In this document: positions 1 to 49,229 of the stretch, one piece after another
Position numbering within the stretch: the first letter of the stretch is position 1
How the letters are laid out: each line of letters starts with the position of its first letter
Assembly: GCA_903826575.1 (NCBI GenBank)
Contig: CAIKEU010000098.1
Span: forward strand, 1 to 49,229
Reading direction: 5' to 3'
DNA length: 49,229 bases
Source: an uncultured bacterium
GTDB taxonomy: Bacteria > Actinomycetota > Actinomycetes > S36-B12 > CAIYMF01
Position numbers and translations under genes: made by a program
Notes under the pieces: generated by a model
The model's database searches: none
Told to the model about the DNA's origin: nothing
The model's input: only the letters and a program-made list of their open reading frames with translations

Positions 1-258
1 CAAGACGCTACCGATCGAGTAGACGACGCCATCAAGCAGTTGCGACGACTTGGTATTCGAGCAGACGGCCAAGTGTTGATCACGCGCAACATCGCCTCGG
101 GAATCTCGAATGTGGCGAAAGCTCGAACAGCTCGCCACGTGGTCTTGGAGACACCGACCCAAGGCTCGGTCAGAGGATTTCTCGAGGGCAACTACGAGTC
201 GTCGATCCGACGTAAGTTACGTGCCACGGCCGAAGTTGAGAGCGCACCGTTTACCTGA
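1..258 (+). CDS. C-terminal fragment of an unidentified protein, perhaps universal-stress-like
   Basis: The reading frame is open from the first base and stops at 256-258, so the gene begins upstream of the window. The visible 85 residues have a beta/alpha pattern: a charged helix, a valine/leucine strand (GQVLITRN), a helix, a strand (ARHVVLETP), then a glycine-containing loop and an arginine-rich final helix. That order resembles the C-terminal half of a universal stress protein (strand, small-residue loop, last helix), and such proteins are often found next to or fused with APC permeases like the next gene. No diagnostic motif is complete, so the family is an inference only. The 244 bases between this stop and the permease start hold no convincing gene. 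Confidence 0.45.
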   Translation, partial: QDATDRVDDAIKQLRRLGIRADGQVLITRNIASGISNVAKARTARHVVLETPTQGSVRGFLEGNYESSIRRKLRATAEVESAPFT

Positions 259-502
259 AGTATCCGAGCAATTTCGTTGCCTCACGCTCGTTTAAATGGT
301 CATTATGCCGGTTACTTGCCAGTAATGAAGTTCGCGAAACCCCGTGTGTTTACTACAGATACACGAGTGCGTGAATTGGTTCACATGACGCGCTAAAACT
401 CGTGGCTGGATTAATGTCAAAAGTCATTGACTCCAGACTCAGGCAGCCATAGTTTCAGCAACACGTACTTTGTGCACTTGTGACTGCAACGCTGGAGGCG
501 TA

Positions 503-1975
503 GTGGCTACTGAAAGTCTGGCAACCCAATCATCAGGTTTGGCTAAGACCACCAACTGGTGGGGCGCATTCGTTATCGGCCTCGCCGGAACAATCCTTGT
601 TACCGGTATCGCTCCATTCGCCGTTCAAGGCATGGGAGCGGCCGCCATCTTCTGGATCGGCCTCAACACAATCTTCGGACTCATCCTGTGCCTGTGTCTG
701 GCAGAGATGGCAGTGATGTGGCCCGACCGTCACGGCGGTGTTCCGTCGTACGCGCAGGAGTCGTTCACTCCGGCACTCGGACAGCGACGGGCGCACTGGC
801 TCGGCGGATTCGCTGGCTGGTCGTACTGGCTCGGCTGGTTCCCGGTGGCGCCAATCAACATGATCCTTGCGGCTAATTACATCGCAGCGCTCTTTACGCT
901 CAACACGGATACGAAGTTCAACATCTTCTCGAGTGTCGGCGGTTCGCCGATTCCACTTACCGTGTTGATCATCTCGATCATCGGCATCGTCGGCATGTAC
1001 ATTCCAGCCCACTTCGGCCTCAACCTTGGTGCCCGCTTCGCAACCATCTTGGGCATCCTGTCAATGCTGCCGCTGACGGCACTGATCTTCCTGCCGTTCT
1101 TCAAGCCCGGCAGCATGAATTGGTCAAACATCGCTGGTTTCAGCTTGCCTGAAGGGGTGACCGGCTCGCCGGCCTTCTACCTTGGCTGGGTATTCCCCAT
1201 CACCTGGAGCGTTATCGCGATGGAGGCCGCAGCCTGCTACGTCGGCGAATGCCGTGAGCCTGCACGCGACGCGAAGATCGCGATGACAGCCGAGGGAATC
1301 TACGGAGCATTCATCTACATCATGACGCCGCTGGTATTCGTCGGCGTACTCGGTGCCGCCGACAGCTTCGATCCGCTAACTCTGTACACGGAATTCACTG
1401 CGAAGCTATTCGGTGACGCACCCTGGGTTCAGTGGGTTATCGGTATTCCGTTGATCCTCGCGCTGATCCTGTCCGTGCTGAACGCGATCATGGGTTGTGG
1501 TCGCTCGCTCTGGCAGGCGTCTGAAGACCGTGCACTGCCCGAGTGGTTCGGCAAGGTCAACTCACACGGTGTGCCAGATCGCGCGATGCTCTTCAATGTT
1601 GTCTGCTCGATCATCGTGCTGTTCTTCGGTTCGCCTCTGGCCATCTACATCTTCTCCAACGCCGGCTACCTGTTTGCCTGCTCGCTGGCGCTACTCGGGT
1701 ACTTCGTCTACCGGCACATGCGGCCAGAAACACCTCGGCCATACCGCCTGCCCACATTCATGAAGTGGGTCGCACTCGCGATCTTCCTCTTCTGGGCAGT
1801 CGTATGGACGTACGGTGGTTGGAATGCACCGGACATCGTCGTAGCCGCTGGATCAGGGCCCACCCTGTTCCTCATCGGTATCGCGATCATGTTGATCTAC
1901 ATTCCACTGCACCTGATTCGTCGGGCAAGCGACCGCAAGAAGGGCATCGATACGGAGATGACGCCCGCCTTGTAA
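503..1975 (+). CDS. APC-superfamily amino acid permease
   Basis: A polytopic inner-membrane carrier of about 490 residues with roughly twelve hydrophobic segments. The first helix starts after an NWWGAF stretch and carries the glycine-rich GLAGTIL region typical of APC transporters. It probably takes up amino acids or amines by cation symport or exchange; the substrate cannot be read from the sequence. An upstream in-frame TTG at 470 would add a Cys-rich, implausible N-terminus. The GTG at 503 is preceded by GGAGG at 494-498 and gives a normal cytoplasmic start. The gene is monocistronic and convergent with the serine hydrolase gene, and a long palindrome lies between them. Confidence 0.88.
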   Translation: MATESLATQSSGLAKTTNWWGAFVIGLAGTILVTGIAPFAVQGMGAAAIFWIGLNTIFGLILCLCLAEMAVMWPDRHGGVPSYAQESFTPALGQRRAHWLGGFAGWSYWLGWFPVAPINMILAANYIAALFTLNTDTKFNIFSSVGGSPIPLTVLIISIIGIVGMYIPAHFGLNLGARFATILGILSMLPLTALIFLPFFKPGSMNWSNIAGFSLPEGVTGSPAFYLGWVFPITWSVIAMEAAACYVGECREPARDAKIAMTAEGIYGAFIYIMTPLVFVGVLGAADSFDPLTLYTEFTAKLFGDAPWVQWVIGIPLILALILSVLNAIMGCGRSLWQASEDRALPEWFGKVNSHGVPDRAMLFNVVCSIIVLFFGSPLAIYIFSNAGYLFACSLALLGYFVYRHMRPETPRPYRLPTFMKWVALAIFLFWAVVWTYGGWNAPDIVVAAGSGPTLFLIGIAIMLIYIPLHLIRRASDRKKGIDTEMTPAL

Positions 1976-1983
1976 AGCGACAT

Positions 1984-2029
1984 ACATGAAGTGAGGGCCT
2001 CGAGAATTCTCGGGGCCCTCACTTCATGT
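1984..2029. terminator. Bidirectional terminator hairpin
   Basis: This is a nearly perfect 46-base palindrome with arms ACATGAAGTGAGGGCC and GGCCCTCACTTCATGT around an AT-centred core with CGAGAATTCTCG symmetry. It lies between the convergent permease stop (1975) and the serine hydrolase stop (2054). There is no strong T run on either side, so intrinsic termination is inferred from position and stem strength. Confidence 0.7.
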
Positions 2030-2053
2030 CTAGGCAGTTAGCTTTCTGGGTAC

Positions 2054-3829
2054 CTACTCGACGATCACGGTACGCGTTGCCCAAGCATCTGCCGCGGTAA
2101 CAAACGAGCAGTGTGTGACGACATGCGACGTCGGGTCGATTACAACCTTCAGCGTGGTCGTCGCGGACCGACCGCGTAGCGCGAATGATGCGTCGAAGGC
2201 GCTGCGCGCACTAGCCGGATGCGCTGGCAGCTCACGTACGGCATCGGCGGACCGCGCCGCAGCGGCGCCCTTCACAATGGCAGCGTGATCCACGGCGGCA
2301 TCGGTTACGACTCCTGCCGGCCACTGGGGATCTTCGCCCAGAAGAGCCGTGACTACAGCGGCGGCAGCATCGCGTAATGCAACGTCCGGCTCGGGCACTG
2401 CTTCAACGCCCAGCGTCTGTACCCGCTGTCGCGCCAACGGCATCAACTGGATATCAATCTTGAGCCGTCCACGAACGCCAGGCCGAACCCACTCCACAGA
2501 TGACGGGGTCGTTGCCGTAATCTCCTGCGCTGGGCCGGCTAACCCGCCCACCTTGGCGATTGCCTCCGCAATGTCCTTCTTTCGGTGGTCCCGGGGCAGA
2601 TCGGAATCTACATTCGCTGCAAACAACGCGTCGGCCGCTTGGTCATTCCACGCGTCGAGCAGCGCGTCCACTCGCATCCGTGCGTCTTTGGCCGCGGGTG
2701 TAAGACGGATCTTTCGCGCAGGTGCATCAGCCGCCTGCAACAACGCGAGCAGTGCATTACGCACTGCCGTACGGCCAGGGCTCGCGTAGCGACCGTTCGC
2801 AAGCCCGATCACACCAAGACCACTTGTCGGATGCCACACCATGTGCGAGCCGTATCCGGGGTAGCCACCACTGTGACTGACGATGTCACCAAACCGCTCA
2901 TCGGTTGCGATCACTAGGCCAAAGCCGTACGACATCGACTCGCCATGCACATAGTCCGCACCCGAATCCACACCACGAACGGCCGAGAAAAAGCGACTAC
3001 CCTGCTGCATCTCACGAAGTGACGAACGACGCAGTGGCACGCCGGCATCGGCATCGTCACGCGCCGGAAACGCCCCGGCCAAAACAGAAACCCAGCGCGC
3101 TAGATCTGTCACCGTGCTGGCGATTCCGCCGAGCGCGGCGAATTCGCCAGTCGCGGCCCACGGCTCCACATTCCACTGATCGTCACGACGGAAGTGACCA
3201 TCGGCTAAGCGATCAGCAGGGATGTCCTCCAGCCGAAATCCAGATGAGCTCATTCCCACCGGGCCCAGGATGTGTGAGCCGATGAAGTCCTGGAATTGAA
3301 TCCCTGAAACATTGGTGACGATACGACCAAGAAGTGAATAGCCCAGATTCGAATAGTCAAAGACCACTCCAGGGGTCTCATCGAAGGTGAGTCCACCATC
3401 GAGCATTGCCGAAAAGCCCGCCGGATCGATCGACTCCTGCCGATCCGCCCACGGATCATCAGTGGCCCACCCGGCACTCATCGTCAACATGTCTCGAACC
3501 GTCGGCGGACGCGAATCAGTTGTCGGAAGCGTCACGGATGCGAGCTCAGGAACATACGTTGAAACCGGCGAATCTAGGACTAGGCGACCCGCATCGCGCA
3601 ACATCAAAATCGCAGCTGCCGTAAAACTCTTCGTCATCGACGCGATCCTGAACACGGTATTCGCATCGGGCGCCGCAGTGTCGCCTAGACGAGCCACACC
3701 CGCGCCACCAGAGTGAACGAGAGACCCATCGCTAACTACCCCGTACGCGATCCCAGGGGCAGTGCCGGCGATGACAAAGTCACCCATGAGGCGGTCGATA
3801 CGGACAAATGTGGAATCGATATTCACCAT
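2054..3829 (-). CDS. Serine hydrolase, beta-lactamase/D-Ala-D-Ala carboxypeptidase family (S12)
   Basis: A 591-residue serine hydrolase. The three active-site elements of the penicillin-binding/class C beta-lactamase fold are all present: S64-M-T-K67 (nucleophile and general base), Y159-S-N161 and H319-S-G-G322 (the KTG-box equivalent). About 230 residues follow the catalytic domain, rich in Ala and acidic residues, and may form a lipocalin-like or DUF3471-like tail. No signal peptide is visible, so a cytoplasmic esterase or peptidase is as likely as a true beta-lactamase. The frame stays open a further 60 codons upstream, but that region has poor coding character and overlaps the divergent gene. 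The ATG at 3829 gives the natural start and has a TACGCT hexamer 8 nt upstream. Confidence 0.85.
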   Translation of the reverse strand: MVNIDSTFVRIDRLMGDFVIAGTAPGIAYGVVSDGSLVHSGGAGVARLGDTAAPDANTVFRIASMTKSFTAAAILMLRDAGRLVLDSPVSTYVPELASVTLPTTDSRPPTVRDMLTMSAGWATDDPWADRQESIDPAGFSAMLDGGLTFDETPGVVFDYSNLGYSLLGRIVTNVSGIQFQDFIGSHILGPVGMSSSGFRLEDIPADRLADGHFRRDDQWNVEPWAATGEFAALGGIASTVTDLARWVSVLAGAFPARDDADAGVPLRRSSLREMQQGSRFFSAVRGVDSGADYVHGESMSYGFGLVIATDERFGDIVSHSGGYPGYGSHMVWHPTSGLGVIGLANGRYASPGRTAVRNALLALLQAADAPARKIRLTPAAKDARMRVDALLDAWNDQAADALFAANVDSDLPRDHRKKDIAEAIAKVGGLAGPAQEITATTPSSVEWVRPGVRGRLKIDIQLMPLARQRVQTLGVEAVPEPDVALRDAAAAVVTALLGEDPQWPAGVVTDAAVDHAAIVKGAAAARSADAVRELPAHPASARSAFDASFALRGRSATTTLKVVIDPTSHVVTHCSFVTAADAWATRTVIVE

Positions 3830-3965
3830 GAGACGCGAGCGTACGCGGTTATTCCGCGGTCTGCTCACACGCCGTCCAAATGGGAACGCGAAAATCCTCA
3901 CCCATTCGGACCAAATGCCGACGCTGACGCTTATGTAGCCCGTTTGGCGGGTCGAAGACATATAC

Positions 3966-4658
3966 GTGAGCACAAATAGGCACCTACATCGCACCGCGAT
4001 CTTCGCCACGGCGTCCCTCGTTTTTGCGGTTTCCGCGACCGGAACTGCATTCGCATGGGTGCGCAGCGACAGCGTGAGCGAGCGGTCGGCGACGACCCTC
4101 TCCGCACCGGCCGCTCAGAGCCCTGCCGCAGCCGCAGCAGCCGCGGTGTTCAACGGAGCCTCCCTTGTTGTGCCAACTGCGAGCGCAAGCCCTGCGAAGG
4201 CAGCCGAAGCCACAATCCCTCCCAAGGTAGAAACCAAGGCAGTTGCTAGTAAGACACCGGCACCTTCAAAGCCCGCTGCCACGAAGGCTGCCCATGCGAA
4301 GGCCCTTGCCACAACGTCTACGAAAACTGAGCCGACTAAGGCCTCGGCAATCACCATTGACCACTACGTCAATAAGCCCGGCTCGCAATCGTCAATCGAC
4401 AAGTGCAACCTAGTCCTGTGGACACAAAGCCCGCTGTGGCTTGCTGGTCATAACTGGTGTGGCTACCAATGGATGGCGTTCGTTCCAACCGGCACAACGG
4501 TGACGGTCACTCATGGCCTAGCTGCCGGAACGTACATCGTCACTGACCACCTTCGTCTGACTCGTCAGTCCGGTGAGCTGCCCACCCTGAACGCTGATCT
4601 CGTTCTGCAAACCTGCGTTGGCGATGGAACCGGACTCACGCTGCTCAAGCGGATCTGA
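3966..4658 (+). CDS. Secreted sortase-like protein
   Basis: A 230-residue exported protein. Residues 1-30 are a clear signal peptide ending TGTAFA before WV. Residues 31-128 are a low-complexity Ala/Pro/Lys/Thr linker, probably spanning the cell wall. The C-terminal 100 residues look like a reduced sortase domain: H162 in LAGHN, a strand-rich middle, C217 in LVLQTC (compare TLxTC of sortases) and R229 twelve residues after the Cys, one residue from the C-terminus. The His-Cys distance of 55 is slightly shorter than in classical sortases. C147 and C165 could form a disulfide. The gene starts with GTG and has no strong Shine-Dalgarno. An LPHTG protein lies 39 kb away in the same window. A non-enzymatic sortase-fold protein is the main alternative. 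Confidence 0.5.
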   Translation: MSTNRHLHRTAIFATASLVFAVSATGTAFAWVRSDSVSERSATTLSAPAAQSPAAAAAAAVFNGASLVVPTASASPAKAAEATIPPKVETKAVASKTPAPSKPAATKAAHAKALATTSTKTEPTKASAITIDHYVNKPGSQSSIDKCNLVLWTQSPLWLAGHNWCGYQWMAFVPTGTTVTVTHGLAAGTYIVTDHLRLTRQSGELPTLNADLVLQTCVGDGTGLTLLKRI

Positions 4659-4667
4659 GGGTCAACC

Positions 4668-5369
4668 TCACGCTGTTGTCGTAGGCTCGGCTCTCTTAAC
4701 GAACACGTGAGAGGCCATCTCATCGTCTAGTTCGACGTACTCCCCCGCACTGCCAATAAGCACACCACCTGGTGAGCGAACCACCTTCACCGTCTCTCCC
4801 GGAAGTGCACCCGAGCGTCGAAGCGAAGCCATCAAGTCGTTGTTGATTTGGAGTGGCTCTCCGATGCGGTACACCGTCACGCGAGCGGATTCGTTTCGCG
4901 CAATTCGATCGAGTGTGGTCAAACCCGCTAGCGTTGACTCACTTGCCGGCTGATCAAGCTCGGGCAATCCCGGAATGGGATTCCCATAGGGCGACACGGT
5001 CGGGTGATTGAGGAGTTCTAAGATGCGACGCTCAACCGCCTCACTCATGACATGTTCCCACCGGCACGCCTCGGCGTGAACGTCCTCCCATGGCATGCCA
5101 ATGATCTCGACGAGCAGGCACTCGGCAAGGCGATGCTTACGCATAACCCTGGTGGCCATAGCTCGACCATCATCGGTGAGCTCTAGATGACGATCCCCCT
5201 GGACCATGAGCAGGTTATCTCGTTCCATCCTGGCTACCGTCTGGGAAACGGTTGGGCCTGATTGTCCAAGGCGTTCGGCAATACGTGCTCGCAGCGGAGT
5301 GATGCCCTCTTCTTCGAGCTCAAAGATCGTGCGCAGATACATCTCGGTGGTATCGATCAGATCGCTCAC
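4668..5369 (-). CDS. ideR: Iron-dependent transcriptional regulator, DtxR/IdeR family
   Basis: A 233-residue metal-dependent repressor. With the start at GTG 5369 the metal ligands fall at exactly the DtxR numbering: M10, H79, E83, H98, C102, E105 and H106, so both the ancillary and the primary site appear complete. Residues 1-65 form the winged helix (LGQSGPTVSQTVARME recognition region), about 66-140 the dimerisation domain, and the last 75 residues an SH3-like FeoA domain. In actinobacteria such proteins bind DNA with Fe(II) and repress iron uptake; a manganese-responsive role cannot be excluded. A GAGGA Shine-Dalgarno precedes the GTG. The frame stays open a further 121 codons upstream, but that part reads against the photolyase gene and is not coding. 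Confidence 0.92.
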   Translation of the reverse strand: MSDLIDTTEMYLRTIFELEEEGITPLRARIAERLGQSGPTVSQTVARMERDNLLMVQGDRHLELTDDGRAMATRVMRKHRLAECLLVEIIGMPWEDVHAEACRWEHVMSEAVERRILELLNHPTVSPYGNPIPGLPELDQPASESTLAGLTTLDRIARNESARVTVYRIGEPLQINNDLMASLRRSGALPGETVKVVRSPGGVLIGSAGEYVELDDEMASHVFVKRAEPTTTA

Positions 5370-5501
5370 TGCTGTCAATCCTCGCAATCGGGGGCGTGAG
5401 CTCCATTGTCTTACATCTCGTCGACCGATACGCACAAAGTCCCTGATTGGTGTCGTTTTACGGTGCGACGACCCCGATAGGCGCAACCCCTGCTGCGCAC
5501 C

Positions 5502-5507
5502 TACTGT
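5502..5507 (+). promoter_or_regulatory. Minus-10 element of a leaderless promoter (photolyase)
   Basis: TACTGT ends six bases before the GTG at 5514 and no Shine-Dalgarno is present, so transcription probably starts at the start codon itself. Confidence 0.5.
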
Positions 5508-5513
5508 TCTTTC

Positions 5514-6878
5514 GTGAGCATCTGGTGGATTCGACGCGATCTTCGACTGCAAGACAACCCCGCACTTGGTCAGGCCTGCGCGGACGGGGCTGTTCTGCCG
5601 GTCTTCGTCTTCGACACCGCGCTGTGGGATGCCGCCGGACCGGTGCGACGGGCGTATTTGGTCAACTCGCTCCAGCTGCTCAACGAGTCGATGGCCGGCC
5701 ACCTGATCGTTCGATACGGAGATCCAGTTCACGTGATCCCCGAACTGGCAGCAGAAATCTCAGCCCCGTCGGTTCATATCGGCGCGGATTACGGACCCTA
5801 CGGTTCGATGCGTGATCAGCAGGTCGAAATCGCACTCACCAAAGCCGGCCGCTCGCTGATCCGAACTGGATCGCCATACGCCGTGGCACCGGGACGAGTG
5901 ACGAAGGCTGACGGAACGCCATACCGGGTGTACACGCCATTCTTCAAGGCATGGTTGGCGCACGGCTGGCGCAGCCCAGCCGACAACGGGGAACCCCAGT
6001 GGTTCGCCGCCCCAGGTCTCGTCAGCGAACCGCTACCCGTCGTATCTCGGTCGGTTTACCTTCCGCCCGTCGGCGAATCAGCTGCCCACCAACTCTGGCA
6101 TGAGTTTCAGCAATCAGGTCTCAACGGGTACGACGATGGACGCAACCGTCCCGACATTGCCGGGACGTCCATGCTCTCGGCACATTTGCGTTGGGGCGAG
6201 ATCCATCCGCGAACAGTGCTTGCGGATCTCGATGAATCACCAGCACACACCGTGTTTCGCAAGGAAATTGCATGGCGCGAGTTTTACGCCGACGTCCTAC
6301 ATCACACGCCTACAAGCGCGCGCACGTGGCTCAACCCGAAGTTCGAGCAGATGGAGTACGAGACGGGGCCGGACGCCGACCAGCAGTTCGAAGCGTGGAC
6401 TCAGGGTCGCACCGGTTACCCGTTCGTCGATGCGGGTATGCGCCAACTCCTGACCGAGGGTTGGATGCATAACCGGGTCCGGATGGTGACCGCATCATTC
6501 CTCGTTAAAGATCTGCATCTGCCTTGGCAACGCGGTGCCTGGTGGTTCATGAAGATGCTGCGCGATGGCGATATCGCTAGCAACCAGCATGGTTGGCAGT
6601 GGGTCGCCGGCAGTGGCACGGACGCATCGCCGTACTTTCGCATTTTCAACCCTGTTACCCAGGGCCTGCGCTTCGACCCCGATGGCGACTACGTGCGTAA
6701 GTACGTGCCCGAACTGCGGGCGCTACCGAGTAAGGCCGTGCATGAGCCATGGAATCACCCGCTTCTGGCGGTTGAGTATCCACAGCGCATCGTCGATCAC
6801 GCACACGAGCGTGATGAGTCACTCCGTCGCTATGCAGCGATCAGCGAGGACAAGGCCGCCCTACCTAACGCTGACTAG
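5514..6878 (+). CDS. phrB: Deoxyribodipyrimidine photolyase
   Basis: A 454-residue class I photolyase/cryptochrome-family flavoprotein that uses light energy to split UV-induced pyrimidine dimers in DNA. The N-terminal Rossmann-like antenna domain opens with IWWIRRDLRLQDNPAL. The C-terminal FAD-binding domain carries the family blocks: TSMLSAHLRWGEIHPR, FRKEIAWREFY, GRTGYPFVDAGMRQL, WMHNRVRM, FLVKDL, and the WWF, NQHGWQW and DASPYFRIFNP segments that hold the FAD and electron-transfer tryptophans. Cyclobutane-dimer specificity is the likeliest reading. The gene is divergent from the iron regulator and its stop overlaps the convergent MFS gene by four bases. It points to a light-exposed habitat. 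Confidence 0.93.
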   Translation: MSIWWIRRDLRLQDNPALGQACADGAVLPVFVFDTALWDAAGPVRRAYLVNSLQLLNESMAGHLIVRYGDPVHVIPELAAEISAPSVHIGADYGPYGSMRDQQVEIALTKAGRSLIRTGSPYAVAPGRVTKADGTPYRVYTPFFKAWLAHGWRSPADNGEPQWFAAPGLVSEPLPVVSRSVYLPPVGESAAHQLWHEFQQSGLNGYDDGRNRPDIAGTSMLSAHLRWGEIHPRTVLADLDESPAHTVFRKEIAWREFYADVLHHTPTSARTWLNPKFEQMEYETGPDADQQFEAWTQGRTGYPFVDAGMRQLLTEGWMHNRVRMVTASFLVKDLHLPWQRGAWWFMKMLRDGDIASNQHGWQWVAGSGTDASPYFRIFNPVTQGLRFDPDGDYVRKYVPELRALPSKAVHEPWNHPLLAVEYPQRIVDHAHERDESLRRYAAISEDKAALPNAD

Positions 6879-8125
6879 GGCTCTGGGTTCTGACCGTCGT
6901 AGCGCAAGAATGACGGCACGGCAGCGATTAATCCCAGTGCAAAAACAATGCACAGGATGCCACCGCTGACCACGCTAAATGTTTCGCCTGCGATCGCTGC
7001 CACAGTGCCCGATTCCAGATCGCCAAGACGCGGACCACCTGCCACCACAACGGTGAAAATGCCTTGTAGCCGACCGCGATATTCGTCAGGTGTTGCAGCC
7101 TGCAGAATCGTCGATCGGAAAATGGCACTTACGTTGTCTGCCGCACCCGCACAGGCAAGAAAGAAGCACGCCAGTAGTAAAGACGTCGAAAGTCCAAACA
7201 GCGCAATGGAAATACCCCATGCAAGGATCGCCACAACAACTGCAATACCTTGCTTACGAACCCGAGTCAGCGGGCCAGAGAAGATCGACGAAATCACAGC
7301 TCCGAATGCGGGAGCGGCAGCCAAAAAGCCAACTGCCGTTGCAGCCATTCGCGCATCCGTCGGATAGAAGCTCGCACCGATCGCGGGAAACAGCGCCCGC
7401 GGCATACCAAAAACCATCGCCACGATGTCGAGATAGAACGACATTTGAAGATTGCGACGACCACGTAGAAATGTGAGTCCGTCCTTTACAGCCGCCCAGC
7501 CAGTTCGCTCTGGGCCGTCACCAAGTGGAGGCAGCGGACGCAATCTATACATCGCGTACACCACTGACGAAAAGGCAACGACATCAACGAAATACGCTAC
7601 TGACACTCCACCGGTCGCTGCGATTAAAAGACCGCCAAGGAGCGGGCCGATCGTGAAACCCACATTCCAGGCCAGCATGCTCAGCGCGTTCGCAGCCGGT
7701 AGTAACTCCTTGTCGACGAGCCGCGGGATGATGGCGCCTCGGGCCGGATTTCCCACCGCAAAAAACGCCGACTGAATCGCCACCACCACAAACAGCAGTC
7801 CAACATTACGCAGATCCCGCACTGACTGCAGGAAGAAGATCAGCGAGCACGCCATCAGACCGATCGCCGCGAATAGACCGACCTTGCGGCGATCATGCGT
7901 ATCTGACAGGGCACCGCCGTACAAACCAAACCCAACGAGCGGAACGAGCTGACACAGACCGACCAGTCCGACCATAAACGAGGAGTGCGTCAGGGAATAC
8001 ACCTGAATACCAACGGCAACCGACGTCATCTGTTGGCCGATATTGGATATTGACAGAGCCGACCAAATGCGTCGGTACTCGGCCGAAATCTTCAGGGGTG
8101 TGAGATCTGCGAGAAGTCGTGCCAT
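6875..8125 (-). CDS. MFS transporter, EntS-like exporter group
   Basis: A 416-residue major facilitator with about twelve transmembrane helices. The first helix pair contains SNIGQQMTSVAVGIQVY and is followed by the loop-2/3 signature GGALSDTHDRRKV, which resembles enterobactin-exporter-like and multidrug MFS proteins. It probably exports a small molecule by proton antiport; the substrate is unknown. The ATG at 8125 lies 27 bases after the pdxH stop, so the two are probably one transcript. That pairing does not itself prove export of a vitamin B6 compound. Confidence 0.85.
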   Translation of the reverse strand: MARLLADLTPLKISAEYRRIWSALSISNIGQQMTSVAVGIQVYSLTHSSFMVGLVGLCQLVPLVGFGLYGGALSDTHDRRKVGLFAAIGLMACSLIFFLQSVRDLRNVGLLFVVVAIQSAFFAVGNPARGAIIPRLVDKELLPAANALSMLAWNVGFTIGPLLGGLLIAATGGVSVAYFVDVVAFSSVVYAMYRLRPLPPLGDGPERTGWAAVKDGLTFLRGRRNLQMSFYLDIVAMVFGMPRALFPAIGASFYPTDARMAATAVGFLAAAPAFGAVISSIFSGPLTRVRKQGIAVVVAILAWGISIALFGLSTSLLLACFFLACAGAADNVSAIFRSTILQAATPDEYRGRLQGIFTVVVAGGPRLGDLESGTVAAIAGETFSVVSGGILCIVFALGLIAAVPSFLRYDGQNPEP

Positions 8126-8152
8126 CAGCGCACTACCGACCGTCGAACCAGT

Positions 8153-8839
8153 TCATGGGGACAGGCGTTCGGTTGTCCACGCTTCAACATCGTCAAGTAG
8201 TGCCTCGTCCTGCGCGCGCACGAATCGCAGCCGGTCATGCAGACGTGACGGTCGTCCCTGCCAGAATTCAACGGACACAGGTTTGACGAGAAACCCGCCC
8301 CAGAAGTCTGGGAGTGGGACATCGGCCGTACTTCCCGAATCGGGAAACGCGGCTGCGAGTTCGGCATAGCGAGCCTTGAGAACATCCCGAGATGCGATCA
8401 CCGACGACTGTTCACTGGCCCAAGCACCAAGCCGTGATGCGTAGGGGCGCGACGAGAAGTAGTCAGCAGCCTCCGCGCGCGAGACTGCTTCAACGTCACC
8501 TACAACGACGATCTGACGCGAGAGCGGGTACCACGGGAACACCAGCGAGGCGCGCGGATTGCCAGCTAAGGCGCGTCCTTTACGAGACTGGTGATTGGTA
8601 TAGAAGACAAAGCCTCGGCGATCGACACCCTTGAGTAGGACCGTCCGAGCCGACGGCACCCCCTGCTCGTCGGAGGTGGCCACCACCATCGCGTTGGGCT
8701 CAACGAGTTCTGCGGCAACCGCATCGTCAAACCAGCGGGCAAACTGCCCCAGCGGGGTATGGGCTAGATCTGACTCGAGCAATCGACCGTCGTCGTAGTT
8801 TCGTCGTAAGTCAGAAACGCGTGGTGGAAGCTCTGTCAC
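8153..8839 (-). CDS. pdxH: Pyridoxine/pyridoxamine 5'-phosphate oxidase
   Basis: A 228-residue FMN-dependent oxidase that converts pyridoxine or pyridoxamine 5'-phosphate to pyridoxal 5'-phosphate. Family blocks seen in order: an N-terminal arm with LRRNYD, the PSARTVLLKGVDRRGFVFYTN FMN-binding strands (split here by family convention), SRKGRALAGNPRASLVF, RQIVVVGDVE, SRPYASRLGAWAS, and the C-terminal WGGFLV...EFWQGRPSRLHDR signature followed by a W near the end. PLP is the cofactor for SerC encoded 1.4 kb away. The start GTG at 8839 has GACACT six bases upstream and TGGAGG immediately before it, so it could be read with or without a leader. Confidence 0.94.
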   Translation of the reverse strand: MTELPPRVSDLRRNYDDGRLLESDLAHTPLGQFARWFDDAVAAELVEPNAMVVATSDEQGVPSARTVLLKGVDRRGFVFYTNHQSRKGRALAGNPRASLVFPWYPLSRQIVVVGDVEAVSRAEAADYFSSRPYASRLGAWASEQSSVIASRDVLKARYAELAAAFPDSGSTADVPLPDFWGGFLVKPVSVEFWQGRPSRLHDRLRFVRAQDEALLDDVEAWTTERLSP

Positions 8840-9101
8840 CCTCCAAGTGTCTCAGGATTACAGGTTCTCGGCGATGTCGGAATCTTTTGTGCTGGCGATC
8901 ATGCTCATACGGATTATGTGGGGTACATCTCACACCGAGCCGACTACCCCTCACGGCCCTCGATTTGGGAGGATGTACCGGGCAGTGAGGTCACCAACCT
9001 CAGCCCAAATCCGTTCAGCCAACTTTGAGCGCGGCGAACGGGCTGGCCTACAGGCCGCAAGAAACGACACCAACAGGTGTCACGAGAGCGGGAGAGCAGC
9101 T
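8840..9101. promoter_or_regulatory. Divergent control region of pdxH and citrate synthase
   Basis: This 262-base gap separates the divergent pdxH and citrate synthase genes. On the minus strand GACACT (8846-8851) sits six bases before the pdxH GTG. On the plus side a small perfect hairpin, GACACC-AACA-GGTGTC at 9066-9081, lies just upstream of the GGGAGAG ribosome-binding site of citrate synthase and may affect its translation. The frame is open through this region in the citrate synthase phase, but the residues are not citrate-synthase-like. Confidence 0.45.
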
Positions 9102-10229
9102 ATGTCGGATTTCGTGCCCGGACTCGAAGGTGTGATCGCCTTCGAATCAGAGATCGCCGAGCCAGACAAAGAAGGTAGCGCCCTGCGCTACCGCGGAGTC
9201 GACATTGAAGACCTCGTCGGCCGAGTCTCCTACGGAAACGTATGGGGGCTGCTCGTCGACAACGAGTTCAACCCTGGTCTTCCACCCGCTGAGCCATTTC
9301 CCATCCCCGTTCACTCAGGTGACGTCCGCGTTGACGTGCAGTCGGCACTCGCAATGCTCGCACCGGCATGGGGCCTTGAGCCCATGCTCGACATCGACGA
9401 CGATAAGGTCCGCGATGAACTCGCCCGCGCGTCAGTCATGGCGATGTCGTTCGTGGCGCAGTCGGCACGCGGTATCGGCCGACCGATGATTCCTCAATCC
9501 ACAATTGATCAGGCGTCGACCGTCGTCGAGCGCATGATGATCCGCTGGCGGGGCGAGCCCGACCCCTCTCATGTCCAGGCCGTCGATGCTTACTTCGTCA
9601 GCGCTGCCGAGCACGGCATGAACGCATCAACCTTCACCGCCCGGGTGATCGCATCGACTGGTGCGGATGTTGCAGCCGCGCTCTCCGGCGCTGTCGGCGC
9701 GATCTCCGGCCCACTTCATGGTGGTGCACCGTCGCGCGTACTGTCCATGATCGAGGGTGTCGAGGATTCAGGTGACGCACGCGGCTACGTCAAGGGGATC
9801 CTTGATCGCGGCGAACGTCTCATGGGCTTCGGGCACCGCGTCTACCGCGCTGAGGATCCACGCGCGCGCGTCCTTCGCCGCACCGCACGTGAATTGAATG
9901 CCCCCCGATACGAGGTTGCCGAGGCACTTGAATCGGCCGCTCTCGCCGAACTGCGCGAACGTCGTCCGGATCGAGTGTTGGAAACGAACGTCGAATTCTG
10001 GGCAGCCATCGTCCTGGATTACGCACAGGTGCCAGCACATATGTTCACCTCGATGTTCACCTGCGCCCGACTCGCTGGTTGGAGCGCGCACATCTTGGAG
10101 CAGAAGCGAACCGGACGTCTGATTCGTCCGTCTGCCAAGTACGTTGGTCCAGGCCCACGTAAGCCAGAAGAGGTTCCCGGCTGGGATGCTCAAATGGTTG
10201 CGCCATCTGGTTACACGCCGACGTCATAG
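9102..10229 (+). CDS. citA: Citrate synthase, CitA (citrate synthase 2) type
   Basis: A 375-residue citrate synthase, close in length to M. tuberculosis CitA, which condenses acetyl-CoA and oxaloacetate for entry to the TCA cycle. Visible active-site elements: H171 (AEHGMNASTF), H206 (GPLHGGAPS), H245 (GFGHRVYRAEDPRA) and the C-terminal arginine region GWSAHILEQKRTGRLIRP. The catalytic acid position is unusual: canonical enzymes have NVDF, here it reads NVEF with Glu298. From memory this is shared by related actinobacterial CitA proteins. 2-methylcitrate synthase activity is an alternative. The ATG at 9102 has GGGAGAG upstream; the open frame continues 85 codons further back without family similarity. 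Confidence 0.9.
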   Translation: MSDFVPGLEGVIAFESEIAEPDKEGSALRYRGVDIEDLVGRVSYGNVWGLLVDNEFNPGLPPAEPFPIPVHSGDVRVDVQSALAMLAPAWGLEPMLDIDDDKVRDELARASVMAMSFVAQSARGIGRPMIPQSTIDQASTVVERMMIRWRGEPDPSHVQAVDAYFVSAAEHGMNASTFTARVIASTGADVAAALSGAVGAISGPLHGGAPSRVLSMIEGVEDSGDARGYVKGILDRGERLMGFGHRVYRAEDPRARVLRRTARELNAPRYEVAEALESAALAELRERRPDRVLETNVEFWAAIVLDYAQVPAHMFTSMFTCARLAGWSAHILEQKRTGRLIRPSAKYVGPGPRKPEEVPGWDAQMVAPSGYTPTS

Positions 10230-12616
<2,387 letters not shown>

Positions 12617-12648
12617 CGCTTGGCATCGTTGACCCGGACTCGAAAGGA

Positions 12649-13896
12649 CTACGTAGCCAGGCGATCTCGGCCTAACGCGATCTGTGGAGCGATCAAGTGT
12701 GCTAACCGCGGCTCAATCCCCCAGTCGGCTATGAGCGCATCGTATTCGTCGACATCGCGACGGCGCGGCGGGGCACCAGTCCTGATCGCTCGAATCATGA
12801 GATTCCGGTTCGTGTGCTCATCACTGACGTACTCAATGACGTCGACCCGATAGCCAACGCACCGTAAGAGTTCAGCGCGAATTGAATCGGTCAGCACATC
12901 GATGAATCGCTCCCGCAAAATTCCTGAACCCGTTAGCAACCCATAGGGGGTGGGCGCACGAGTCCCTATCTGCCGCTGCAGATCATGATGACAACATGGT
13001 GAGGCGAGAACCACCGAGGCTGAGCTTTGAACGGCTCGTGCCAATGCATCGTCCGTCGCGGTGTCGCATGCGTGAAGCGCAAGAACCACATCGGCAGCCC
13101 GATCCTTCGCCTCGCTGATGTAAGCGGCTTCGAAGGTGACGTTTGGGTCGATTCCTAACTTCATCGCCAGTTCAGAATTGCGTTGGAATGAATCCTCCCG
13201 CACATCAACACCGTGCACGCGCACATGCTCGCCTCGAACCAAGCCGAGAAACACGTACGCCGCCATTGTTAGATAGGCGTTACCGCAGCCTAAATCCACT
13301 AAGTGCCATGGCTTTTCCGCCGATGACTCGCTCAACGAGCCAGCGATGAGAGCGTCATTGACGGCAACATCGAGGACGCGGACGAACTCCTCGATCTGTC
13401 TGTACTTGTCCTGCCGACTTGGCTTAATCCGTCCTTGGGCGTCAGAGATTCCGACAGCAGTCAGGAATCGCTGAACGTCCGGGTTTTCCGGATTAAGGCG
13501 ACGCACCTTCACACGATCGTGGGCAGTGGTCGTCTCGCTTACCGCTTCGGAAGGCTTCCCTCGATGAACGAGAGCATCGCCCTTCTTCGTCACCCGTAAC
13601 GCCAACTGTTCATCGACGGTATCTACGTGCCAGTGGCCAAAACCTTCGTCAAGCAATTCGTCGATCACCGCCAACCACTCGGTCGTCTCGAGGTTAGTGG
13701 TGTGCGCTTGACGCTCGTCGAGTCGCACAACTTGAATACGTCGACCCGCCTTGATCTCGACCGGTCGAATCTCGATCCGACGCCATTGCGGCTGGCTTCC
13801 ACGGCGACGACCCGAAGCAATTGCGCGCACTAGCCGATCGGAGTTCGCTAAGACCACGTCGAGTTCAGCGCGAGCCTGCTCCCATGACATCTGCAT
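12649..13896 (-). CDS. SAM-dependent methyltransferase, Methyltransf_32-like
   Basis: A 415-residue protein. Residues 1-130 form an accessory domain with many Arg and Glu residues (VEIKAGRRIQVVRLDERQAHTTN). From about residue 190 comes a class I methyltransferase fold: motif I HLVDLGCGNAYLT, an acidic GVDVRED after strand 2, and the unusual LALHACDTATDDALA and SPCCHHDLQ blocks. The LHAC plus CCHH combination is like the METTL25/RRNAD1-type Methyltransf_32 family and suggests an RNA or protein substrate, but none is established here. The first ATG of ATGCAGATG was taken as the start, with GGGG about 12 bases upstream. Confidence 0.82.
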   Translation of the reverse strand: MQMSWEQARAELDVVLANSDRLVRAIASGRRRGSQPQWRRIEIRPVEIKAGRRIQVVRLDERQAHTTNLETTEWLAVIDELLDEGFGHWHVDTVDEQLALRVTKKGDALVHRGKPSEAVSETTTAHDRVKVRRLNPENPDVQRFLTAVGISDAQGRIKPSRQDKYRQIEEFVRVLDVAVNDALIAGSLSESSAEKPWHLVDLGCGNAYLTMAAYVFLGLVRGEHVRVHGVDVREDSFQRNSELAMKLGIDPNVTFEAAYISEAKDRAADVVLALHACDTATDDALARAVQSSASVVLASPCCHHDLQRQIGTRAPTPYGLLTGSGILRERFIDVLTDSIRAELLRCVGYRVDVIEYVSDEHTNRNLMIRAIRTGAPPRRRDVDEYDALIADWGIEPRLAHLIAPQIALGRDRLAT

Positions 13897-13922
13897 GTGC
13901 TGTTACATCCCCGTCGACGACA

Positions 13923-14015
13923 TCATCGCGTCTGTCGCCAAGCAGCGAAGATCACGAGCACCAAAGACAGGCCGAGAACTACCTGAGTGACCAGTCGGCG
14001 GGTTCGGGGATCCAT
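13923..14015 (-). CDS. 30-residue single-pass membrane micro-protein
   Basis: A small open frame starting ATG at 14015: MDPRTRRLVTQ, then one hydrophobic helix (VVLGLSLVLVIFAAW), ending RQTR. A basic N-terminus followed by one helix is what a real membrane micro-protein looks like. TAGGCT sits exactly six bases before the ATG, the same arrangement as at the other leaderless starts in this window. It lies between the methyltransferase gene, 27 bases away on the same strand, and the divergent DUF2530-like gene. The family is not recognised; chance occurrence is the alternative. Confidence 0.5.
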   Translation of the reverse strand: MDPRTRRLVTQVVLGLSLVLVIFAAWRQTR

Positions 14016-14021
14016 GTACTC

Positions 14022-14048
14022 AGCCTAGAGCCGTCAACACGATACGCT
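14022..14048. promoter_or_regulatory. Back-to-back leaderless promoters
   Basis: On the minus strand TAGGCT (14022-14027) precedes the 30-residue ORF by six bases. On the plus strand TACGCT (14043-14048) precedes the GTG at 14055 by six bases. The two minus-10 elements are only 15 bases apart, so the upstream promoter regions must overlap. Confidence 0.5.
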
Positions 14049-14054
14049 CACATC

Positions 14055-14318
14055 GTGTCTACGAATCCTTCGTCACAAGAGCCGGCGGAACGTGAAATCC
14101 CGCCCGTTGATGTAGACGGCGTGACCGCGGTCGCACTAGGGAGTGTCGCATTCGCCGTCGCATTAGTGGCGTGCTTAATCTTTCGCGACAAGCTCATGGC
14201 TAACGGCCATCCGTGGTGGGTCTGGGTGTGCATGACCGGCGTCGCACTGGGATGTGGTGGATTGGTCTACGTTATGCGACGCCGAACTGCCTACCGGGCA
14301 CATCGCGCGAAGCAGTAA
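14055..14318 (+). CDS. Small two-helix membrane protein, DUF2530-like
   Basis: An 87-residue membrane protein: an acidic/proline N-terminus (REIPPVDVDGVTAV), two transmembrane helices (about 26-44 and 54-72), and a basic tail (RRRTAYRAHRAKQ). The PPVDVDG lead-in and the WWVWVC second helix match my memory of the actinobacterial DUF2530 family, a small protein of unknown function. The frame is open upstream, but the GTG at 14055 has TACGCT six bases before it and no Shine-Dalgarno, so a leaderless start is likely. Confidence 0.7.
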   Translation: MSTNPSSQEPAEREIPPVDVDGVTAVALGSVAFAVALVACLIFRDKLMANGHPWWVWVCMTGVALGCGGLVYVMRRRTAYRAHRAKQ

Positions 14319-14364
14319 CGCACGGTAGTTCGTGAAGTGGCAGAGGTTTTTGACCTAGCCGAGG

Positions 14365-15465
14365 TTAAATGAAGTAGCCGTCGTGTTCGACATCGACGAG
14401 ATCATCCGCGTCGCTTTCATCGTCATCATCGTCATCATCGTCATCATCGTCAACATCGTTTTCGTCTTCCTCGTCGTCTTCGTCCTCGTCCTCGTCGATC
14501 AAGAGATCGTCTTCGTCGTCGACAAGATCGTCGCTTTCATCATCCTCATCATCGATGAGGATGAGCTCCTGACCGACCGAGTCATCATCAACTGTGTCCT
14601 CGTCAACGGAGTCTTCAACATCGTCCGTCACAAACACAACATCTTCAATGCCTTCAATCCCGTCTGCCCGAGCAGGCAGTTCATCCTCGACCAGTGGATC
14701 AAGCACGAGGGTGTCAGCGAGGATCTCGTCGATCGCCATCTCCGTGACGGGTATTCCGGTGCCCTCGATCGGACGAACACTCGAGTGGGCACCGCAGCCG
14801 TACTTCAGTGAGACGACTCGTCCATCAGCGCCGAATGCGTTGGCGCACAGGCCAAATGCCTGCCCGAGTGATCCACCAATGCGCAGCACGAACCCACACG
14901 ATTGACACAACCCAGGAGCAGCCTTAGCCATTGGAGAGTCCGGTCCGAAATCACCGGCATCCCAGCGGTCGGCCGCATCGTCGCGACCCCATGCAGACAG
15001 AACCCGCTCGCGGCCAAGACCTAACTGCCACTGCTCCGGACGTAGCGGACCAAGAGCGGTGGTCAGATCGTCGATCTCATCAAGTGCATCAGTGCCGGTG
15101 AACCCTGGCTCCAGTCGTGGATCTTCCAGTTCGGTCGGCAAGAGATCACCGGGCGACAGGTCACCAGGGCGGACTCGCTCATTCCACGGTACCCAAGCCG
15201 GGGCAAGCAGCGATTCAGTACCGGGGAGGAGTACCACCTCGTCGATCGTGACGAGGTCCGATTCGGGTACTCGTACGAGCGTTACGGCCCAACGCCAACC
15301 ACGATAAGCCAGCGAAGTGTTTTCAAAATAGTGAGTCACCATGAACTCGCCATCAACGGCTAGATCAACATGCGATCCCACCACGTCTGCGTCTGCGGTC
15401 TCCAAGGCGGCGGCACGTGCAAGTTCGATCGCACCGGCCAAGAGGGAGTCAACGTCAGAGGTCAT
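14365..15465 (-). CDS. DUF3027 protein with a polyacidic tail
   Basis: A 366-residue actinobacterial protein of the DUF3027 family (Rv0883c-like). Residues 1-230 are the conserved part: VDLAVDGEFMVTHYFE, YRGWRWAVTLVRVP, DEVVLLPG, WVPWNERVRPGDLSPGD. A Cys-containing module follows (CQSCGFVLRIGGS, LCANAF, KYGCGAHSSV) and could bind a metal ion. The last 100 or so residues are almost entirely Asp and Glu, including an uninterrupted run of Asp. Its function is unknown; a long acidic tail of this kind often mimics nucleic acid or binds basic proteins. The ATG at 15465 has GACAAT six bases upstream. It follows the cold-shock gene on the same strand by 82 bases. Confidence 0.88.
   Translation of the reverse strand: MTSDVDSLLAGAIELARAAALETADADVVGSHVDLAVDGEFMVTHYFENTSLAYRGWRWAVTLVRVPESDLVTIDEVVLLPGTESLLAPAWVPWNERVRPGDLSPGDLLPTELEDPRLEPGFTGTDALDEIDDLTTALGPLRPEQWQLGLGRERVLSAWGRDDAADRWDAGDFGPDSPMAKAAPGLCQSCGFVLRIGGSLGQAFGLCANAFGADGRVVSLKYGCGAHSSVRPIEGTGIPVTEMAIDEILADTLVLDPLVEDELPARADGIEGIEDVVFVTDDVEDSVDEDTVDDDSVGQELILIDDEDDESDDLVDDEDDLLIDEDEDEDDEEDENDVDDDDDDDDDDDESDADDLVDVEHDGYFI
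14418..14530 (-). repeat. Trinucleotide-rich tract coding the Asp/Glu tail
   Basis: On the plus strand CGTCATCAT is repeated three times in tandem at 14421-14447 and is followed by degenerate GTC/CTC/ATC triplets to about 14530. It encodes the polyacidic tail of the DUF3027 protein. Such a tract is prone to in-frame length change by slippage. Confidence 0.75.
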
Positions 15466-15547
15466 ACGTCCATTGTCACGTACAGACCCCACAAATAGCG
15501 AGGCGACCCCTTGACGGGATGGCCTCAACTACGAAAGTTCAATGAAC

Positions 15548-15940
15548 CTAGGCGTCGAGATCGTCAGCAACCTTACGCATCATCGCAGCGATGTTCTTCG
15601 ACGACTTGTCATCGGGGTAGCGGCCCCGACGCAGCGAGTTGGACACGTTGTCGAGCAGCTTAATGAGGTCCTCGAGGATGACGGCCATGTCATCGGCGGG
15701 CTTACGTGTGGTTTTGGTGACGCTAACCGGGGCATCTAGAACGCGGATCGACAGTGCCTGCGGACCGCGCTTTCCATCAGCGATACCGAATTCGACCTTC
15801 GAACCGGGCTTGAGCGCCTCGAGACCGGCGGGGAGCGCGGAGGCATGCACGAAGACCTCGTCGCCCTCCTCCGTTGCTAGGAAGCCGAAACCCTTTTCCG
15901 TGTCGTACCACTTAACCTTGCCAGTTGGCACCGTACTCAC
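15548..15940 (-). CDS. cspB: Cold-shock domain protein with C-terminal extension
   Basis: A 130-residue protein. Residues 1-67 are a cold-shock domain with both RNA-binding motifs, RNP1 (KGFGFL) and RNP2 (VFVHAS), and the start GKVKWYDTEKGFG. Residues 70-130 are a helical extension with conserved-looking SLRRGRYPDDKSSKNIA, as in the longer actinobacterial form (Rv0871-like). It probably binds single-stranded RNA or DNA as a chaperone. Start GTG at 15940 with an AAGGA ribosome site four bases upstream, so unlike many neighbours this one has a leader. Confidence 0.92.
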   Translation of the reverse strand: MSTVPTGKVKWYDTEKGFGFLATEEGDEVFVHASALPAGLEALKPGSKVEFGIADGKRGPQALSIRVLDAPVSVTKTTRKPADDMAVILEDLIKLLDNVSNSLRRGRYPDDKSSKNIAAMMRKVADDLDA

Positions 15941-16091
15941 GCGTCCTTACGCTGTTCATCTCGCCAGATCACTACCCGAGTGGGAATTGGATCTGCACAG
16001 CCCGGTTTCGGGCGTCCATATAGGTTATCTGGACAAACCGAACACACCAACCTCGTATTCCGAGGAATGTGCCGTTACCCCCGATTTTTGG

Positions 16092-17081
16092 CTAGTGCGC
16101 CGAGTGCCAGGCCACCAAAAGGGCGGCTTCACGCTCGTCGGAAAGCCGCGTGCTTGGTTCCTCGGGTGGGTTGGAGGCAAGGTGAGACAGAATCTCGGCC
16201 GAACTCTGGCGAATCGTGCGAGCAGTCAGACCGGTTGCTATCGCCGCGGCGGGATCGGCCGTCATGACATCGATCGCTGGATCATCTCCCGCCCACAGCG
16301 GGAAATCGTCGTAACCAACGCCTTCGGCTAGCAGCCAAGCGGTGTCAACCCACGTCAGACGGGTTCCAGGGGGGCCAACGGCCACCATCACATCGTTGAG
16401 CATCTCGCCGAATGTGTACGAGGCAGACGGACTAACGGCGTGGAAGACACCATAGGTATGCGATTCGACTAGCCGCATAATCCAGTCGCCAATGTCCCGC
16501 GCATCGATCATTTGTGTCGGATCGCTCGCAGCACCGGGTGCCAGCACCTCCCCGCCCGCGGCAATGCGTTCAACCCACGAGGTGAATCGACGCGTGTAAT
16601 CCCAAGGACCGATGACGTATGTGGGACGCACGATGGTGAGCTCCTCGCCATAAAGTTCACTCGCGACCTGCTCGCAGGTAACTTTCAGCGGTCCGTAGGT
16701 GTCATTGGTGATCTCGTCTACATCTTCTGCGGCGGGCGCAAGAAGGGGTGACGATTCGTCGTAACGGCGCGCCAAGGGCTTGTCGTATACCGAGACAGTC
16801 GAGACGTACACGTAGTGACCGGCACCCTTGCCGAGGGCAGCAGCGAGACTGCGTACCTGACGTGGAAAATAGGCGCTGACGTCGATTGTTGCATCAAACT
16901 GACGTCCCGCCAGAATCGACAGATCCTCATCGCGGTCGGCGATTAGATGTTCACTCGTCGGGAAGAGCTCGGCCCCGGACTTACCTCGGTGCAGGATCGT
17001 CACCGCGTGTCCGTGAGCAAGTGCGGCCTCAACAATGTGTCGTCCGACGAAGCGAGTGCCACCAATTACGAGGATTTTCAT
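16092..17081 (-). CDS. NAD-dependent epimerase/reductase, extended SDR family
   Basis: A 329-residue Rossmann-fold enzyme. The N-terminus has the dinucleotide motif GGTRFVGRHI, then HRGKSG after strand 2 (a pattern that can accept NADP), DATIDVSAY, VYVSTVSVY, and the catalytic Y-x-x-x-K in YGPLKVTCEQ. The segment VRPTYVIGPWDYTRRF is the usual substrate-side loop. It belongs with atypical or extended short-chain dehydrogenases acting on sugar nucleotides or small hydroxylated substrates; the actual substrate is unknown. AAGGGG precedes the ATG. It lies upstream of the cold-shock gene on the same strand with a 151-base gap. Confidence 0.85.
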   Translation of the reverse strand: MKILVIGGTRFVGRHIVEAALAHGHAVTILHRGKSGAELFPTSEHLIADRDEDLSILAGRQFDATIDVSAYFPRQVRSLAAALGKGAGHYVYVSTVSVYDKPLARRYDESSPLLAPAAEDVDEITNDTYGPLKVTCEQVASELYGEELTIVRPTYVIGPWDYTRRFTSWVERIAAGGEVLAPGAASDPTQMIDARDIGDWIMRLVESHTYGVFHAVSPSASYTFGEMLNDVMVAVGPPGTRLTWVDTAWLLAEGVGYDDFPLWAGDDPAIDVMTADPAAAIATGLTARTIRQSSAEILSHLASNPPEEPSTRLSDEREAALLVAWHSAH

Positions 17082-17209
17082 AACTACCCCTTCAGGCCAC
17101 GGATTACTCGCGGAGGATCGCGATGTGACAGCACCCTAGGCCGTCACCACCACGTTCGGGGCCGATTACCGACTGGCACTGTTGGCTTTGCGCCCGTAAC
17201 GTAGTGCAG

Positions 17210-19615
17210 ATGGGCAACGGGAGTACTCCGGAGACGGCCAGTGGGCGTTCGCCGCGGAAATCCCGACCTCGCTCCTTGGCCGAAGACCTTCGCCAGCGCA
17301 CCGACGAACAGTTGCAGTCGCTGCTCTCTCAACGCCCCGATCTTCTTCATCCGGTCCCCGCGGACATCAGTGCTCTCGCGACACGGGCCACGAGCGGACC
17401 GTCGACCAGCAGGGCGCTTGATCGGCTCTCGACGTTTGAACTCCAACTCCTTCATGCTCTCGCTAGCCTTGGCGATCCTGCCAAAAAGGAAGCGGCAGTC
17501 GCTGGCCTACCCGATGTCGAGGGGTCGTACATCGACGAGGCGATCGACCGCCTGCGCGAGATGGCACTGCTGTGGGGTAACGACGACGAACTACACGTGA
17601 TTCGACCCGTGCGCGAAGCCCTTGGAAATTATCCAGCGGGCCTCGGACCGGCAATGGCAGACGGTCGACGTCAGGTGGCGGTGTACGCCGAGGATCCTTC
17701 CGAACTCGATCGCGTGCTCGTTGACGCCCCGGCCGAGGCCATCGACGCGCTCGACAAACTTTCGTGGGGACCACCCGTCGGGCGCCTGGAAGGAGCCGAA
17801 CGACGTGTGAGCGTTGACTCGGCTCGAACCCCGATCGAGTGGCTGCTCGCTCATTCGCTTGTCGTGCCCATAAGCGCCGATACGGTGGTTGTGCCTAGGG
17901 AAATCGCGATGTCGCGACGACACGGCGTTCTGATTCGGTATCCGCAGCCAGTGCCTCCAAAGATCGAGGTAACGCAGCGATCAGCCGACCTTGTTGACCG
18001 CACCGCGGGGCAGCAGGCGCTTGCGTTCACCCGGCAATTGGAAGATCTGCTCGAGTTATGGTCGGCCGCTCCCCCTGCGGTCTTGCGAAGTGGCGGACTA
18101 GCTGTACGAGACCTGACTCGAACTGCCGTATCCCTTGATGTAGACGAAGATGCGGCCGCGTTGCTCATCGAAGTTGCATACGCGGCCGGATTACTTGGAG
18201 CAGACGGCGACATCGACGAGGCATGGACGCCAACACCGACGTACGACGCGTGGCGAGATCAGCCGGTAGCCGAGCGTTGGTCGTTCATTGCTCAGGCTTG
18301 GTTGCTGATGACTCGCACACCAGCGCTCGTCTCGGGACGCGATGAAACTGGCACGCGCATCAACGCACTTGCCCGCGACCTCGATCGATCCCTAACACCA
18401 GATGCGCGGCGCTCGGTTCTGGAAGAACTCGTCGAGCTCGGCCCTGGCGAATCACCTGCTCACGCATCTCTGATCGAACGTTTGCAATGGCGGCGTCCAC
18501 GTCGAACCTCGGATCTCTGGCAACTCGTCATTGAAACGACGCCAGCTGAAGCCGAACGTCTCGGCGTAACGGGGCTCGGGGCGCTGTCTGAACACGGGCG
18601 CGCCCTACTGCGAACAACCTCGGCGCAGGAGGCCGCCAACGAAGCCCGTGCTGCGCACAGAATGGCGGGCGTTCCGTCCGGTTCACCGGATGTAATCGTC
18701 GCGTTGGAGAAGTCTCTACCCGCTCTCGTGGATCACATTCTGCTGCAAGCCGACCTCACGGCGATTGCCCCTGGGCCTCTTGAGCCAGAGCTCAGCCGAG
18801 ACATCGCACTTATCGCAGATGTCGAGTCAACCGGTGGCGCAACGGTTTACCGCTTCACGGATGCAACGATTCGTCGCGGATTAGACGCGGGCCGCGGACC
18901 TACTGAGATATTGACGCTGCTCACCATGAAGTCGCGCACGCCGGTGCCACAACCCCTTGAGTACCTGGTTCACGACGCCGCGCGACGCCACGGTTCCCTC
19001 CGGGTTGGGGTAGCGACGGGCTATATCCGTTGCGACGATCCAACTGTGCTGACCGAGATTATGGCCGACCGACGTCTAACCAACCTTCGCTTCATCCGAC
19101 TGGCCGAAACCGTTGTGGCTACATCGAATCCTGTCGATAACGTCCTTGAGCGATTGCGCGATGCGGGCTTTGCGCCAAGTGCGGAGAACTCAGAAGGCGC
19201 AGTCGTAGTGCGGCGGCCGAAGGAGCGACGCACTCCTCCTCGCCCACGTCCGCCGAGGCTTTCCGTCGAGCCACCTGCAGCGTCACCCGCACTCACCTCA
19301 GCGGCGGTGCGGGCATTGCGTGCCGGCGACACAGCCAGTGAATCCAAACCAGCCGATATCCCAGCTGCTATCGGGTCAGGTCGCCTTCAGCGATCAACCA
19401 CAGTCGAAACCATCGATGCATTGCGGGAGGCGATGGAAGCGTCGCGGCCACTGTGGATCGGTTACGCCGACAACTCTGGAACAACAACGGAGCGAGTTGT
19501 CGAACCCATCAAACTCGACAGCGGATTCCTGACCGCGTACGACTTACGATCCGCTGAAGTGCGCACGTTCACTGTTGCGCGCATTACTGGCGTCGCGCCT
19601 GTCGCATCTGGTTGA
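17210..19615 (+). CDS. Helicase_C_3-type protein, XPB partner (Rv0862c-like)
   Basis: An approximately 801-residue actinobacterial protein. It begins with a basic segment and SLAEDLRQRTDEQLQSLLSQRPDLLHPVP, then winged-helix-like repeats (STFELQLLHALA, SLIERLQWRRPRR). The middle contains the Helicase_C_3/XPB-associated region (VESTGGATVYRFTDATIRRGLD, GYIRCDDPTVLTEIMADRRL). Near the C-terminus is a WYL-like strand pattern (PLWIGYADNSGTTTERVVEPIKL). No Walker motifs are seen, so it is not itself an ATPase. In mycobacteria the orthologue neighbours the XPB helicase, and here XPB lies 2.1 kb away. GTG at 17204 and ATG at 17210 are both possible; TAACGT seven bases before the ATG favours the latter. 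Confidence 0.85.
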   Translation: MGNGSTPETASGRSPRKSRPRSLAEDLRQRTDEQLQSLLSQRPDLLHPVPADISALATRATSGPSTSRALDRLSTFELQLLHALASLGDPAKKEAAVAGLPDVEGSYIDEAIDRLREMALLWGNDDELHVIRPVREALGNYPAGLGPAMADGRRQVAVYAEDPSELDRVLVDAPAEAIDALDKLSWGPPVGRLEGAERRVSVDSARTPIEWLLAHSLVVPISADTVVVPREIAMSRRHGVLIRYPQPVPPKIEVTQRSADLVDRTAGQQALAFTRQLEDLLELWSAAPPAVLRSGGLAVRDLTRTAVSLDVDEDAAALLIEVAYAAGLLGADGDIDEAWTPTPTYDAWRDQPVAERWSFIAQAWLLMTRTPALVSGRDETGTRINALARDLDRSLTPDARRSVLEELVELGPGESPAHASLIERLQWRRPRRTSDLWQLVIETTPAEAERLGVTGLGALSEHGRALLRTTSAQEAANEARAAHRMAGVPSGSPDVIVALEKSLPALVDHILLQADLTAIAPGPLEPELSRDIALIADVESTGGATVYRFTDATIRRGLDAGRGPTEILTLLTMKSRTPVPQPLEYLVHDAARRHGSLRVGVATGYIRCDDPTVLTEIMADRRLTNLRFIRLAETVVATSNPVDNVLERLRDAGFAPSAENSEGAVVVRRPKERRTPPRPRPPRLSVEPPAASPALTSAAVRALRAGDTASESKPADIPAAIGSGRLQRSTTVETIDALREAMEASRPLWIGYADNSGTTTERVVEPIKLDSGFLTAYDLRSAEVRTFTVARITGVAPVASG

Positions 19616-19628
19616 TGCTGGTGAAAAG

Positions 19629-20738
19629 TTAGGCCAAGACCTCAGTAGCAACGGTGATTGACGTTAAAATTTCAGGGATTGGCAGTCGCGAGATACCGGG
19701 CTCTGTTGGCACCTGCATCATTCCGTCCGCGCCCATAACAAATGGTTCGGTGACGTCAGGGGCGTAGAAGCGGTCCGATCCACTTGTGTCACCTGGCAGG
19801 GTGCAGCCTGGAAGTGAAGCAAAGGCCATGTTCGCTGCGCGGCCCACGCCAGTCTCTTCCATGCCACCGCACCAGACCGGAATCCCGCGTTCGAACGCCA
19901 TGTCGTGAATCTTTTTAGCCTCGAGATACCCACCAACGCGGCCGGCTTTGATGTTCACAATCTCGCAGGCGCCAAAGTCGATGAGCGATTCAGCATTGTT
20001 GACCGAGATCACTGATTCATCAAGGCAGACAGGCGTTTCGATGCGATCTGCGAGCCACTTGTGAGCGACGAGATCGTCCTCATGCATCGGTTGCTCGATC
20101 AGCAGCAGGTCGAACTCGTCGAGCCCGGCAAGATAGTCGATGTGATCGCGACTGTACGCTTGGTTGGCATCAACTTGAAGTGGGATTTCCGGCCACGCTG
20201 AGCGAACAGCGCGAGTGGGTTCGATGTCGAAGCCAGGTTGAATCTTCAGTTTGATGCGTCGGTAACCCTGTTCGATGTATCCGTTCACATGATCGAGCAA
20301 CGTGTCGATCGAGTCGTCCACCGGGATGCCGACCGAGACGCCACAGGGAATTTCCGTTCGCGTAGATCCAATGTAGGACGCGAACGATTGGCCGGCGGCC
20401 CGCAACTGCGCGTCTAGCGCGGCCATTTCAAGCGCACCCCGCGCCATGGGATGCCCACGAACAGGACTGAACACATCCGGAACATCCTCGGCAGTGAACT
20501 CACGGCCAGCTAACCGAGGAAGCAGGTGATCTCGCATGGCTAAGACGGCCGCATCGTTGAACTCATGGCTGTACGTCGGCTCAGGTGATGACACGCATTC
20601 ACCCCAACCAACGACACCATCGGTCGTCGTAAGCTCAATGAGCCCAACATGTCTGACGTATTCGACACCGAATGACGTGCGAAATGGACGTACGAGCGGC
20701 ATCTCAACGTGATGAATGACAACCTTGTCGATCTTCAT
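19629..20738 (-). CDS. o-Succinylbenzoate synthase / N-acylamino-acid racemase
   Basis: A 369-residue muconate-lactonizing subgroup enolase. All catalytic positions are visible with the numbering of the Amycolatopsis N-acylamino-acid racemase, give or take one: K163 and K165 in RIKLKIQPG, metal ligands D190 (VDANQ), E215 (LIEQP) and D240 (CLDES), and K264 in NIKAGRVGG. Enzymes of this group make o-succinylbenzoate for menaquinone, racemise N-succinylamino acids, or do both. No other men gene is present, while a GNAT gene is coupled immediately upstream, which favours N-acylamino-acid racemase. GGAGG precedes the ATG at 20738, which overlaps the GNAT stop (ATGA). Confidence 0.88.
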   Translation of the reverse strand: MKIDKVVIHHVEMPLVRPFRTSFGVEYVRHVGLIELTTTDGVVGWGECVSSPEPTYSHEFNDAAVLAMRDHLLPRLAGREFTAEDVPDVFSPVRGHPMARGALEMAALDAQLRAAGQSFASYIGSTRTEIPCGVSVGIPVDDSIDTLLDHVNGYIEQGYRRIKLKIQPGFDIEPTRAVRSAWPEIPLQVDANQAYSRDHIDYLAGLDEFDLLLIEQPMHEDDLVAHKWLADRIETPVCLDESVISVNNAESLIDFGACEIVNIKAGRVGGYLEAKKIHDMAFERGIPVWCGGMEETGVGRAANMAFASLPGCTLPGDTSGSDRFYAPDVTEPFVMGADGMMQVPTEPGISRLPIPEILTSITVATEVLA

Positions 20739-21625
20739 GATGTGACCTCCACGACGTAGTCTCCTTCCTGGGTTAGACCGATGAGCCGACCGCCGGAGCT
20801 GATCACCGGGTGAAGGGCAGCACGAACAGCCAGCCTCCACCGTAGCGCGGCCTCGGCATCAGCCTGACGGATCGCAACGATGTCGTACGGCAGTGCAACA
20901 AGCTGCAGGTCACCATTTGTCGTATGCGTGATTGGCACCTCGTCCGCAGACGAGGAAACGGCAATCTGAGCTCCACGCTCAAGCCAGTCCGCTCGCGGCC
21001 GAGGCGCGAGTTCACCACGCATCGCACGCTCCACCCGATCCGACGCAATATCCCAGGCGAGAACGATTCGATCACTTCGATCATTCGCGTTGATCGAGTC
21101 GGACATCAGCCCGTAGAAATCCTCGATGTAGTCGACGCCCGCACCACCGAGTTTGGCGAGATTGAACTTTGCATTACGTCTCACCAGCGGATCGAACGTC
21201 CAATCAATTCGATCGAGATCATTCTCTAGCGCCCACGCTCGCTGATGAATCTTCATCGCCGCGCCAACTCCACGATCTGCGAACTCGGGAAGTACCGCTG
21301 CCACGTGTGAGTGCAAGTGGGTATGCCAACCGATATCAGTACGGCTACGGCCCACAACTCCGAGCGTCGCTCCAACGACACGGTCGTCGGCGTATGCCGC
21401 GCCCACGTAACCACCCGCGTGCACGAGAGCTTTAGTCAGCGGGGACGAAATCTCGGTGCCGCCTGGCTCAGTCGGCCACACCTCATCAAATACCGCCCGC
21501 ACCTCGTCGAACTGTTCGATCGTTGACATCAGGCGAATAACGACGTTGGAACGGTGCGCAGCCGCGTCAGCGTCGCGCCACGCCTGAGCACGAAGTTCGG
21601 GGGTAATCATCGAAAAGGACTTCAC
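20735..21625 (-). CDS. GNAT acyltransferase coupled to the racemase gene
   Basis: A 296-residue protein like COG3375 acetyltransferases. Core GNAT signals are in residues 60-140: AYADDRVVGATLGVVGR (strands 3-4), HLHSHVAAVLPEFADRGVGAAMKIHQRAWA (the RGVGAAM acyl-CoA pyrophosphate loop) and IDWTFDPLVRRNAKFNLAKLG. The long C-terminal part is typical of this subgroup and probably binds the amino-acid side. The known partnership of a GNAT N-succinyltransferase with an N-succinylamino-acid racemase suggests that this protein acylates D-amino acids. Start GTG at 21625 with TACGGT six bases upstream and no ribosome site. Confidence 0.82.
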   Translation of the reverse strand: MKSFSMITPELRAQAWRDADAAAHRSNVVIRLMSTIEQFDEVRAVFDEVWPTEPGGTEISSPLTKALVHAGGYVGAAYADDRVVGATLGVVGRSRTDIGWHTHLHSHVAAVLPEFADRGVGAAMKIHQRAWALENDLDRIDWTFDPLVRRNAKFNLAKLGGAGVDYIEDFYGLMSDSINANDRSDRIVLAWDIASDRVERAMRGELAPRPRADWLERGAQIAVSSSADEVPITHTTNGDLQLVALPYDIVAIRQADAEAALRWRLAVRAALHPVISSGGRLIGLTQEGDYVVEVTS

Positions 21626-21631
21626 AGGCCA

Positions 21632-21702
21632 ACCGTATTAGGTTGACGACGCTGCAGCCCGCATAACGCCGATTAGTGCACCCGCCGTACCGATGCGACA
21701 CT
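21632..21702. promoter_or_regulatory. Divergent leaderless promoters for GNAT and XPB
   Basis: TACGGT on the minus strand (21632-21637) is six bases from the GNAT GTG. GACACT on the plus strand (21697-21702) is six bases from the XPB ATG at 21709. Neither start has a Shine-Dalgarno. Confidence 0.45.
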
Positions 21703-21708
21703 GATTGG

Positions 21709-23382
21709 ATGACTGACGGACCCCTGATCGTCCAGAGTGACAAAACGCTGCTGCTCGAAGTTGACCACGAGCTGGCCGCTGAGTGCCGTCATTCAATCGC
21801 ACCTTTCGCTGAACTCGAGCGCGCACCCGAGCACATTCACACATATCGGCTCACCCCTCTTGGGTTGTGGAATGCTCGCGCCGCTGGACATGACGCCGAG
21901 AGCGTCGTCGACGTCCTGCTGCGCTATTCCCGCTACGCCGTTCCTCATGCGCTATTGGTAGATGTCGCAGACACGATGGGCCGCTACGGCCGCCTTCAGT
22001 TGCAGATGGATCCGGCTCACGGCCTGGTGCTTCATGCCTTTGACCGCGCCGTTCTCGAAGAGGTGCTGCGCGCCAAGAAGGTGCAGCCCCTTGTGGGCGC
22101 GCGGATCGACGAAGACACAGTCGTCGTACACCCATCAGAGCGGGGCCACCTCAAGCAGGTGCTGCTCAAGCTCGGCTGGCCGGCCGAGGACCTCGCAGGT
22201 TACGTCGACGGTGAAGCCCATCCGATCGCCCTACAAGAAGACGGTTGGGAGGTGCGTCCGTACCAAAAAGAGGCAGTCGAAGGTTTTGTTCACGGCGGGT
22301 CGGGCGTTGTTGTACTCCCCTGTGGTGCGGGTAAGACGATCGTTGGCGCAGCAGCAATGGCCGCTGTCGGAGCCACCACCTTGATCCTCGTGACGAATAC
22401 CGTGAGCGCACGCCAATGGCGCTCGGAGTTGCTCAAGCGAACCTCGCTTACCGAGGACGAAATCGGCGAATACTCCGGTACTACCAAAGACATTCGACCC
22501 GTCACCATCGCGACATATCAAGTCATGACGACGCGACGTAAGGGCATGTACCAACACCTCGAGCTGTTCGACTCACGCGACTGGGGACTCATCGTTTATG
22601 ACGAGGTCCATCTATTGCCCGCGCCGATTTTTCGTTTCACTGCTGATATTCAGTCGCGGCGACGCCTCGGCCTAACAGCAACTCTCGTCCGCGAGGATGG
22701 CCTCGAGGGAGACGTGTTCTCTCTCATCGGACCAAAGCGTTACGACGCCCCGTGGAAGGACATCGAGGCTCAGGGCTACATTGCCCCTGCAGACTGCGTC
22801 GAGGTACGCGTAACCCTCGATGAACGTGAGCGTCTTGTCTACGCGACCGCCGAACCAGATGAGCGCTATCGCATGGCCGCCTCGACAGACCGCAAGTATC
22901 GCGTCGTCGAAAAACTGATCGAGCATCATCCTGAAGAACACATCTTGGTAATCGGTCAGTATCTCGATCAGTTACACGAGATGAGCGCTCGCTTGAAAGC
23001 ACCACTGATAACCGGTGAAGTTCCGGTGAAGGAGCGCGAGCGGCTCTTCGAAGCATTTCGTACCGGTGAAGAGCGGGTGCTGGTCGTTTCCAAAGTGGCG
23101 AACTTCTCCGTGGATCTTCCGGATGCCGGTGTGGCTATTCAGATTTCCGGATCTTTCGGCTCACGCCAGGAAGAGGCTCAGCGACTCGGCCGAGTATTGC
23201 GCCCAAAGGCCGACGGCCGTACTGCTCGCTTCTACGCCGTCGTCGCCCGCGACACGGTTGACGCCGACTTCGCCGCACATCGTCAACGGTTCCTCGCTGA
23301 GCAGGGGTACGCGTATCGCATCGTCGATGCGGACGACATCCTCTACGGAAATGCCGATCCGAGTTCTGGCGCAGGCGAGTAG
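21709..23382 (+). CDS. XPB/Ssl2-type DNA repair helicase
   Basis: A 557-residue superfamily 2 helicase of the XPB/ERCC3 family (Rv0861c-like). An N-terminal damage-recognition-like domain (residues 1-175) is followed by RecA-like domain 1 with RPYQKEAVEGF, Walker A LPCGAGKT (203-210), the D-E-V-H box (298-301) and LGLTATLVREDG. Domain 2 contains ILVIGQYLDQL, VVSKVANFSVDLPDAGVAIQISG and the arginine-finger motif VI QEEAQRLGRVLRP. A thumb-like insert is present between them. Bacterial XPB unwinds or translocates on DNA 3' to 5' and is thought to serve repair. Its Rv0862c-like partner is encoded upstream, separated by the divergent GNAT/racemase operon. Confidence 0.93.
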   Translation: MTDGPLIVQSDKTLLLEVDHELAAECRHSIAPFAELERAPEHIHTYRLTPLGLWNARAAGHDAESVVDVLLRYSRYAVPHALLVDVADTMGRYGRLQLQMDPAHGLVLHAFDRAVLEEVLRAKKVQPLVGARIDEDTVVVHPSERGHLKQVLLKLGWPAEDLAGYVDGEAHPIALQEDGWEVRPYQKEAVEGFVHGGSGVVVLPCGAGKTIVGAAAMAAVGATTLILVTNTVSARQWRSELLKRTSLTEDEIGEYSGTTKDIRPVTIATYQVMTTRRKGMYQHLELFDSRDWGLIVYDEVHLLPAPIFRFTADIQSRRRLGLTATLVREDGLEGDVFSLIGPKRYDAPWKDIEAQGYIAPADCVEVRVTLDERERLVYATAEPDERYRMAASTDRKYRVVEKLIEHHPEEHILVIGQYLDQLHEMSARLKAPLITGEVPVKERERLFEAFRTGEERVLVVSKVANFSVDLPDAGVAIQISGSFGSRQEEAQRLGRVLRPKADGRTARFYAVVARDTVDADFAAHRQRFLAEQGYAYRIVDADDILYGNADPSSGAGE

Positions 23383-23414
23383 CGCCGAATCACGATCTTA
23401 AGCGACGAAAACGG

Positions 23415-23420
23415 TATCGT
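23415..23420 (+). promoter_or_regulatory. Minus-10 element of a leaderless promoter
   Basis: TATCGT ends six bases before the GTG at 23427; no ribosome-binding site is seen. Confidence 0.5.
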
Positions 23421-23426
23421 CTGAGC

Positions 23427-24056
23427 GTGTTTCCTTGGCAGCAGAACAGCACCAGCCTGAGCGTGACCGCGCCGGACGTGATCGCGTTGTCGCTAACGAT
23501 CATCATCGCGATGTTCGTTGCAGTGGTTGGATACCGGGCAATTCAAAGTCCACGGATCGTCTTGACCGAAACGCAAGACGGTCAGTGGCGTGCGAGTCGG
23601 CGTGACGTCATTCAGTATCTGATCAGCATTCCTTTCCTGTTGACTGCGTGGAATTTCTTCCTGCTGATGATCCTGCTGAGCGGGGACAACTGGCTCAATG
23701 CACGGCAAAGTCTGATCGTTGCTGACTCGGTGATCATTGCGGCCCGAATTCTGGCGCACGTGAGTCCCGAGCGATCGCACGAATTGGCTAAGTCAGTACC
23801 TCTGACCCTGGTCACCCTGCTTTTAATCAGCGGAGGGGTCCGTACACCAAAGGAAATTGTCGCCATTTTCGACCAGTGGACGCGAGCCGATATCAGCGGA
23901 CCCGCACAAGCAGTGATGTACATCTGCGAATTTGGGGCGGCTGCATTGTGGTACTGGCTCGGCGTTCGGTACCTGTGGCAACGCGGCTTTCGAGTGCCAG
24001 GCATGCCCGTGCCGCCTAACCCGCGGCGCCGCAGCCGAACCACTGACCTCCCCTAA
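23427..24056 (+). CDS. Hypothetical multi-pass membrane protein
   Basis: A 209-residue membrane protein of unrecognised family with four probable transmembrane segments: about 20-37 (VIALSLTIIIAMFVAVVGY), 65-85 (ISIPFLLTAWNFFLLMILL), 124-141 and 166-185 (a CEFGAAALWYWLGVRYLW stretch). It ends with a basic, proline-rich tail (PPNPRRRSRT). The conserved-looking turn ADSVIIAARILAHVSPERSHELAK lies on one face between helices 2 and 3. It follows XPB by 44 bases but has its own TATCGT element exactly placed for a leaderless GTG start, so it need not depend on the helicase transcript. No function can be assigned. Confidence 0.72.
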   Translation: MFPWQQNSTSLSVTAPDVIALSLTIIIAMFVAVVGYRAIQSPRIVLTETQDGQWRASRRDVIQYLISIPFLLTAWNFFLLMILLSGDNWLNARQSLIVADSVIIAARILAHVSPERSHELAKSVPLTLVTLLLISGGVRTPKEIVAIFDQWTRADISGPAQAVMYICEFGAAALWYWLGVRYLWQRGFRVPGMPVPPNPRRRSRTTDLP

Positions 24057-24209
24057 GAACGGTTTGAGTTTTCCAAGAACTAGTAAAGAGTCTCCGCTGA
24101 GTTAGCCCATTGGGTCGTTTGGGCTTGAGTTCCGCCGCCCTGTCTGTCGAAGGTGGACGTAGTGACGGCTAAACATCCACGTTTGGCCTCGAACTGGAGG
24201 ACATCAATT

Positions 24210-25061
24210 ATGCGAACCACAATTCGCCGCACAGCCCTTGCCGGCGTGGCAACCGTTATGGCCGTTGGCCTGATGGTCCCTACTGGCACCGCTTTTGCTA
24301 CACCCGGACATGGCCATGGCAATGGCAATGGCAACCATGGCGGCAATTCCGCGCCCGCAAACGATCCGGCCAGGCACGCGCTTCGTGACGCCATCAAGTC
24401 AGCCAACACCACCTACCGCAACGCGGTTCACGCCGCTCGCGACGCCTTCAAGAGTGACCCCGTCGTGATCAATGCCAAGGCTGCTCGCGATGCGATCGTC
24501 AAGACCTCCGGAGATCCAGCGGCGATCGACGCCGCGAAGCTGGCATTTGCTTCCGCAATCGTCGCTCCGCTCGCCACCCGTGACGCTGCGATCTCGGCGG
24601 CAGCCGGCGTATGGCAGCAGTCAGTGGACGCCGCGTTCGCCACTTTCGACCTGGCTACCAACCCAACGGATGCTGCTGCCCTCGGCACACTCCGCACCGC
24701 GATCCACAATGCCAACGCGCAGTCGCGCACTGACATGAGGGCCGCGGATCAGGCATACCGCTCAGCAATCACGCATGCGGCATCTGTTCGTCGCGCCGCG
24801 GTAAACAACGCGATCACCGCATGGAATGCCAGCGCGAAGGATTCAGCAGCCGCTGATGCCTTCCACATGGCTGTTGTCGCAGCCAAGACCGCCTTTGACG
24901 CCGATCCGACCGTGATCGACGCTAAGACCGCACGCAGTGCAGCAACCACCGCCGCAAAGACCGCACGTACGACCGCCATCGCTGCCGCACGTGCCGCATT
25001 CCTTGCCACCACTGGTCACGAAGCACCGAAGCACCTTGGCCAGCACACACCACGCGTGTAA
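24210..25061 (+). CDS. Secreted Ala-rich helical protein
   Basis: A 283-residue exported protein. Residues 1-30 are a signal peptide (basic start, GVATVMAVGLMVPTGTAFA). A short Gly/His/Asn linker follows (residues 33-47), able in principle to bind metal. The rest, 50-265, is dominated by Ala, Thr, Arg and Asp in an amphipathic helical pattern with a recurring motif: DPVVINAKAARDA at 83-95 and DPTVIDAKTARSA at 232-244. It probably forms a long helical bundle outside the membrane. GGAGG at 24196-24200 sets the ATG at 24210. A strong terminator follows, so it is monocistronic. The family is not recognised. Confidence 0.75.
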   Translation: MRTTIRRTALAGVATVMAVGLMVPTGTAFATPGHGHGNGNGNHGGNSAPANDPARHALRDAIKSANTTYRNAVHAARDAFKSDPVVINAKAARDAIVKTSGDPAAIDAAKLAFASAIVAPLATRDAAISAAAGVWQQSVDAAFATFDLATNPTDAAALGTLRTAIHNANAQSRTDMRAADQAYRSAITHAASVRRAAVNNAITAWNASAKDSAAADAFHMAVVAAKTAFDADPTVIDAKTARSAATTAAKTARTTAIAAARAAFLATTGHEAPKHLGQHTPRV

Positions 25062-25077
25062 CACCTGATCTAAACCG

Positions 25078-25117
25078 TTGGCCCTCGACTCACATGAGTC
25101 GGGGGCCAATGTGTTTT
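25078..25117 (+). terminator. Rho-independent terminator
   Basis: Stem arms TTGGCCCTCGACTC and GAGTCGGGGGCCAA with an ACAT loop, followed by TGTGTTTT. It lies 17 bases after the stop of the secreted Ala-rich protein. Confidence 0.85.
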
Positions 25118-25310
25118 CACATCTGTCGAGTCCTCCCCATGCGATGCGCATGGAACAAACGTCTCAACTGGCACTGGCTCCGATCTGACCCGGTTCGATC
25201 AACGGGAGTCACACCCGCATGCATTCTTCGATCGAGACCCACATGTCGGTAGAGTCGGGGCACGAGCCGGCGCGATGCTTAGTCACGCGAGGTAGAGCAC
25301 AGAGTTAGGC

Positions 25311-25964
25311 GTGGAGATGACTAGTGGGATCGCGCGACGACGCGCTGCGGCTCGCGAGGAAAAGAACAACCCCTCCTACATGCAACGTCGGCAAGAAATC
25401 ATTGCCGCGGCCGCCAAAGTCTTTAAGCGCAAAGGCTATGAGAGCACAAGTCTCAGCGATATCGCCGAGGAATTGGGCACCGATCGTGCGAATCTCTACT
25501 ACTACATCGCCGGCAAGCAAGAGCTTTTCGAGGAAGTTGTGACCGAAGCGATCACGAACAACTTGGCACGCGCCGAAGAAATTCGGGACGGCGACGGCAC
25601 ACCTCAAGTAAAGCTACGCAACATCATCGAGCAGTTGATGGCTGCCTACGCCGATAACTATCCGTTTTTGTATGTATACATGCAGGAAAACCTGAGCCAC
25701 GTCAGCAGTGGACGGGCCAAGTGGGCCACGTCTATGCGTTCGATAAACAAGCGTTACGAGGACCTCATCATCGGCATCATCGAACAGGGATACGCACAAG
25801 GGTCATTGCGAAACGTTGGGCCAGCGTGGGTCGTGGCCTACGGAATCCTGGGTGCAGTCGGCTGGACCAATCGCTGGTTCGATCCGCAGAAGAGTAAAGC
25901 AACCGCCACCGAGATCGGACGCACGTACGCAGACATGATCCTTGAGGGCCTGAACGCCGCCTGA
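25311..25964 (+). CDS. TetR-family transcriptional regulator
   Basis: A 217-residue repressor-type regulator. After a basic, Ala-rich extension, residues 25-75 are the TetR DNA-binding domain: RRQEIIAAAAKVFKRKGYESTSL, then the HTH (DIAEELGTDRANLYYYI) and the closing KQELFEEVV. The all-helical C-terminal domain (LRNIIEQLMAAYADNYPFL, YMQENLSHVSSGRAKW) would bind the effector; such domains in actinobacteria often sense acyl-CoA or other lipid-derived ligands, but nothing here defines one. GTG at 25311 and ATG at 25317 are both possible starts. No obvious target gene is adjacent; groEL is convergent. Confidence 0.9.
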   Translation: MEMTSGIARRRAAAREEKNNPSYMQRRQEIIAAAAKVFKRKGYESTSLSDIAEELGTDRANLYYYIAGKQELFEEVVTEAITNNLARAEEIRDGDGTPQVKLRNIIEQLMAAYADNYPFLYVYMQENLSHVSSGRAKWATSMRSINKRYEDLIIGIIEQGYAQGSLRNVGPAWVVAYGILGAVGWTNRWFDPQKSKATATEIGRTYADMILEGLNAA

Positions 25965-26104
25965 ACCCCTTGATCCCCCGTGATTGACCCACAACGCCAG
26001 TAGCATCATCGCTGCTACCGTCGGTTGGCCCGTGATCAGAACGCTAGATTCATGGCGCGACTACCGAGACGAATCGTTGAACGAACCAACAAAGATGACA
26101 TGAC

Positions 26105-26136
26105 GAAGGGCCCCCTACCGAAGTAGGAGGCCCTTC
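26105..26136 (-). terminator. Terminator of groEL
   Basis: An inverted repeat GAAGGGCC...GGCCCTTC with complementary inner bases and a short central loop, 24 bases beyond the groEL stop on the minus strand. It also faces the TetR gene and may act in both directions. Confidence 0.75.
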
Positions 26137-26159
26137 TGAGTTCGAACTGAGTGTATGGA

Positions 26160-27978
<1,819 letters not shown>

Positions 27979-28126
27979 TCCCATTGTTGGCACTCTAGGG
28001 GTCCGAGTGCAAGCCGGACGCCTGAAAATCGGAGGTTTGACGCCGTGATTCATGCCATTTTCCACCCCGATTAGTGGCCGTTCGGCCAATCTGCAACGAC
28101 GGGGTCAACGGGTCCACAATGGGGCT

Positions 28127-28450
28127 ATGAGCACCCATGAGCGCGATACGGACAGTGCCAACGTCGAGTCCTACGACGGTCCGGCCTACAAGGGCCGTGG
28201 TCAAGCTGGCGACGAGGTCGCTGACGCGCTCACCCGCGACTTAACCGAGGAGTTCGGCTCCGACGATCCAGCCGCCGAGTTTGCCCCGCACCGAGAAGAC
28301 GTCGTCGGGCGTCTGGTCGAAGACAAGGGTGCGCTCCGGAGTGAGCATGACGACGTCACAGCCTCACGCGCTCTCGAGGACGACGACCTGACCGCCGAAG
28401 AGGCCGCCCTTCACTACGTCGACCCCGAGAACGACCCAATCCCGGAGTAA
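28127..28450 (+). CDS. Small acidic protein, DUF5709-like
   Basis: A 107-residue, strongly acidic soluble protein. It has a DSANVESYDGPAYKGRG region followed by VADALTRDLTEEFGSDDP and ends with LTAEEAALHYVDPEND. The AEEAA-x-H-x-x-D ending is like that of the actinobacterial DUF5709 family; the function is unknown. It is divergent from groEL with about 150 bases between the CIRCE element and its start. CACAAT lies six bases before the ATG at 28127, consistent with a leaderless start; the 25 open codons further upstream are unlikely to be translated. Confidence 0.65.
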   Translation: MSTHERDTDSANVESYDGPAYKGRGQAGDEVADALTRDLTEEFGSDDPAAEFAPHREDVVGRLVEDKGALRSEHDDVTASRALEDDDLTAEEAALHYVDPENDPIPE

Positions 28451-28463
28451 CCAGCCCGCGGGC

Positions 28464-29117
28464 TTAGGGCTCGTCTGATGAATACATGTCAGCGATCGCC
28501 TTCGACGCAGGTGCCCGCTGACCTCCGTAAAAGTCGTCTATCTCGCGCAAAGCACGCACGACCTCCGGCCGCCGGTATTCGTCTAGTGCTTGAGCATTCT
28601 TCTCGAGTGCGAATTTAAGACGTTCCTGAGCCGCCGGCTTGAGGGCACCGCCGGGGTAGTACTCCTCAAAAATCCGTTCAGCGACCTCAAAGTCCGTTAT
28701 CTTCAGCGCACTAAGAAGCCAGGCAATGTCCGCCGTGTCTCTTGCCCGAGCAGCATTCAACTTCATTGCCAGTAGAGCATCGGTTTTCGCTACGTTCAAG
28801 ACAACGGGTCCTTCTCGAACAACTTCGCGCCACATTTCTTGCCCAGCGATCGGCGGCTGGAGTCCTTGCGCCCTCCAGTTGAACCAATCGGACGTGAGGC
28901 CGTAATCCCGCGCTAACTCATCGAGCACATCATGCGCATCTGCAATACGCATAAATCCGTCAACATCCTGCGTGGCGACTCGATCCGGATTGATCAGGGC
29001 GATTGCCGCCCCGCCGATCACGTGGATCGACCCCGTGTGTCCACCTGCCGCAAGCCGTTTTACCAGCTCGGTGAGAATCTCGCGAACCTCGCTGGGTGTG
29101 AGGACTCTTGACGCCAT
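28464..29117 (-). CDS. Nucleotidyltransferase-fold toxin of a type IV-like TA pair
   Basis: A 217-residue protein with the minimal nucleotidyltransferase pattern: HVIGGAAIAL (G35-G36), then TQDVDGF with D51 and D53 as the paired acidic residues, and a helical part with LLAMKLNAARARDTADIAWLLSAL that resembles the KLxAxRxRDxxD block of AbiEii/MenT-like and DUF6036 proteins. Members of this fold act as toxins by adding nucleotides to tRNA or by related chemistry, with a partner that restrains them. It is translated directly after the HTH gene, with the two overlapping at TGATG. A non-toxic housekeeping role is possible. Confidence 0.72.
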   Translation of the reverse strand: MASRVLTPSEVREILTELVKRLAAGGHTGSIHVIGGAAIALINPDRVATQDVDGFMRIADAHDVLDELARDYGLTSDWFNWRAQGLQPPIAGQEMWREVVREGPVVLNVAKTDALLAMKLNAARARDTADIAWLLSALKITDFEVAERIFEEYYPGGALKPAAQERLKFALEKNAQALDEYRRPEVVRALREIDDFYGGQRAPASKAIADMYSSDEP

Positions 29118-29695
29118 CAGAGGTTCACCAACTCCATCGGATCTAGAAAGACTCCGTGGCGCGCAAGCGCCGCGGGCGTTCGACTTCGAGCACTTGCCTG
29201 CAAAGACGGCACGGGTTCAACGTCCCACGGTTCACCAAGTCGCCTCGAGTCTTCCGACAGCCACGTCGGGAGCGGTAGGCCTTCTCCGCTGAGCAGATAC
29301 TCCACAATCCCTGCGATCAATGCATCAAATCTAGGGTCCCCTGTGGGTGCAGGCGGAGTTACGCACAGGGCAACCCGCAGAGCGGCGTCCGCTCGCCCAA
29401 GGTCGTCGGCCAATTGCCAGACAGCACGAAATGCCGCATCGAAATTTTTCGCCCGAAGAAACCACCGAACATCCTCACCAGCAGCAGCCGCGGTTCCTAA
29501 ACGAGTAGGTAGAACAGTCACCTGGTAGCCCAAGCACGCCAGAACCCGATCCAGACGATCTGTCGTAGCGTCAGAGTTTCCATTCTCTAGATCGACAAGT
29601 CCGGCTTGGCTGCAGGACGCAGACCTAGCAAGCGCGCGACCAGAGACATTGCGGTGTCGACGCGCTGACGACAGCAAACCTGCAGCGATTCCCAC
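29117..29695 (-). CDS. XRE-type HTH antitoxin of the same pair
   Basis: A 192-residue protein. The N-terminal third is an XRE/Cro helix-turn-helix (LLSSARRHRNVSGRALARSA, then SQAGLVDLENGNSDATTDRL) with RVLACLGYQVTVLP closing the domain. The remaining 120 residues hold a helical part (WFLRAKNFDAAFRAVWQLADDLGRADAALRVAL) and a proline-rich end, probably the toxin-binding region. GGAGG lies eight bases before the GTG start. A 20-base palindrome overlapping the predicted promoter lies just upstream, as expected for autorepression by a TA complex. Confidence 0.75.
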   Translation of the reverse strand: MGIAAGLLSSARRHRNVSGRALARSASCSQAGLVDLENGNSDATTDRLDRVLACLGYQVTVLPTRLGTAAAAGEDVRWFLRAKNFDAAFRAVWQLADDLGRADAALRVALCVTPPAPTGDPRFDALIAGIVEYLLSGEGLPLPTWLSEDSRRLGEPWDVEPVPSLQASARSRTPAALARHGVFLDPMELVNL

Positions 29696-29708
29696 AATGA
29701 ACCTCCGG

Positions 29709-29728
29709 TGACACTCTATAGAGTATCA
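29709..29728 (-). promoter_or_regulatory. Palindromic operator of the XRE/nucleotidyltransferase operon
   Basis: TGA-n-ACTCTATAGAGT-n-TCA: a perfect 12-base palindrome with an additional outer TGA/TCA pair, 14 bases upstream of the antitoxin start. On the minus strand TTTGTT and TATAGA are 17 bases apart and form a plausible promoter whose minus-10 lies inside the palindrome. Confidence 0.7.
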
Positions 29729-29764
29729 GCCTGAGGTAACAAAGCCCCGCGGCACCAGCGCTGA

Positions 29765-30046
29765 TTAGCCGCCGGCTACTGCGGGGATGATCGAGACGGA
29801 CGCCTTCTCGCCCACGGGCGTCGCAAGCCCGTCAGTGAAACGAACATCATCGTCATCGACGTAGATGTTCACGAACCGACGAAGCTGGCCGGACTCATCG
29901 AGCACGCGAGCCGAGATCCCTGGGGCAGCGACCTCGAGAGCGTCGATCACCCCAGCAAGGGTCGGCGTTGACGGCTCGACCGTCACTTCACTCGCGCCAT
30001 CGGTGTATGTGCGCAGGATCGTAGGAATGCGAATTGATACGGCCAT
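29765..30046 (-). CDS. cysO: CysO-like sulfur carrier protein (MoaD/ThiS fold)
   Basis: A 93-residue beta-grasp protein, the same length as M. tuberculosis CysO and alike along its whole length: SIRIPTILR at the start, RRFVNIYVDDDDVRF, GLATPV, and the C-terminal IPAVAGG. The terminal Gly-Gly is the part that becomes adenylated and thiocarboxylated so that the protein can deliver sulfide. In mycobacteria CysO serves cysteine synthase CysM; here its partner gene is a ThrC-like PLP enzyme eight bases or less upstream, under a SAM riboswitch. ATG 30046 is chosen; an upstream TTG at 30055 overlapping the ThrC stop is possible, with AAGGA in front. Confidence 0.9.
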   Translation of the reverse strand: MAVSIRIPTILRTYTDGASEVTVEPSTPTLAGVIDALEVAAPGISARVLDESGQLRRFVNIYVDDDDVRFTDGLATPVGEKASVSIIPAVAGG

Positions 30047-30051
30047 GCCAA

Positions 30052-31368
30052 TCAACGTCCTTCGATTGAAGCGGCAGCAGCGCGGACAAGAACAGCGGTG
30101 ACCTCGTCCACATCGGGTTCGATGATCGCGGTTGGGCCAACCTCTGCGGCGATCGCATCGAGCGTCTTGAGTCCGTCACCGGTATTCAAGATGACCGTCT
30201 CAGCCGCGGGATCGAGCTGACCGGAGGCGAGCAGTTTGCGCAGATTCGCGACCACAACTCCGCCAGCCGTCTCCGCGAAAATCCCCTCAGTCTCAGCCAA
30301 CAAACGAATACCTTCGACGATCTCGACGTCACTGACATCTTCAATCACGCCACCCGTGCGACGAACAACATCGAGTGCGTACGGGCCGTCCGCCGGGTTA
30401 CCAATGGCGAGCGACTTAGCAATCGTCGACGGACGAACTGGGCGCACGACATCGTGGCCAGCGCGGAATGCCGCGGCCACGGGCGAGCAGCCAGTGGCTT
30501 GGGCACCAAACACGCGGTAGGCCGTGTCGTCAACCAAGCCGAGCGATACGAACTCGCGGAATGCCTTGTCTACCTTGGTAAGTAACGATCCCGATGCGAT
30601 GGGCGCGACCACCTGCTGCGGCAACCGCCATCCCAATTGTTCGGCAATTTCGTAGCCAACAGTCTTCGAGCCTTCGGCGTAATACGGCCGAAGGTTGACG
30701 TTGACGAATCCCCAGTCAGCAGTGAGAGGGTCGCCGATCAACTCTGAACACAGCCGATTGACGTCATCGTAATTGCCCTTAACCGCAAGCAAAGTGCCGC
30801 CATATGCTGCCGTCGTCAGGATCTTGCCCTGCTCGAGATCGCTCGGAATGACGACAACGGACTGCTGTCCACCACGAGCGGCTGCAGCGGCAACGGCGTT
30901 TGCCAAGTTGCCGGTGGACGCGCACGCGATGGTGTTCAAGCCGAGCCGACGAGCGGCGCTTTGCGCTACTGCCACAACGCGATCCTTGAACGAGTGCGTC
31001 GGATTGCCACTGTCGTCCTTGACCCACAGGGTGCCGGTCATGCCGAGTGCGCGGGCAAGATTGTCAGCCTTAACCAGGCGCGTGAGCCCTGGGTTCAGAT
31101 TCGGCTCAGTGCCCGCGTACGACGCAACCGGCAGCAGACACGAGTAGCGCCACATGGACGACGGACCAGCTTCAATATCGGCGCGCGTGACCGTACCGAA
31201 GTTGTAGCCAATCTCCAGCGGACCGAAGCATTCGACGCAGGCATAAGCCGCACCAAGTGCGTAGGAGGCACCACATTCACGACAGACCAAACGATCGGCC
31301 GGACCGAAGTCAGGGGTGGGCGGAGCAGCGTCAAGGGACGCATCAGTGGAAACAGAAATAACAGACAT
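30052..31368 (-). CDS. thrC: Threonine-synthase-like PLP enzyme
   Basis: A 438-residue fold-type II PLP enzyme. Residues 29-47 form a zinc-ribbon (C29-x-x-C32 ... C44-x-x-C47), absent from the shorter M. tuberculosis ThrC. K128 in NPTHSFKDR is the PLP lysine; CASTGNLANAVAAAAARGG and the GSKTVGYEIAEQLGWRLPQQVVAPIASGS region (about residues 245-275) bind cofactor phosphate and substrate. By homology it would turn O-phosphohomoserine into threonine. A SAM-I riboswitch leader and a coupled CysO gene instead suggest a role in sulfur amino-acid synthesis: replacing the phosphate with sulfide delivered by CysO would give homocysteine. GAAAGG precedes the ATG at 31368. Confidence 0.87.
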   Translation of the reverse strand: MSVISVSTDASLDAAPPTPDFGPADRLVCRECGASYALGAAYACVECFGPLEIGYNFGTVTRADIEAGPSSMWRYSCLLPVASYAGTEPNLNPGLTRLVKADNLARALGMTGTLWVKDDSGNPTHSFKDRVVAVAQSAARRLGLNTIACASTGNLANAVAAAAARGGQQSVVVIPSDLEQGKILTTAAYGGTLLAVKGNYDDVNRLCSELIGDPLTADWGFVNVNLRPYYAEGSKTVGYEIAEQLGWRLPQQVVAPIASGSLLTKVDKAFREFVSLGLVDDTAYRVFGAQATGCSPVAAAFRAGHDVVRPVRPSTIAKSLAIGNPADGPYALDVVRRTGGVIEDVSDVEIVEGIRLLAETEGIFAETAGGVVVANLRKLLASGQLDPAAETVILNTGDGLKTLDAIAAEVGPTAIIEPDVDEVTAVLVRAAAASIEGR

Positions 31369-31383
31369 AGCGAGGCCTTTCCC

Positions 31384-31524
31384 CTCATCTTTCCGATCAC
31401 TGTGATCGGACGGAGTTGGCACCTTCACCGGTCGGCCTCGCGAGCGAAAATTCGCTTCACGAAGAGGTGTCCGGTTGGTTGCCGGGGCTTCACAGGGCCG
31501 TATCCCTCTGCCCCTCTGGATGAG
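31384..31524 (-). promoter_or_regulatory. SAM-I (S-box) riboswitch
   Basis: On the minus strand the leader begins CTCATC, followed by AGAGGGGCAGAGGGA, then GGCCCTGTGAAGCCCCGGC and AACC, a variable P3/P4 region, GGTGCCAACTCC, and a final GGAAAGATGAG. These are the conserved S-box core elements in order, and the terminal GATGAG pairs with the initial CTCATC to make helix P1. The aptamer ends only 15 bases before the ThrC-like start codon, with the GGGGAAAGG ribosome site immediately after P1, and no terminator is seen. Control is therefore probably translational. A TAGAAT minus-10 candidate lies at 31548-31553. Confidence 0.93.
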
Positions 31525-31668
31525 CTACATATGAAGTTGTGTGTGACATTCTACCTGCCGGACCGATGCGCGAACACCCCGGTCTTGAGTCAGACTGTAC
31601 GACAGCGTCATATTCTTGATCGACTCGGTTCCAACATATGAGACACACTCTGGTGAGGAGGCTCGGTC

Positions 31669-32661
31669 ATGCGCGCTGATGCGGCAGCTTGGTTCGAAGA
31701 GCGCACCAGTAAAGCTGAAGACTGGACGCACGATCTGCTGCTCGACACCAAAGGCAACACCACAGTGTCCGTCGTCCTGCCGGCCCTCAACGAAGAGCCC
31801 ACGATCGGTCGCATCGTTCATCAGATCAACCACGTTTTGGGCGCCGCCGCCCCCAAACACCGCCGTCTTGTCGACGAACTCGTGGTGATCGACGGCGGAT
31901 CGTCCGATCGCACGGCCGAGGTGGCCGCTGCTGCTGGCGCCCGCGTCGAATCTCGTGCCGACATCCTTCCTAATCTGCCGTCCGTCCCGGGCAAAGGTGA
32001 CGCGATGTGGCGCTCACTCGCCGTCACGACCGGTGATCTCGTCGTTTTCGTCGACGCCGATCTGCAGTCGTTCACCCCGTCCTACATCACCGGGCTCATC
32101 GGCCCGCTCATCACCATCCCGGAAGTGGCACTCGTTAAGGCCGTGTACGAACGGCCTCTTGTCGAGGGATCAACAGTGGTCAGCGCAGGCGGTGGTCGGG
32201 TGACGGAGTTGATGGCGCGACCGCTATTGAATCTGCTGTGGCCTGAGCTTGCGGGCATCATCCAGCCGCTCGCCGGTGAGTACGCGGCTCGTCGCGAACT
32301 CCTTGAGCAGTTGCCATTCCCCTGTGGTTACGGAGTGGAAATCGGATTACTCACAGACACCCTCGATCGCACGGGGCTCACGGGCCTTGCGCAGGTTGAT
32401 CTCGGCGTCAGAGTCCATCGCCATCAGGACGAGGTCAGCTTGTCTCGGATGGCTGCAGAAATTTTGCGCACCGCATTTGAACGGCTCGAGCGCCGCGGAG
32501 ATCTGACGAGACTCGATGAGTTCGGCACCACGCTCACCCAGTTCGCCCGCGGCGCTGACGGATTCACCGCCACAGTCAGCAAAACGATGGCCACCGAACA
32601 CCCGCCTATGAACACGGTCACCGAGTATCTCGACCGGGGCCGTGAATTCGCTACGTCATGA
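31669..32661 (+). CDS. gpgS: Glucosyl-3-phosphoglycerate synthase
   Basis: A 330-residue GT-A glycosyltransferase (GT81), the first enzyme for glucosylglycerate and, in mycobacteria, methylglucose lipopolysaccharide: it moves glucose from a nucleotide sugar to 3-phosphoglycerate. Seen: VSVVLPALNEEPTIGRIV, VVIDGGSSDRTAEVA, the GKGDAMWRSL phosphoglycerate/UDP loop, the metal-binding D129-A-D131 with LQSF, and the long QPLAGEYAARRELLEQLPF and GYGVEIGLLTD blocks. GAGGAGG precedes the ATG. The stop overlaps the next gene by four bases. It is divergent from the SAM riboswitch operon. Confidence 0.94.
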   Translation: MRADAAAWFEERTSKAEDWTHDLLLDTKGNTTVSVVLPALNEEPTIGRIVHQINHVLGAAAPKHRRLVDELVVIDGGSSDRTAEVAAAAGARVESRADILPNLPSVPGKGDAMWRSLAVTTGDLVVFVDADLQSFTPSYITGLIGPLITIPEVALVKAVYERPLVEGSTVVSAGGGRVTELMARPLLNLLWPELAGIIQPLAGEYAARRELLEQLPFPCGYGVEIGLLTDTLDRTGLTGLAQVDLGVRVHRHQDEVSLSRMAAEILRTAFERLERRGDLTRLDEFGTTLTQFARGADGFTATVSKTMATEHPPMNTVTEYLDRGREFATS

Positions 32662-33071
32662 AGGCAAGGCACCGCATTCGTCAATGGGTGAACGCCCTGA
32701 ACCTGTCCACCGTGGCGGGGATGGCGATTGTGAAAGTGCGCGGTGGATCGCTGACATCGGGACCTGACGGATTGGTCATCGCTACGAACGTAACGCGTCG
32801 ATTCGCCTTCGCCGGTGGAGTGACAATCGGCAATGTAGTGATCGTGCCCGAACATATACCGCTCACAACTGAGCTGTTCGAACACGAAGCCGCACACGCA
32901 TCTCAGTGGGCGGCGTGTGTGGTGCTGTTCCTACCGCTGTACTGGCTCGCTTGCTTGTGGTCGATGATCCGCACCGGGGATTACTACAGCCGCAACGTAT
33001 TTGAGCGACGAGCAGATCTGGCAAAGGGCGGCTACGTCGAACAGTCAACCCGCTCTTGGAGACGGCCTTAA
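32658..33071 (+). CDS. Small HExxH protein coupled to gpgS
   Basis: A 137-residue protein with the zinc-protease-like signature H76-E-A-A-H80 and a possible third ligand E116 in NVFERRADLAKGGY, with a hydrophobic helix (about 84-103) between them. The N-terminal 65 residues are beta-rich (GGSLTSGPDGLVIATN, GGVTIGNVVIVP). This matches a small actinobacterial family of unknown function in which a DUF4157-like HExxH core sits at the membrane. Whether it is an active peptidase is unknown. Its ATG overlaps the GpgS stop (ATGA), so the two are translationally coupled. A terminator follows. Confidence 0.75.
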   Translation: MKARHRIRQWVNALNLSTVAGMAIVKVRGGSLTSGPDGLVIATNVTRRFAFAGGVTIGNVVIVPEHIPLTTELFEHEAAHASQWAACVVLFLPLYWLACLWSMIRTGDYYSRNVFERRADLAKGGYVEQSTRSWRRP

Positions 33072-33117
33072 CCGTCGACATCGTCCGTAGCCAACGCCGC
33101 TTCCATAAACCAAAACC

Positions 33118-33141
33118 AAAGGGCCCCCGAAAGGACCCTTT
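33118..33141. terminator. Short terminator between convergent genes
   Basis: Arms AAAGGG and CCCTTT with further CC/GG pairing around a CCGAAA loop. It is located between the gpgS operon and the convergent DUF3800 gene. Confidence 0.6.
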
Positions 33142-33218
33142 GTGAGCGGAGCCGGGATTCCACATGCGTGGAGCAGCACCGCTCCCCAACGTTAACAAAC
33201 ACCGACGACTGCAGCCAT

Positions 33219-33854
33219 TCATTTATGCACAGGGCCTCCGTTGACGTCCCGCACCGCCAAGAAGCTTGAGTACCAAGTGGCCAACAACGGACGGGATTCG
33301 CTTACCTGTTGAAATGCCAGGTAAGCAACCCAGTCCGCCATCATGATCCATTGATTTGAGTGAGATGGCTGGTACCACGGATCTTCGAGTACGCGCCGGG
33401 AATCAATCGGCAATGCACGATGCGCCTCAAGGTACACGGGGTCAGTTCCGTCGCCGTCGATCATGACCAGTGCATGATCGCCGCTGGCGATTAAATCGGC
33501 TTCAAGATCACGAAGGGCCGCTACATAGACATTTCGTCGATCATGCCCAAGCCCGTACACCACACGCCATTGCACAGGGAGGCGAGCCAACGCGTTGACC
33601 ACGGTTAGTCCCGCAGCAAGGCGTAAGTTCGGCCGCCTGTTCCACGATTGATCAAGTGATGGGTTTCCTCTGCCCGCTAAAAAATCAACTGCGTGCAGTT
33701 CATCCCTGACGGGGATGGCAAGTTCGTCCCGCAACTGCCTTCGCATTCGCAACCATTGTTGGAGCACGGTTCCCCAGTCATCCGGGCATACCTCAAGCAT
33801 GGCGTAGAGCGTTATCCCCGAATTTCCCGAATCATCAACATAAACCATGCGCAC
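33219..33854 (-). CDS. DUF3800 protein
   Basis: A 211-residue protein of the DUF3800 family: the N-terminal strand MVYVDDSGNSG with paired Asp residues, an internal ELHAVDFLAGRG, VMIDGDGTDP, and the C-terminal IMMADWVAYLAFQQ helix. The family has an RNase H-like arrangement of acidic residues and is common in accessory DNA, often near phage-defence genes, but its activity is not established. The start was set at GTG 33854 because TAGCGT lies seven bases before it; the longer frame to 33902 adds 16 residues that do not look conserved, and a later ATG (33848) is also possible. Confidence 0.8.
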   Translation of the reverse strand: MRMVYVDDSGNSGITLYAMLEVCPDDWGTVLQQWLRMRRQLRDELAIPVRDELHAVDFLAGRGNPSLDQSWNRRPNLRLAAGLTVVNALARLPVQWRVVYGLGHDRRNVYVAALRDLEADLIASGDHALVMIDGDGTDPVYLEAHRALPIDSRRVLEDPWYQPSHSNQWIMMADWVAYLAFQQVSESRPLLATWYSSFLAVRDVNGGPVHK

Positions 33855-33961
33855 GCGCGAAACGCTAAGGCCCAAGCCTGACAATCGCCCACGGCTTTCC
33901 ACAGGTGATTTTGGTCAAATCGAGACGAGGGAGACCGTCGCTCAACCGATGGAACTACTCG

Positions 33962-35422
33962 CTAAGCGGAGTAGTCCGAGCCGATCACCAGCGTGATTTG
34001 TGACTTCGACATGCCCGGTAGCGGCTTGTGCGTCAGTGACGCTTGCGGAACGTCCCTGCGCATGGTGCCTGATGCTGTGCGCGGCCCCGGCGAGTAGACG
34101 ACGGTTTGTGCCGATGGACCCTTGGCGTAGTTACCAACAGACAAGATCTTCCAGCCCTTTGCACGCAGATCATCGGCGACCTTCGCGGCAAGCCCGCTCG
34201 TACCCGAACCGTTGAGTACAACAACCGGAACGCTGCGGTCACCGGCAACGACGGGAGCCGCCGATGATGCGTCGGGGGTCGGAACTACCGGAGCGGACGT
34301 GGGGATTGTTGGGACGATCGAGATAACCGGGGTCGGAACAACTGGGACCGGCGGCACGATCGGTGGAGTGGGGACCGTAGAAGCCGCAGGCTGATTCGTC
34401 GGAGCGACAACTACGTTGGTGTCAATGTTGCTGTTTTGGAAGTGAGTCCAACCAGCAATGAGAGCCATAATCGCCACGGCACCAAGGGCAATCGGCACGA
34501 GTAGCTTTCCCCAACGCGACGGAGTTCCGCCGACAGGGACGATACCTTCGCCTTTGACGAATGGCGGTTCGACGTACCACGCATCGCCTGGGGCTTCGGC
34601 GGCGTAATCAGGGATCTGCCCAGTCGAAGTCGACGGCGCGGAATCCGCGTAATAGGACTCGAATTGGGAAGTGTGATCTAGCGCCGGGCTGGCGGCATCC
34701 ATCGTCTGAACTGATTCCTCGAGCCCCAGAGAGTTGTCGGCCGGCGCCACAGCCTCACGCGGCGCAAAAATCGACGGATCGAAATCCTGATGAACCGCAG
34801 CCGCGACGACAGGAACGGCAGCAACGAAAGTATCCGCATCGTCGAACTCGACGGGCGCATACATGGGCCGCTCGAACACCGGGCGTTCGTCGATGGGCCG
34901 CTCAACAACCTGCTCAACGCCGGGCTCGGCGGACGTTGCATGGTAAATCGCGGTGTCATAGGAAACCGCTGGAATCATTGGAGCTTCGGGCGCGACAGGT
35001 TCGGGTATCTCAACCCCATGCTCAGCAGCAAGGCTTGCAGCAATCGGATCGACGTAGTTCGGCGTGACGTGGTGTGACGTAACGGTCACATGCTCGACGC
35101 GCATCGGCGGCGCGGAGTCAAACCCATCCTGCTCGCGCAGCTGCGAGACGTCGATTGCCCCCGTTTCAAACCACGTGCGATCAAAGAACGAATCAGCATC
35201 CGAGGACGGGTAAGACACGGGCACCACGACGGGAGCTGGCTCAGCCTCAAGCGGTGGCGCATCCATAAACAACGGCGTCTCTCGCTGGGCCTTCACCGCA
35301 TCAGGGAGGGTGTCGAAGCGCTGGGCAAGTGTGTCCGTCTGCCAATCGACAGACGGATCCATTGACAGGTCAGGCTCTGCCACACGCGGAATTGCTCCGG
35401 TGTCGTGAATATCTGTGCTCAC
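33962..35422 (-). CDS. Membrane protein with LytR_C domain, VirR-like
   Basis: A 486-residue protein. Residues 1-310 are a long acidic, proline-rich cytoplasmic region (many PVF/ERPM and AP repeats). A single transmembrane helix at about 313-332 (LLVPIALGAVAIMALIAGW) is followed by a Pro/Val/Thr linker with repeated VVPTP motifs. A C-terminal LytR_C domain (VPVVVLNGSGTSGLAAKVADDL and on) completes the protein on the outside. The architecture and the DUF3263 neighbour match Rv0431 (VirR), which affects cell-wall integrity and vesicle release in mycobacteria, although the cytoplasmic part is much longer here. Start GTG at 35422 with a G-rich ribosome site. Confidence 0.85.
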   Translation of the reverse strand: MSTDIHDTGAIPRVAEPDLSMDPSVDWQTDTLAQRFDTLPDAVKAQRETPLFMDAPPLEAEPAPVVVPVSYPSSDADSFFDRTWFETGAIDVSQLREQDGFDSAPPMRVEHVTVTSHHVTPNYVDPIAASLAAEHGVEIPEPVAPEAPMIPAVSYDTAIYHATSAEPGVEQVVERPIDERPVFERPMYAPVEFDDADTFVAAVPVVAAAVHQDFDPSIFAPREAVAPADNSLGLEESVQTMDAASPALDHTSQFESYYADSAPSTSTGQIPDYAAEAPGDAWYVEPPFVKGEGIVPVGGTPSRWGKLLVPIALGAVAIMALIAGWTHFQNSNIDTNVVVAPTNQPAASTVPTPPIVPPVPVVPTPVISIVPTIPTSAPVVPTPDASSAAPVVAGDRSVPVVVLNGSGTSGLAAKVADDLRAKGWKILSVGNYAKGPSAQTVVYSPGPRTASGTMRRDVPQASLTHKPLPGMSKSQITLVIGSDYSA

Positions 35423-35448
35423 AGCGGCCCCCCGGCGGCGGGAGTTAG

Positions 35449-35739
35449 TTACAGCTCGATGCCAAGACGGCGGGCGGAACGGGCACGCTGACGTGAGGCG
35501 CGCATACGACGAAGGCGCTTGATCAGCATCGGGTCGAATTCAAGGGCAGCCGGATCATCCAACAAGCCGTTGAGAACCTGGTAATAGCGGGTTGCACTCA
35601 TGTCAAAAAGCTCGCGGATTGCCTGCTCTTTGGCACCTGCGTACTTCCACCACTGCCGCTCGAATTCGAGAATGGCACGGCTCCGCTCAGACAAAGCGTC
35701 ACCCGACCGCAGGGGGTCGACGGCGTGTGCGGCGTCCAT
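35449..35739 (-). CDS. DUF3263 protein
   Basis: A 96-residue basic helical protein of the DUF3263 family (Rv0430-like): SERSRAILEFERQWWKYAGAKEQ, then an HTH-like IRELFDMSATRYYQVLNGLLD, and an Arg-rich end (MRASRQRARSARRLG). The middle resembles a DNA-binding helix-turn-helix, which suggests a small regulator. It lies 26 bases upstream of the LytR_C gene on the same strand, the same order as in mycobacteria. AGGAGA eight bases before ATG 35739 fixes the start; 25 further open codons upstream are not conserved in character. Confidence 0.88.
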   Translation of the reverse strand: MDAAHAVDPLRSGDALSERSRAILEFERQWWKYAGAKEQAIRELFDMSATRYYQVLNGLLDDPAALEFDPMLIKRLRRMRASRQRARSARRLGIEL

Positions 35740-35940
35740 CCAGCGTTCTCCTGACTTTGTGGGATACGGATCCGTAGGCGCAGATGTCACGCGGGGCCGG
35801 CAGACCTCCCGCAACGTCTCGAGAACACTCTACGGGGTGAATCCCATCGATGTCATTCACCCCCCACTTAGCGGTGTCGGGTCGTGTCTGAACGGGGATA
35901 TCGCATGTGCGCAGGCGCCGAGGCTCGCGTGGTTGCCGCC

Positions 35941-36294
35941 TCATGGCCGCACCACATAGACCTTGCGGATGGTCTCGTGCACCGTCCACGTCGACACAAT
36001 TCCGGGCGGATAGGAGCACACGTCACCGGGGCCGACTTCGAGCGTCGGGCCGTTTTCGATCTCGATCGTCGCGCGGCCAGACAGGACGACAAAGATTTCG
36101 TCCGCTTCCACGTCTGAGCTGACGCCAACCCCGTGCTGCCAGATGCCAACGGTTACATCGTCACCTTCATAAATGCCCTTGTGAAAGACCTCAGGCTCCC
36201 CCGAAATGATCGTCGCTGGGTCGAGAGGCGCCGAATCAAGTTCTGAATCAAGCAGGGCGGAAGCGGAAATTACGCGAGGCTCAGACGAAAACAT
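35941..36294 (-). CDS. Cupin-domain protein
   Basis: A 117-residue single-domain cupin. The strand pattern is VGIWQHGVGVSSDVEADEIFVVLSGRATIEIE (residues about 48-80), then a proline-rich turn GPGDVCSYPPGIVSTWTVHETIRKVYVV. The usual metal-binding His pair of motif 1 is replaced (EADEIF keeps the Glu), like the DUF861/EutQ-type cupins that act on small nitrogen compounds or as accessory proteins. The substrate is unknown. TAGCCT lies six bases before the ATG, overlapping the stop of the channel gene, so it can be transcribed alone. Confidence 0.8.
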   Translation of the reverse strand: MFSSEPRVISASALLDSELDSAPLDPATIISGEPEVFHKGIYEGDDVTVGIWQHGVGVSSDVEADEIFVVLSGRATIEIENGPTLEVGPGDVCSYPPGIVSTWTVHETIRKVYVVRP

Positions 36295-36303
36295 GAGTCG
36301 AGG

Positions 36304-37212
36304 CTAACTTCCGTCCCTCTCGATCTCCTCAGCAAATTCGCCAGATTTAATCCCACTCGCGGACGTATTCGTCGTGGCCGTAAGCGCCGCGAGCGCCGTT
36401 TCAATACGAGCGAGGCGGGTTTCAATGTCACCCATCGAGACCTCCGTCTCCTCAGCTGCGACTGCATTGGCGGGGCCGCTGACAAACCTGGACGCGATGG
36501 TCGCAGTAACGATGGAGATGGTGGCCAAACCGGTGAGTATGACGATCGTCGCCGCCACGCGCCCGCCGGTAGTCACTGGCGTGTAGTCACCGTAGCCAAC
36601 CGTGGCGATGGTGCACACTGCCCACCACAGCGCTTGGCCATAATTCTTAATATTCGCCTGAGGGCTCTGTTTTTCGAATGCCAGCACAATGATGGCGCCG
36701 AAGGTGATCACCAGAATGGTCAGGTAGAGCGAATAAAGAGAGAGCCGGTTACGCAGTTGGGCTGGGGACCGAGCGAGGCGCACAACTACATAGCCGATAA
36801 GGACGACGCGAAGCGGCGGCACAACGACGGCCAAAATGAGTAGCCAGTGACGGTGTAGGAACGTGCGTCGCTCGCCATCGAACACCCATCGCAGGATGAG
36901 GTCAGCCACGAAACCGAGCCAACCGATCACGAAAATCGTGTCGCCCTCAGCGGTGTCGAATTCACTGCCGAACTTGAGGATCATGCCGACGAGGATGAAC
37001 ATCCCGAACATGAAGATGGGCAGGCGAGAAATTCGGTCGTAGGCGTCGAGCTTGGACTCCCCCTCGCGTCGACCGAGAATCAGCTCACGTCGCCCACGCG
37101 CGCGCTGCCGTTCGCCTTCCAAAACCTCGAGCTGTTCTTCGATGTCGTGGGTTAGGCGATTAGCAGGTGAGGCGTTCGTCTCCGGGTCGTCAGGTGGATC
37201 GGAGTGAATCAC
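36304..37212 (-). CDS. Voltage-gated-like potassium channel
   Basis: A 302-residue ion channel. After an acidic and basic cytoplasmic head (1-62) come about six transmembrane segments: 64-80, 92-110, 122-143, 160-180, then the pore helix and selectivity filter T204-V-G-Y-G-D209 and the inner helix 215-236. The fourth segment region (PLRVVLIGYVVVRLARSPAQLRNR) carries spaced Arg residues as in voltage sensors. The C-terminus (MGDIETRLARIETALAALTAT) is a short coiled coil likely to hold the tetramer together. It conducts K+ across the cytoplasmic membrane. GTG at 37212 is directly preceded by AGGAGA. Confidence 0.9.
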   Translation of the reverse strand: MIHSDPPDDPETNASPANRLTHDIEEQLEVLEGERQRARGRRELILGRREGESKLDAYDRISRLPIFMFGMFILVGMILKFGSEFDTAEGDTIFVIGWLGFVADLILRWVFDGERRTFLHRHWLLILAVVVPPLRVVLIGYVVVRLARSPAQLRNRLSLYSLYLTILVITFGAIIVLAFEKQSPQANIKNYGQALWWAVCTIATVGYGDYTPVTTGGRVAATIVILTGLATISIVTATIASRFVSGPANAVAAEETEVSMGDIETRLARIETALAALTATTNTSASGIKSGEFAEEIERDGS

Positions 37213-37309
37213 TCTCCTATCTTCTCGCCGCCCTCAGCCGTTCAACGTCTCCGACACTCTGCGCGCTCGCTTTCGCCGTGTTCGCGGTGCAAGACCCACG
37301 ATGACGGAT

Positions 37310-37810
37310 CTATCTTTCCGTCGCCTCACGCGCATCGCGTAGTGAACGCAGATAGGGCAGGGCCCGTAGATCCTTCTGTCGTCCAGCCGCTTCTTTGGAC
37401 ACAATAATGTCTGTCAAGGATGCCACTCGGATTGTTAATCCGTCTGCGATCTTTTCATCGGTAGCGGCCTCGTTCCAACCAGCGAAGCCCACGAGCGGAC
37501 CCGACGGCTCGAACGTGAGGTCGACGACGCCAAAGTCGGTAACCAGATTCAGCATAAACGGCATGTTCAACAAGAACGGTGCGTCGATGCGTACATCGAC
37601 CGGTTCGTCTTCGGTTCGGATGCGTGCGTTCATGCGCGTCAAAGCAACTGCCAATCGCTCGAGGTTGGTGAACTCACGATTGGGCAGGACATCAATGTCT
37701 TCGGTCGGGAGAGGTGAGCCAAGGATTAGTGACGCAAACCCGCCTACAACTAGGTACTCAACACCCTCTTCACCTAGGATCCGGCACACGGAAATGGGGT
37801 CAAAGTTCAA
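37310..37810 (-). CDS. Small nucleotidyltransferase-fold protein, probable toxin
   Basis: A 166-residue minimal nucleotidyltransferase: LVVGGFASLILGSPLPTEDIDVLP, with G23-G24 and D38/D40, followed by a ligand-side pattern ending SLTDIIVSKEAAGRQKDLRALPYL, as in DUF6036-type proteins. It is preceded by a 52-residue protein whose stop overlaps its TTG start (TTGA). The arrangement is that of a TA module with the antitoxin first. Which RNA or protein it modifies, if any, is unknown. Confidence 0.72.
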   Translation of the reverse strand: MNFDPISVCRILGEEGVEYLVVGGFASLILGSPLPTEDIDVLPNREFTNLERLAVALTRMNARIRTEDEPVDVRIDAPFLLNMPFMLNLVTDFGVVDLTFEPSGPLVGFAGWNEAATDEKIADGLTIRVASLTDIIVSKEAAGRQKDLRALPYLRSLRDAREATER

Positions 37811-37965
37811 CGACGTGAAGCCTCTGCGTTATCGGCGATGCTGCGAAGAACATTTGCGACCCGGACCATGTGGGCCACGCGCTCTGCGGTCGTCATGGCC
37901 AAGAGCTCTCGAATGCGGGCGATATCGACGCCCCGTTCATCGTCGATCGCATACGTGTCAGGCAC
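37807..37965 (-). CDS. Small probable antitoxin upstream of the nucleotidyltransferase
   Basis: A 52-residue ORF starting GTG 37965: DERGVDIARIRELLAM, then TTAERVAHMVRVANVLRSIA and a short tail. The IRELLAMTTAERV pattern with a following amphipathic helix is, from memory, common in small proteins encoded just ahead of nucleotidyltransferase-fold genes. TAGACT stands exactly six bases before the GTG, so the mRNA is probably leaderless. The stop overlaps the toxin start by four bases. Confidence 0.65.
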   Translation of the reverse strand: MPDTYAIDDERGVDIARIRELLAMTTAERVAHMVRVANVLRSIADNAEASRR

Positions 37966-38036
37966 GTCTACAGTCTACGCCTCTTTCTCTGTTGCAACCG
38001 AAAATAATCACTGGAAGCAGGATTGCGATCGACTAG

Positions 38037-38246
38037 CTAGGGGTGCGGGAAGATCGTTTCAATTCGTGGGCCTTGCGTTAACCAAAAGACCTTGTAGGGG
38101 AAGTGCCCCTGAACGGCGAGCCGTAACATGACGCCGTCGTTCGTGGTGATTGCCGATGAACGCATGCGGGCGTGATTTGGTAGACGAAAGATGAGGTCGC
38201 ACGTGTCGAGGATCGCGTTGTAAAGAGCAGGATCTGGCCCGGCTAC
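38037..38246 (-). pseudogene. Broken ORF downstream of vapC
   Basis: Right after the vapC stop, in another frame, 69 codons read as convincing protein: GPDPALYNAILDTC, then FRLPNHARM, SSAITTNDGVMLRLAVQGH and PYKVFWLTQGPRIETIFPHP before a TAG. There is no ATG, GTG or TTG near its beginning and a TAG lies immediately upstream in frame, so the 5' end is missing. It looks like the remnant of a small accessory protein of unrecognised family. Translation from an unusual codon or re-initiation after vapC is a less likely alternative. The rest of the gap between here and 37965 shows nothing. Confidence 0.5.
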
Positions 38247-38659
38247 CTAAACGAGAGAACCTTGACGCGCAGATCCAACGTTTCCCAGTAGAGATCGCCA
38301 CCCGTAATTGGCAAGTCGAGCCGCTCTGCCACAGCGATGCACAGTCCATCACCCAACGACAGCGAACCCGCGGGACTCGAAGCCGATTTACTCGCGGCGA
38401 TCAATTCAGACGCCCGAATCGCGTCTTGAGTGAACACTGGCTCGACTTGCGCACCCATCGTCATGAAGGCGCCAGCCAACTCAGACGCCGCAAGCCCATG
38501 CCCACGTAGCCGAGCGATGTAAAGCACCTCCGCTAGACCTGAGGATGGAACCACGGCAACGGGAAGCAGTTTGTCGACCAGTGCCTTCGCCGGCCGTCCC
38601 AGAATCCATTCGAGAGCGGCCGACGCGTCCAGGACGATCCGCCGCTCGAGGCCATTCAC
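38243..38659 (-). CDS. vapC: VapC-type PIN-domain toxin
   Basis: A 138-residue PIN-domain ribonuclease. The four acidic residues that hold the metal ions are in place: D11 (VLDASAALEW), E44 (SSGLAEVLY), D104 (SLGDGLCIA) and D122 (ITGGDLYWE). VapC toxins cleave tRNA or rRNA sites when freed from VapB. Its GTG start overlaps the antitoxin stop (GTGA), the normal order for vapBC operons. Confidence 0.9.
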   Translation of the reverse strand: MNGLERRIVLDASAALEWILGRPAKALVDKLLPVAVVPSSGLAEVLYIARLRGHGLAASELAGAFMTMGAQVEPVFTQDAIRASELIAASKSASSPAGSLSLGDGLCIAVAERLDLPITGGDLYWETLDLRVKVLSFR

Positions 38660-38979
38660 AGCCCAAGTTCGGCGAGTAGCCGCTCGCCAGCAGCCTCGTC
38701 GAATGGAGTCGCCACTCTGCGCGCGATGGCCTCAAGCGCGATTTCACCATCCGCCGACCGAGCGGCGGCTACGTCCGCAACCGAATCGCCTTCGACGCCT
38801 GGTGCGGCATCCCACACCCGAGCACGCACAGATGCAGGCGTCTCAAGTATGAGACGACCCAACTCGTCGACATGACCGACAAGATCACTTCCTATGGTGA
38901 TCCCGGCCGCATCCCGAAGTGCAGCCGGCAGCACAATCCGATTCTTCGGACCAACGCGCAGTGTCACGAGATCTCCCAT
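38656..38979 (-). CDS. vapB: VapB-type antitoxin with AbrB/MazE-like domain
   Basis: A 107-residue protein. Residues 5-45 are a SpoVT-AbrB/MazE swapped-hairpin DNA-binding domain (TLRVGPKNRIVLPAALRDAAGI, then VGHVDELGRLILE). The helical C-terminus (VAAARSADGEIALEAIARR, PFDEAAGERLLAELGL) would wrap around VapC. TACAAT lies seven bases before the ATG, so the transcript is probably leaderless, and an inverted repeat covers this promoter. Confidence 0.88.
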   Translation of the reverse strand: MGDLVTLRVGPKNRIVLPAALRDAAGITIGSDLVGHVDELGRLILETPASVRARVWDAAPGVEGDSVADVAAARSADGEIALEAIARRVATPFDEAAGERLLAELGL

Positions 38980-39006
38980 GTGTCACATTGTAGGTCGGAG
39001 TGACAC
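38980..39006 (-). promoter_or_regulatory. Inverted-repeat operator and promoter of vapBC
   Basis: Plus-strand arms GTGTCAC (38980-38986) and GTGACAC (39000-39006) are perfectly inverted with 13 bases between them. They bracket the minus-10 element TACAAT read on the minus strand. The near arm touches the start codon. A third GTGTCAC occurs at 38961-38967 inside vapB. The AbrB-like antitoxin is the obvious ligand. Confidence 0.75.
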
Positions 39007-39075
39007 GTGATGGCCACACCCGATCGCCTTTGCAGGTGGGGAGATGGTTCCAGCCCTGCGCGCCCGAAGAATTAG

Positions 39076-39402
39076 TTATCCACCGGAGGCGCACGTGACG
39101 CAGCGGATCGCCCAGGGATGGATTTCGAGGCGTCCCTCGGGGATTGGGCCGCCGCAGGTGTCGCACTGCCCGTACGTGCCCTCATCGAGCTTTGTGAGCG
39201 CGCGATCAACTTCGCCGAGTTGGACGAGGATCTGTTCGTGGGCGGCGACATTCGTGAGCCGTTCGACGGCCATCGCGGTGCCGTCACCGACGCGTTTGCC
39301 GAACGAAATCCCACCGGTGTCGACCGGTGCGGCGGTAAGGCCGTCGGCCCGCGCGACGAGGTCGGCGCGCTTGGCCAGAAGTTCACGTCGAGCATCCGTC
39401 AT
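39076..39402 (-). CDS. DksA/TraR-type zinc-finger protein
   Basis: A 108-residue protein with a helical N-terminal half (RRELLAKRADLVARADGL, EQILVQLGEVDRALTKLDEG) and a C-terminal C4 zinc finger C80-x-x-C83 ... C101-x-x-C104, with YGQCDTCGGPIPEGRLEIHPWA between. It belongs to the DksA/TraR family that binds the secondary channel of RNA polymerase; the coiled-coil tip acidic pair is not clear, so the precise effect on transcription is uncertain. GGGAGGG precedes the ATG at 39402. It stands alone, divergent from the secreted protein gene. Confidence 0.88.
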   Translation of the reverse strand: MTDARRELLAKRADLVARADGLTAAPVDTGGISFGKRVGDGTAMAVERLTNVAAHEQILVQLGEVDRALTKLDEGTYGQCDTCGGPIPEGRLEIHPWAIRCVTCASGG

Positions 39403-39578
39403 GCGCCCTCCCCTGATCTTTCGTTGAGTCACCGTTCACTGATTGTTTCAGCCCTTGATGATGCCCGATGCGGTTACTTCACGCCCAGTGTTCGATGTTG
39501 TGCGCCGAACGGGTGAGATAGCAGACAGTTTCGCCCTCACCCATTCAGTAGTAGGCGCAACCCTCCGACGTTCTAAGT

Positions 39579-40280
39579 ATGAGCGCGACATGGATTCGAG
39601 TAGCGGCAGCGACGGTTGGCACACTGGCGATCGTCGCAAGCGCACCAATGATCGCATCGGCTACTGAGGGCCGGCCGAAAACGTCAGACGACCGTTCGTC
39701 TGTATCGCTCCCGACGACGGGTGCAGATAAGTCGTCGACGAGCAGCGATGCTGGCAACAGTTCGTCCAAGGACGGCAACGGCACTCGTACGTCGAAATCC
39801 GATGACCATGGCACGTCGGCTGGTTCGCACGGAGATGACTCTGGACATGGCGCATCCGGCGAGGATGGCCAGCAAAATGGCGGCGGGAATGCCGGGGGCG
39901 GTAATGCGGGTGGTGGCAATGCCGGTGGAGGTCAGGCTTTAACAGCCAAGGCGACGATTTCCGTTGGTGTGCCTGCGATTGCGTTCACCAAGGACATCGT
40001 GAGTGCGGGTGGCCAGCTGCGCGCACCGGTGCTCATTAACGCCGCTGAGCGTGCCGGTACTGCAACGCTGTTCCGCGACGGAATTGCGACGTCATGCTCG
40101 GTGCCGGCCCAGCCTGGCGTAGTGGCGTGGTTGCAATGTTCACTGAACAACTCGTCAGGCCGCGACGACGCTGGATCTCAGTCGAAGTCGAATCCCAAGA
40201 GCGCCACAACCCACACGTACACGGTGGTTGTGAAGACGACGAATGGTCTGACCGCGACCCACGCAGTCACTCTCGCGTAG
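39579..40280 (+). CDS. Secreted Ser/Gly-rich protein
   Basis: A 233-residue exported protein. Residues 1-28 are a signal peptide (TVGTLAIVASAPMIASA). Residues 30-115 are a disordered Ser/Asp/Gly/His linker that ends in three tandem NAGGG repeats. The last 110 residues form a beta-rich domain (KATISVGVPAIAFTKDIVSAGG and on) with a likely disulfide between the Cys of TSCSVPAQ and the Cys of WLQCSLNN. The final strand HTYTVVVKTTNGLTATHAVTLA resembles an Ig-like fold. There is no membrane anchor. The family is not recognised. Confidence 0.7.
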   Translation: MSATWIRVAAATVGTLAIVASAPMIASATEGRPKTSDDRSSVSLPTTGADKSSTSSDAGNSSSKDGNGTRTSKSDDHGTSAGSHGDDSGHGASGEDGQQNGGGNAGGGNAGGGNAGGGQALTAKATISVGVPAIAFTKDIVSAGGQLRAPVLINAAERAGTATLFRDGIATSCSVPAQPGVVAWLQCSLNNSSGRDDAGSQSKSNPKSATTHTYTVVVKTTNGLTATHAVTLA

Positions 40281-40480
40281 GCTCGCCAACTAACTCCGCC
40301 GTCAAAGTCCGCCGCGGCAATAGCTGGGGAAAATCGCGCCAACTTACGGCAGAACAACCCTATGATGCGCTATCGCTCAACAGAACGAGCGATTCCGAGA
40401 CTGCCTGATGTGCTCCGCTCTGCCCCGGCTCTTTCCATAAGGATGGCCACCGGCGTGGACACTGGTTGGCATCAGCGCAG

Positions 40481-40518
40481 TTTCGTAAACTATCCTATTT
40501 GCAGGATGTTTTACGAAA
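40481..40518 (+). promoter_or_regulatory. Palindromic operator of the HTH/nucleotidyltransferase operon
   Basis: Arms TTTCGTAAACTATCC and GGATGTTTTACGAAA form a 38-base dyad with 13 of 15 positions complementary. It covers a likely minus-10 (TATCCT at 40491) with TTGGCA 19 bases upstream, and ends 14 bases before the gene start. The AT-rich dyad contrasts with its surroundings. Confidence 0.8.
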
Positions 40519-40531
40519 TGGGAGGTGCGTT

Positions 40532-41239
40532 GTGGAGTTATCTGTTTCGGAGGCTGCTGACCGCCTCCAGTTAGATCAGAGCCGCATTCGCCAGTTGGTG
40601 AACGCGGGCGACCTACCCGCTCGGAGGGCTGGCAAGGCTTGGCTCGTCGACGGCGACGCGGTCGCGTTGATGTCTCGGCGTGCGCGCCCGCACGGGCGTC
40701 CGCTGTCCGAACCACGCGCATGGGCGCTGCTCGATCTGCTGGCAGGAGGGGATGCGCCCTGGCTCGCCCCACCGGCGCGAAGCCAGGTCCGCTCGGTTGT
40801 GCGACGCATGGAGTCCCTTGGAGCAGATGAGTGGCGCGCCGCTCTTCGCAACCGAGGGCAGAAAGTTCCGGTAGGTGGACATCCGGCCGCGGTTCGTCGC
40901 CTCGTGCAGTCTCACGAGGCGGTACTCGCTGGCCCCGGCCAAGCGTCTGCCCACGGCGTCGATCTGGTGGCACTCAATGCCCGGCCGGAGGTTTACCTCG
41001 ACGCGAAAGGTTGGGCGCACCTCTCACAGTCGCACCACCTAGATGATGAGGCGTGGTCGACTGCGTCTGCAGTGGTCCGGCTGGTCCATCATGACGGCAT
41101 CATTGCGCGGCTGCGGGCTAACGAGCGTCTCCTTGCCCTTGCTATTGCCACTGACTGCCTCGATGACGCGAACCCTCGAGCGAACCACGCAGGTATGGAA
41201 CTCATAGGTGAAGCAGCCGATCGAGCATTAGGGATGTAA
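40532..41239 (+). CDS. Excisionase-like HTH protein, probable antitoxin
   Basis: A 235-residue protein. Residues 1-50 are a MerR/excisionase-type winged HTH (SVSEAADRLQLDQSRIRQLV, then GDLPARRAGKAWLVDGDAVAL). The rest is helical and probably binds the partner: RAWALLDLLAGG, RSQVRSVVRRMESLGADEWRAALRNRG, and a C-terminal half with VVRLVHHDGIIARLRANERLL. GGAGG six bases before GTG 40532 sets the start. A large dyad sits over its promoter, and the next gene, two bases downstream, encodes a nucleotidyltransferase-fold protein. This is the order of a type IV or type II-like TA operon. Confidence 0.78.
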   Translation: MELSVSEAADRLQLDQSRIRQLVNAGDLPARRAGKAWLVDGDAVALMSRRARPHGRPLSEPRAWALLDLLAGGDAPWLAPPARSQVRSVVRRMESLGADEWRAALRNRGQKVPVGGHPAAVRRLVQSHEAVLAGPGQASAHGVDLVALNARPEVYLDAKGWAHLSQSHHLDDEAWSTASAVVRLVHHDGIIARLRANERLLALAIATDCLDDANPRANHAGMELIGEAADRALGM

Positions 41240-41241
41240 AC

Positions 41242-41994
41242 GTGACGGCGGTCATCAATCTGCCCGTATTGGGCTCGCCGACGGACCAACTTTGGGAAGT
41301 ACTACTCAACCTGTCCACCAAGACCAAGTTCGTTCCCTGGATGCTCATCGGTGGACAGATGATGCTTATTCACACGCTGGAACATGGCCGCGAGCCGTTG
41401 CAGGTCAGCCAAGACGGAGACGCCATCGCCGATATCCGCGCTCGCCCCGACGCTTTGTTGGCCCTCGTTCGGATCTTAGAAAGCGAGGACTTCGAGTCCG
41501 ACGGTATGAGCCCTGATGGACGGGCTCACCGCTACAGGCACATGACATTTGACCCACCGGTTTTGGTCGATGTACTCGCTCCAGACAACGTCGGGCCGCG
41601 CGCCAACCTGACGACGACACCACCGGGAAGGACAGTCGAGGTCCCTGGTGGCACCCAAGCCCTACACCGGATTGAGGAAGTCGAGGTGGTCTTGGCCAAC
41701 GGTCGTAGTGGACTTGTTCCACGGCCCGATCTTCTCGGAGCCATCATCATCAAGGCTGCTGCCACATCGCTGGCTGAACGTCAGGATCGACACTTCAATG
41801 ACCTTGCGCTGCTGTGCTCTCTCGTTGATGAGCCGTTTGAGATGCGTGAGCAGATGGGAACCAGCGACAAACGGTGGCTCCGACGGGCCGGAGAGCTAGC
41901 ACAGGAAGACCATTACTCGTGGGCATTCATAGACCCCGCGTATCGAGCCGACGGACTGTCGGCGTTGAAGATCCTTCTTGCATCGGAAAACTGA
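41242..41994 (+). CDS. Nucleotidyltransferase-fold protein, probable toxin
   Basis: A 250-residue protein with WMLIGGQMMLIHTLEHGR (G37-G38), then VSQDGDAIADI with D58 and D60 as the acidic pair, and further FDPPVLVDVLAPDNVG as a third acidic strand. The C-terminal half has LLGAIIIKAAATSLAERQDRHFNDLALLCSLV (about residues 164-195), equivalent to the KxxAxxxRxxxHxxDLALL block of AbiEii-like proteins. It is immediately downstream of the HTH gene and shares its promoter. Toxic nucleotide transfer to RNA is the family precedent; the substrate here is unknown. The 74 bases after its stop hold no clear terminator. Confidence 0.75.
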   Translation: MTAVINLPVLGSPTDQLWEVLLNLSTKTKFVPWMLIGGQMMLIHTLEHGREPLQVSQDGDAIADIRARPDALLALVRILESEDFESDGMSPDGRAHRYRHMTFDPPVLVDVLAPDNVGPRANLTTTPPGRTVEVPGGTQALHRIEEVEVVLANGRSGLVPRPDLLGAIIIKAAATSLAERQDRHFNDLALLCSLVDEPFEMREQMGTSDKRWLRRAGELAQEDHYSWAFIDPAYRADGLSALKILLASEN

Positions 41995-42068
41995 CTCCAG
42001 AGCCACGTGCCCGACACAAAAAATCTTGGACCCTGCCAGTTAATGGAGGTGACTGAGGCCGCAAACCG

Positions 42069-42878
42069 TTACGGCTGGTTCGTAATGATCTGTGGCTGAG
42101 TGGGCGCTGTGCTGACGGGCACCTGAGCGCTTCGCCAACCAAGGTAGCCGCACACGGCGATCGCCGCGATGAGCGGATACAGCCACCAGGCTTTGAAGAT
42201 TGAGTTGCGCTTCTTCGACGCCTTCGCCTGCTCTTCTTCACGCTTACGCTGCTCAGTGCGGCTCAATGCCGCAGGGGCACCAGCCACCACGGCGGCCGGG
42301 GCGTACGACACGGGCGCGACGTAGGCAGGTTGTTCAGACTGGGCGTACTGCACGGGCTCGGCGTACTGCACCGCAGGCGCGTACTGCAGAGCCGGCGCTG
42401 CATATGGATCAACGGGCTGCTGCGCGTAGTGGACGGGCTCCACGTACGGGACGGGCTGCGCGTACTGAACAGGCTCTGGGTGATGCACTGGCGGCGCATA
42501 CTGCGGGGCCGGCTGTGCGTACTGCGACGGTTGCTCATACTGAACTGGCTGCACCGGTTGTTGCGCTTCGTATGGGGGCTGCGTGTACGTGTCGGCGGTG
42601 GCGTAATAGGTCTGCGTCACGGTGGGCACGACGTAGTTGTGGGCAACCTCGTAAGCCGGCGCAGTATAGGTTTGCGACGCTGGCTCAGGCTCAGCAGCAG
42701 GGACAACGGGGGCGACGGGAACAGCAGGAGCCACGGGCGCTGGTGGAGCAACATCAGCCACCGGCTGGGCGTGTGCTGGAACGTAGCCGGGCGCGGTTTG
42801 GTACGGGTATCCCGGGATTTCAGGCATCTGCGGCTGCTGCGTCATGGCGTGTGGGTCCATCCATTCGGTGGTGCTCAC
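42069..42878 (-). CDS. Pro/Gln/Tyr-repeat single-pass membrane protein
   Basis: A 269-residue protein of low complexity. Residues 20-100 are rich in Pro, Ala and Val. Residues 100-195 contain many copies of a degenerate YAQP or PVQYAQ unit. A charged stretch follows (SRTEQRKREEEQAKASKKRN), then one transmembrane helix at about 232-250 (WWLYPLIAAIAVCGYLGW) and a short outside tail. The basic segment before the helix puts the repeat region in the cytoplasm. The layout is like other actinobacterial P/Q/Y-rich membrane proteins that may condense or scaffold other proteins; no function is known. Start GTG 42878. It lies 55 bases downstream of the LPxTG gene on the same strand. Confidence 0.72.
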   Translation of the reverse strand: MSTTEWMDPHAMTQQPQMPEIPGYPYQTAPGYVPAHAQPVADVAPPAPVAPAVPVAPVVPAAEPEPASQTYTAPAYEVAHNYVVPTVTQTYYATADTYTQPPYEAQQPVQPVQYEQPSQYAQPAPQYAPPVHHPEPVQYAQPVPYVEPVHYAQQPVDPYAAPALQYAPAVQYAEPVQYAQSEQPAYVAPVSYAPAAVVAGAPAALSRTEQRKREEEQAKASKKRNSIFKAWWLYPLIAAIAVCGYLGWRSAQVPVSTAPTQPQIITNQP

Positions 42879-42933
42879 AGTCTAACTCCATAACGAGCGT
42901 CGACGTCACACCGAAGGAAATGCCCCAGGAACA

Positions 42934-44052
42934 TTAGCTTGAAGCGTGTCGACCGAAGTACTCGCGACGACGACCCGCAATGAGCGCCCCCACGCCGAAA
43001 CCGAACGACAGGGTTGCGCCGAGGATCAGATCGATGGGGTCGCCACCCGTGTGTGGCAACTTCGTGCCACCGCCACCCGTTGATGGGATGGTGCCGCCAC
43101 CGTTATCGCCGCCACCGGAGTTGCCGCCTGAACCCGATCCGCCGGTGCCGCCCGTGCCGCCGCCTTCGCCGCCGCCGGTTCCTGATCCGCCACTGGTGTC
43201 GCTAGGAATCGTCGTGGTGATGTTGCCTCTGCTGTTGCCAGGAACGGGCGCGGGCTGCGAGATCGGGTTGTAGACGTAAAAGACGAATGAGGCGTTGTAC
43301 TTTCCGCCTTGGGCCGACATCACATACACGCTCGATGGAAGCGTCTTCGACAGAACGACGACAGTGTTCCCGTTGCCGTCCTTGTTCGTTACGAGTGCCG
43401 CGTTGAGGTTGATGTTTCCAACCGTGAAAGTAACCAGCGTGTTCGCCGGGAAGTTAGACACGATCAGGCGAATGGGCTCGCCAACCTTGATCGGGGATCC
43501 CTGCGCGACGGCTTGGCCCTCTTTATTGCCGATCGCGAGAGTGGGTGTGCCGTGAACCTTGATGGGAACGACCGTCGACGAGGCACCGGCGAAATTGAGA
43601 CCCTGAGTCGGCTGAAAGGTCGCGGTGAGATTTGCCGAGCCAGCCGAGCGAGAGTTGCTCTCAACAACGGCCTGCCCGCCAACAACATTCGCCTGAGCGA
43701 AAACTTGGCCGTCGGCCAAGAAGTTTACGATGCCCTGCGCATCAGCGGGACTGACTACTGCCCGGAATGTGGCGGGCGTGTACGTCTGAAGATCTGTACC
43801 CGGCTCGACGCTGAGGGCAATCTGCGTGGGAACGATCACGTTCTGCACTCCAGCAGCAGACGAGGGACCAGAGGTTGGCGAGGCACTCGCACTCGGGCTT
43901 GCCGACGGAGACTGAGACGGGCTTGCCGAAACCTTGGGAGTCGGTGTGGGGCTTGCACTTGCAGCGGACGCGGATGCTAGCGGCGCGAGCGACATTGCAA
44001 GGCACACGAGAGCAACAGCAACCGCTGAATGTGCAGTCCGCGCCTTCTTCAC
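42934..44052 (-). CDS. LPxTG-anchored cell-surface protein with Ig-like domain
   Basis: A 372-residue surface protein. Residues 1-30 are a signal peptide, followed by a Ser/Pro spacer with SPSASPSASASP repeats. An Ig-like (Big_3_5-type) domain lies at about 75-170 (FRAVVSPADAQGIVNFLADG, ANLTATFQPTQGLNFAG). A second beta domain (PIKVGEPIRLIVSNFPANTL) is followed by a Gly/Ser/Thr linker. The C-terminus is a complete sortase signal: L332-P-H-T-G336, a hydrophobic helix and an RRR tail. A sortase would cut after Thr and link it to peptidoglycan. GGAGGG stands before the GTG start. It is the last but one gene of the minus-strand surface locus, behind its own intergenic region. Confidence 0.9.
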   Translation of the reverse strand: MKKARTAHSAVAVALVCLAMSLAPLASASAASASPTPTPKVSASPSQSPSASPSASASPTSGPSSAAGVQNVIVPTQIALSVEPGTDLQTYTPATFRAVVSPADAQGIVNFLADGQVFAQANVVGGQAVVESNSRSAGSANLTATFQPTQGLNFAGASSTVVPIKVHGTPTLAIGNKEGQAVAQGSPIKVGEPIRLIVSNFPANTLVTFTVGNINLNAALVTNKDGNGNTVVVLSKTLPSSVYVMSAQGGKYNASFVFYVYNPISQPAPVPGNSRGNITTTIPSDTSGGSGTGGGEGGGTGGTGGSGSGGNSGGGDNGGGTIPSTGGGGTKLPHTGGDPIDLILGATLSFGFGVGALIAGRRREYFGRHASS

Positions 44053-44153
44053 GTGCCCTCCTCACTCAACGACAAGACAAACGCCACTTTTACCGACGCT
44101 CGATTCTTACTGTCTACGGTTCACTTTTAGAGCCGAATGGGTGACCGGAAAGG

Positions 44154-44226
44154 GTTACTTAGGTGAACGAAACGTGACGCTACGGTGAGTAACCACCGAC
44201 TTGCTCTGCGCAATTCGTTCACCTAA
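44154..44226. repeat. Nested inverted repeats upstream of the LPxTG gene
   Basis: TTAGGTGAACGAA (44159-44171) is matched by its perfect complement TTCGTTCACCTAA (44214-44226). Overlapping the left arm, GGTTACT (44154-44160) is matched by AGTAACC (44188-44194). The block lies about 100 bases upstream of the LPxTG gene start, between it and the terminator of the preceding gene. Confidence 0.7.
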
Positions 44227-44249
44227 TTGGAGCAATTTCTTGTGGGACA

Positions 44250-44287
44250 GCGAAGGGCCGCACACCCTTCCGTGTGCGGCCCTTCGC
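44250..44287 (-). terminator. Strong terminator hairpin
   Basis: A perfect 16-base stem, GCGAAGGGCCGCACAC and its complement, with a six-base loop. It lies 45 bases beyond the stop of the secreted Ig-like protein on the minus strand and closes that transcript before the LPxTG gene. No T run is seen. Confidence 0.82.
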
Positions 44288-44331
44288 TTGCTTAGGTGCT
44301 AGCTACGTACGTCTAACGTGCAGACAAGCGA

Positions 44332-45795
44332 CTAGCTGATCTTCTTACCGAGCGAGACAACAGCCTTGTTGTTGTAGCCGGCACGCGTCGCGCTAACAGT
44401 TACGGTAAGCGACTTACGCTTGTCCGCTGATGTCGTCCTATACGAGTTCTTCGTCGCACCCTTGATGACAACGCCGTTGCGCTTCCACTGATAGGTGTAC
44501 TTCGTTCCCGCCGGACTCCAAGTTCCATCGGTGACCTTCAGCAACTTTCCGACCTTAAGGACGCCTGAGATCACTGGCAACTTCGTGTTCTTAAAGTTCG
44601 CCTTGGCAATCAAGCCAGCCGGTGAATCGTCATACCCAGTGCCACCCGTGTTCGTGGCCGTCACCTTACAGAAGACGGGAAGACCGACCATGGAAGCCGT
44701 CAGCAGCAACTTATTCGTGGTCTTGCCTGCGATCTGGCGACCGTTGAGCCACCAAGAGTAGGCAAAGGGAGGCGTGGGGTTATTCGACCAAGTTCCGTTG
44801 ACGCACGTCAGGGTCTGATCGACAACGTGTGCACCAGTGGTGGTGACGCTCGTCTGTGAAGTCGGCGGAAGAACCGGCGTTACGACGCTGTAGATCAGGT
44901 CCGTCGACGGTGCTGACGCACCGTAGCCGGGAGCAGTAGGCGTGAAAACGGCTGTGAAGTCGTGATCGCCAGTTGTCGGCGCGAATGAGGCCGTGGTTGC
45001 GACGCCAGTTGTTCCATCAACGGGGATCGCAGTTCCCTGTGGAATTGGTACGCCGTAGTCGAAGAACGTCATCGTGCCAGCAACAACCGGGGTGGCGGTT
45101 GAACTGAGCGTGATTGCAGTTCCGGCCGTCTGGGGGCTCGCCAAGGACGGCATAGGCGCCGAGGCTGTCGTACCTAGCGACGATACGACCGGGTAAACCT
45201 GCTGCCATGTGCCGGGGTTCTGAGCATCCGCGCCGAGCTCAAATGCGATTTCCATCGTCGACCAAGTCGTCGCGTTGGGGGTTTTCGTATCCTTCACACG
45301 AAGTTGAGCGTAACCGTCATAGCCAGCGGTGTGATCCAAGACCGCCACGGAGAGGAACGAGTAAATGTTGCCATCGGTGGTTCCGTTTAGCGTGACCGTG
45401 GGGCCGGTGGCACTCGTGACCACTGAAGGTGCGCCGGGGGTCGCAACCGGGAAGACTGTCGACCCAGAGACAGTCTGCGAAGCCCACAAAGTTGAGACCT
45501 TTGTGTGATCGGGAGCGGCGATCGAAAGGATGGCCTTGATAGCTCCAACGCGGGGAGTTGTCGACGTCGCCGCGTAGATCGCACCTCCAAGGTCCTTAAG
45601 CGATCCCGACGTGACGGGCGTCCCCGAAGCGTCGTACAACGTGATCGAGCCGTTTGAGGCCGGATCAATGGCAGTGTCGCCAACATAAGCGGGTGGGCTC
45701 GTGCTTACGTAAGCAGCACTCGCTGGGTTGACACTGATGAGACTTGCTACCGCGGCACCAACTGCACCGAGGGCTACTAGGCGTGAAACTCGCAC
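44332..45795 (-). CDS. Secreted multi-domain Ig-like surface protein
   Basis: A 487-residue exported protein. Residues 1-27 are a signal peptide. Residues 45-200 are a domain shared with the next protein upstream: GSITLYDASGTPVTSGSLKDL (about 49-69), a middle with STLWASQTVSGS, then YAQLRVKDT and a W-rich end. An Ig-like domain follows (TAGTAITLSSTATPVVAGTM, TGDHDFTAVFTP). Two C-terminal repeats of about 75 residues (VNGTWSNNPTPPFAYSWWLNG and TDGTWSPAGTKYTYQWKRNG) each end in a VTATN/VTVSA strand. There is no anchor sequence, so it is probably held by other wall components or released. GGAAGGGGAAG precedes the GTG start. Confidence 0.82.
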   Translation of the reverse strand: MRVSRLVALGAVGAAVASLISVNPASAAYVSTSPPAYVGDTAIDPASNGSITLYDASGTPVTSGSLKDLGGAIYAATSTTPRVGAIKAILSIAAPDHTKVSTLWASQTVSGSTVFPVATPGAPSVVTSATGPTVTLNGTTDGNIYSFLSVAVLDHTAGYDGYAQLRVKDTKTPNATTWSTMEIAFELGADAQNPGTWQQVYPVVSSLGTTASAPMPSLASPQTAGTAITLSSTATPVVAGTMTFFDYGVPIPQGTAIPVDGTTGVATTASFAPTTGDHDFTAVFTPTAPGYGASAPSTDLIYSVVTPVLPPTSQTSVTTTGAHVVDQTLTCVNGTWSNNPTPPFAYSWWLNGRQIAGKTTNKLLLTASMVGLPVFCKVTATNTGGTGYDDSPAGLIAKANFKNTKLPVISGVLKVGKLLKVTDGTWSPAGTKYTYQWKRNGVVIKGATKNSYRTTSADKRKSLTVTVSATRAGYNNKAVVSLGKKIS

Positions 45796-45858
45796 GCGAC
45801 TTCCCCTTCCCGTTCATTCCCCCCGCGGCCTTTTGGCACGCGAGCCGTGCTCGAAAAA

Positions 45859-46797
45859 TCAAGATCCCGAGTGGGATCCTGGGTTGGAATTTGTGACTGC
45901 CCCCGCAGCCGCGGTGTTGCGTCGCACGATGTACGCGCCGATGAGCCCGCCGATCAGTGGAAGACCGATCACGGCGGCCAAGATTAGCGGCAACGAGGTG
46001 CCTGAACTCGACCCGCTCGAACTCGCGACGTTACTTCCCGCAGCGCCGGCGTCACTCGATGCCGCTTGACTTCCAGCAGACACGGTGGGACTGGCCACCG
46101 ATGCAGGGGTGGTCGACGTCGTCGGAGTAGGCGCACCCACCACGATCGCAGACGGAGTAACGCTCGGATTCGCACCATGGAAAGTCGGCGAGGCGGACGG
46201 AAGATGCGACGGGCCGAGCATGTTCACTTCGCCAGAAACAGCCTTGCCAGCGCCGCAATCGCCACCGCCGCCTTGGACCAAGGTCCAGTGGGTGCCATCA
46301 ACCTTGATGATTGCGGCGGGGTATGTCTTGCGATACGGCTGCATATTGATGTTCGTGTAGTAAACGCGGACCTGGGCGAGGCCCTGCCACAGCGGCGCAA
46401 TGCTCGTAAAGTCTATAAGCGGCAGGTCGCCGTACGTTGCTTGGACGACCGGATGCTTCGGGTTCGAGTAGCGCGCGCTACCGGTCATCTGCTTGCCATT
46501 CCACAGTCCGGGATCCACCCCCTCGCGCGGCTGAAGCACGAATGCCACTGCCTTCCCAAGGGGCATGTAATAGCCCTCGGGCGCCGGTGCTGAAGAGATG
46601 TACTTCCAGACGAAAGGAATATCAGTGATGGACCCCGACGTAACTTCCTTGTCGTTCTTATCGCAAAACGTCAGCGATCCGAGGACATTACGGTCGTTGA
46701 ACGGAATCGAGACCGAATCCGCGCGCGCTGGTATCGCAACGAAAGTCAACGCGCTCAGGCAAAGAGCTAGGACTGCCAAAACACGACGTACAAACAT
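45859..46797 (-). CDS. Membrane-anchored surface protein sharing the same N-terminal domain
   Basis: A 312-residue protein. Residues 1-26 are a signal peptide (ALTFVAIPARA). Residues 35-175 are the shared domain: LGSLTFCDKNDKEVTSGSI (39-57), PREGVDPGLWNGKQMTGSA, LAQVRVYYTN and KVDGTHWTLVQ. A Ser/Thr/Ala stalk (about 200-265) leads to a transmembrane helix (LPLILAAVIGLPLIGGLIGAYIV) and a short cytoplasmic tail beginning RRN. The family is not recognised. Its ATG at 46797 overlaps the stop of the DUF916-like gene (TGATG), so the two are made together. The frame also has a TTG one codon earlier. Confidence 0.82.
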   Translation of the reverse strand: MFVRRVLAVLALCLSALTFVAIPARADSVSIPFNDRNVLGSLTFCDKNDKEVTSGSITDIPFVWKYISSAPAPEGYYMPLGKAVAFVLQPREGVDPGLWNGKQMTGSARYSNPKHPVVQATYGDLPLIDFTSIAPLWQGLAQVRVYYTNINMQPYRKTYPAAIIKVDGTHWTLVQGGGGDCGAGKAVSGEVNMLGPSHLPSASPTFHGANPSVTPSAIVVGAPTPTTSTTPASVASPTVSAGSQAASSDAGAAGSNVASSSGSSSGTSLPLILAAVIGLPLIGGLIGAYIVRRNTAAAGAVTNSNPGSHSGS

Positions 46798-47924
46798 CAA
46801 ACTGTCCCTGGAGTGGAGTTAGCCGACCCCGCCGATACGAGATCGGGATTGGATGAAGTGCTCGAAGCATCCGGGGTCGACGTCGGCGTGCGACGCATAC
46901 GTATGAACGCTGCTCCGATCGCGGCTAGACCGAGAAGACCCGCAAGCAACGTCCATGCGATGGCCCAGAAGTTCGTCGACGCGCTGGCTACCTCTGACGC
47001 TGGATCAGCATCACCGGCTACAGCGAGCCCGCTTACCGAAACATCGGCAGTCATGTAACCAACGGGCGTTACATCAGGAACGGTGACAGATACCTTCGCC
47101 GAGTTACCGGGCAGAAGCATCGGAACGTTAGCAAGCTTCGGGGCAGAAGTTGTCGGCCCGATAAGGCCATGCACACTCACTTCTTGCTGACCGCCAAGGC
47201 GCACGTTGCCGGTATTGGTGACGGTGTACGTAACGGTGACGTTTCCCTTGCCGAACGGGTTCACGGTTCCCGCGTAGGCAGCTTGGAGATCCTTAACTTC
47301 GAGACCCGGCGTCAAAACGCCAGCCACTCGAACTCCAAGGCGAATACCAACGCGCTGCTCGAGCTTGACGTTCGTACCGCGCTCACCCGGCGTCGTTCCC
47401 TCTGAAACGAGGGACGCCACGATGCCGGCCAAATGATCACCTACGTAGGCGGTCTTTGGAATGTGCACGACAAATGGGACGTAGACCTTTTCACGTGGTG
47501 CCAAATTGACGTAACCCTTAGACCCACGCCCGCCGAAGGTGACCCAGGCAGCTGCATCTTTCGGCTTCACATAGCCGGGCTGCAACGTGAGCGAGCCGTC
47601 ATCGGCGTTGAGGCCATCGGCTGCATAGAGGTTCAGAGTCAGTGGTTGGTACGTGAGGTTAACGACAGCAACCTCGTCAGAGACCAGCCCACCCTTGGGC
47701 GACAACATGTTGTAGTTCGGGCGGCGATCGACCTGATGATTCTTGCTCGGGCCGATGCCAAAAGTGACGACGGGCTTGCCAGCGGCGTCCGTAGCCGCCG
47801 AACCGCTTGGATTCGGAGACGGAGCCGGAGAAGGGGTTGTTGACGCTGCGAGCGCAGGCGATCCGGTCAATACAATGATCGAAACGGTAGCCGCTGCGGC
47901 CAGAACCTTACTTATCCTCAACAC
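46797..47924 (-). CDS. DUF916-like WxL-interacting membrane protein
   Basis: A 375-residue protein. Signal peptide at 1-26 (ATVSIIVLTGSPALAA). The ectodomain begins VTFGIGPSKN, then SPKGGLVSDEVAVVNLTYQPLTLNLYAADGLN (about 73-104), LAPREKVYVPFVVHIPK, GDHLAGIVASLVSEG and VGIRLGVRVAG, the pattern of the DUF916 (WxL-interacting, peptidoglycan-binding) domain. A second beta domain (VTYTVTNTGNVRLGGQQEV) is followed by a transmembrane helix at about 319-341 and a Ser/Thr tail inside. In Firmicutes such proteins tether WxL proteins to the wall; the gene upstream here encodes a WxL-like protein. TACGGT six bases before GTG 47924 sets the start, rejecting 26 further codons. Confidence 0.82.
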   Translation of the reverse strand: MLRISKVLAAAATVSIIVLTGSPALAASTTPSPAPSPNPSGSAATDAAGKPVVTFGIGPSKNHQVDRRPNYNMLSPKGGLVSDEVAVVNLTYQPLTLNLYAADGLNADDGSLTLQPGYVKPKDAAAWVTFGGRGSKGYVNLAPREKVYVPFVVHIPKTAYVGDHLAGIVASLVSEGTTPGERGTNVKLEQRVGIRLGVRVAGVLTPGLEVKDLQAAYAGTVNPFGKGNVTVTYTVTNTGNVRLGGQQEVSVHGLIGPTTSAPKLANVPMLLPGNSAKVSVTVPDVTPVGYMTADVSVSGLAVAGDADPASEVASASTNFWAIAWTLLAGLLGLAAIGAAFIRMRRTPTSTPDASSTSSNPDLVSAGSANSTPGTV

Positions 47925-47930
47925 GGGTTC

Positions 47931-47936
47931 ACCGTA
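47931..47936 (-). promoter_or_regulatory. Minus-10 element before the DUF916-like gene
   Basis: TACGGT on the minus strand ends six bases before GTG 47924, so the DUF916-like gene can be transcribed as a leaderless message separate from the WxL-like gene upstream. Confidence 0.5.
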
Positions 47937-48029
47937 CCCAGCCATCTGTGGCCATAAACCAAAGTAAAGATGAACGAAAGATGACGAACGACGGGCAATC
48001 ACTCACGGCCACCCCTCCCCGTTGATCCT

Positions 48030-49229
48030 TTAACTGCCCAACACTGAGAACGTCACCGTGCCCGCATAAGTGCCATCAAGCAGGTTCGTTGGCGCCCTGA
48101 TCGTCAGAGTCGCGGCGACGACCGTCGTACCCAGACCGGAGTTGGCGTGCAGAATCGGATGTGGAGAAGATCCACCAAGACCGAGCGATCCTGGGTCCGT
48201 CACCTGAACATGGGCTGCAGATGGGTTGTTAAAGCCGGTGAAGTTTTGGCCCGCCGTCGATGTGCCCGGGGTTTGCGATCCGAGGAACGTATTCGGGGTG
48301 GCGTTAGTACTGACCAGAGACGTCACATTCCACCCGACGTTTTGCGCACTAATCGATTGATTAGCATTGGGCGCCGCCACACCCACCTTGTTCAGGTTCG
48401 TAGAGATCAAGGACAACGTATAAGGCAGGTTTCCGGGACGAGTGTCCGCCATCGAAAGGCCAGTGATGTTGAGAGACGACGTGTACTCATCCGCGGTGGA
48501 ATTCAGGGTCAGAGCCGGCAGCAGCAACGGGGTGTTGATCGTCAAGGCGGTGGAGAGATCCAAGGTTCCTGCCGCAATCGACGTCTGAATGTTCTGAGGA
48601 TCACCTATTAGGCCGGTGATTACATTAAACGTCGCGGCGCTGCTTGATGACGCGCAAAACGACCCGAGCCCGCCATAGGCAGCCACGATCGTGTGCGCGG
48701 TCCCTGGGCTGGATGAACTAGTCAGACCCGAGAGGTTGATCGTGACAGCACCGGTCGAGCCAGCGGTGAGGGTTCCTGTCGCGTTGGCGGACGATGACCC
48801 ATCCACGTAGAACGCCACGGTACCCGTGGCAGGAGCCGCGCTCGTTGGCGTGACAACAGCGGTCGCCGTCAGCACATCCGTCGAGCCGAGCGTGACAGTT
48901 GCCTGGCTTAATGTGAGCGCGGTCGCAGGGTAAATCGCCGGCACGCGCTGAACCGTCAAGCTTGACGCACTCGAGGTGCCCGAGCCGAACAGACCCACCG
49001 GGGTGAAAGCAGCGGTGATGCTGTGAGAAACATCCGAGCCACCGGCGCAAGTGGATGTCGTATTCGTGAACATTGACGTTAGCGTGGCAACACCAGTGGT
49101 GCTGTTGTAGGTGGCTGCACCGAGATCGGTTGAGCCATCGAAGAAGTGAACAGAACCAGTCGCGCTCGAAGGCGTGACGGTCGAGGTAAGAGTCACGCTG
49201 TCACCGTTGGTGGCTGGTGAAACTGGTGA
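48030..49229 (-). CDS. WxL-like secreted surface protein, N-terminus beyond the window
   Basis: The frame is open to the last base, so the gene starts outside. The visible 399 residues hold two Ig-like Big_3_5-type domains: one with TLTSTVTPSSATGSVHFFDG and SHSITAAFTPVG, one with LTATAVVTPTSAAPATGTVAFYVDG and HTIVAAYGGLG. A C-terminal domain of about 190 residues follows with GLSMADTRPGNLPYTLSL and the ending NLLDGTYAGTVTFSVLG. The ADTR plus DGTYxGTVTF pattern is that of WxL cell-wall-binding domains, although the usual W of the first WxL motif is replaced here (NLPYTLS). It is upstream of the DUF916-like gene on the same strand, as in WxL clusters. Confidence 0.78.
   Translation of the reverse strand, partial: SPVSPATNGDSVTLTSTVTPSSATGSVHFFDGSTDLGAATYNSTTGVATLTSMFTNTTSTCAGGSDVSHSITAAFTPVGLFGSGTSSASSLTVQRVPAIYPATALTLSQATVTLGSTDVLTATAVVTPTSAAPATGTVAFYVDGSSSANATGTLTAGSTGAVTINLSGLTSSSSPGTAHTIVAAYGGLGSFCASSSSAATFNVITGLIGDPQNIQTSIAAGTLDLSTALTINTPLLLPALTLNSTADEYTSSLNITGLSMADTRPGNLPYTLSLISTNLNKVGVAAPNANQSISAQNVGWNVTSLVSTNATPNTFLGSQTPGTSTAGQNFTGFNNPSAAHVQVTDPGSLGLGGSSPHPILHANSGLGTTVVAATLTIRAPTNLLDGTYAGTVTFSVLGS

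What the first reader, a model, noticed from the sequence alone, without database searches (positions are those of the whole stretch)
42934..49229. WxL-like / DUF916-like / LPxTG surface locus in an actinobacterium
WxL clusters combine a WxL protein, a DUF916 WxL-interacting membrane protein and a small LPxTG protein, and are best known in low-GC Gram-positives. Here the same three types occur together on the minus strand of an actinobacterial chromosome, with two more secreted proteins between them and Ig-like domains added to the WxL-like and LPxTG members. The WxL-like domain lacks the first Trp. This may be a distinct actinobacterial surface complex for adhesion or polymer binding.
Basis: partly seen in the sequence, partly recalled or inferred. 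Interest (0 to 1): 0.72.

Follow-up and report, generated by a model that had tools for sequence, protein, structure and literature searches.

The report
Phosphate-uptake-linked WxL-type surface complex
The five genes encode a bacterial surface complex related to the WxL complexes of lactobacilli and enterococci, but here it belongs to a larger gene set built around a phosphate importer and a sortase-like protein that has lost its catalytic residues, which points to nutrient (phosphate) capture rather than sticking to hosts.

Summary
A WxL-like protein, a DUF916 (WxLIP)-like protein, two more secreted proteins and an LPxTG protein lie on the minus strand at 42934-49229; the contig ends inside the WxL-like gene. 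Profile tests support the homologies (WxL: hhalign E=4e-15; WxLIP: match to the solved EfmWxLIP1, E=4e-5). But the window's WxL-like domain lacks both Trp, not only the first, and DUF916-like proteins are common in this class (43 of 118 genomes), so 'WxL/DUF916 in an actinobacterium' is not itself new. The surprise lies beyond the contig end. In five relatives the genes directly follow a Pst phosphate-ABC operon, two more PstS-like surface proteins, and a 3-TM sortase-fold protein lacking the catalytic His and Cys in all 15 copies aligned. The same set recurs across the class with shuffled gene order. PHO-box-like repeats precede the operon and, inside the window, the LPxTG gene. In the window's own genome the Pst half ends another contig. 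Best reading: a phosphate-regulated cell-wall platform serving a second Pst importer, a phosphate counterpart of the csc/WxL clusters. The linkage is well supported; the function is inferred.

The parts
48030..49229 (-). WxL-like surface protein, 399 aa readable, 5' end cut by contig end; Big_3_5 Ig-like repeats then C-terminal WxL-like domain
   Evidence: orthologues (e.g. L020, 648 aa) show a signal peptide and an N-terminal domain shared with 45859 and 44332
48030..48632 (-). WxL-like domain (200 aa) without either Trp
   Evidence: model pLDDT 65, Ig/pilin-like beta sandwich
48414..48446 (-). DTRPGNLPYTL: position of the first WxL motif, Trp replaced by Tyr (orthologues G013 and G016 have WTL)
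46797..48002 (-). WxLIP (DUF916)-like protein, 401 aa, signal peptide, C-terminal TM
47418..47741 (-). DUF916 / WxLIP_PGBD region; Q-V-D-R-x3-Y just ahead of or in it resembles the published NQIDKxxxYFDLK
46902..46958 (-). C-terminal transmembrane helix of the WxLIP-like protein
45859..46800 (-). P3: secreted protein, 313 aa, C-terminal TM and RR; overlaps the stop of the WxLIP-like gene by 4 bases
46240..46734 (-). P3 domain, shared with the N-termini of 44332 and of full-length WxL-like proteins; not matched in Pfam
   Evidence: model pLDDT 91, no confident PDB match
44332..45795 (-). Secreted Ig-like repeat protein, 487 aa, same N-terminal domain as P3, no TM or LPxTG at C-terminus
44250..44287 (-). 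16-bp inverted repeat after the 44332 gene, possible terminator (no T run)
   Evidence: read directly
44140..44168 (-). PHO-box-like direct repeat GTTCACC-N15-GGTCACC upstream of the LPxTG gene; only match in the window, 0.00 expected
   Evidence: conserved in sister G004
42934..44052 (-). LPxTG protein, 372 aa, Ig-like domain, LPHTG at 43045-43059, C-terminal TM
42069..42878 (-). Syntenic neighbour: Pro/Gln-rich protein with one likely TM near its C-terminus; possibly part of the locus
   Evidence: conserved next to the cluster in L019, L020, L024; no Pfam match

Best explanation
The window holds the surface half of a phosphate-regulated locus. A second, divergent Pst-type ABC importer (pstB-C-A and a C-terminally membrane-anchored PstS) is encoded together with a large PstS-like surface protein (g10), a sortase-fold membrane pseudoenzyme, a secreted PstS-like protein (g12), and the WxL-like, WxLIP-like, P3, Ig-like and LPxTG proteins seen here. 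Proposed mechanism: under phosphate limitation a PhoP/RegX3-type regulator turns the locus on. The membrane-anchored WxLIP-like protein holds WxL-like proteins at the cell wall, as proposed in Firmicutes. The Ig-like and P3-domain proteins and the sortase-attached LPxTG protein extend the platform through the wall. The PstS-like proteins capture phosphate or a phosphorylated ligand there and pass it to the importer. Shown by sequence: gene content, recurrent linkage, shared domains, WxL/WxLIP homology, loss of catalytic residues, PHO-box-like repeats. Inferred: regulation, physical complex, ligand and hand-over.
For: Five relatives (G006, G017, G013, G010, G003) carry the Pst genes, g10 and/or the sortase-like gene and g12 directly upstream of the WxL-like cluster; in two more (G004, G005) the same block is split over contig ends. 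Across the class the same parts recur with changed gene order. Of 15 further sortase-like loci fetched, all but L155 (at a contig end) hold Pst or g10/g12 genes nearby. Pst-linked WxLIP proteins cluster in the tree (7 label changes against 15.8 shuffled, 0 of 500 as low). In the window's own genome contig C80 begins inside the locus-type pstS, followed by pstA, pstC, pstB, and the sortase-like protein and g12 are in no contig, as expected if they lie in the gap. PHO-box-like repeats: operon head in 7 of 7, g12 in 5 of 9, LPxTG gene in 3 of 3 regions scanned, against 4 hits in 467 kb of other DNA. Published parallel: csc/WxL clusters are proposed nutrient-acquisition complexes with CRE sites (PMC1534035).
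Against: The joining of C80 and C98 is inferred, not sequenced. Sequence alone shows no ligand: in the window lineage the Arg of the PstS loop RSDGSGT is replaced (HxEGSGST). Several Pst/pseudosortase loci lack WxL/WxLIP (L150, L151, L152, L154, L156, L159), so the WxL module is not essential to the core, and many WxLIP-like loci are not Pst-linked. Most PHO-like pairs at the operon head are 22 bp apart with a poor middle unit, not the textbook 11 bp, the relatives are not independent, and no regulator was tested. The WxL-like domain lacks the Trp residues that define the Firmicute domain, so binding to WxLIP and to the wall may differ.
Confidence: 0.6

Rival explanations
1. A csc-type carbohydrate or adhesion platform, as first proposed: the WxL-like, WxLIP-like and Ig-like proteins bind glycans or surfaces and the Pst neighbourhood is incidental.
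For: WxL/WxLIP homology; Ig-like repeats; an extra WxL-like paralogue with a repeat-rich N-terminus in sister G004; many WxLIP-like loci in the class are not Pst-linked; WxL domains are reported to bind peptidoglycan in Firmicutes (PMC10599100).
Against: Pst linkage recurs with shuffled gene order in many families and follows the WxLIP tree; PHO-box-like sites; no polysaccharide-degrading domain found in the five proteins.
Confidence: 0.2
2. A phosphate-starvation wall-remodelling module: when phosphate is short, the locus restructures the envelope and the Pst genes are merely co-regulated.
For: PHO-box-like repeats; all products are envelope proteins; a membrane-bound sortase-fold pseudoenzyme could organise the wall.
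Against: The locus carries three PstS-like proteins and a full ABC importer, which transport explains better; no wall-synthesis or hydrolase domain seen.
Confidence: 0.15
3. The importer carries a ligand other than phosphate (another oxyanion or an organophosphate) and the surface proteins capture that ligand.
For: Binding-loop changes in the locus PstS relative to the usual PstS; the genome also has an ordinary PstS elsewhere (C104); g10 and g12 are far below PstS cut-offs.
Against: TIGR00975 PstS match E=3.5e-50; families f71 and f85 keep RSDGSGT; PHO-box-like sites.
Confidence: 0.2

Closest known systems
csc / WxL gene clusters of Lactobacillales and Bacillales (CscA-D; WxL + WxLIP)
   Same: A DUF916 membrane-anchored protein, WxL-like proteins with variable N-termini, an LPxTG protein, all secreted, in one cluster; proposed nutrient-acquisition complex under nutrient control (PMC1534035, PMC10599100).
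   Different: Both Trp missing in the window; no Pfam DUF3324 match; larger LPxTG protein (372 aa, not 90-140); added P3-domain proteins; tied to Pst genes, a sortase-fold pseudoenzyme and PHO-box-like sites rather than CRE sites.
Pst phosphate ABC transporter operon (pstS-C-A-B)
   Same: ATPase, two permeases and a PBP_like_2/TIGR00975 PstS in one operon, with PHO-box-like repeats upstream.
   Different: PstS has a C-terminal TM; two extra PstS-like surface proteins and a whole wall-protein cluster are attached; present besides an ordinary PstS.
Class E/D sortases
   Same: PF04203 match over the cut-off (E=6e-11), N-terminal TM.
   Different: Catalytic His and Cys absent in all 15 copies aligned; two extra C-terminal TM helices; far below the class E cut-off (52.8 of 160 bits).

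Membership tests
WxL cluster (csc) | Secreted protein with a C-terminal domain homologous to WxL (PF13731) | tested here: met
   hhalign E=4.4e-15, prob 98.4 with 28 sequences, controls E about 0.5; 2 of 8 orthologues hit Pfam WxL, best 2.4e-4; the window protein itself does not
WxL cluster (csc) | Two conserved Trp-x-Leu motifs in that domain | tested here: not met
   No W.L in the 399 aa; first Trp kept in many relatives, second position not Trp in any listed relative
WxL cluster (csc) | WxLIP: DUF916 (PGBD) domain | tested here: met
   E=0.0014 in the window protein, 9 of 11 orthologues, best 2.5e-12; EfmWxLIP1 E=3.9e-5
WxL cluster (csc) | WxLIP: DUF3324 (HBD) domain | tested here: inconclusive
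   No Pfam DUF3324 match; the region weakly matches other Ig-like families (CARDB, DUF7507)
WxL cluster (csc) | WxLIP: C-terminal TM helix | tested here: met
   Residues 349-367, KD 2.04
[quoted passage not shown]
   One in the window before the contig ends; sister G004 has two in tandem at the end of C28
WxL cluster (csc) | Very small (90-140 aa) LPxTG protein | tested here: not met
   LPxTG present but 372 aa; motif varies LPHTG/LAHTG/LSHTG/LPRTG in relatives
WxL cluster (csc) | Physical complex bound to peptidoglycan | not testable with these tools
   Needs protein work
Pst phosphate transporter | PstS, two permeases and ATPase in one locus | tested here: met
   In G004, G006, G017, G005, G003; in G000 on contig C80, not in the window
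Pst phosphate transporter | Phosphate specificity | tested here: inconclusive
   TIGR00975 E=3.5e-50 but below its cut-off; binding-loop substitutions, with one good reference only
Sortase | Catalytic His and Cys | tested here: not met
   Both absent in all 15 copies aligned with canonical sortases; further copies that could be read agree. Not filed as a sortase
Pho regulon member | GTTCACC-type direct repeats upstream | tested here: met
   Window 44140-44168 and the operon heads of 7 loci; the usual spacing is 22 bp, with a degenerate middle unit
Pho regulon member | PhoP-dependent expression | not testable with these tools
   Needs expression data

The most novel reading that the evidence does not exclude
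A previously undescribed class of phosphate-acquisition apparatus in Actinomycetes: a Pst importer combined with three PstS-like surface proteins, a widely conserved sortase-fold pseudoenzyme with three TM helices, proteins sharing a beta-sandwich domain that is not in Pfam, and an optional WxL/WxLIP platform, under Pho control, that captures phosphate at the cell wall.
Probability: 0.4. Interest if true: 0.82.

Novelty: new variant of a known kind. Interest (0 to 1): 0.66.

Why it matters
WxL/WxLIP clusters are described as Firmicute (over 91% of known WxL domains, PMC9772566) and discussed mainly as host-binding or carbohydrate systems. Tying them to a Pst importer with PHO-box-like sites in actinobacteria suggests the platform is a general nutrient-capture scaffold whose cargo varies. 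The sortase fold without catalytic residues, conserved across many families and found with Pst genes wherever flanks allow, is a testable oddity: it may bind rather than cut LPxTG-like or wall ligands. It also gives an experimental handle (phosphate limitation) for WxL complexes whose function is unknown.

Tried and rejected
Pfam and NCBIfam on the five proteins gave only weak or Ig hits. The P3-domain model (pLDDT 91) had no confident PDB match, which does not show a new fold. hmmsearch of the WxL-like alignment against PDB sequences found nothing. Three class-wide searches with larger n failed. Plasmid search with g10 found nothing. The idea that the locus-linked sortase attaches the LPxTG protein was dropped because its catalytic residues are gone; G000 has one strong sortase match elsewhere (C13). 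A loose PHO-box threshold (12 of 14) was dropped because unrelated window DNA gave four hits; 13 of 14 gave none there. No paper was found linking DUF916 or a dead sortase with Pst; the library lacks most subscription journals.

Full report
What is in the window. The window is a whole contig, G000:C98, of a 3.0-Mb draft genome in 106 contigs. Five minus-strand frames fill 42934-49229, and the first in reading order, the WxL-like gene, is cut by the contig end. The DUF916-like gene and the next gene overlap by four bases. A 16-bp inverted repeat (44250-44287) follows the Ig-protein gene, and the LPxTG gene then has its own upstream region with a PHO-box-like repeat, so it is probably a separate transcription unit.

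Homology. The DUF916-like protein matches Pfam WxLIP_PGBD below the cut-off, but 9 of 11 orthologues match, the best at 2.5e-12, and the family profile finds the solved E. faecium EfmWxLIP1 at 4e-5. It has a signal-peptide-like start and a C-terminal TM. The C-terminal domain of the WxL-like protein has no Pfam hit, but profile-profile comparison with four WxL domains recognised by Pfam in other genomes of the phylum gives E=1.3e-7 with 9 sequences and 4.4e-15 with 28; controls give E about 0.5. The window copy has lost both Trp. Relatives mostly keep the first (DTRAGxxxWxL) and none of those listed keeps the second. The LPxTG protein carries an Ig-like domain related to the Big_3_5 repeats.

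A shared domain. P3 (45859-46800), the N-terminus of the Ig protein and the N-terminus of full-length WxL-like orthologues share one domain (hhalign E=2e-13, 2e-9 and, over a longer stretch that includes Ig repeats, 2e-71). None of the proteins has a Pfam match there. The P3 model is confident (pLDDT 91), a beta sandwich without a confident PDB match.

What lies past the contig end. In relatives the block continues upstream on the same strand: g12 (PBP_like_2, secreted), a sortase-fold protein, g10 (about 900 aa, C-terminal TM, with a faint PstS match), pstS with C-terminal TM, two permeases and pstB. This is seen in G006, G017, G013, G010 and G003. In sister G004 (86% identical WxLIP-like protein) contig C28 runs from pstB to two tandem WxL-like genes and contig C62 begins with the WxLIP-like gene; in G005 the block is likewise split over contigs. 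In the window's genome, contig C80 begins inside the locus-type pstS followed by pstA, pstC and pstB. The sortase-like protein and g12 were found in no contig of G000. The simplest reading is an assembly gap between C80 and C98.

Linkage across the class. DUF916-like proteins occur in 43 of 118 genomes drawn from the class. Of 40 such loci fetched, 12 hold Pst, g10 or pstB-plus-sortase-like genes in changed orders (L107, L108, L109, L113, L120, L121, L126, L128, L130, L133, L135, L136), and L118 holds the sortase-like gene; several others end with short contigs. In the WxLIP tree the Pst-linked copies are clustered (7 changes against 15.8 in shuffles, 0 of 500 as low); the main group of 24 holds 17 linked, 6 undetermined and 1 unlinked, at support 92/89, which is not decisive. 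A search with the sortase-like family is sharply two-peaked: 28 places at E below 1e-53 covering the model to its end, then ordinary sortases at 1e-25 or weaker. Fifteen further places of the first kind were fetched; all except one at a contig end (L155) have Pst, g10 or g12 genes beside them, and some have no WxLIP-like gene. So the core is Pst plus the sortase-like protein plus g10/g12, and WxL/WxLIP is a frequent extra.

A sortase fold without its catalysts. Fifteen copies aligned to canonical sortases of the same group lack the catalytic His (Gly in GRxxxFGxPF) and the catalytic Cys (LTLVTA and similar), and carry two extra C-terminal TM helices. They are therefore not filed as sortases. 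A binding or assembly role is inferred only.

Regulation. The motif GTTCAYC in pairs 11 or 22 bp apart was chosen beforehand from the S. coelicolor PHO box (GTTCACC; PMC4415409). At a score of 13 of 14 or more it occurs 4 times in 467 kb of other DNA and not at all in window 1-42000, but upstream of the operon head in 7 of 7 loci, of g12 in 5 of 9 and of the LPxTG gene in 3 of 3, including 44140-44168 here. The strict pattern occurs once in the window, 0.00 expected. The relatives are not independent, and most operon-head pairs are 22 bp apart with a poor middle unit.

Function. The published csc/WxL clusters are proposed to be carbon-acquisition complexes with CRE sites (PMC1534035), and WxLIP is proposed to hold WxL domains at the wall (PMC10599100). 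The same scaffold joined to a Pst importer and PHO-box-like sites suggests phosphate capture. The ligand is not shown: in the window lineage an Arg of the PstS binding loop is replaced, and the genome has an ordinary PstS elsewhere (C104).

Standing of the claims. Shown: the genes, the homologies, the loss of Trp and of sortase catalysts, the recurrent linkage, the repeats. Inferred: the C80-C98 join, Pho control, a physical complex, phosphate as ligand. By its defining Trp motifs the window protein is not a standard WxL domain, although it is a homologue; the cluster is best called a WxL-type variant.

Noticed in passing
window 38243-38979 (-): PIN-domain protein and MazE/AbrB-type antitoxin gene overlapping by four bases: a VapBC-like toxin-antitoxin pair.
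   Followed up: partly
window 39076-39432 (-): Small protein with a DksA/TraR zinc finger.
   Followed up: no
window 40466-41994 (+): HTH_17 protein followed by a protein without Pfam match; the pair looks like a two-gene unit of unknown role.
   Followed up: no
window 36304-37212 (-) and 33962-35422 (-): Ion channel (Ion_trans_2) and a LytR_C protein; the channel gene is syntenic with the cluster in several relatives.
   Followed up: no
L027 8965-12143 (G020): A DUF916-like gene stands next to an HtaA (heme-binding) domain protein, so WxLIP-like proteins may serve other nutrients too.
   Followed up: no
L088 (G004:C28:27000-30864): A second WxL-like paralogue whose N-terminus is made of repeats of the type GGNYGFNYPxGxAxDGxHLWxTN, propeller-like by eye.
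   Followed up: no
L081 (G022:C9): A 1.5-Mb genome of another family has Pst genes and a divergent sortase-like protein on one contig without a detected WxLIP.
   Followed up: partly

Follow-up and report, generated by a model that had tools for sequence, protein, structure and literature searches.

An undescribed domain, predicted to be an Ig-like beta-sandwich, in neighbouring proteins of a Csc/WxL-like gene cluster from uncultured actinobacteria

Two neighbouring genes, here called A and B, on a contig from an uncultured actinobacterium (CAIKEU010000098.1, whose 49,229 nucleotides are referred to below as the window) raise the question of whether the similar N-terminal regions of their products are truly one domain, how the copies arose and what the proteins might do together. 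An earlier note on this DNA had described these regions as an unrecognised domain duplicated in tandem, soluble in one product and membrane-anchored in the other, and had suggested a binding role for it. Both genes were confirmed as open reading frames of the minus strand (Table 1), and all the motifs listed in that note were found in both of them, namely GSIT at residue 49 of A and GSLT at residue 41 of B, VTSGS at residues 61 and 53 (the latter being 52 when counted from the ATG, as in the earlier numbering), LW at residues 103 and 99, and AQLRV at residue 163 and AQVRV at residue 142. The difference in anchoring was also borne out, with P0002 strongly hydrophobic at residues 270-288 and P0001 having its one such stretch in the signal peptide. 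The reading favoured here, to which a probability of about 0.5 is given, is that A and B belong to an actinobacterial counterpart of the Csc/WxL clusters in which the shared domain, termed X, would be a recognition or assembly head that diversifies in A and in a third protein, C, and in which B and A would be exchangeable.

Table 1. Features of the operon in the window
Feature	Positions	Strand	Description
P0005	42934..44052	-	secreted protein, LPHTG motif at 43045-43059, membrane tail; CscD-like
Gene A (P0001, 487 aa)	44332..45795	-	signal peptide, X domain, Ig-like repeats; membrane anchor absent
Ig-like repeats of A	44335..45177	-	
X domain of A, modelled part (176 aa)	45187..45714	-	predicted beta-sandwich, pLDDT 86.3
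Gene B (P0002, 312 aa from ATG)	45859..46797	-	signal peptide, X domain, Ser/Pro/Thr stalk, C-terminal membrane helix; ATG overlaps the stop codon of W
Membrane helix of B, residues 270-288	45937..45993	-	
X domain of B, model range	46210-46719	-	pLDDT 85.1
Tail of the X domain of B	46210..46269	-	contains the second of two Cys invariant in 10/10 aligned B proteins
X domain of B, core (150 aa)	46270..46719	-	
Gene W (P0003, 401 aa)	46797..48002	-	divergent WxLIP/CscA-like protein, C-terminal membrane helix; PF06030 E=0.0014
Gene C (P0004), 3' part only	48030..49229	-	Ig-like repeats and WxL-like C-terminal domain
Presumed exchanged cassette	44572..46908	-	unmatched at the nucleotide level in G004, the closest relative; flanks match

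The homology of the N-terminal domains of A and B was confirmed by pairwise and profile tests. Taken by itself, the A-B pair aligns in BLASTP with E=0.002 and 28% identity across 127 columns, a result that is only fairly persuasive and would leave some room for convergence or chance among Thr/Ser-rich Ig-type proteins. This explanation is contradicted by concordant profile, shuffle, held-out and structural results, and is regarded as extremely improbable. The local alignment score of 68 was reached by none of 5000 shuffles (mean 31.4, sd 5.2), and the profile-profile match between B (8 rows) and A (8 rows) that the earlier note had called for was statistically supported (hhalign Prob 97.9, E=5e-13), with values of 96.5 (E=9e-10) for B against seven C-type domains and 100 for A against C profiles. 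As controls, the best of 100 column-shuffled B profiles attained a Prob of 3.3, and other profiles from the operon (the WxL-like C-terminus, W and the first Ig repeat) attained at most 1.1; given these shuffles and controls, neither chance nor composition accounts for the likeness. In the window's own genome, a profile made only of A/C-type domains matches P0002 (E=6.8e-8) and a B-only profile matches P0001 (E=1.1e-4). At four loci outside all profiles the B profile detects 6/6 A/C-type proteins (E from 9e-18 to 1.5e-10), and at the remaining five loci of a scan of named genomes it detects 2/11 at E<=1e-3.

The comparison of predicted folds that had been proposed came out in favour of a shared architecture. 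Models of X were built from disjoint alignments, of 16 A/C rows for A (pLDDT 86.3, pTM 0.85) and ten B rows for B (pLDDT 85.1, pTM 0.85), and display the same strand order. Foldseek gave no PDB match at E<=0.001 for either model, and in a second look the best matches of both were ASF1-type chains (Z 5.9 and 6.0). Residues 21-176 of A and 13-152 of B fall on the same ASF1 residues in a register that is also that of the profile alignment (B9 to A17), and therefore the two models agree independently. The likeness to the Ig-like fold of this histone chaperone is one of shape only (Z about 6, rmsd about 4, 5-6% identity), ASF1 being eukaryotic and nuclear; no relationship is claimed, and the match is too weak for inferring function. 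A known fold with a clear PDB neighbour was not obtained, a missing match being no proof of a new fold. Sequence searches of Pfam, NCBIfam and the PDB were likewise without a usable match, in line with the original description of the domain as unrecognised. No Pfam family fits X, since 0/10 B-type members match at E<=0.1 and the 2/16 A/C-type members that match SSI (best E=0.011) are regarded as chance, while the one hit in NCBIfam was to a sorting signal, below threshold, in the tail of a single B protein. Bacterial Ig-like repeats of the Big_3_5 type (PF16640) are present in C, and a similar repeat follows X in A, whereas X matches no Pfam Ig family and does not align with the adjoining Ig repeat. 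X is an undescribed, presumably extracellular domain, predicted from the models to adopt an Ig-like beta-sandwich. Positions occupied by G, P, W and R are invariant in all rows of both types; two Cys (model residues 19 and 155) are invariant in 10/10 B rows and no Cys is found among the invariant A/C columns, and this putative B-specific pair probably forms a disulfide.

The profile search for other carriers that the earlier note had suggested revealed that in relatives X is likewise the N-terminal domain of C, the WxL-like product encoded two genes upstream. In the window the start of C lies beyond the contig end, the place where homologues carry an X domain, and in the window's genome assembly the A/C profile matches P0001 and P0002 only. 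Among 13 distinct loci (the window, G003, G004, G005, G006, G010, G013, G016, G017, L056, L057, L058 and L060), the order W-B-A is kept in 12, with an extra gene between W and B in G005, and a complete C-W-B-A is found in eight; for the window, G016, G004 and L057, the contig stops on the C side. The four genes are not always together, as in L058 C and B are present and W and A were not found. Further copies lie near by in G013, on a separate short contig in G016 and on another contig in G004. Nine of the 11 strong W genes in the order stand within an X operon; a W gene in G020 adjoins a WxL-like protein without X, and a second W gene in G005 has no X near it. Since W genes without X exist, the core of the cluster seems to be a C-W pair to which X was added. 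P0005, whose product ends in LPHTGG, a hydrophobic helix and then RRR, probably belongs to the same cluster, and one sortase gene lies elsewhere in the window's genome. About 7.5 kb downstream of P0005 the window also encodes a LytR_C protein (33965-35422, minus strand; PF13399, E=2.9e-16), a member of a cell-envelope family.

Within the order, the B-only and A/C-only profiles match the same 9/166 genomes, and in the phylum they match 3/296 and 3/396 sampled genomes, the window's own counted. The scan of named genomes returned nine loci from metagenome-assembled genomes of uncultured actinobacteria, with titles that include Streptosporangiaceae and Jatrophihabitans and some lake names; going by the lengths of the contigs and where the matches fall, five of these loci are the same contigs as in G005, G006, G013, G016 and G017, and L058 looks like G395. 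Carriage of B by phages or plasmids is ruled out for the records searched, 50,697 from phages and 72,556 from plasmids, none of which was matched by P0002 in tblastn. In G354 a single A/C-type domain sits on a repeat protein, with no operon in the stretch read and the gene cut by the contig end. A lone X domain followed by Ig-like and other repeats is encoded at L092 (6949-8361), where the surrounding stretch has neither W nor B nor any further X protein. The last two Ig-like repeats of A (about residues 307-487) occur by themselves in other proteins of related genomes, and the protein at L051 (5937-7580) combines an unrelated N-terminus with an end made of repeats akin to these. Lone repeats of this type are perhaps a general surface module, and P0001 may be attached to the wall through its C-terminal repeats.

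The idea of a tandem duplication that diverged in anchoring holds as far as a domain common to A and B is concerned, and the history is not simply that one, as X occurs in three proteins, B represents an old branch and A resembles C. When 35 domains of all three proteins are placed in a single tree, those of B stand on a branch of their own (100/99), and a second branch is shared by A and C, which often pair when they come from the same genome, a topology that rules out a recent A-B tandem duplication. In nine genomes with both proteins, A and C of the same genome share a mean identity of 61.0% vs 31.0% for other pairs (0/20000 permutations), and the own-genome partner is the best match in 6/9 cases for A and 7/9 for C, and the second best in the remainder. 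Because A resembles the C of its own genome to this degree, A and B are not a recent tandem pair. Same-genome likeness hardly extends to B, whose identity to A is 24.3% within genomes vs 23.4% otherwise, a difference reached by 1034/20000 permutations. B is also the most conserved of the three, with a mean identity of 44.6%, compared with 32.3% for A and 31.6% for C. The likeness of A and C is due to old conversion, repeated duplication or selection for likeness; dS between same-genome A and C ranges from 0.53 to 2.46, so that synonymous sites have already diverged and conversion events, if any, are not recent.

A departure from vertical descent is suggested by the comparison of the window with its closest relative, G004, which covered loci L046, L047, L093 and L094 and in which 28/31 window genes were matched. 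The stretch without a nucleotide match comprises the 3' end of W, the whole of B and most of A. In this pair, picked after the identities were seen, the lowest values are those of A (35%) and B (39%), with W (86%) and P0005 (79%) on the flanks, and dN amounts to 0.056 for W, 0.68 for B and 0.67 for A. The trees are discordant: window and G004 are sisters in the W tree (100/100), while G004 pairs with G006 in those of B (100/99) and A (99/97). An alternative is that B and A of the window are vertical orthologues of their G004 counterparts and diverged rapidly under selective pressure, from phages for instance, and the fairly long branches of the window rows, together with an AU test that is marginal for B (p=0.029), speak for it. 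Against this, one clade of window and G004 is rejected for A (p=0.0011) as well as for B, the grouping of G004 with G006 recurs in both trees, and W and P0005 on either flank do not exhibit such divergence, making fast vertical evolution possible but rather unlikely. The sequence comparison thus points to B-A as a swapped cassette. The C of G004, on another contig, is 47% identical, and in the other close pair, G013/G016, no swap is seen (B 95% and A 78% identical). Elsewhere in the same comparison, window positions 1-20000 display 76-79% nucleotide identity to G004 over most of their length, and positions 28308-39670 form an identity mosaic with L046 (93% at 28308-33055, 91-95% at 37822-39670 and 77% between). 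At 40466-41994, on the plus strand, lie two genes absent from the compared parts of G004, for an HTH_17 protein (E=1.7e-8) and a 250-aa protein with no Pfam, NCBIfam or PADLOC match; the unit has the look of an insertion, either a regulator or a pair of the toxin-antitoxin type.

Considering its position, conservation and exchange, we propose that X is a ligand- or partner-binding head on a complex bound to the wall, and the binding role put forward in the earlier note is plausible. C would be held on the wall via its WxL-like C-terminus, helped by the membrane-anchored, WxLIP-like W, and would display its X at the outer tip of an Ig-repeat stalk; A would be a separate secreted Ig-repeat protein bearing a C-type X, and B, whose X is older and better conserved, would hold this domain out from the membrane by means of its stalk. 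The Ig-like beta-sandwich would serve the complex as its head for recognition or assembly, with A and C binding the same ligand or one another and B as their constant membrane-side partner. A and C would diversify because they face outward and yet be kept alike within each genome, and B-A would be exchangeable as a cassette. A more specific variant is tentative and considered unlikely: the X domains would be polymorphic specificity domains for self- or partner recognition, A and C of a genome would be partners binding each other or a common target, conversion or selection would preserve their match, and strains would change type by exchanging the B-A cassette within an operon that is otherwise conserved. 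X could also be a terminal Ig-like domain with a purely structural task, capping or spacing the stalk so as to protect or orient it and having no specific binding partner, with its divergence reflecting weak constraint; a beta-sandwich that has no close relative whose function is known, and that is less conserved in A and C than in B, would suit such a role. However, the G, P, W and R positions are invariant across both types, A and C stay similar to each other in each genome, and discordant trees are not explained by weak constraint alone, and a mere cap is thus doubtful. Beta-sandwich architectures like the one predicted for X are common in carbohydrate-binding modules. A role of the complex in collecting or processing polysaccharide, which Siezen et al. 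put forward for Csc clusters, with X binding carbohydrate for nutrient capture, would fit this architecture, but no catalytic domain was found in the scanned operon proteins and neither the 16 A/C nor the ten B members match a carbohydrate-binding family, which leaves this function improbable. Under the favoured reading, the likeness of the A and C domains and the presumed exchange of the cassette lead to testable predictions on which proteins touch and what selects them, be it phages, neighbours or surfaces.

The relation of the operon to known systems can be followed from protein to protein. In Firmicutes, Csc clusters are described in PMC1534035, PMC10599100 and PMC9772566 as comprising CscA/WxLIP (DUF916), the WxL proteins CscB/CscC and the LPxTG protein CscD. 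PF06030 (WxLIP/DUF916) matches W with E=0.0014 in the window, 1.7e-5 in L057 and 0.02 in L060/L052, all under the 27.3-bit cut-off, and PF13731 (WxL) matches the C homologue of L056 (E=2e-4, 21.9 bits, cut-off 25) and neither six other C homologues scanned nor the 3'-partial P0004. The D-x-R at -8/-6 described for WxL domains in PMC9772566 precedes the W/Y of motif 1 in 11/11 C-termini, with an exact WxL at motif 1 in 1/11 and YTL in the window, and Trp occupies the last strand at the second WxL motif in 0/11. No small WxL-only protein was present among the operon ORFs examined, the contig ending inside C. Literature searches on WxL in Actinobacteria, Actinomycetota and freshwater, as well as broader ones, brought up no account recognised as that of this locus, which is no proof of absence. 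The cluster differs from Csc clusters in being actinobacterial, with W and C below Pfam cut-offs and a degenerate second WxL motif, and in having two extra genes, B and A, with X in three proteins. In the sequence features that it shares, the C-W-B-A operon resembles the wall-bound Csc/WxL clusters of lactobacilli and enterococci: its proteins are predicted to be secreted, W has a membrane helix and a sub-cut-off likeness to WxLIP, C is large, with N-terminal domains of its own in front of an end that is WxL-like though again below the cut-off, and P0005, a probable member, supplies the LPxTG-type protein typical of most Csc clusters. By analogy with these clusters, as portrayed in PMC10599100, PMC1534035, PMC9772566 and PMC4449606, it likely encodes a wall-bound surface complex. 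An undescribed, bounded domain with confident models, carried by uncultured actinobacteria of which several come from lakes, accompanies a cluster suggesting that WxL-type surface complexes reach beyond the Firmicutes, where the cited papers describe them.
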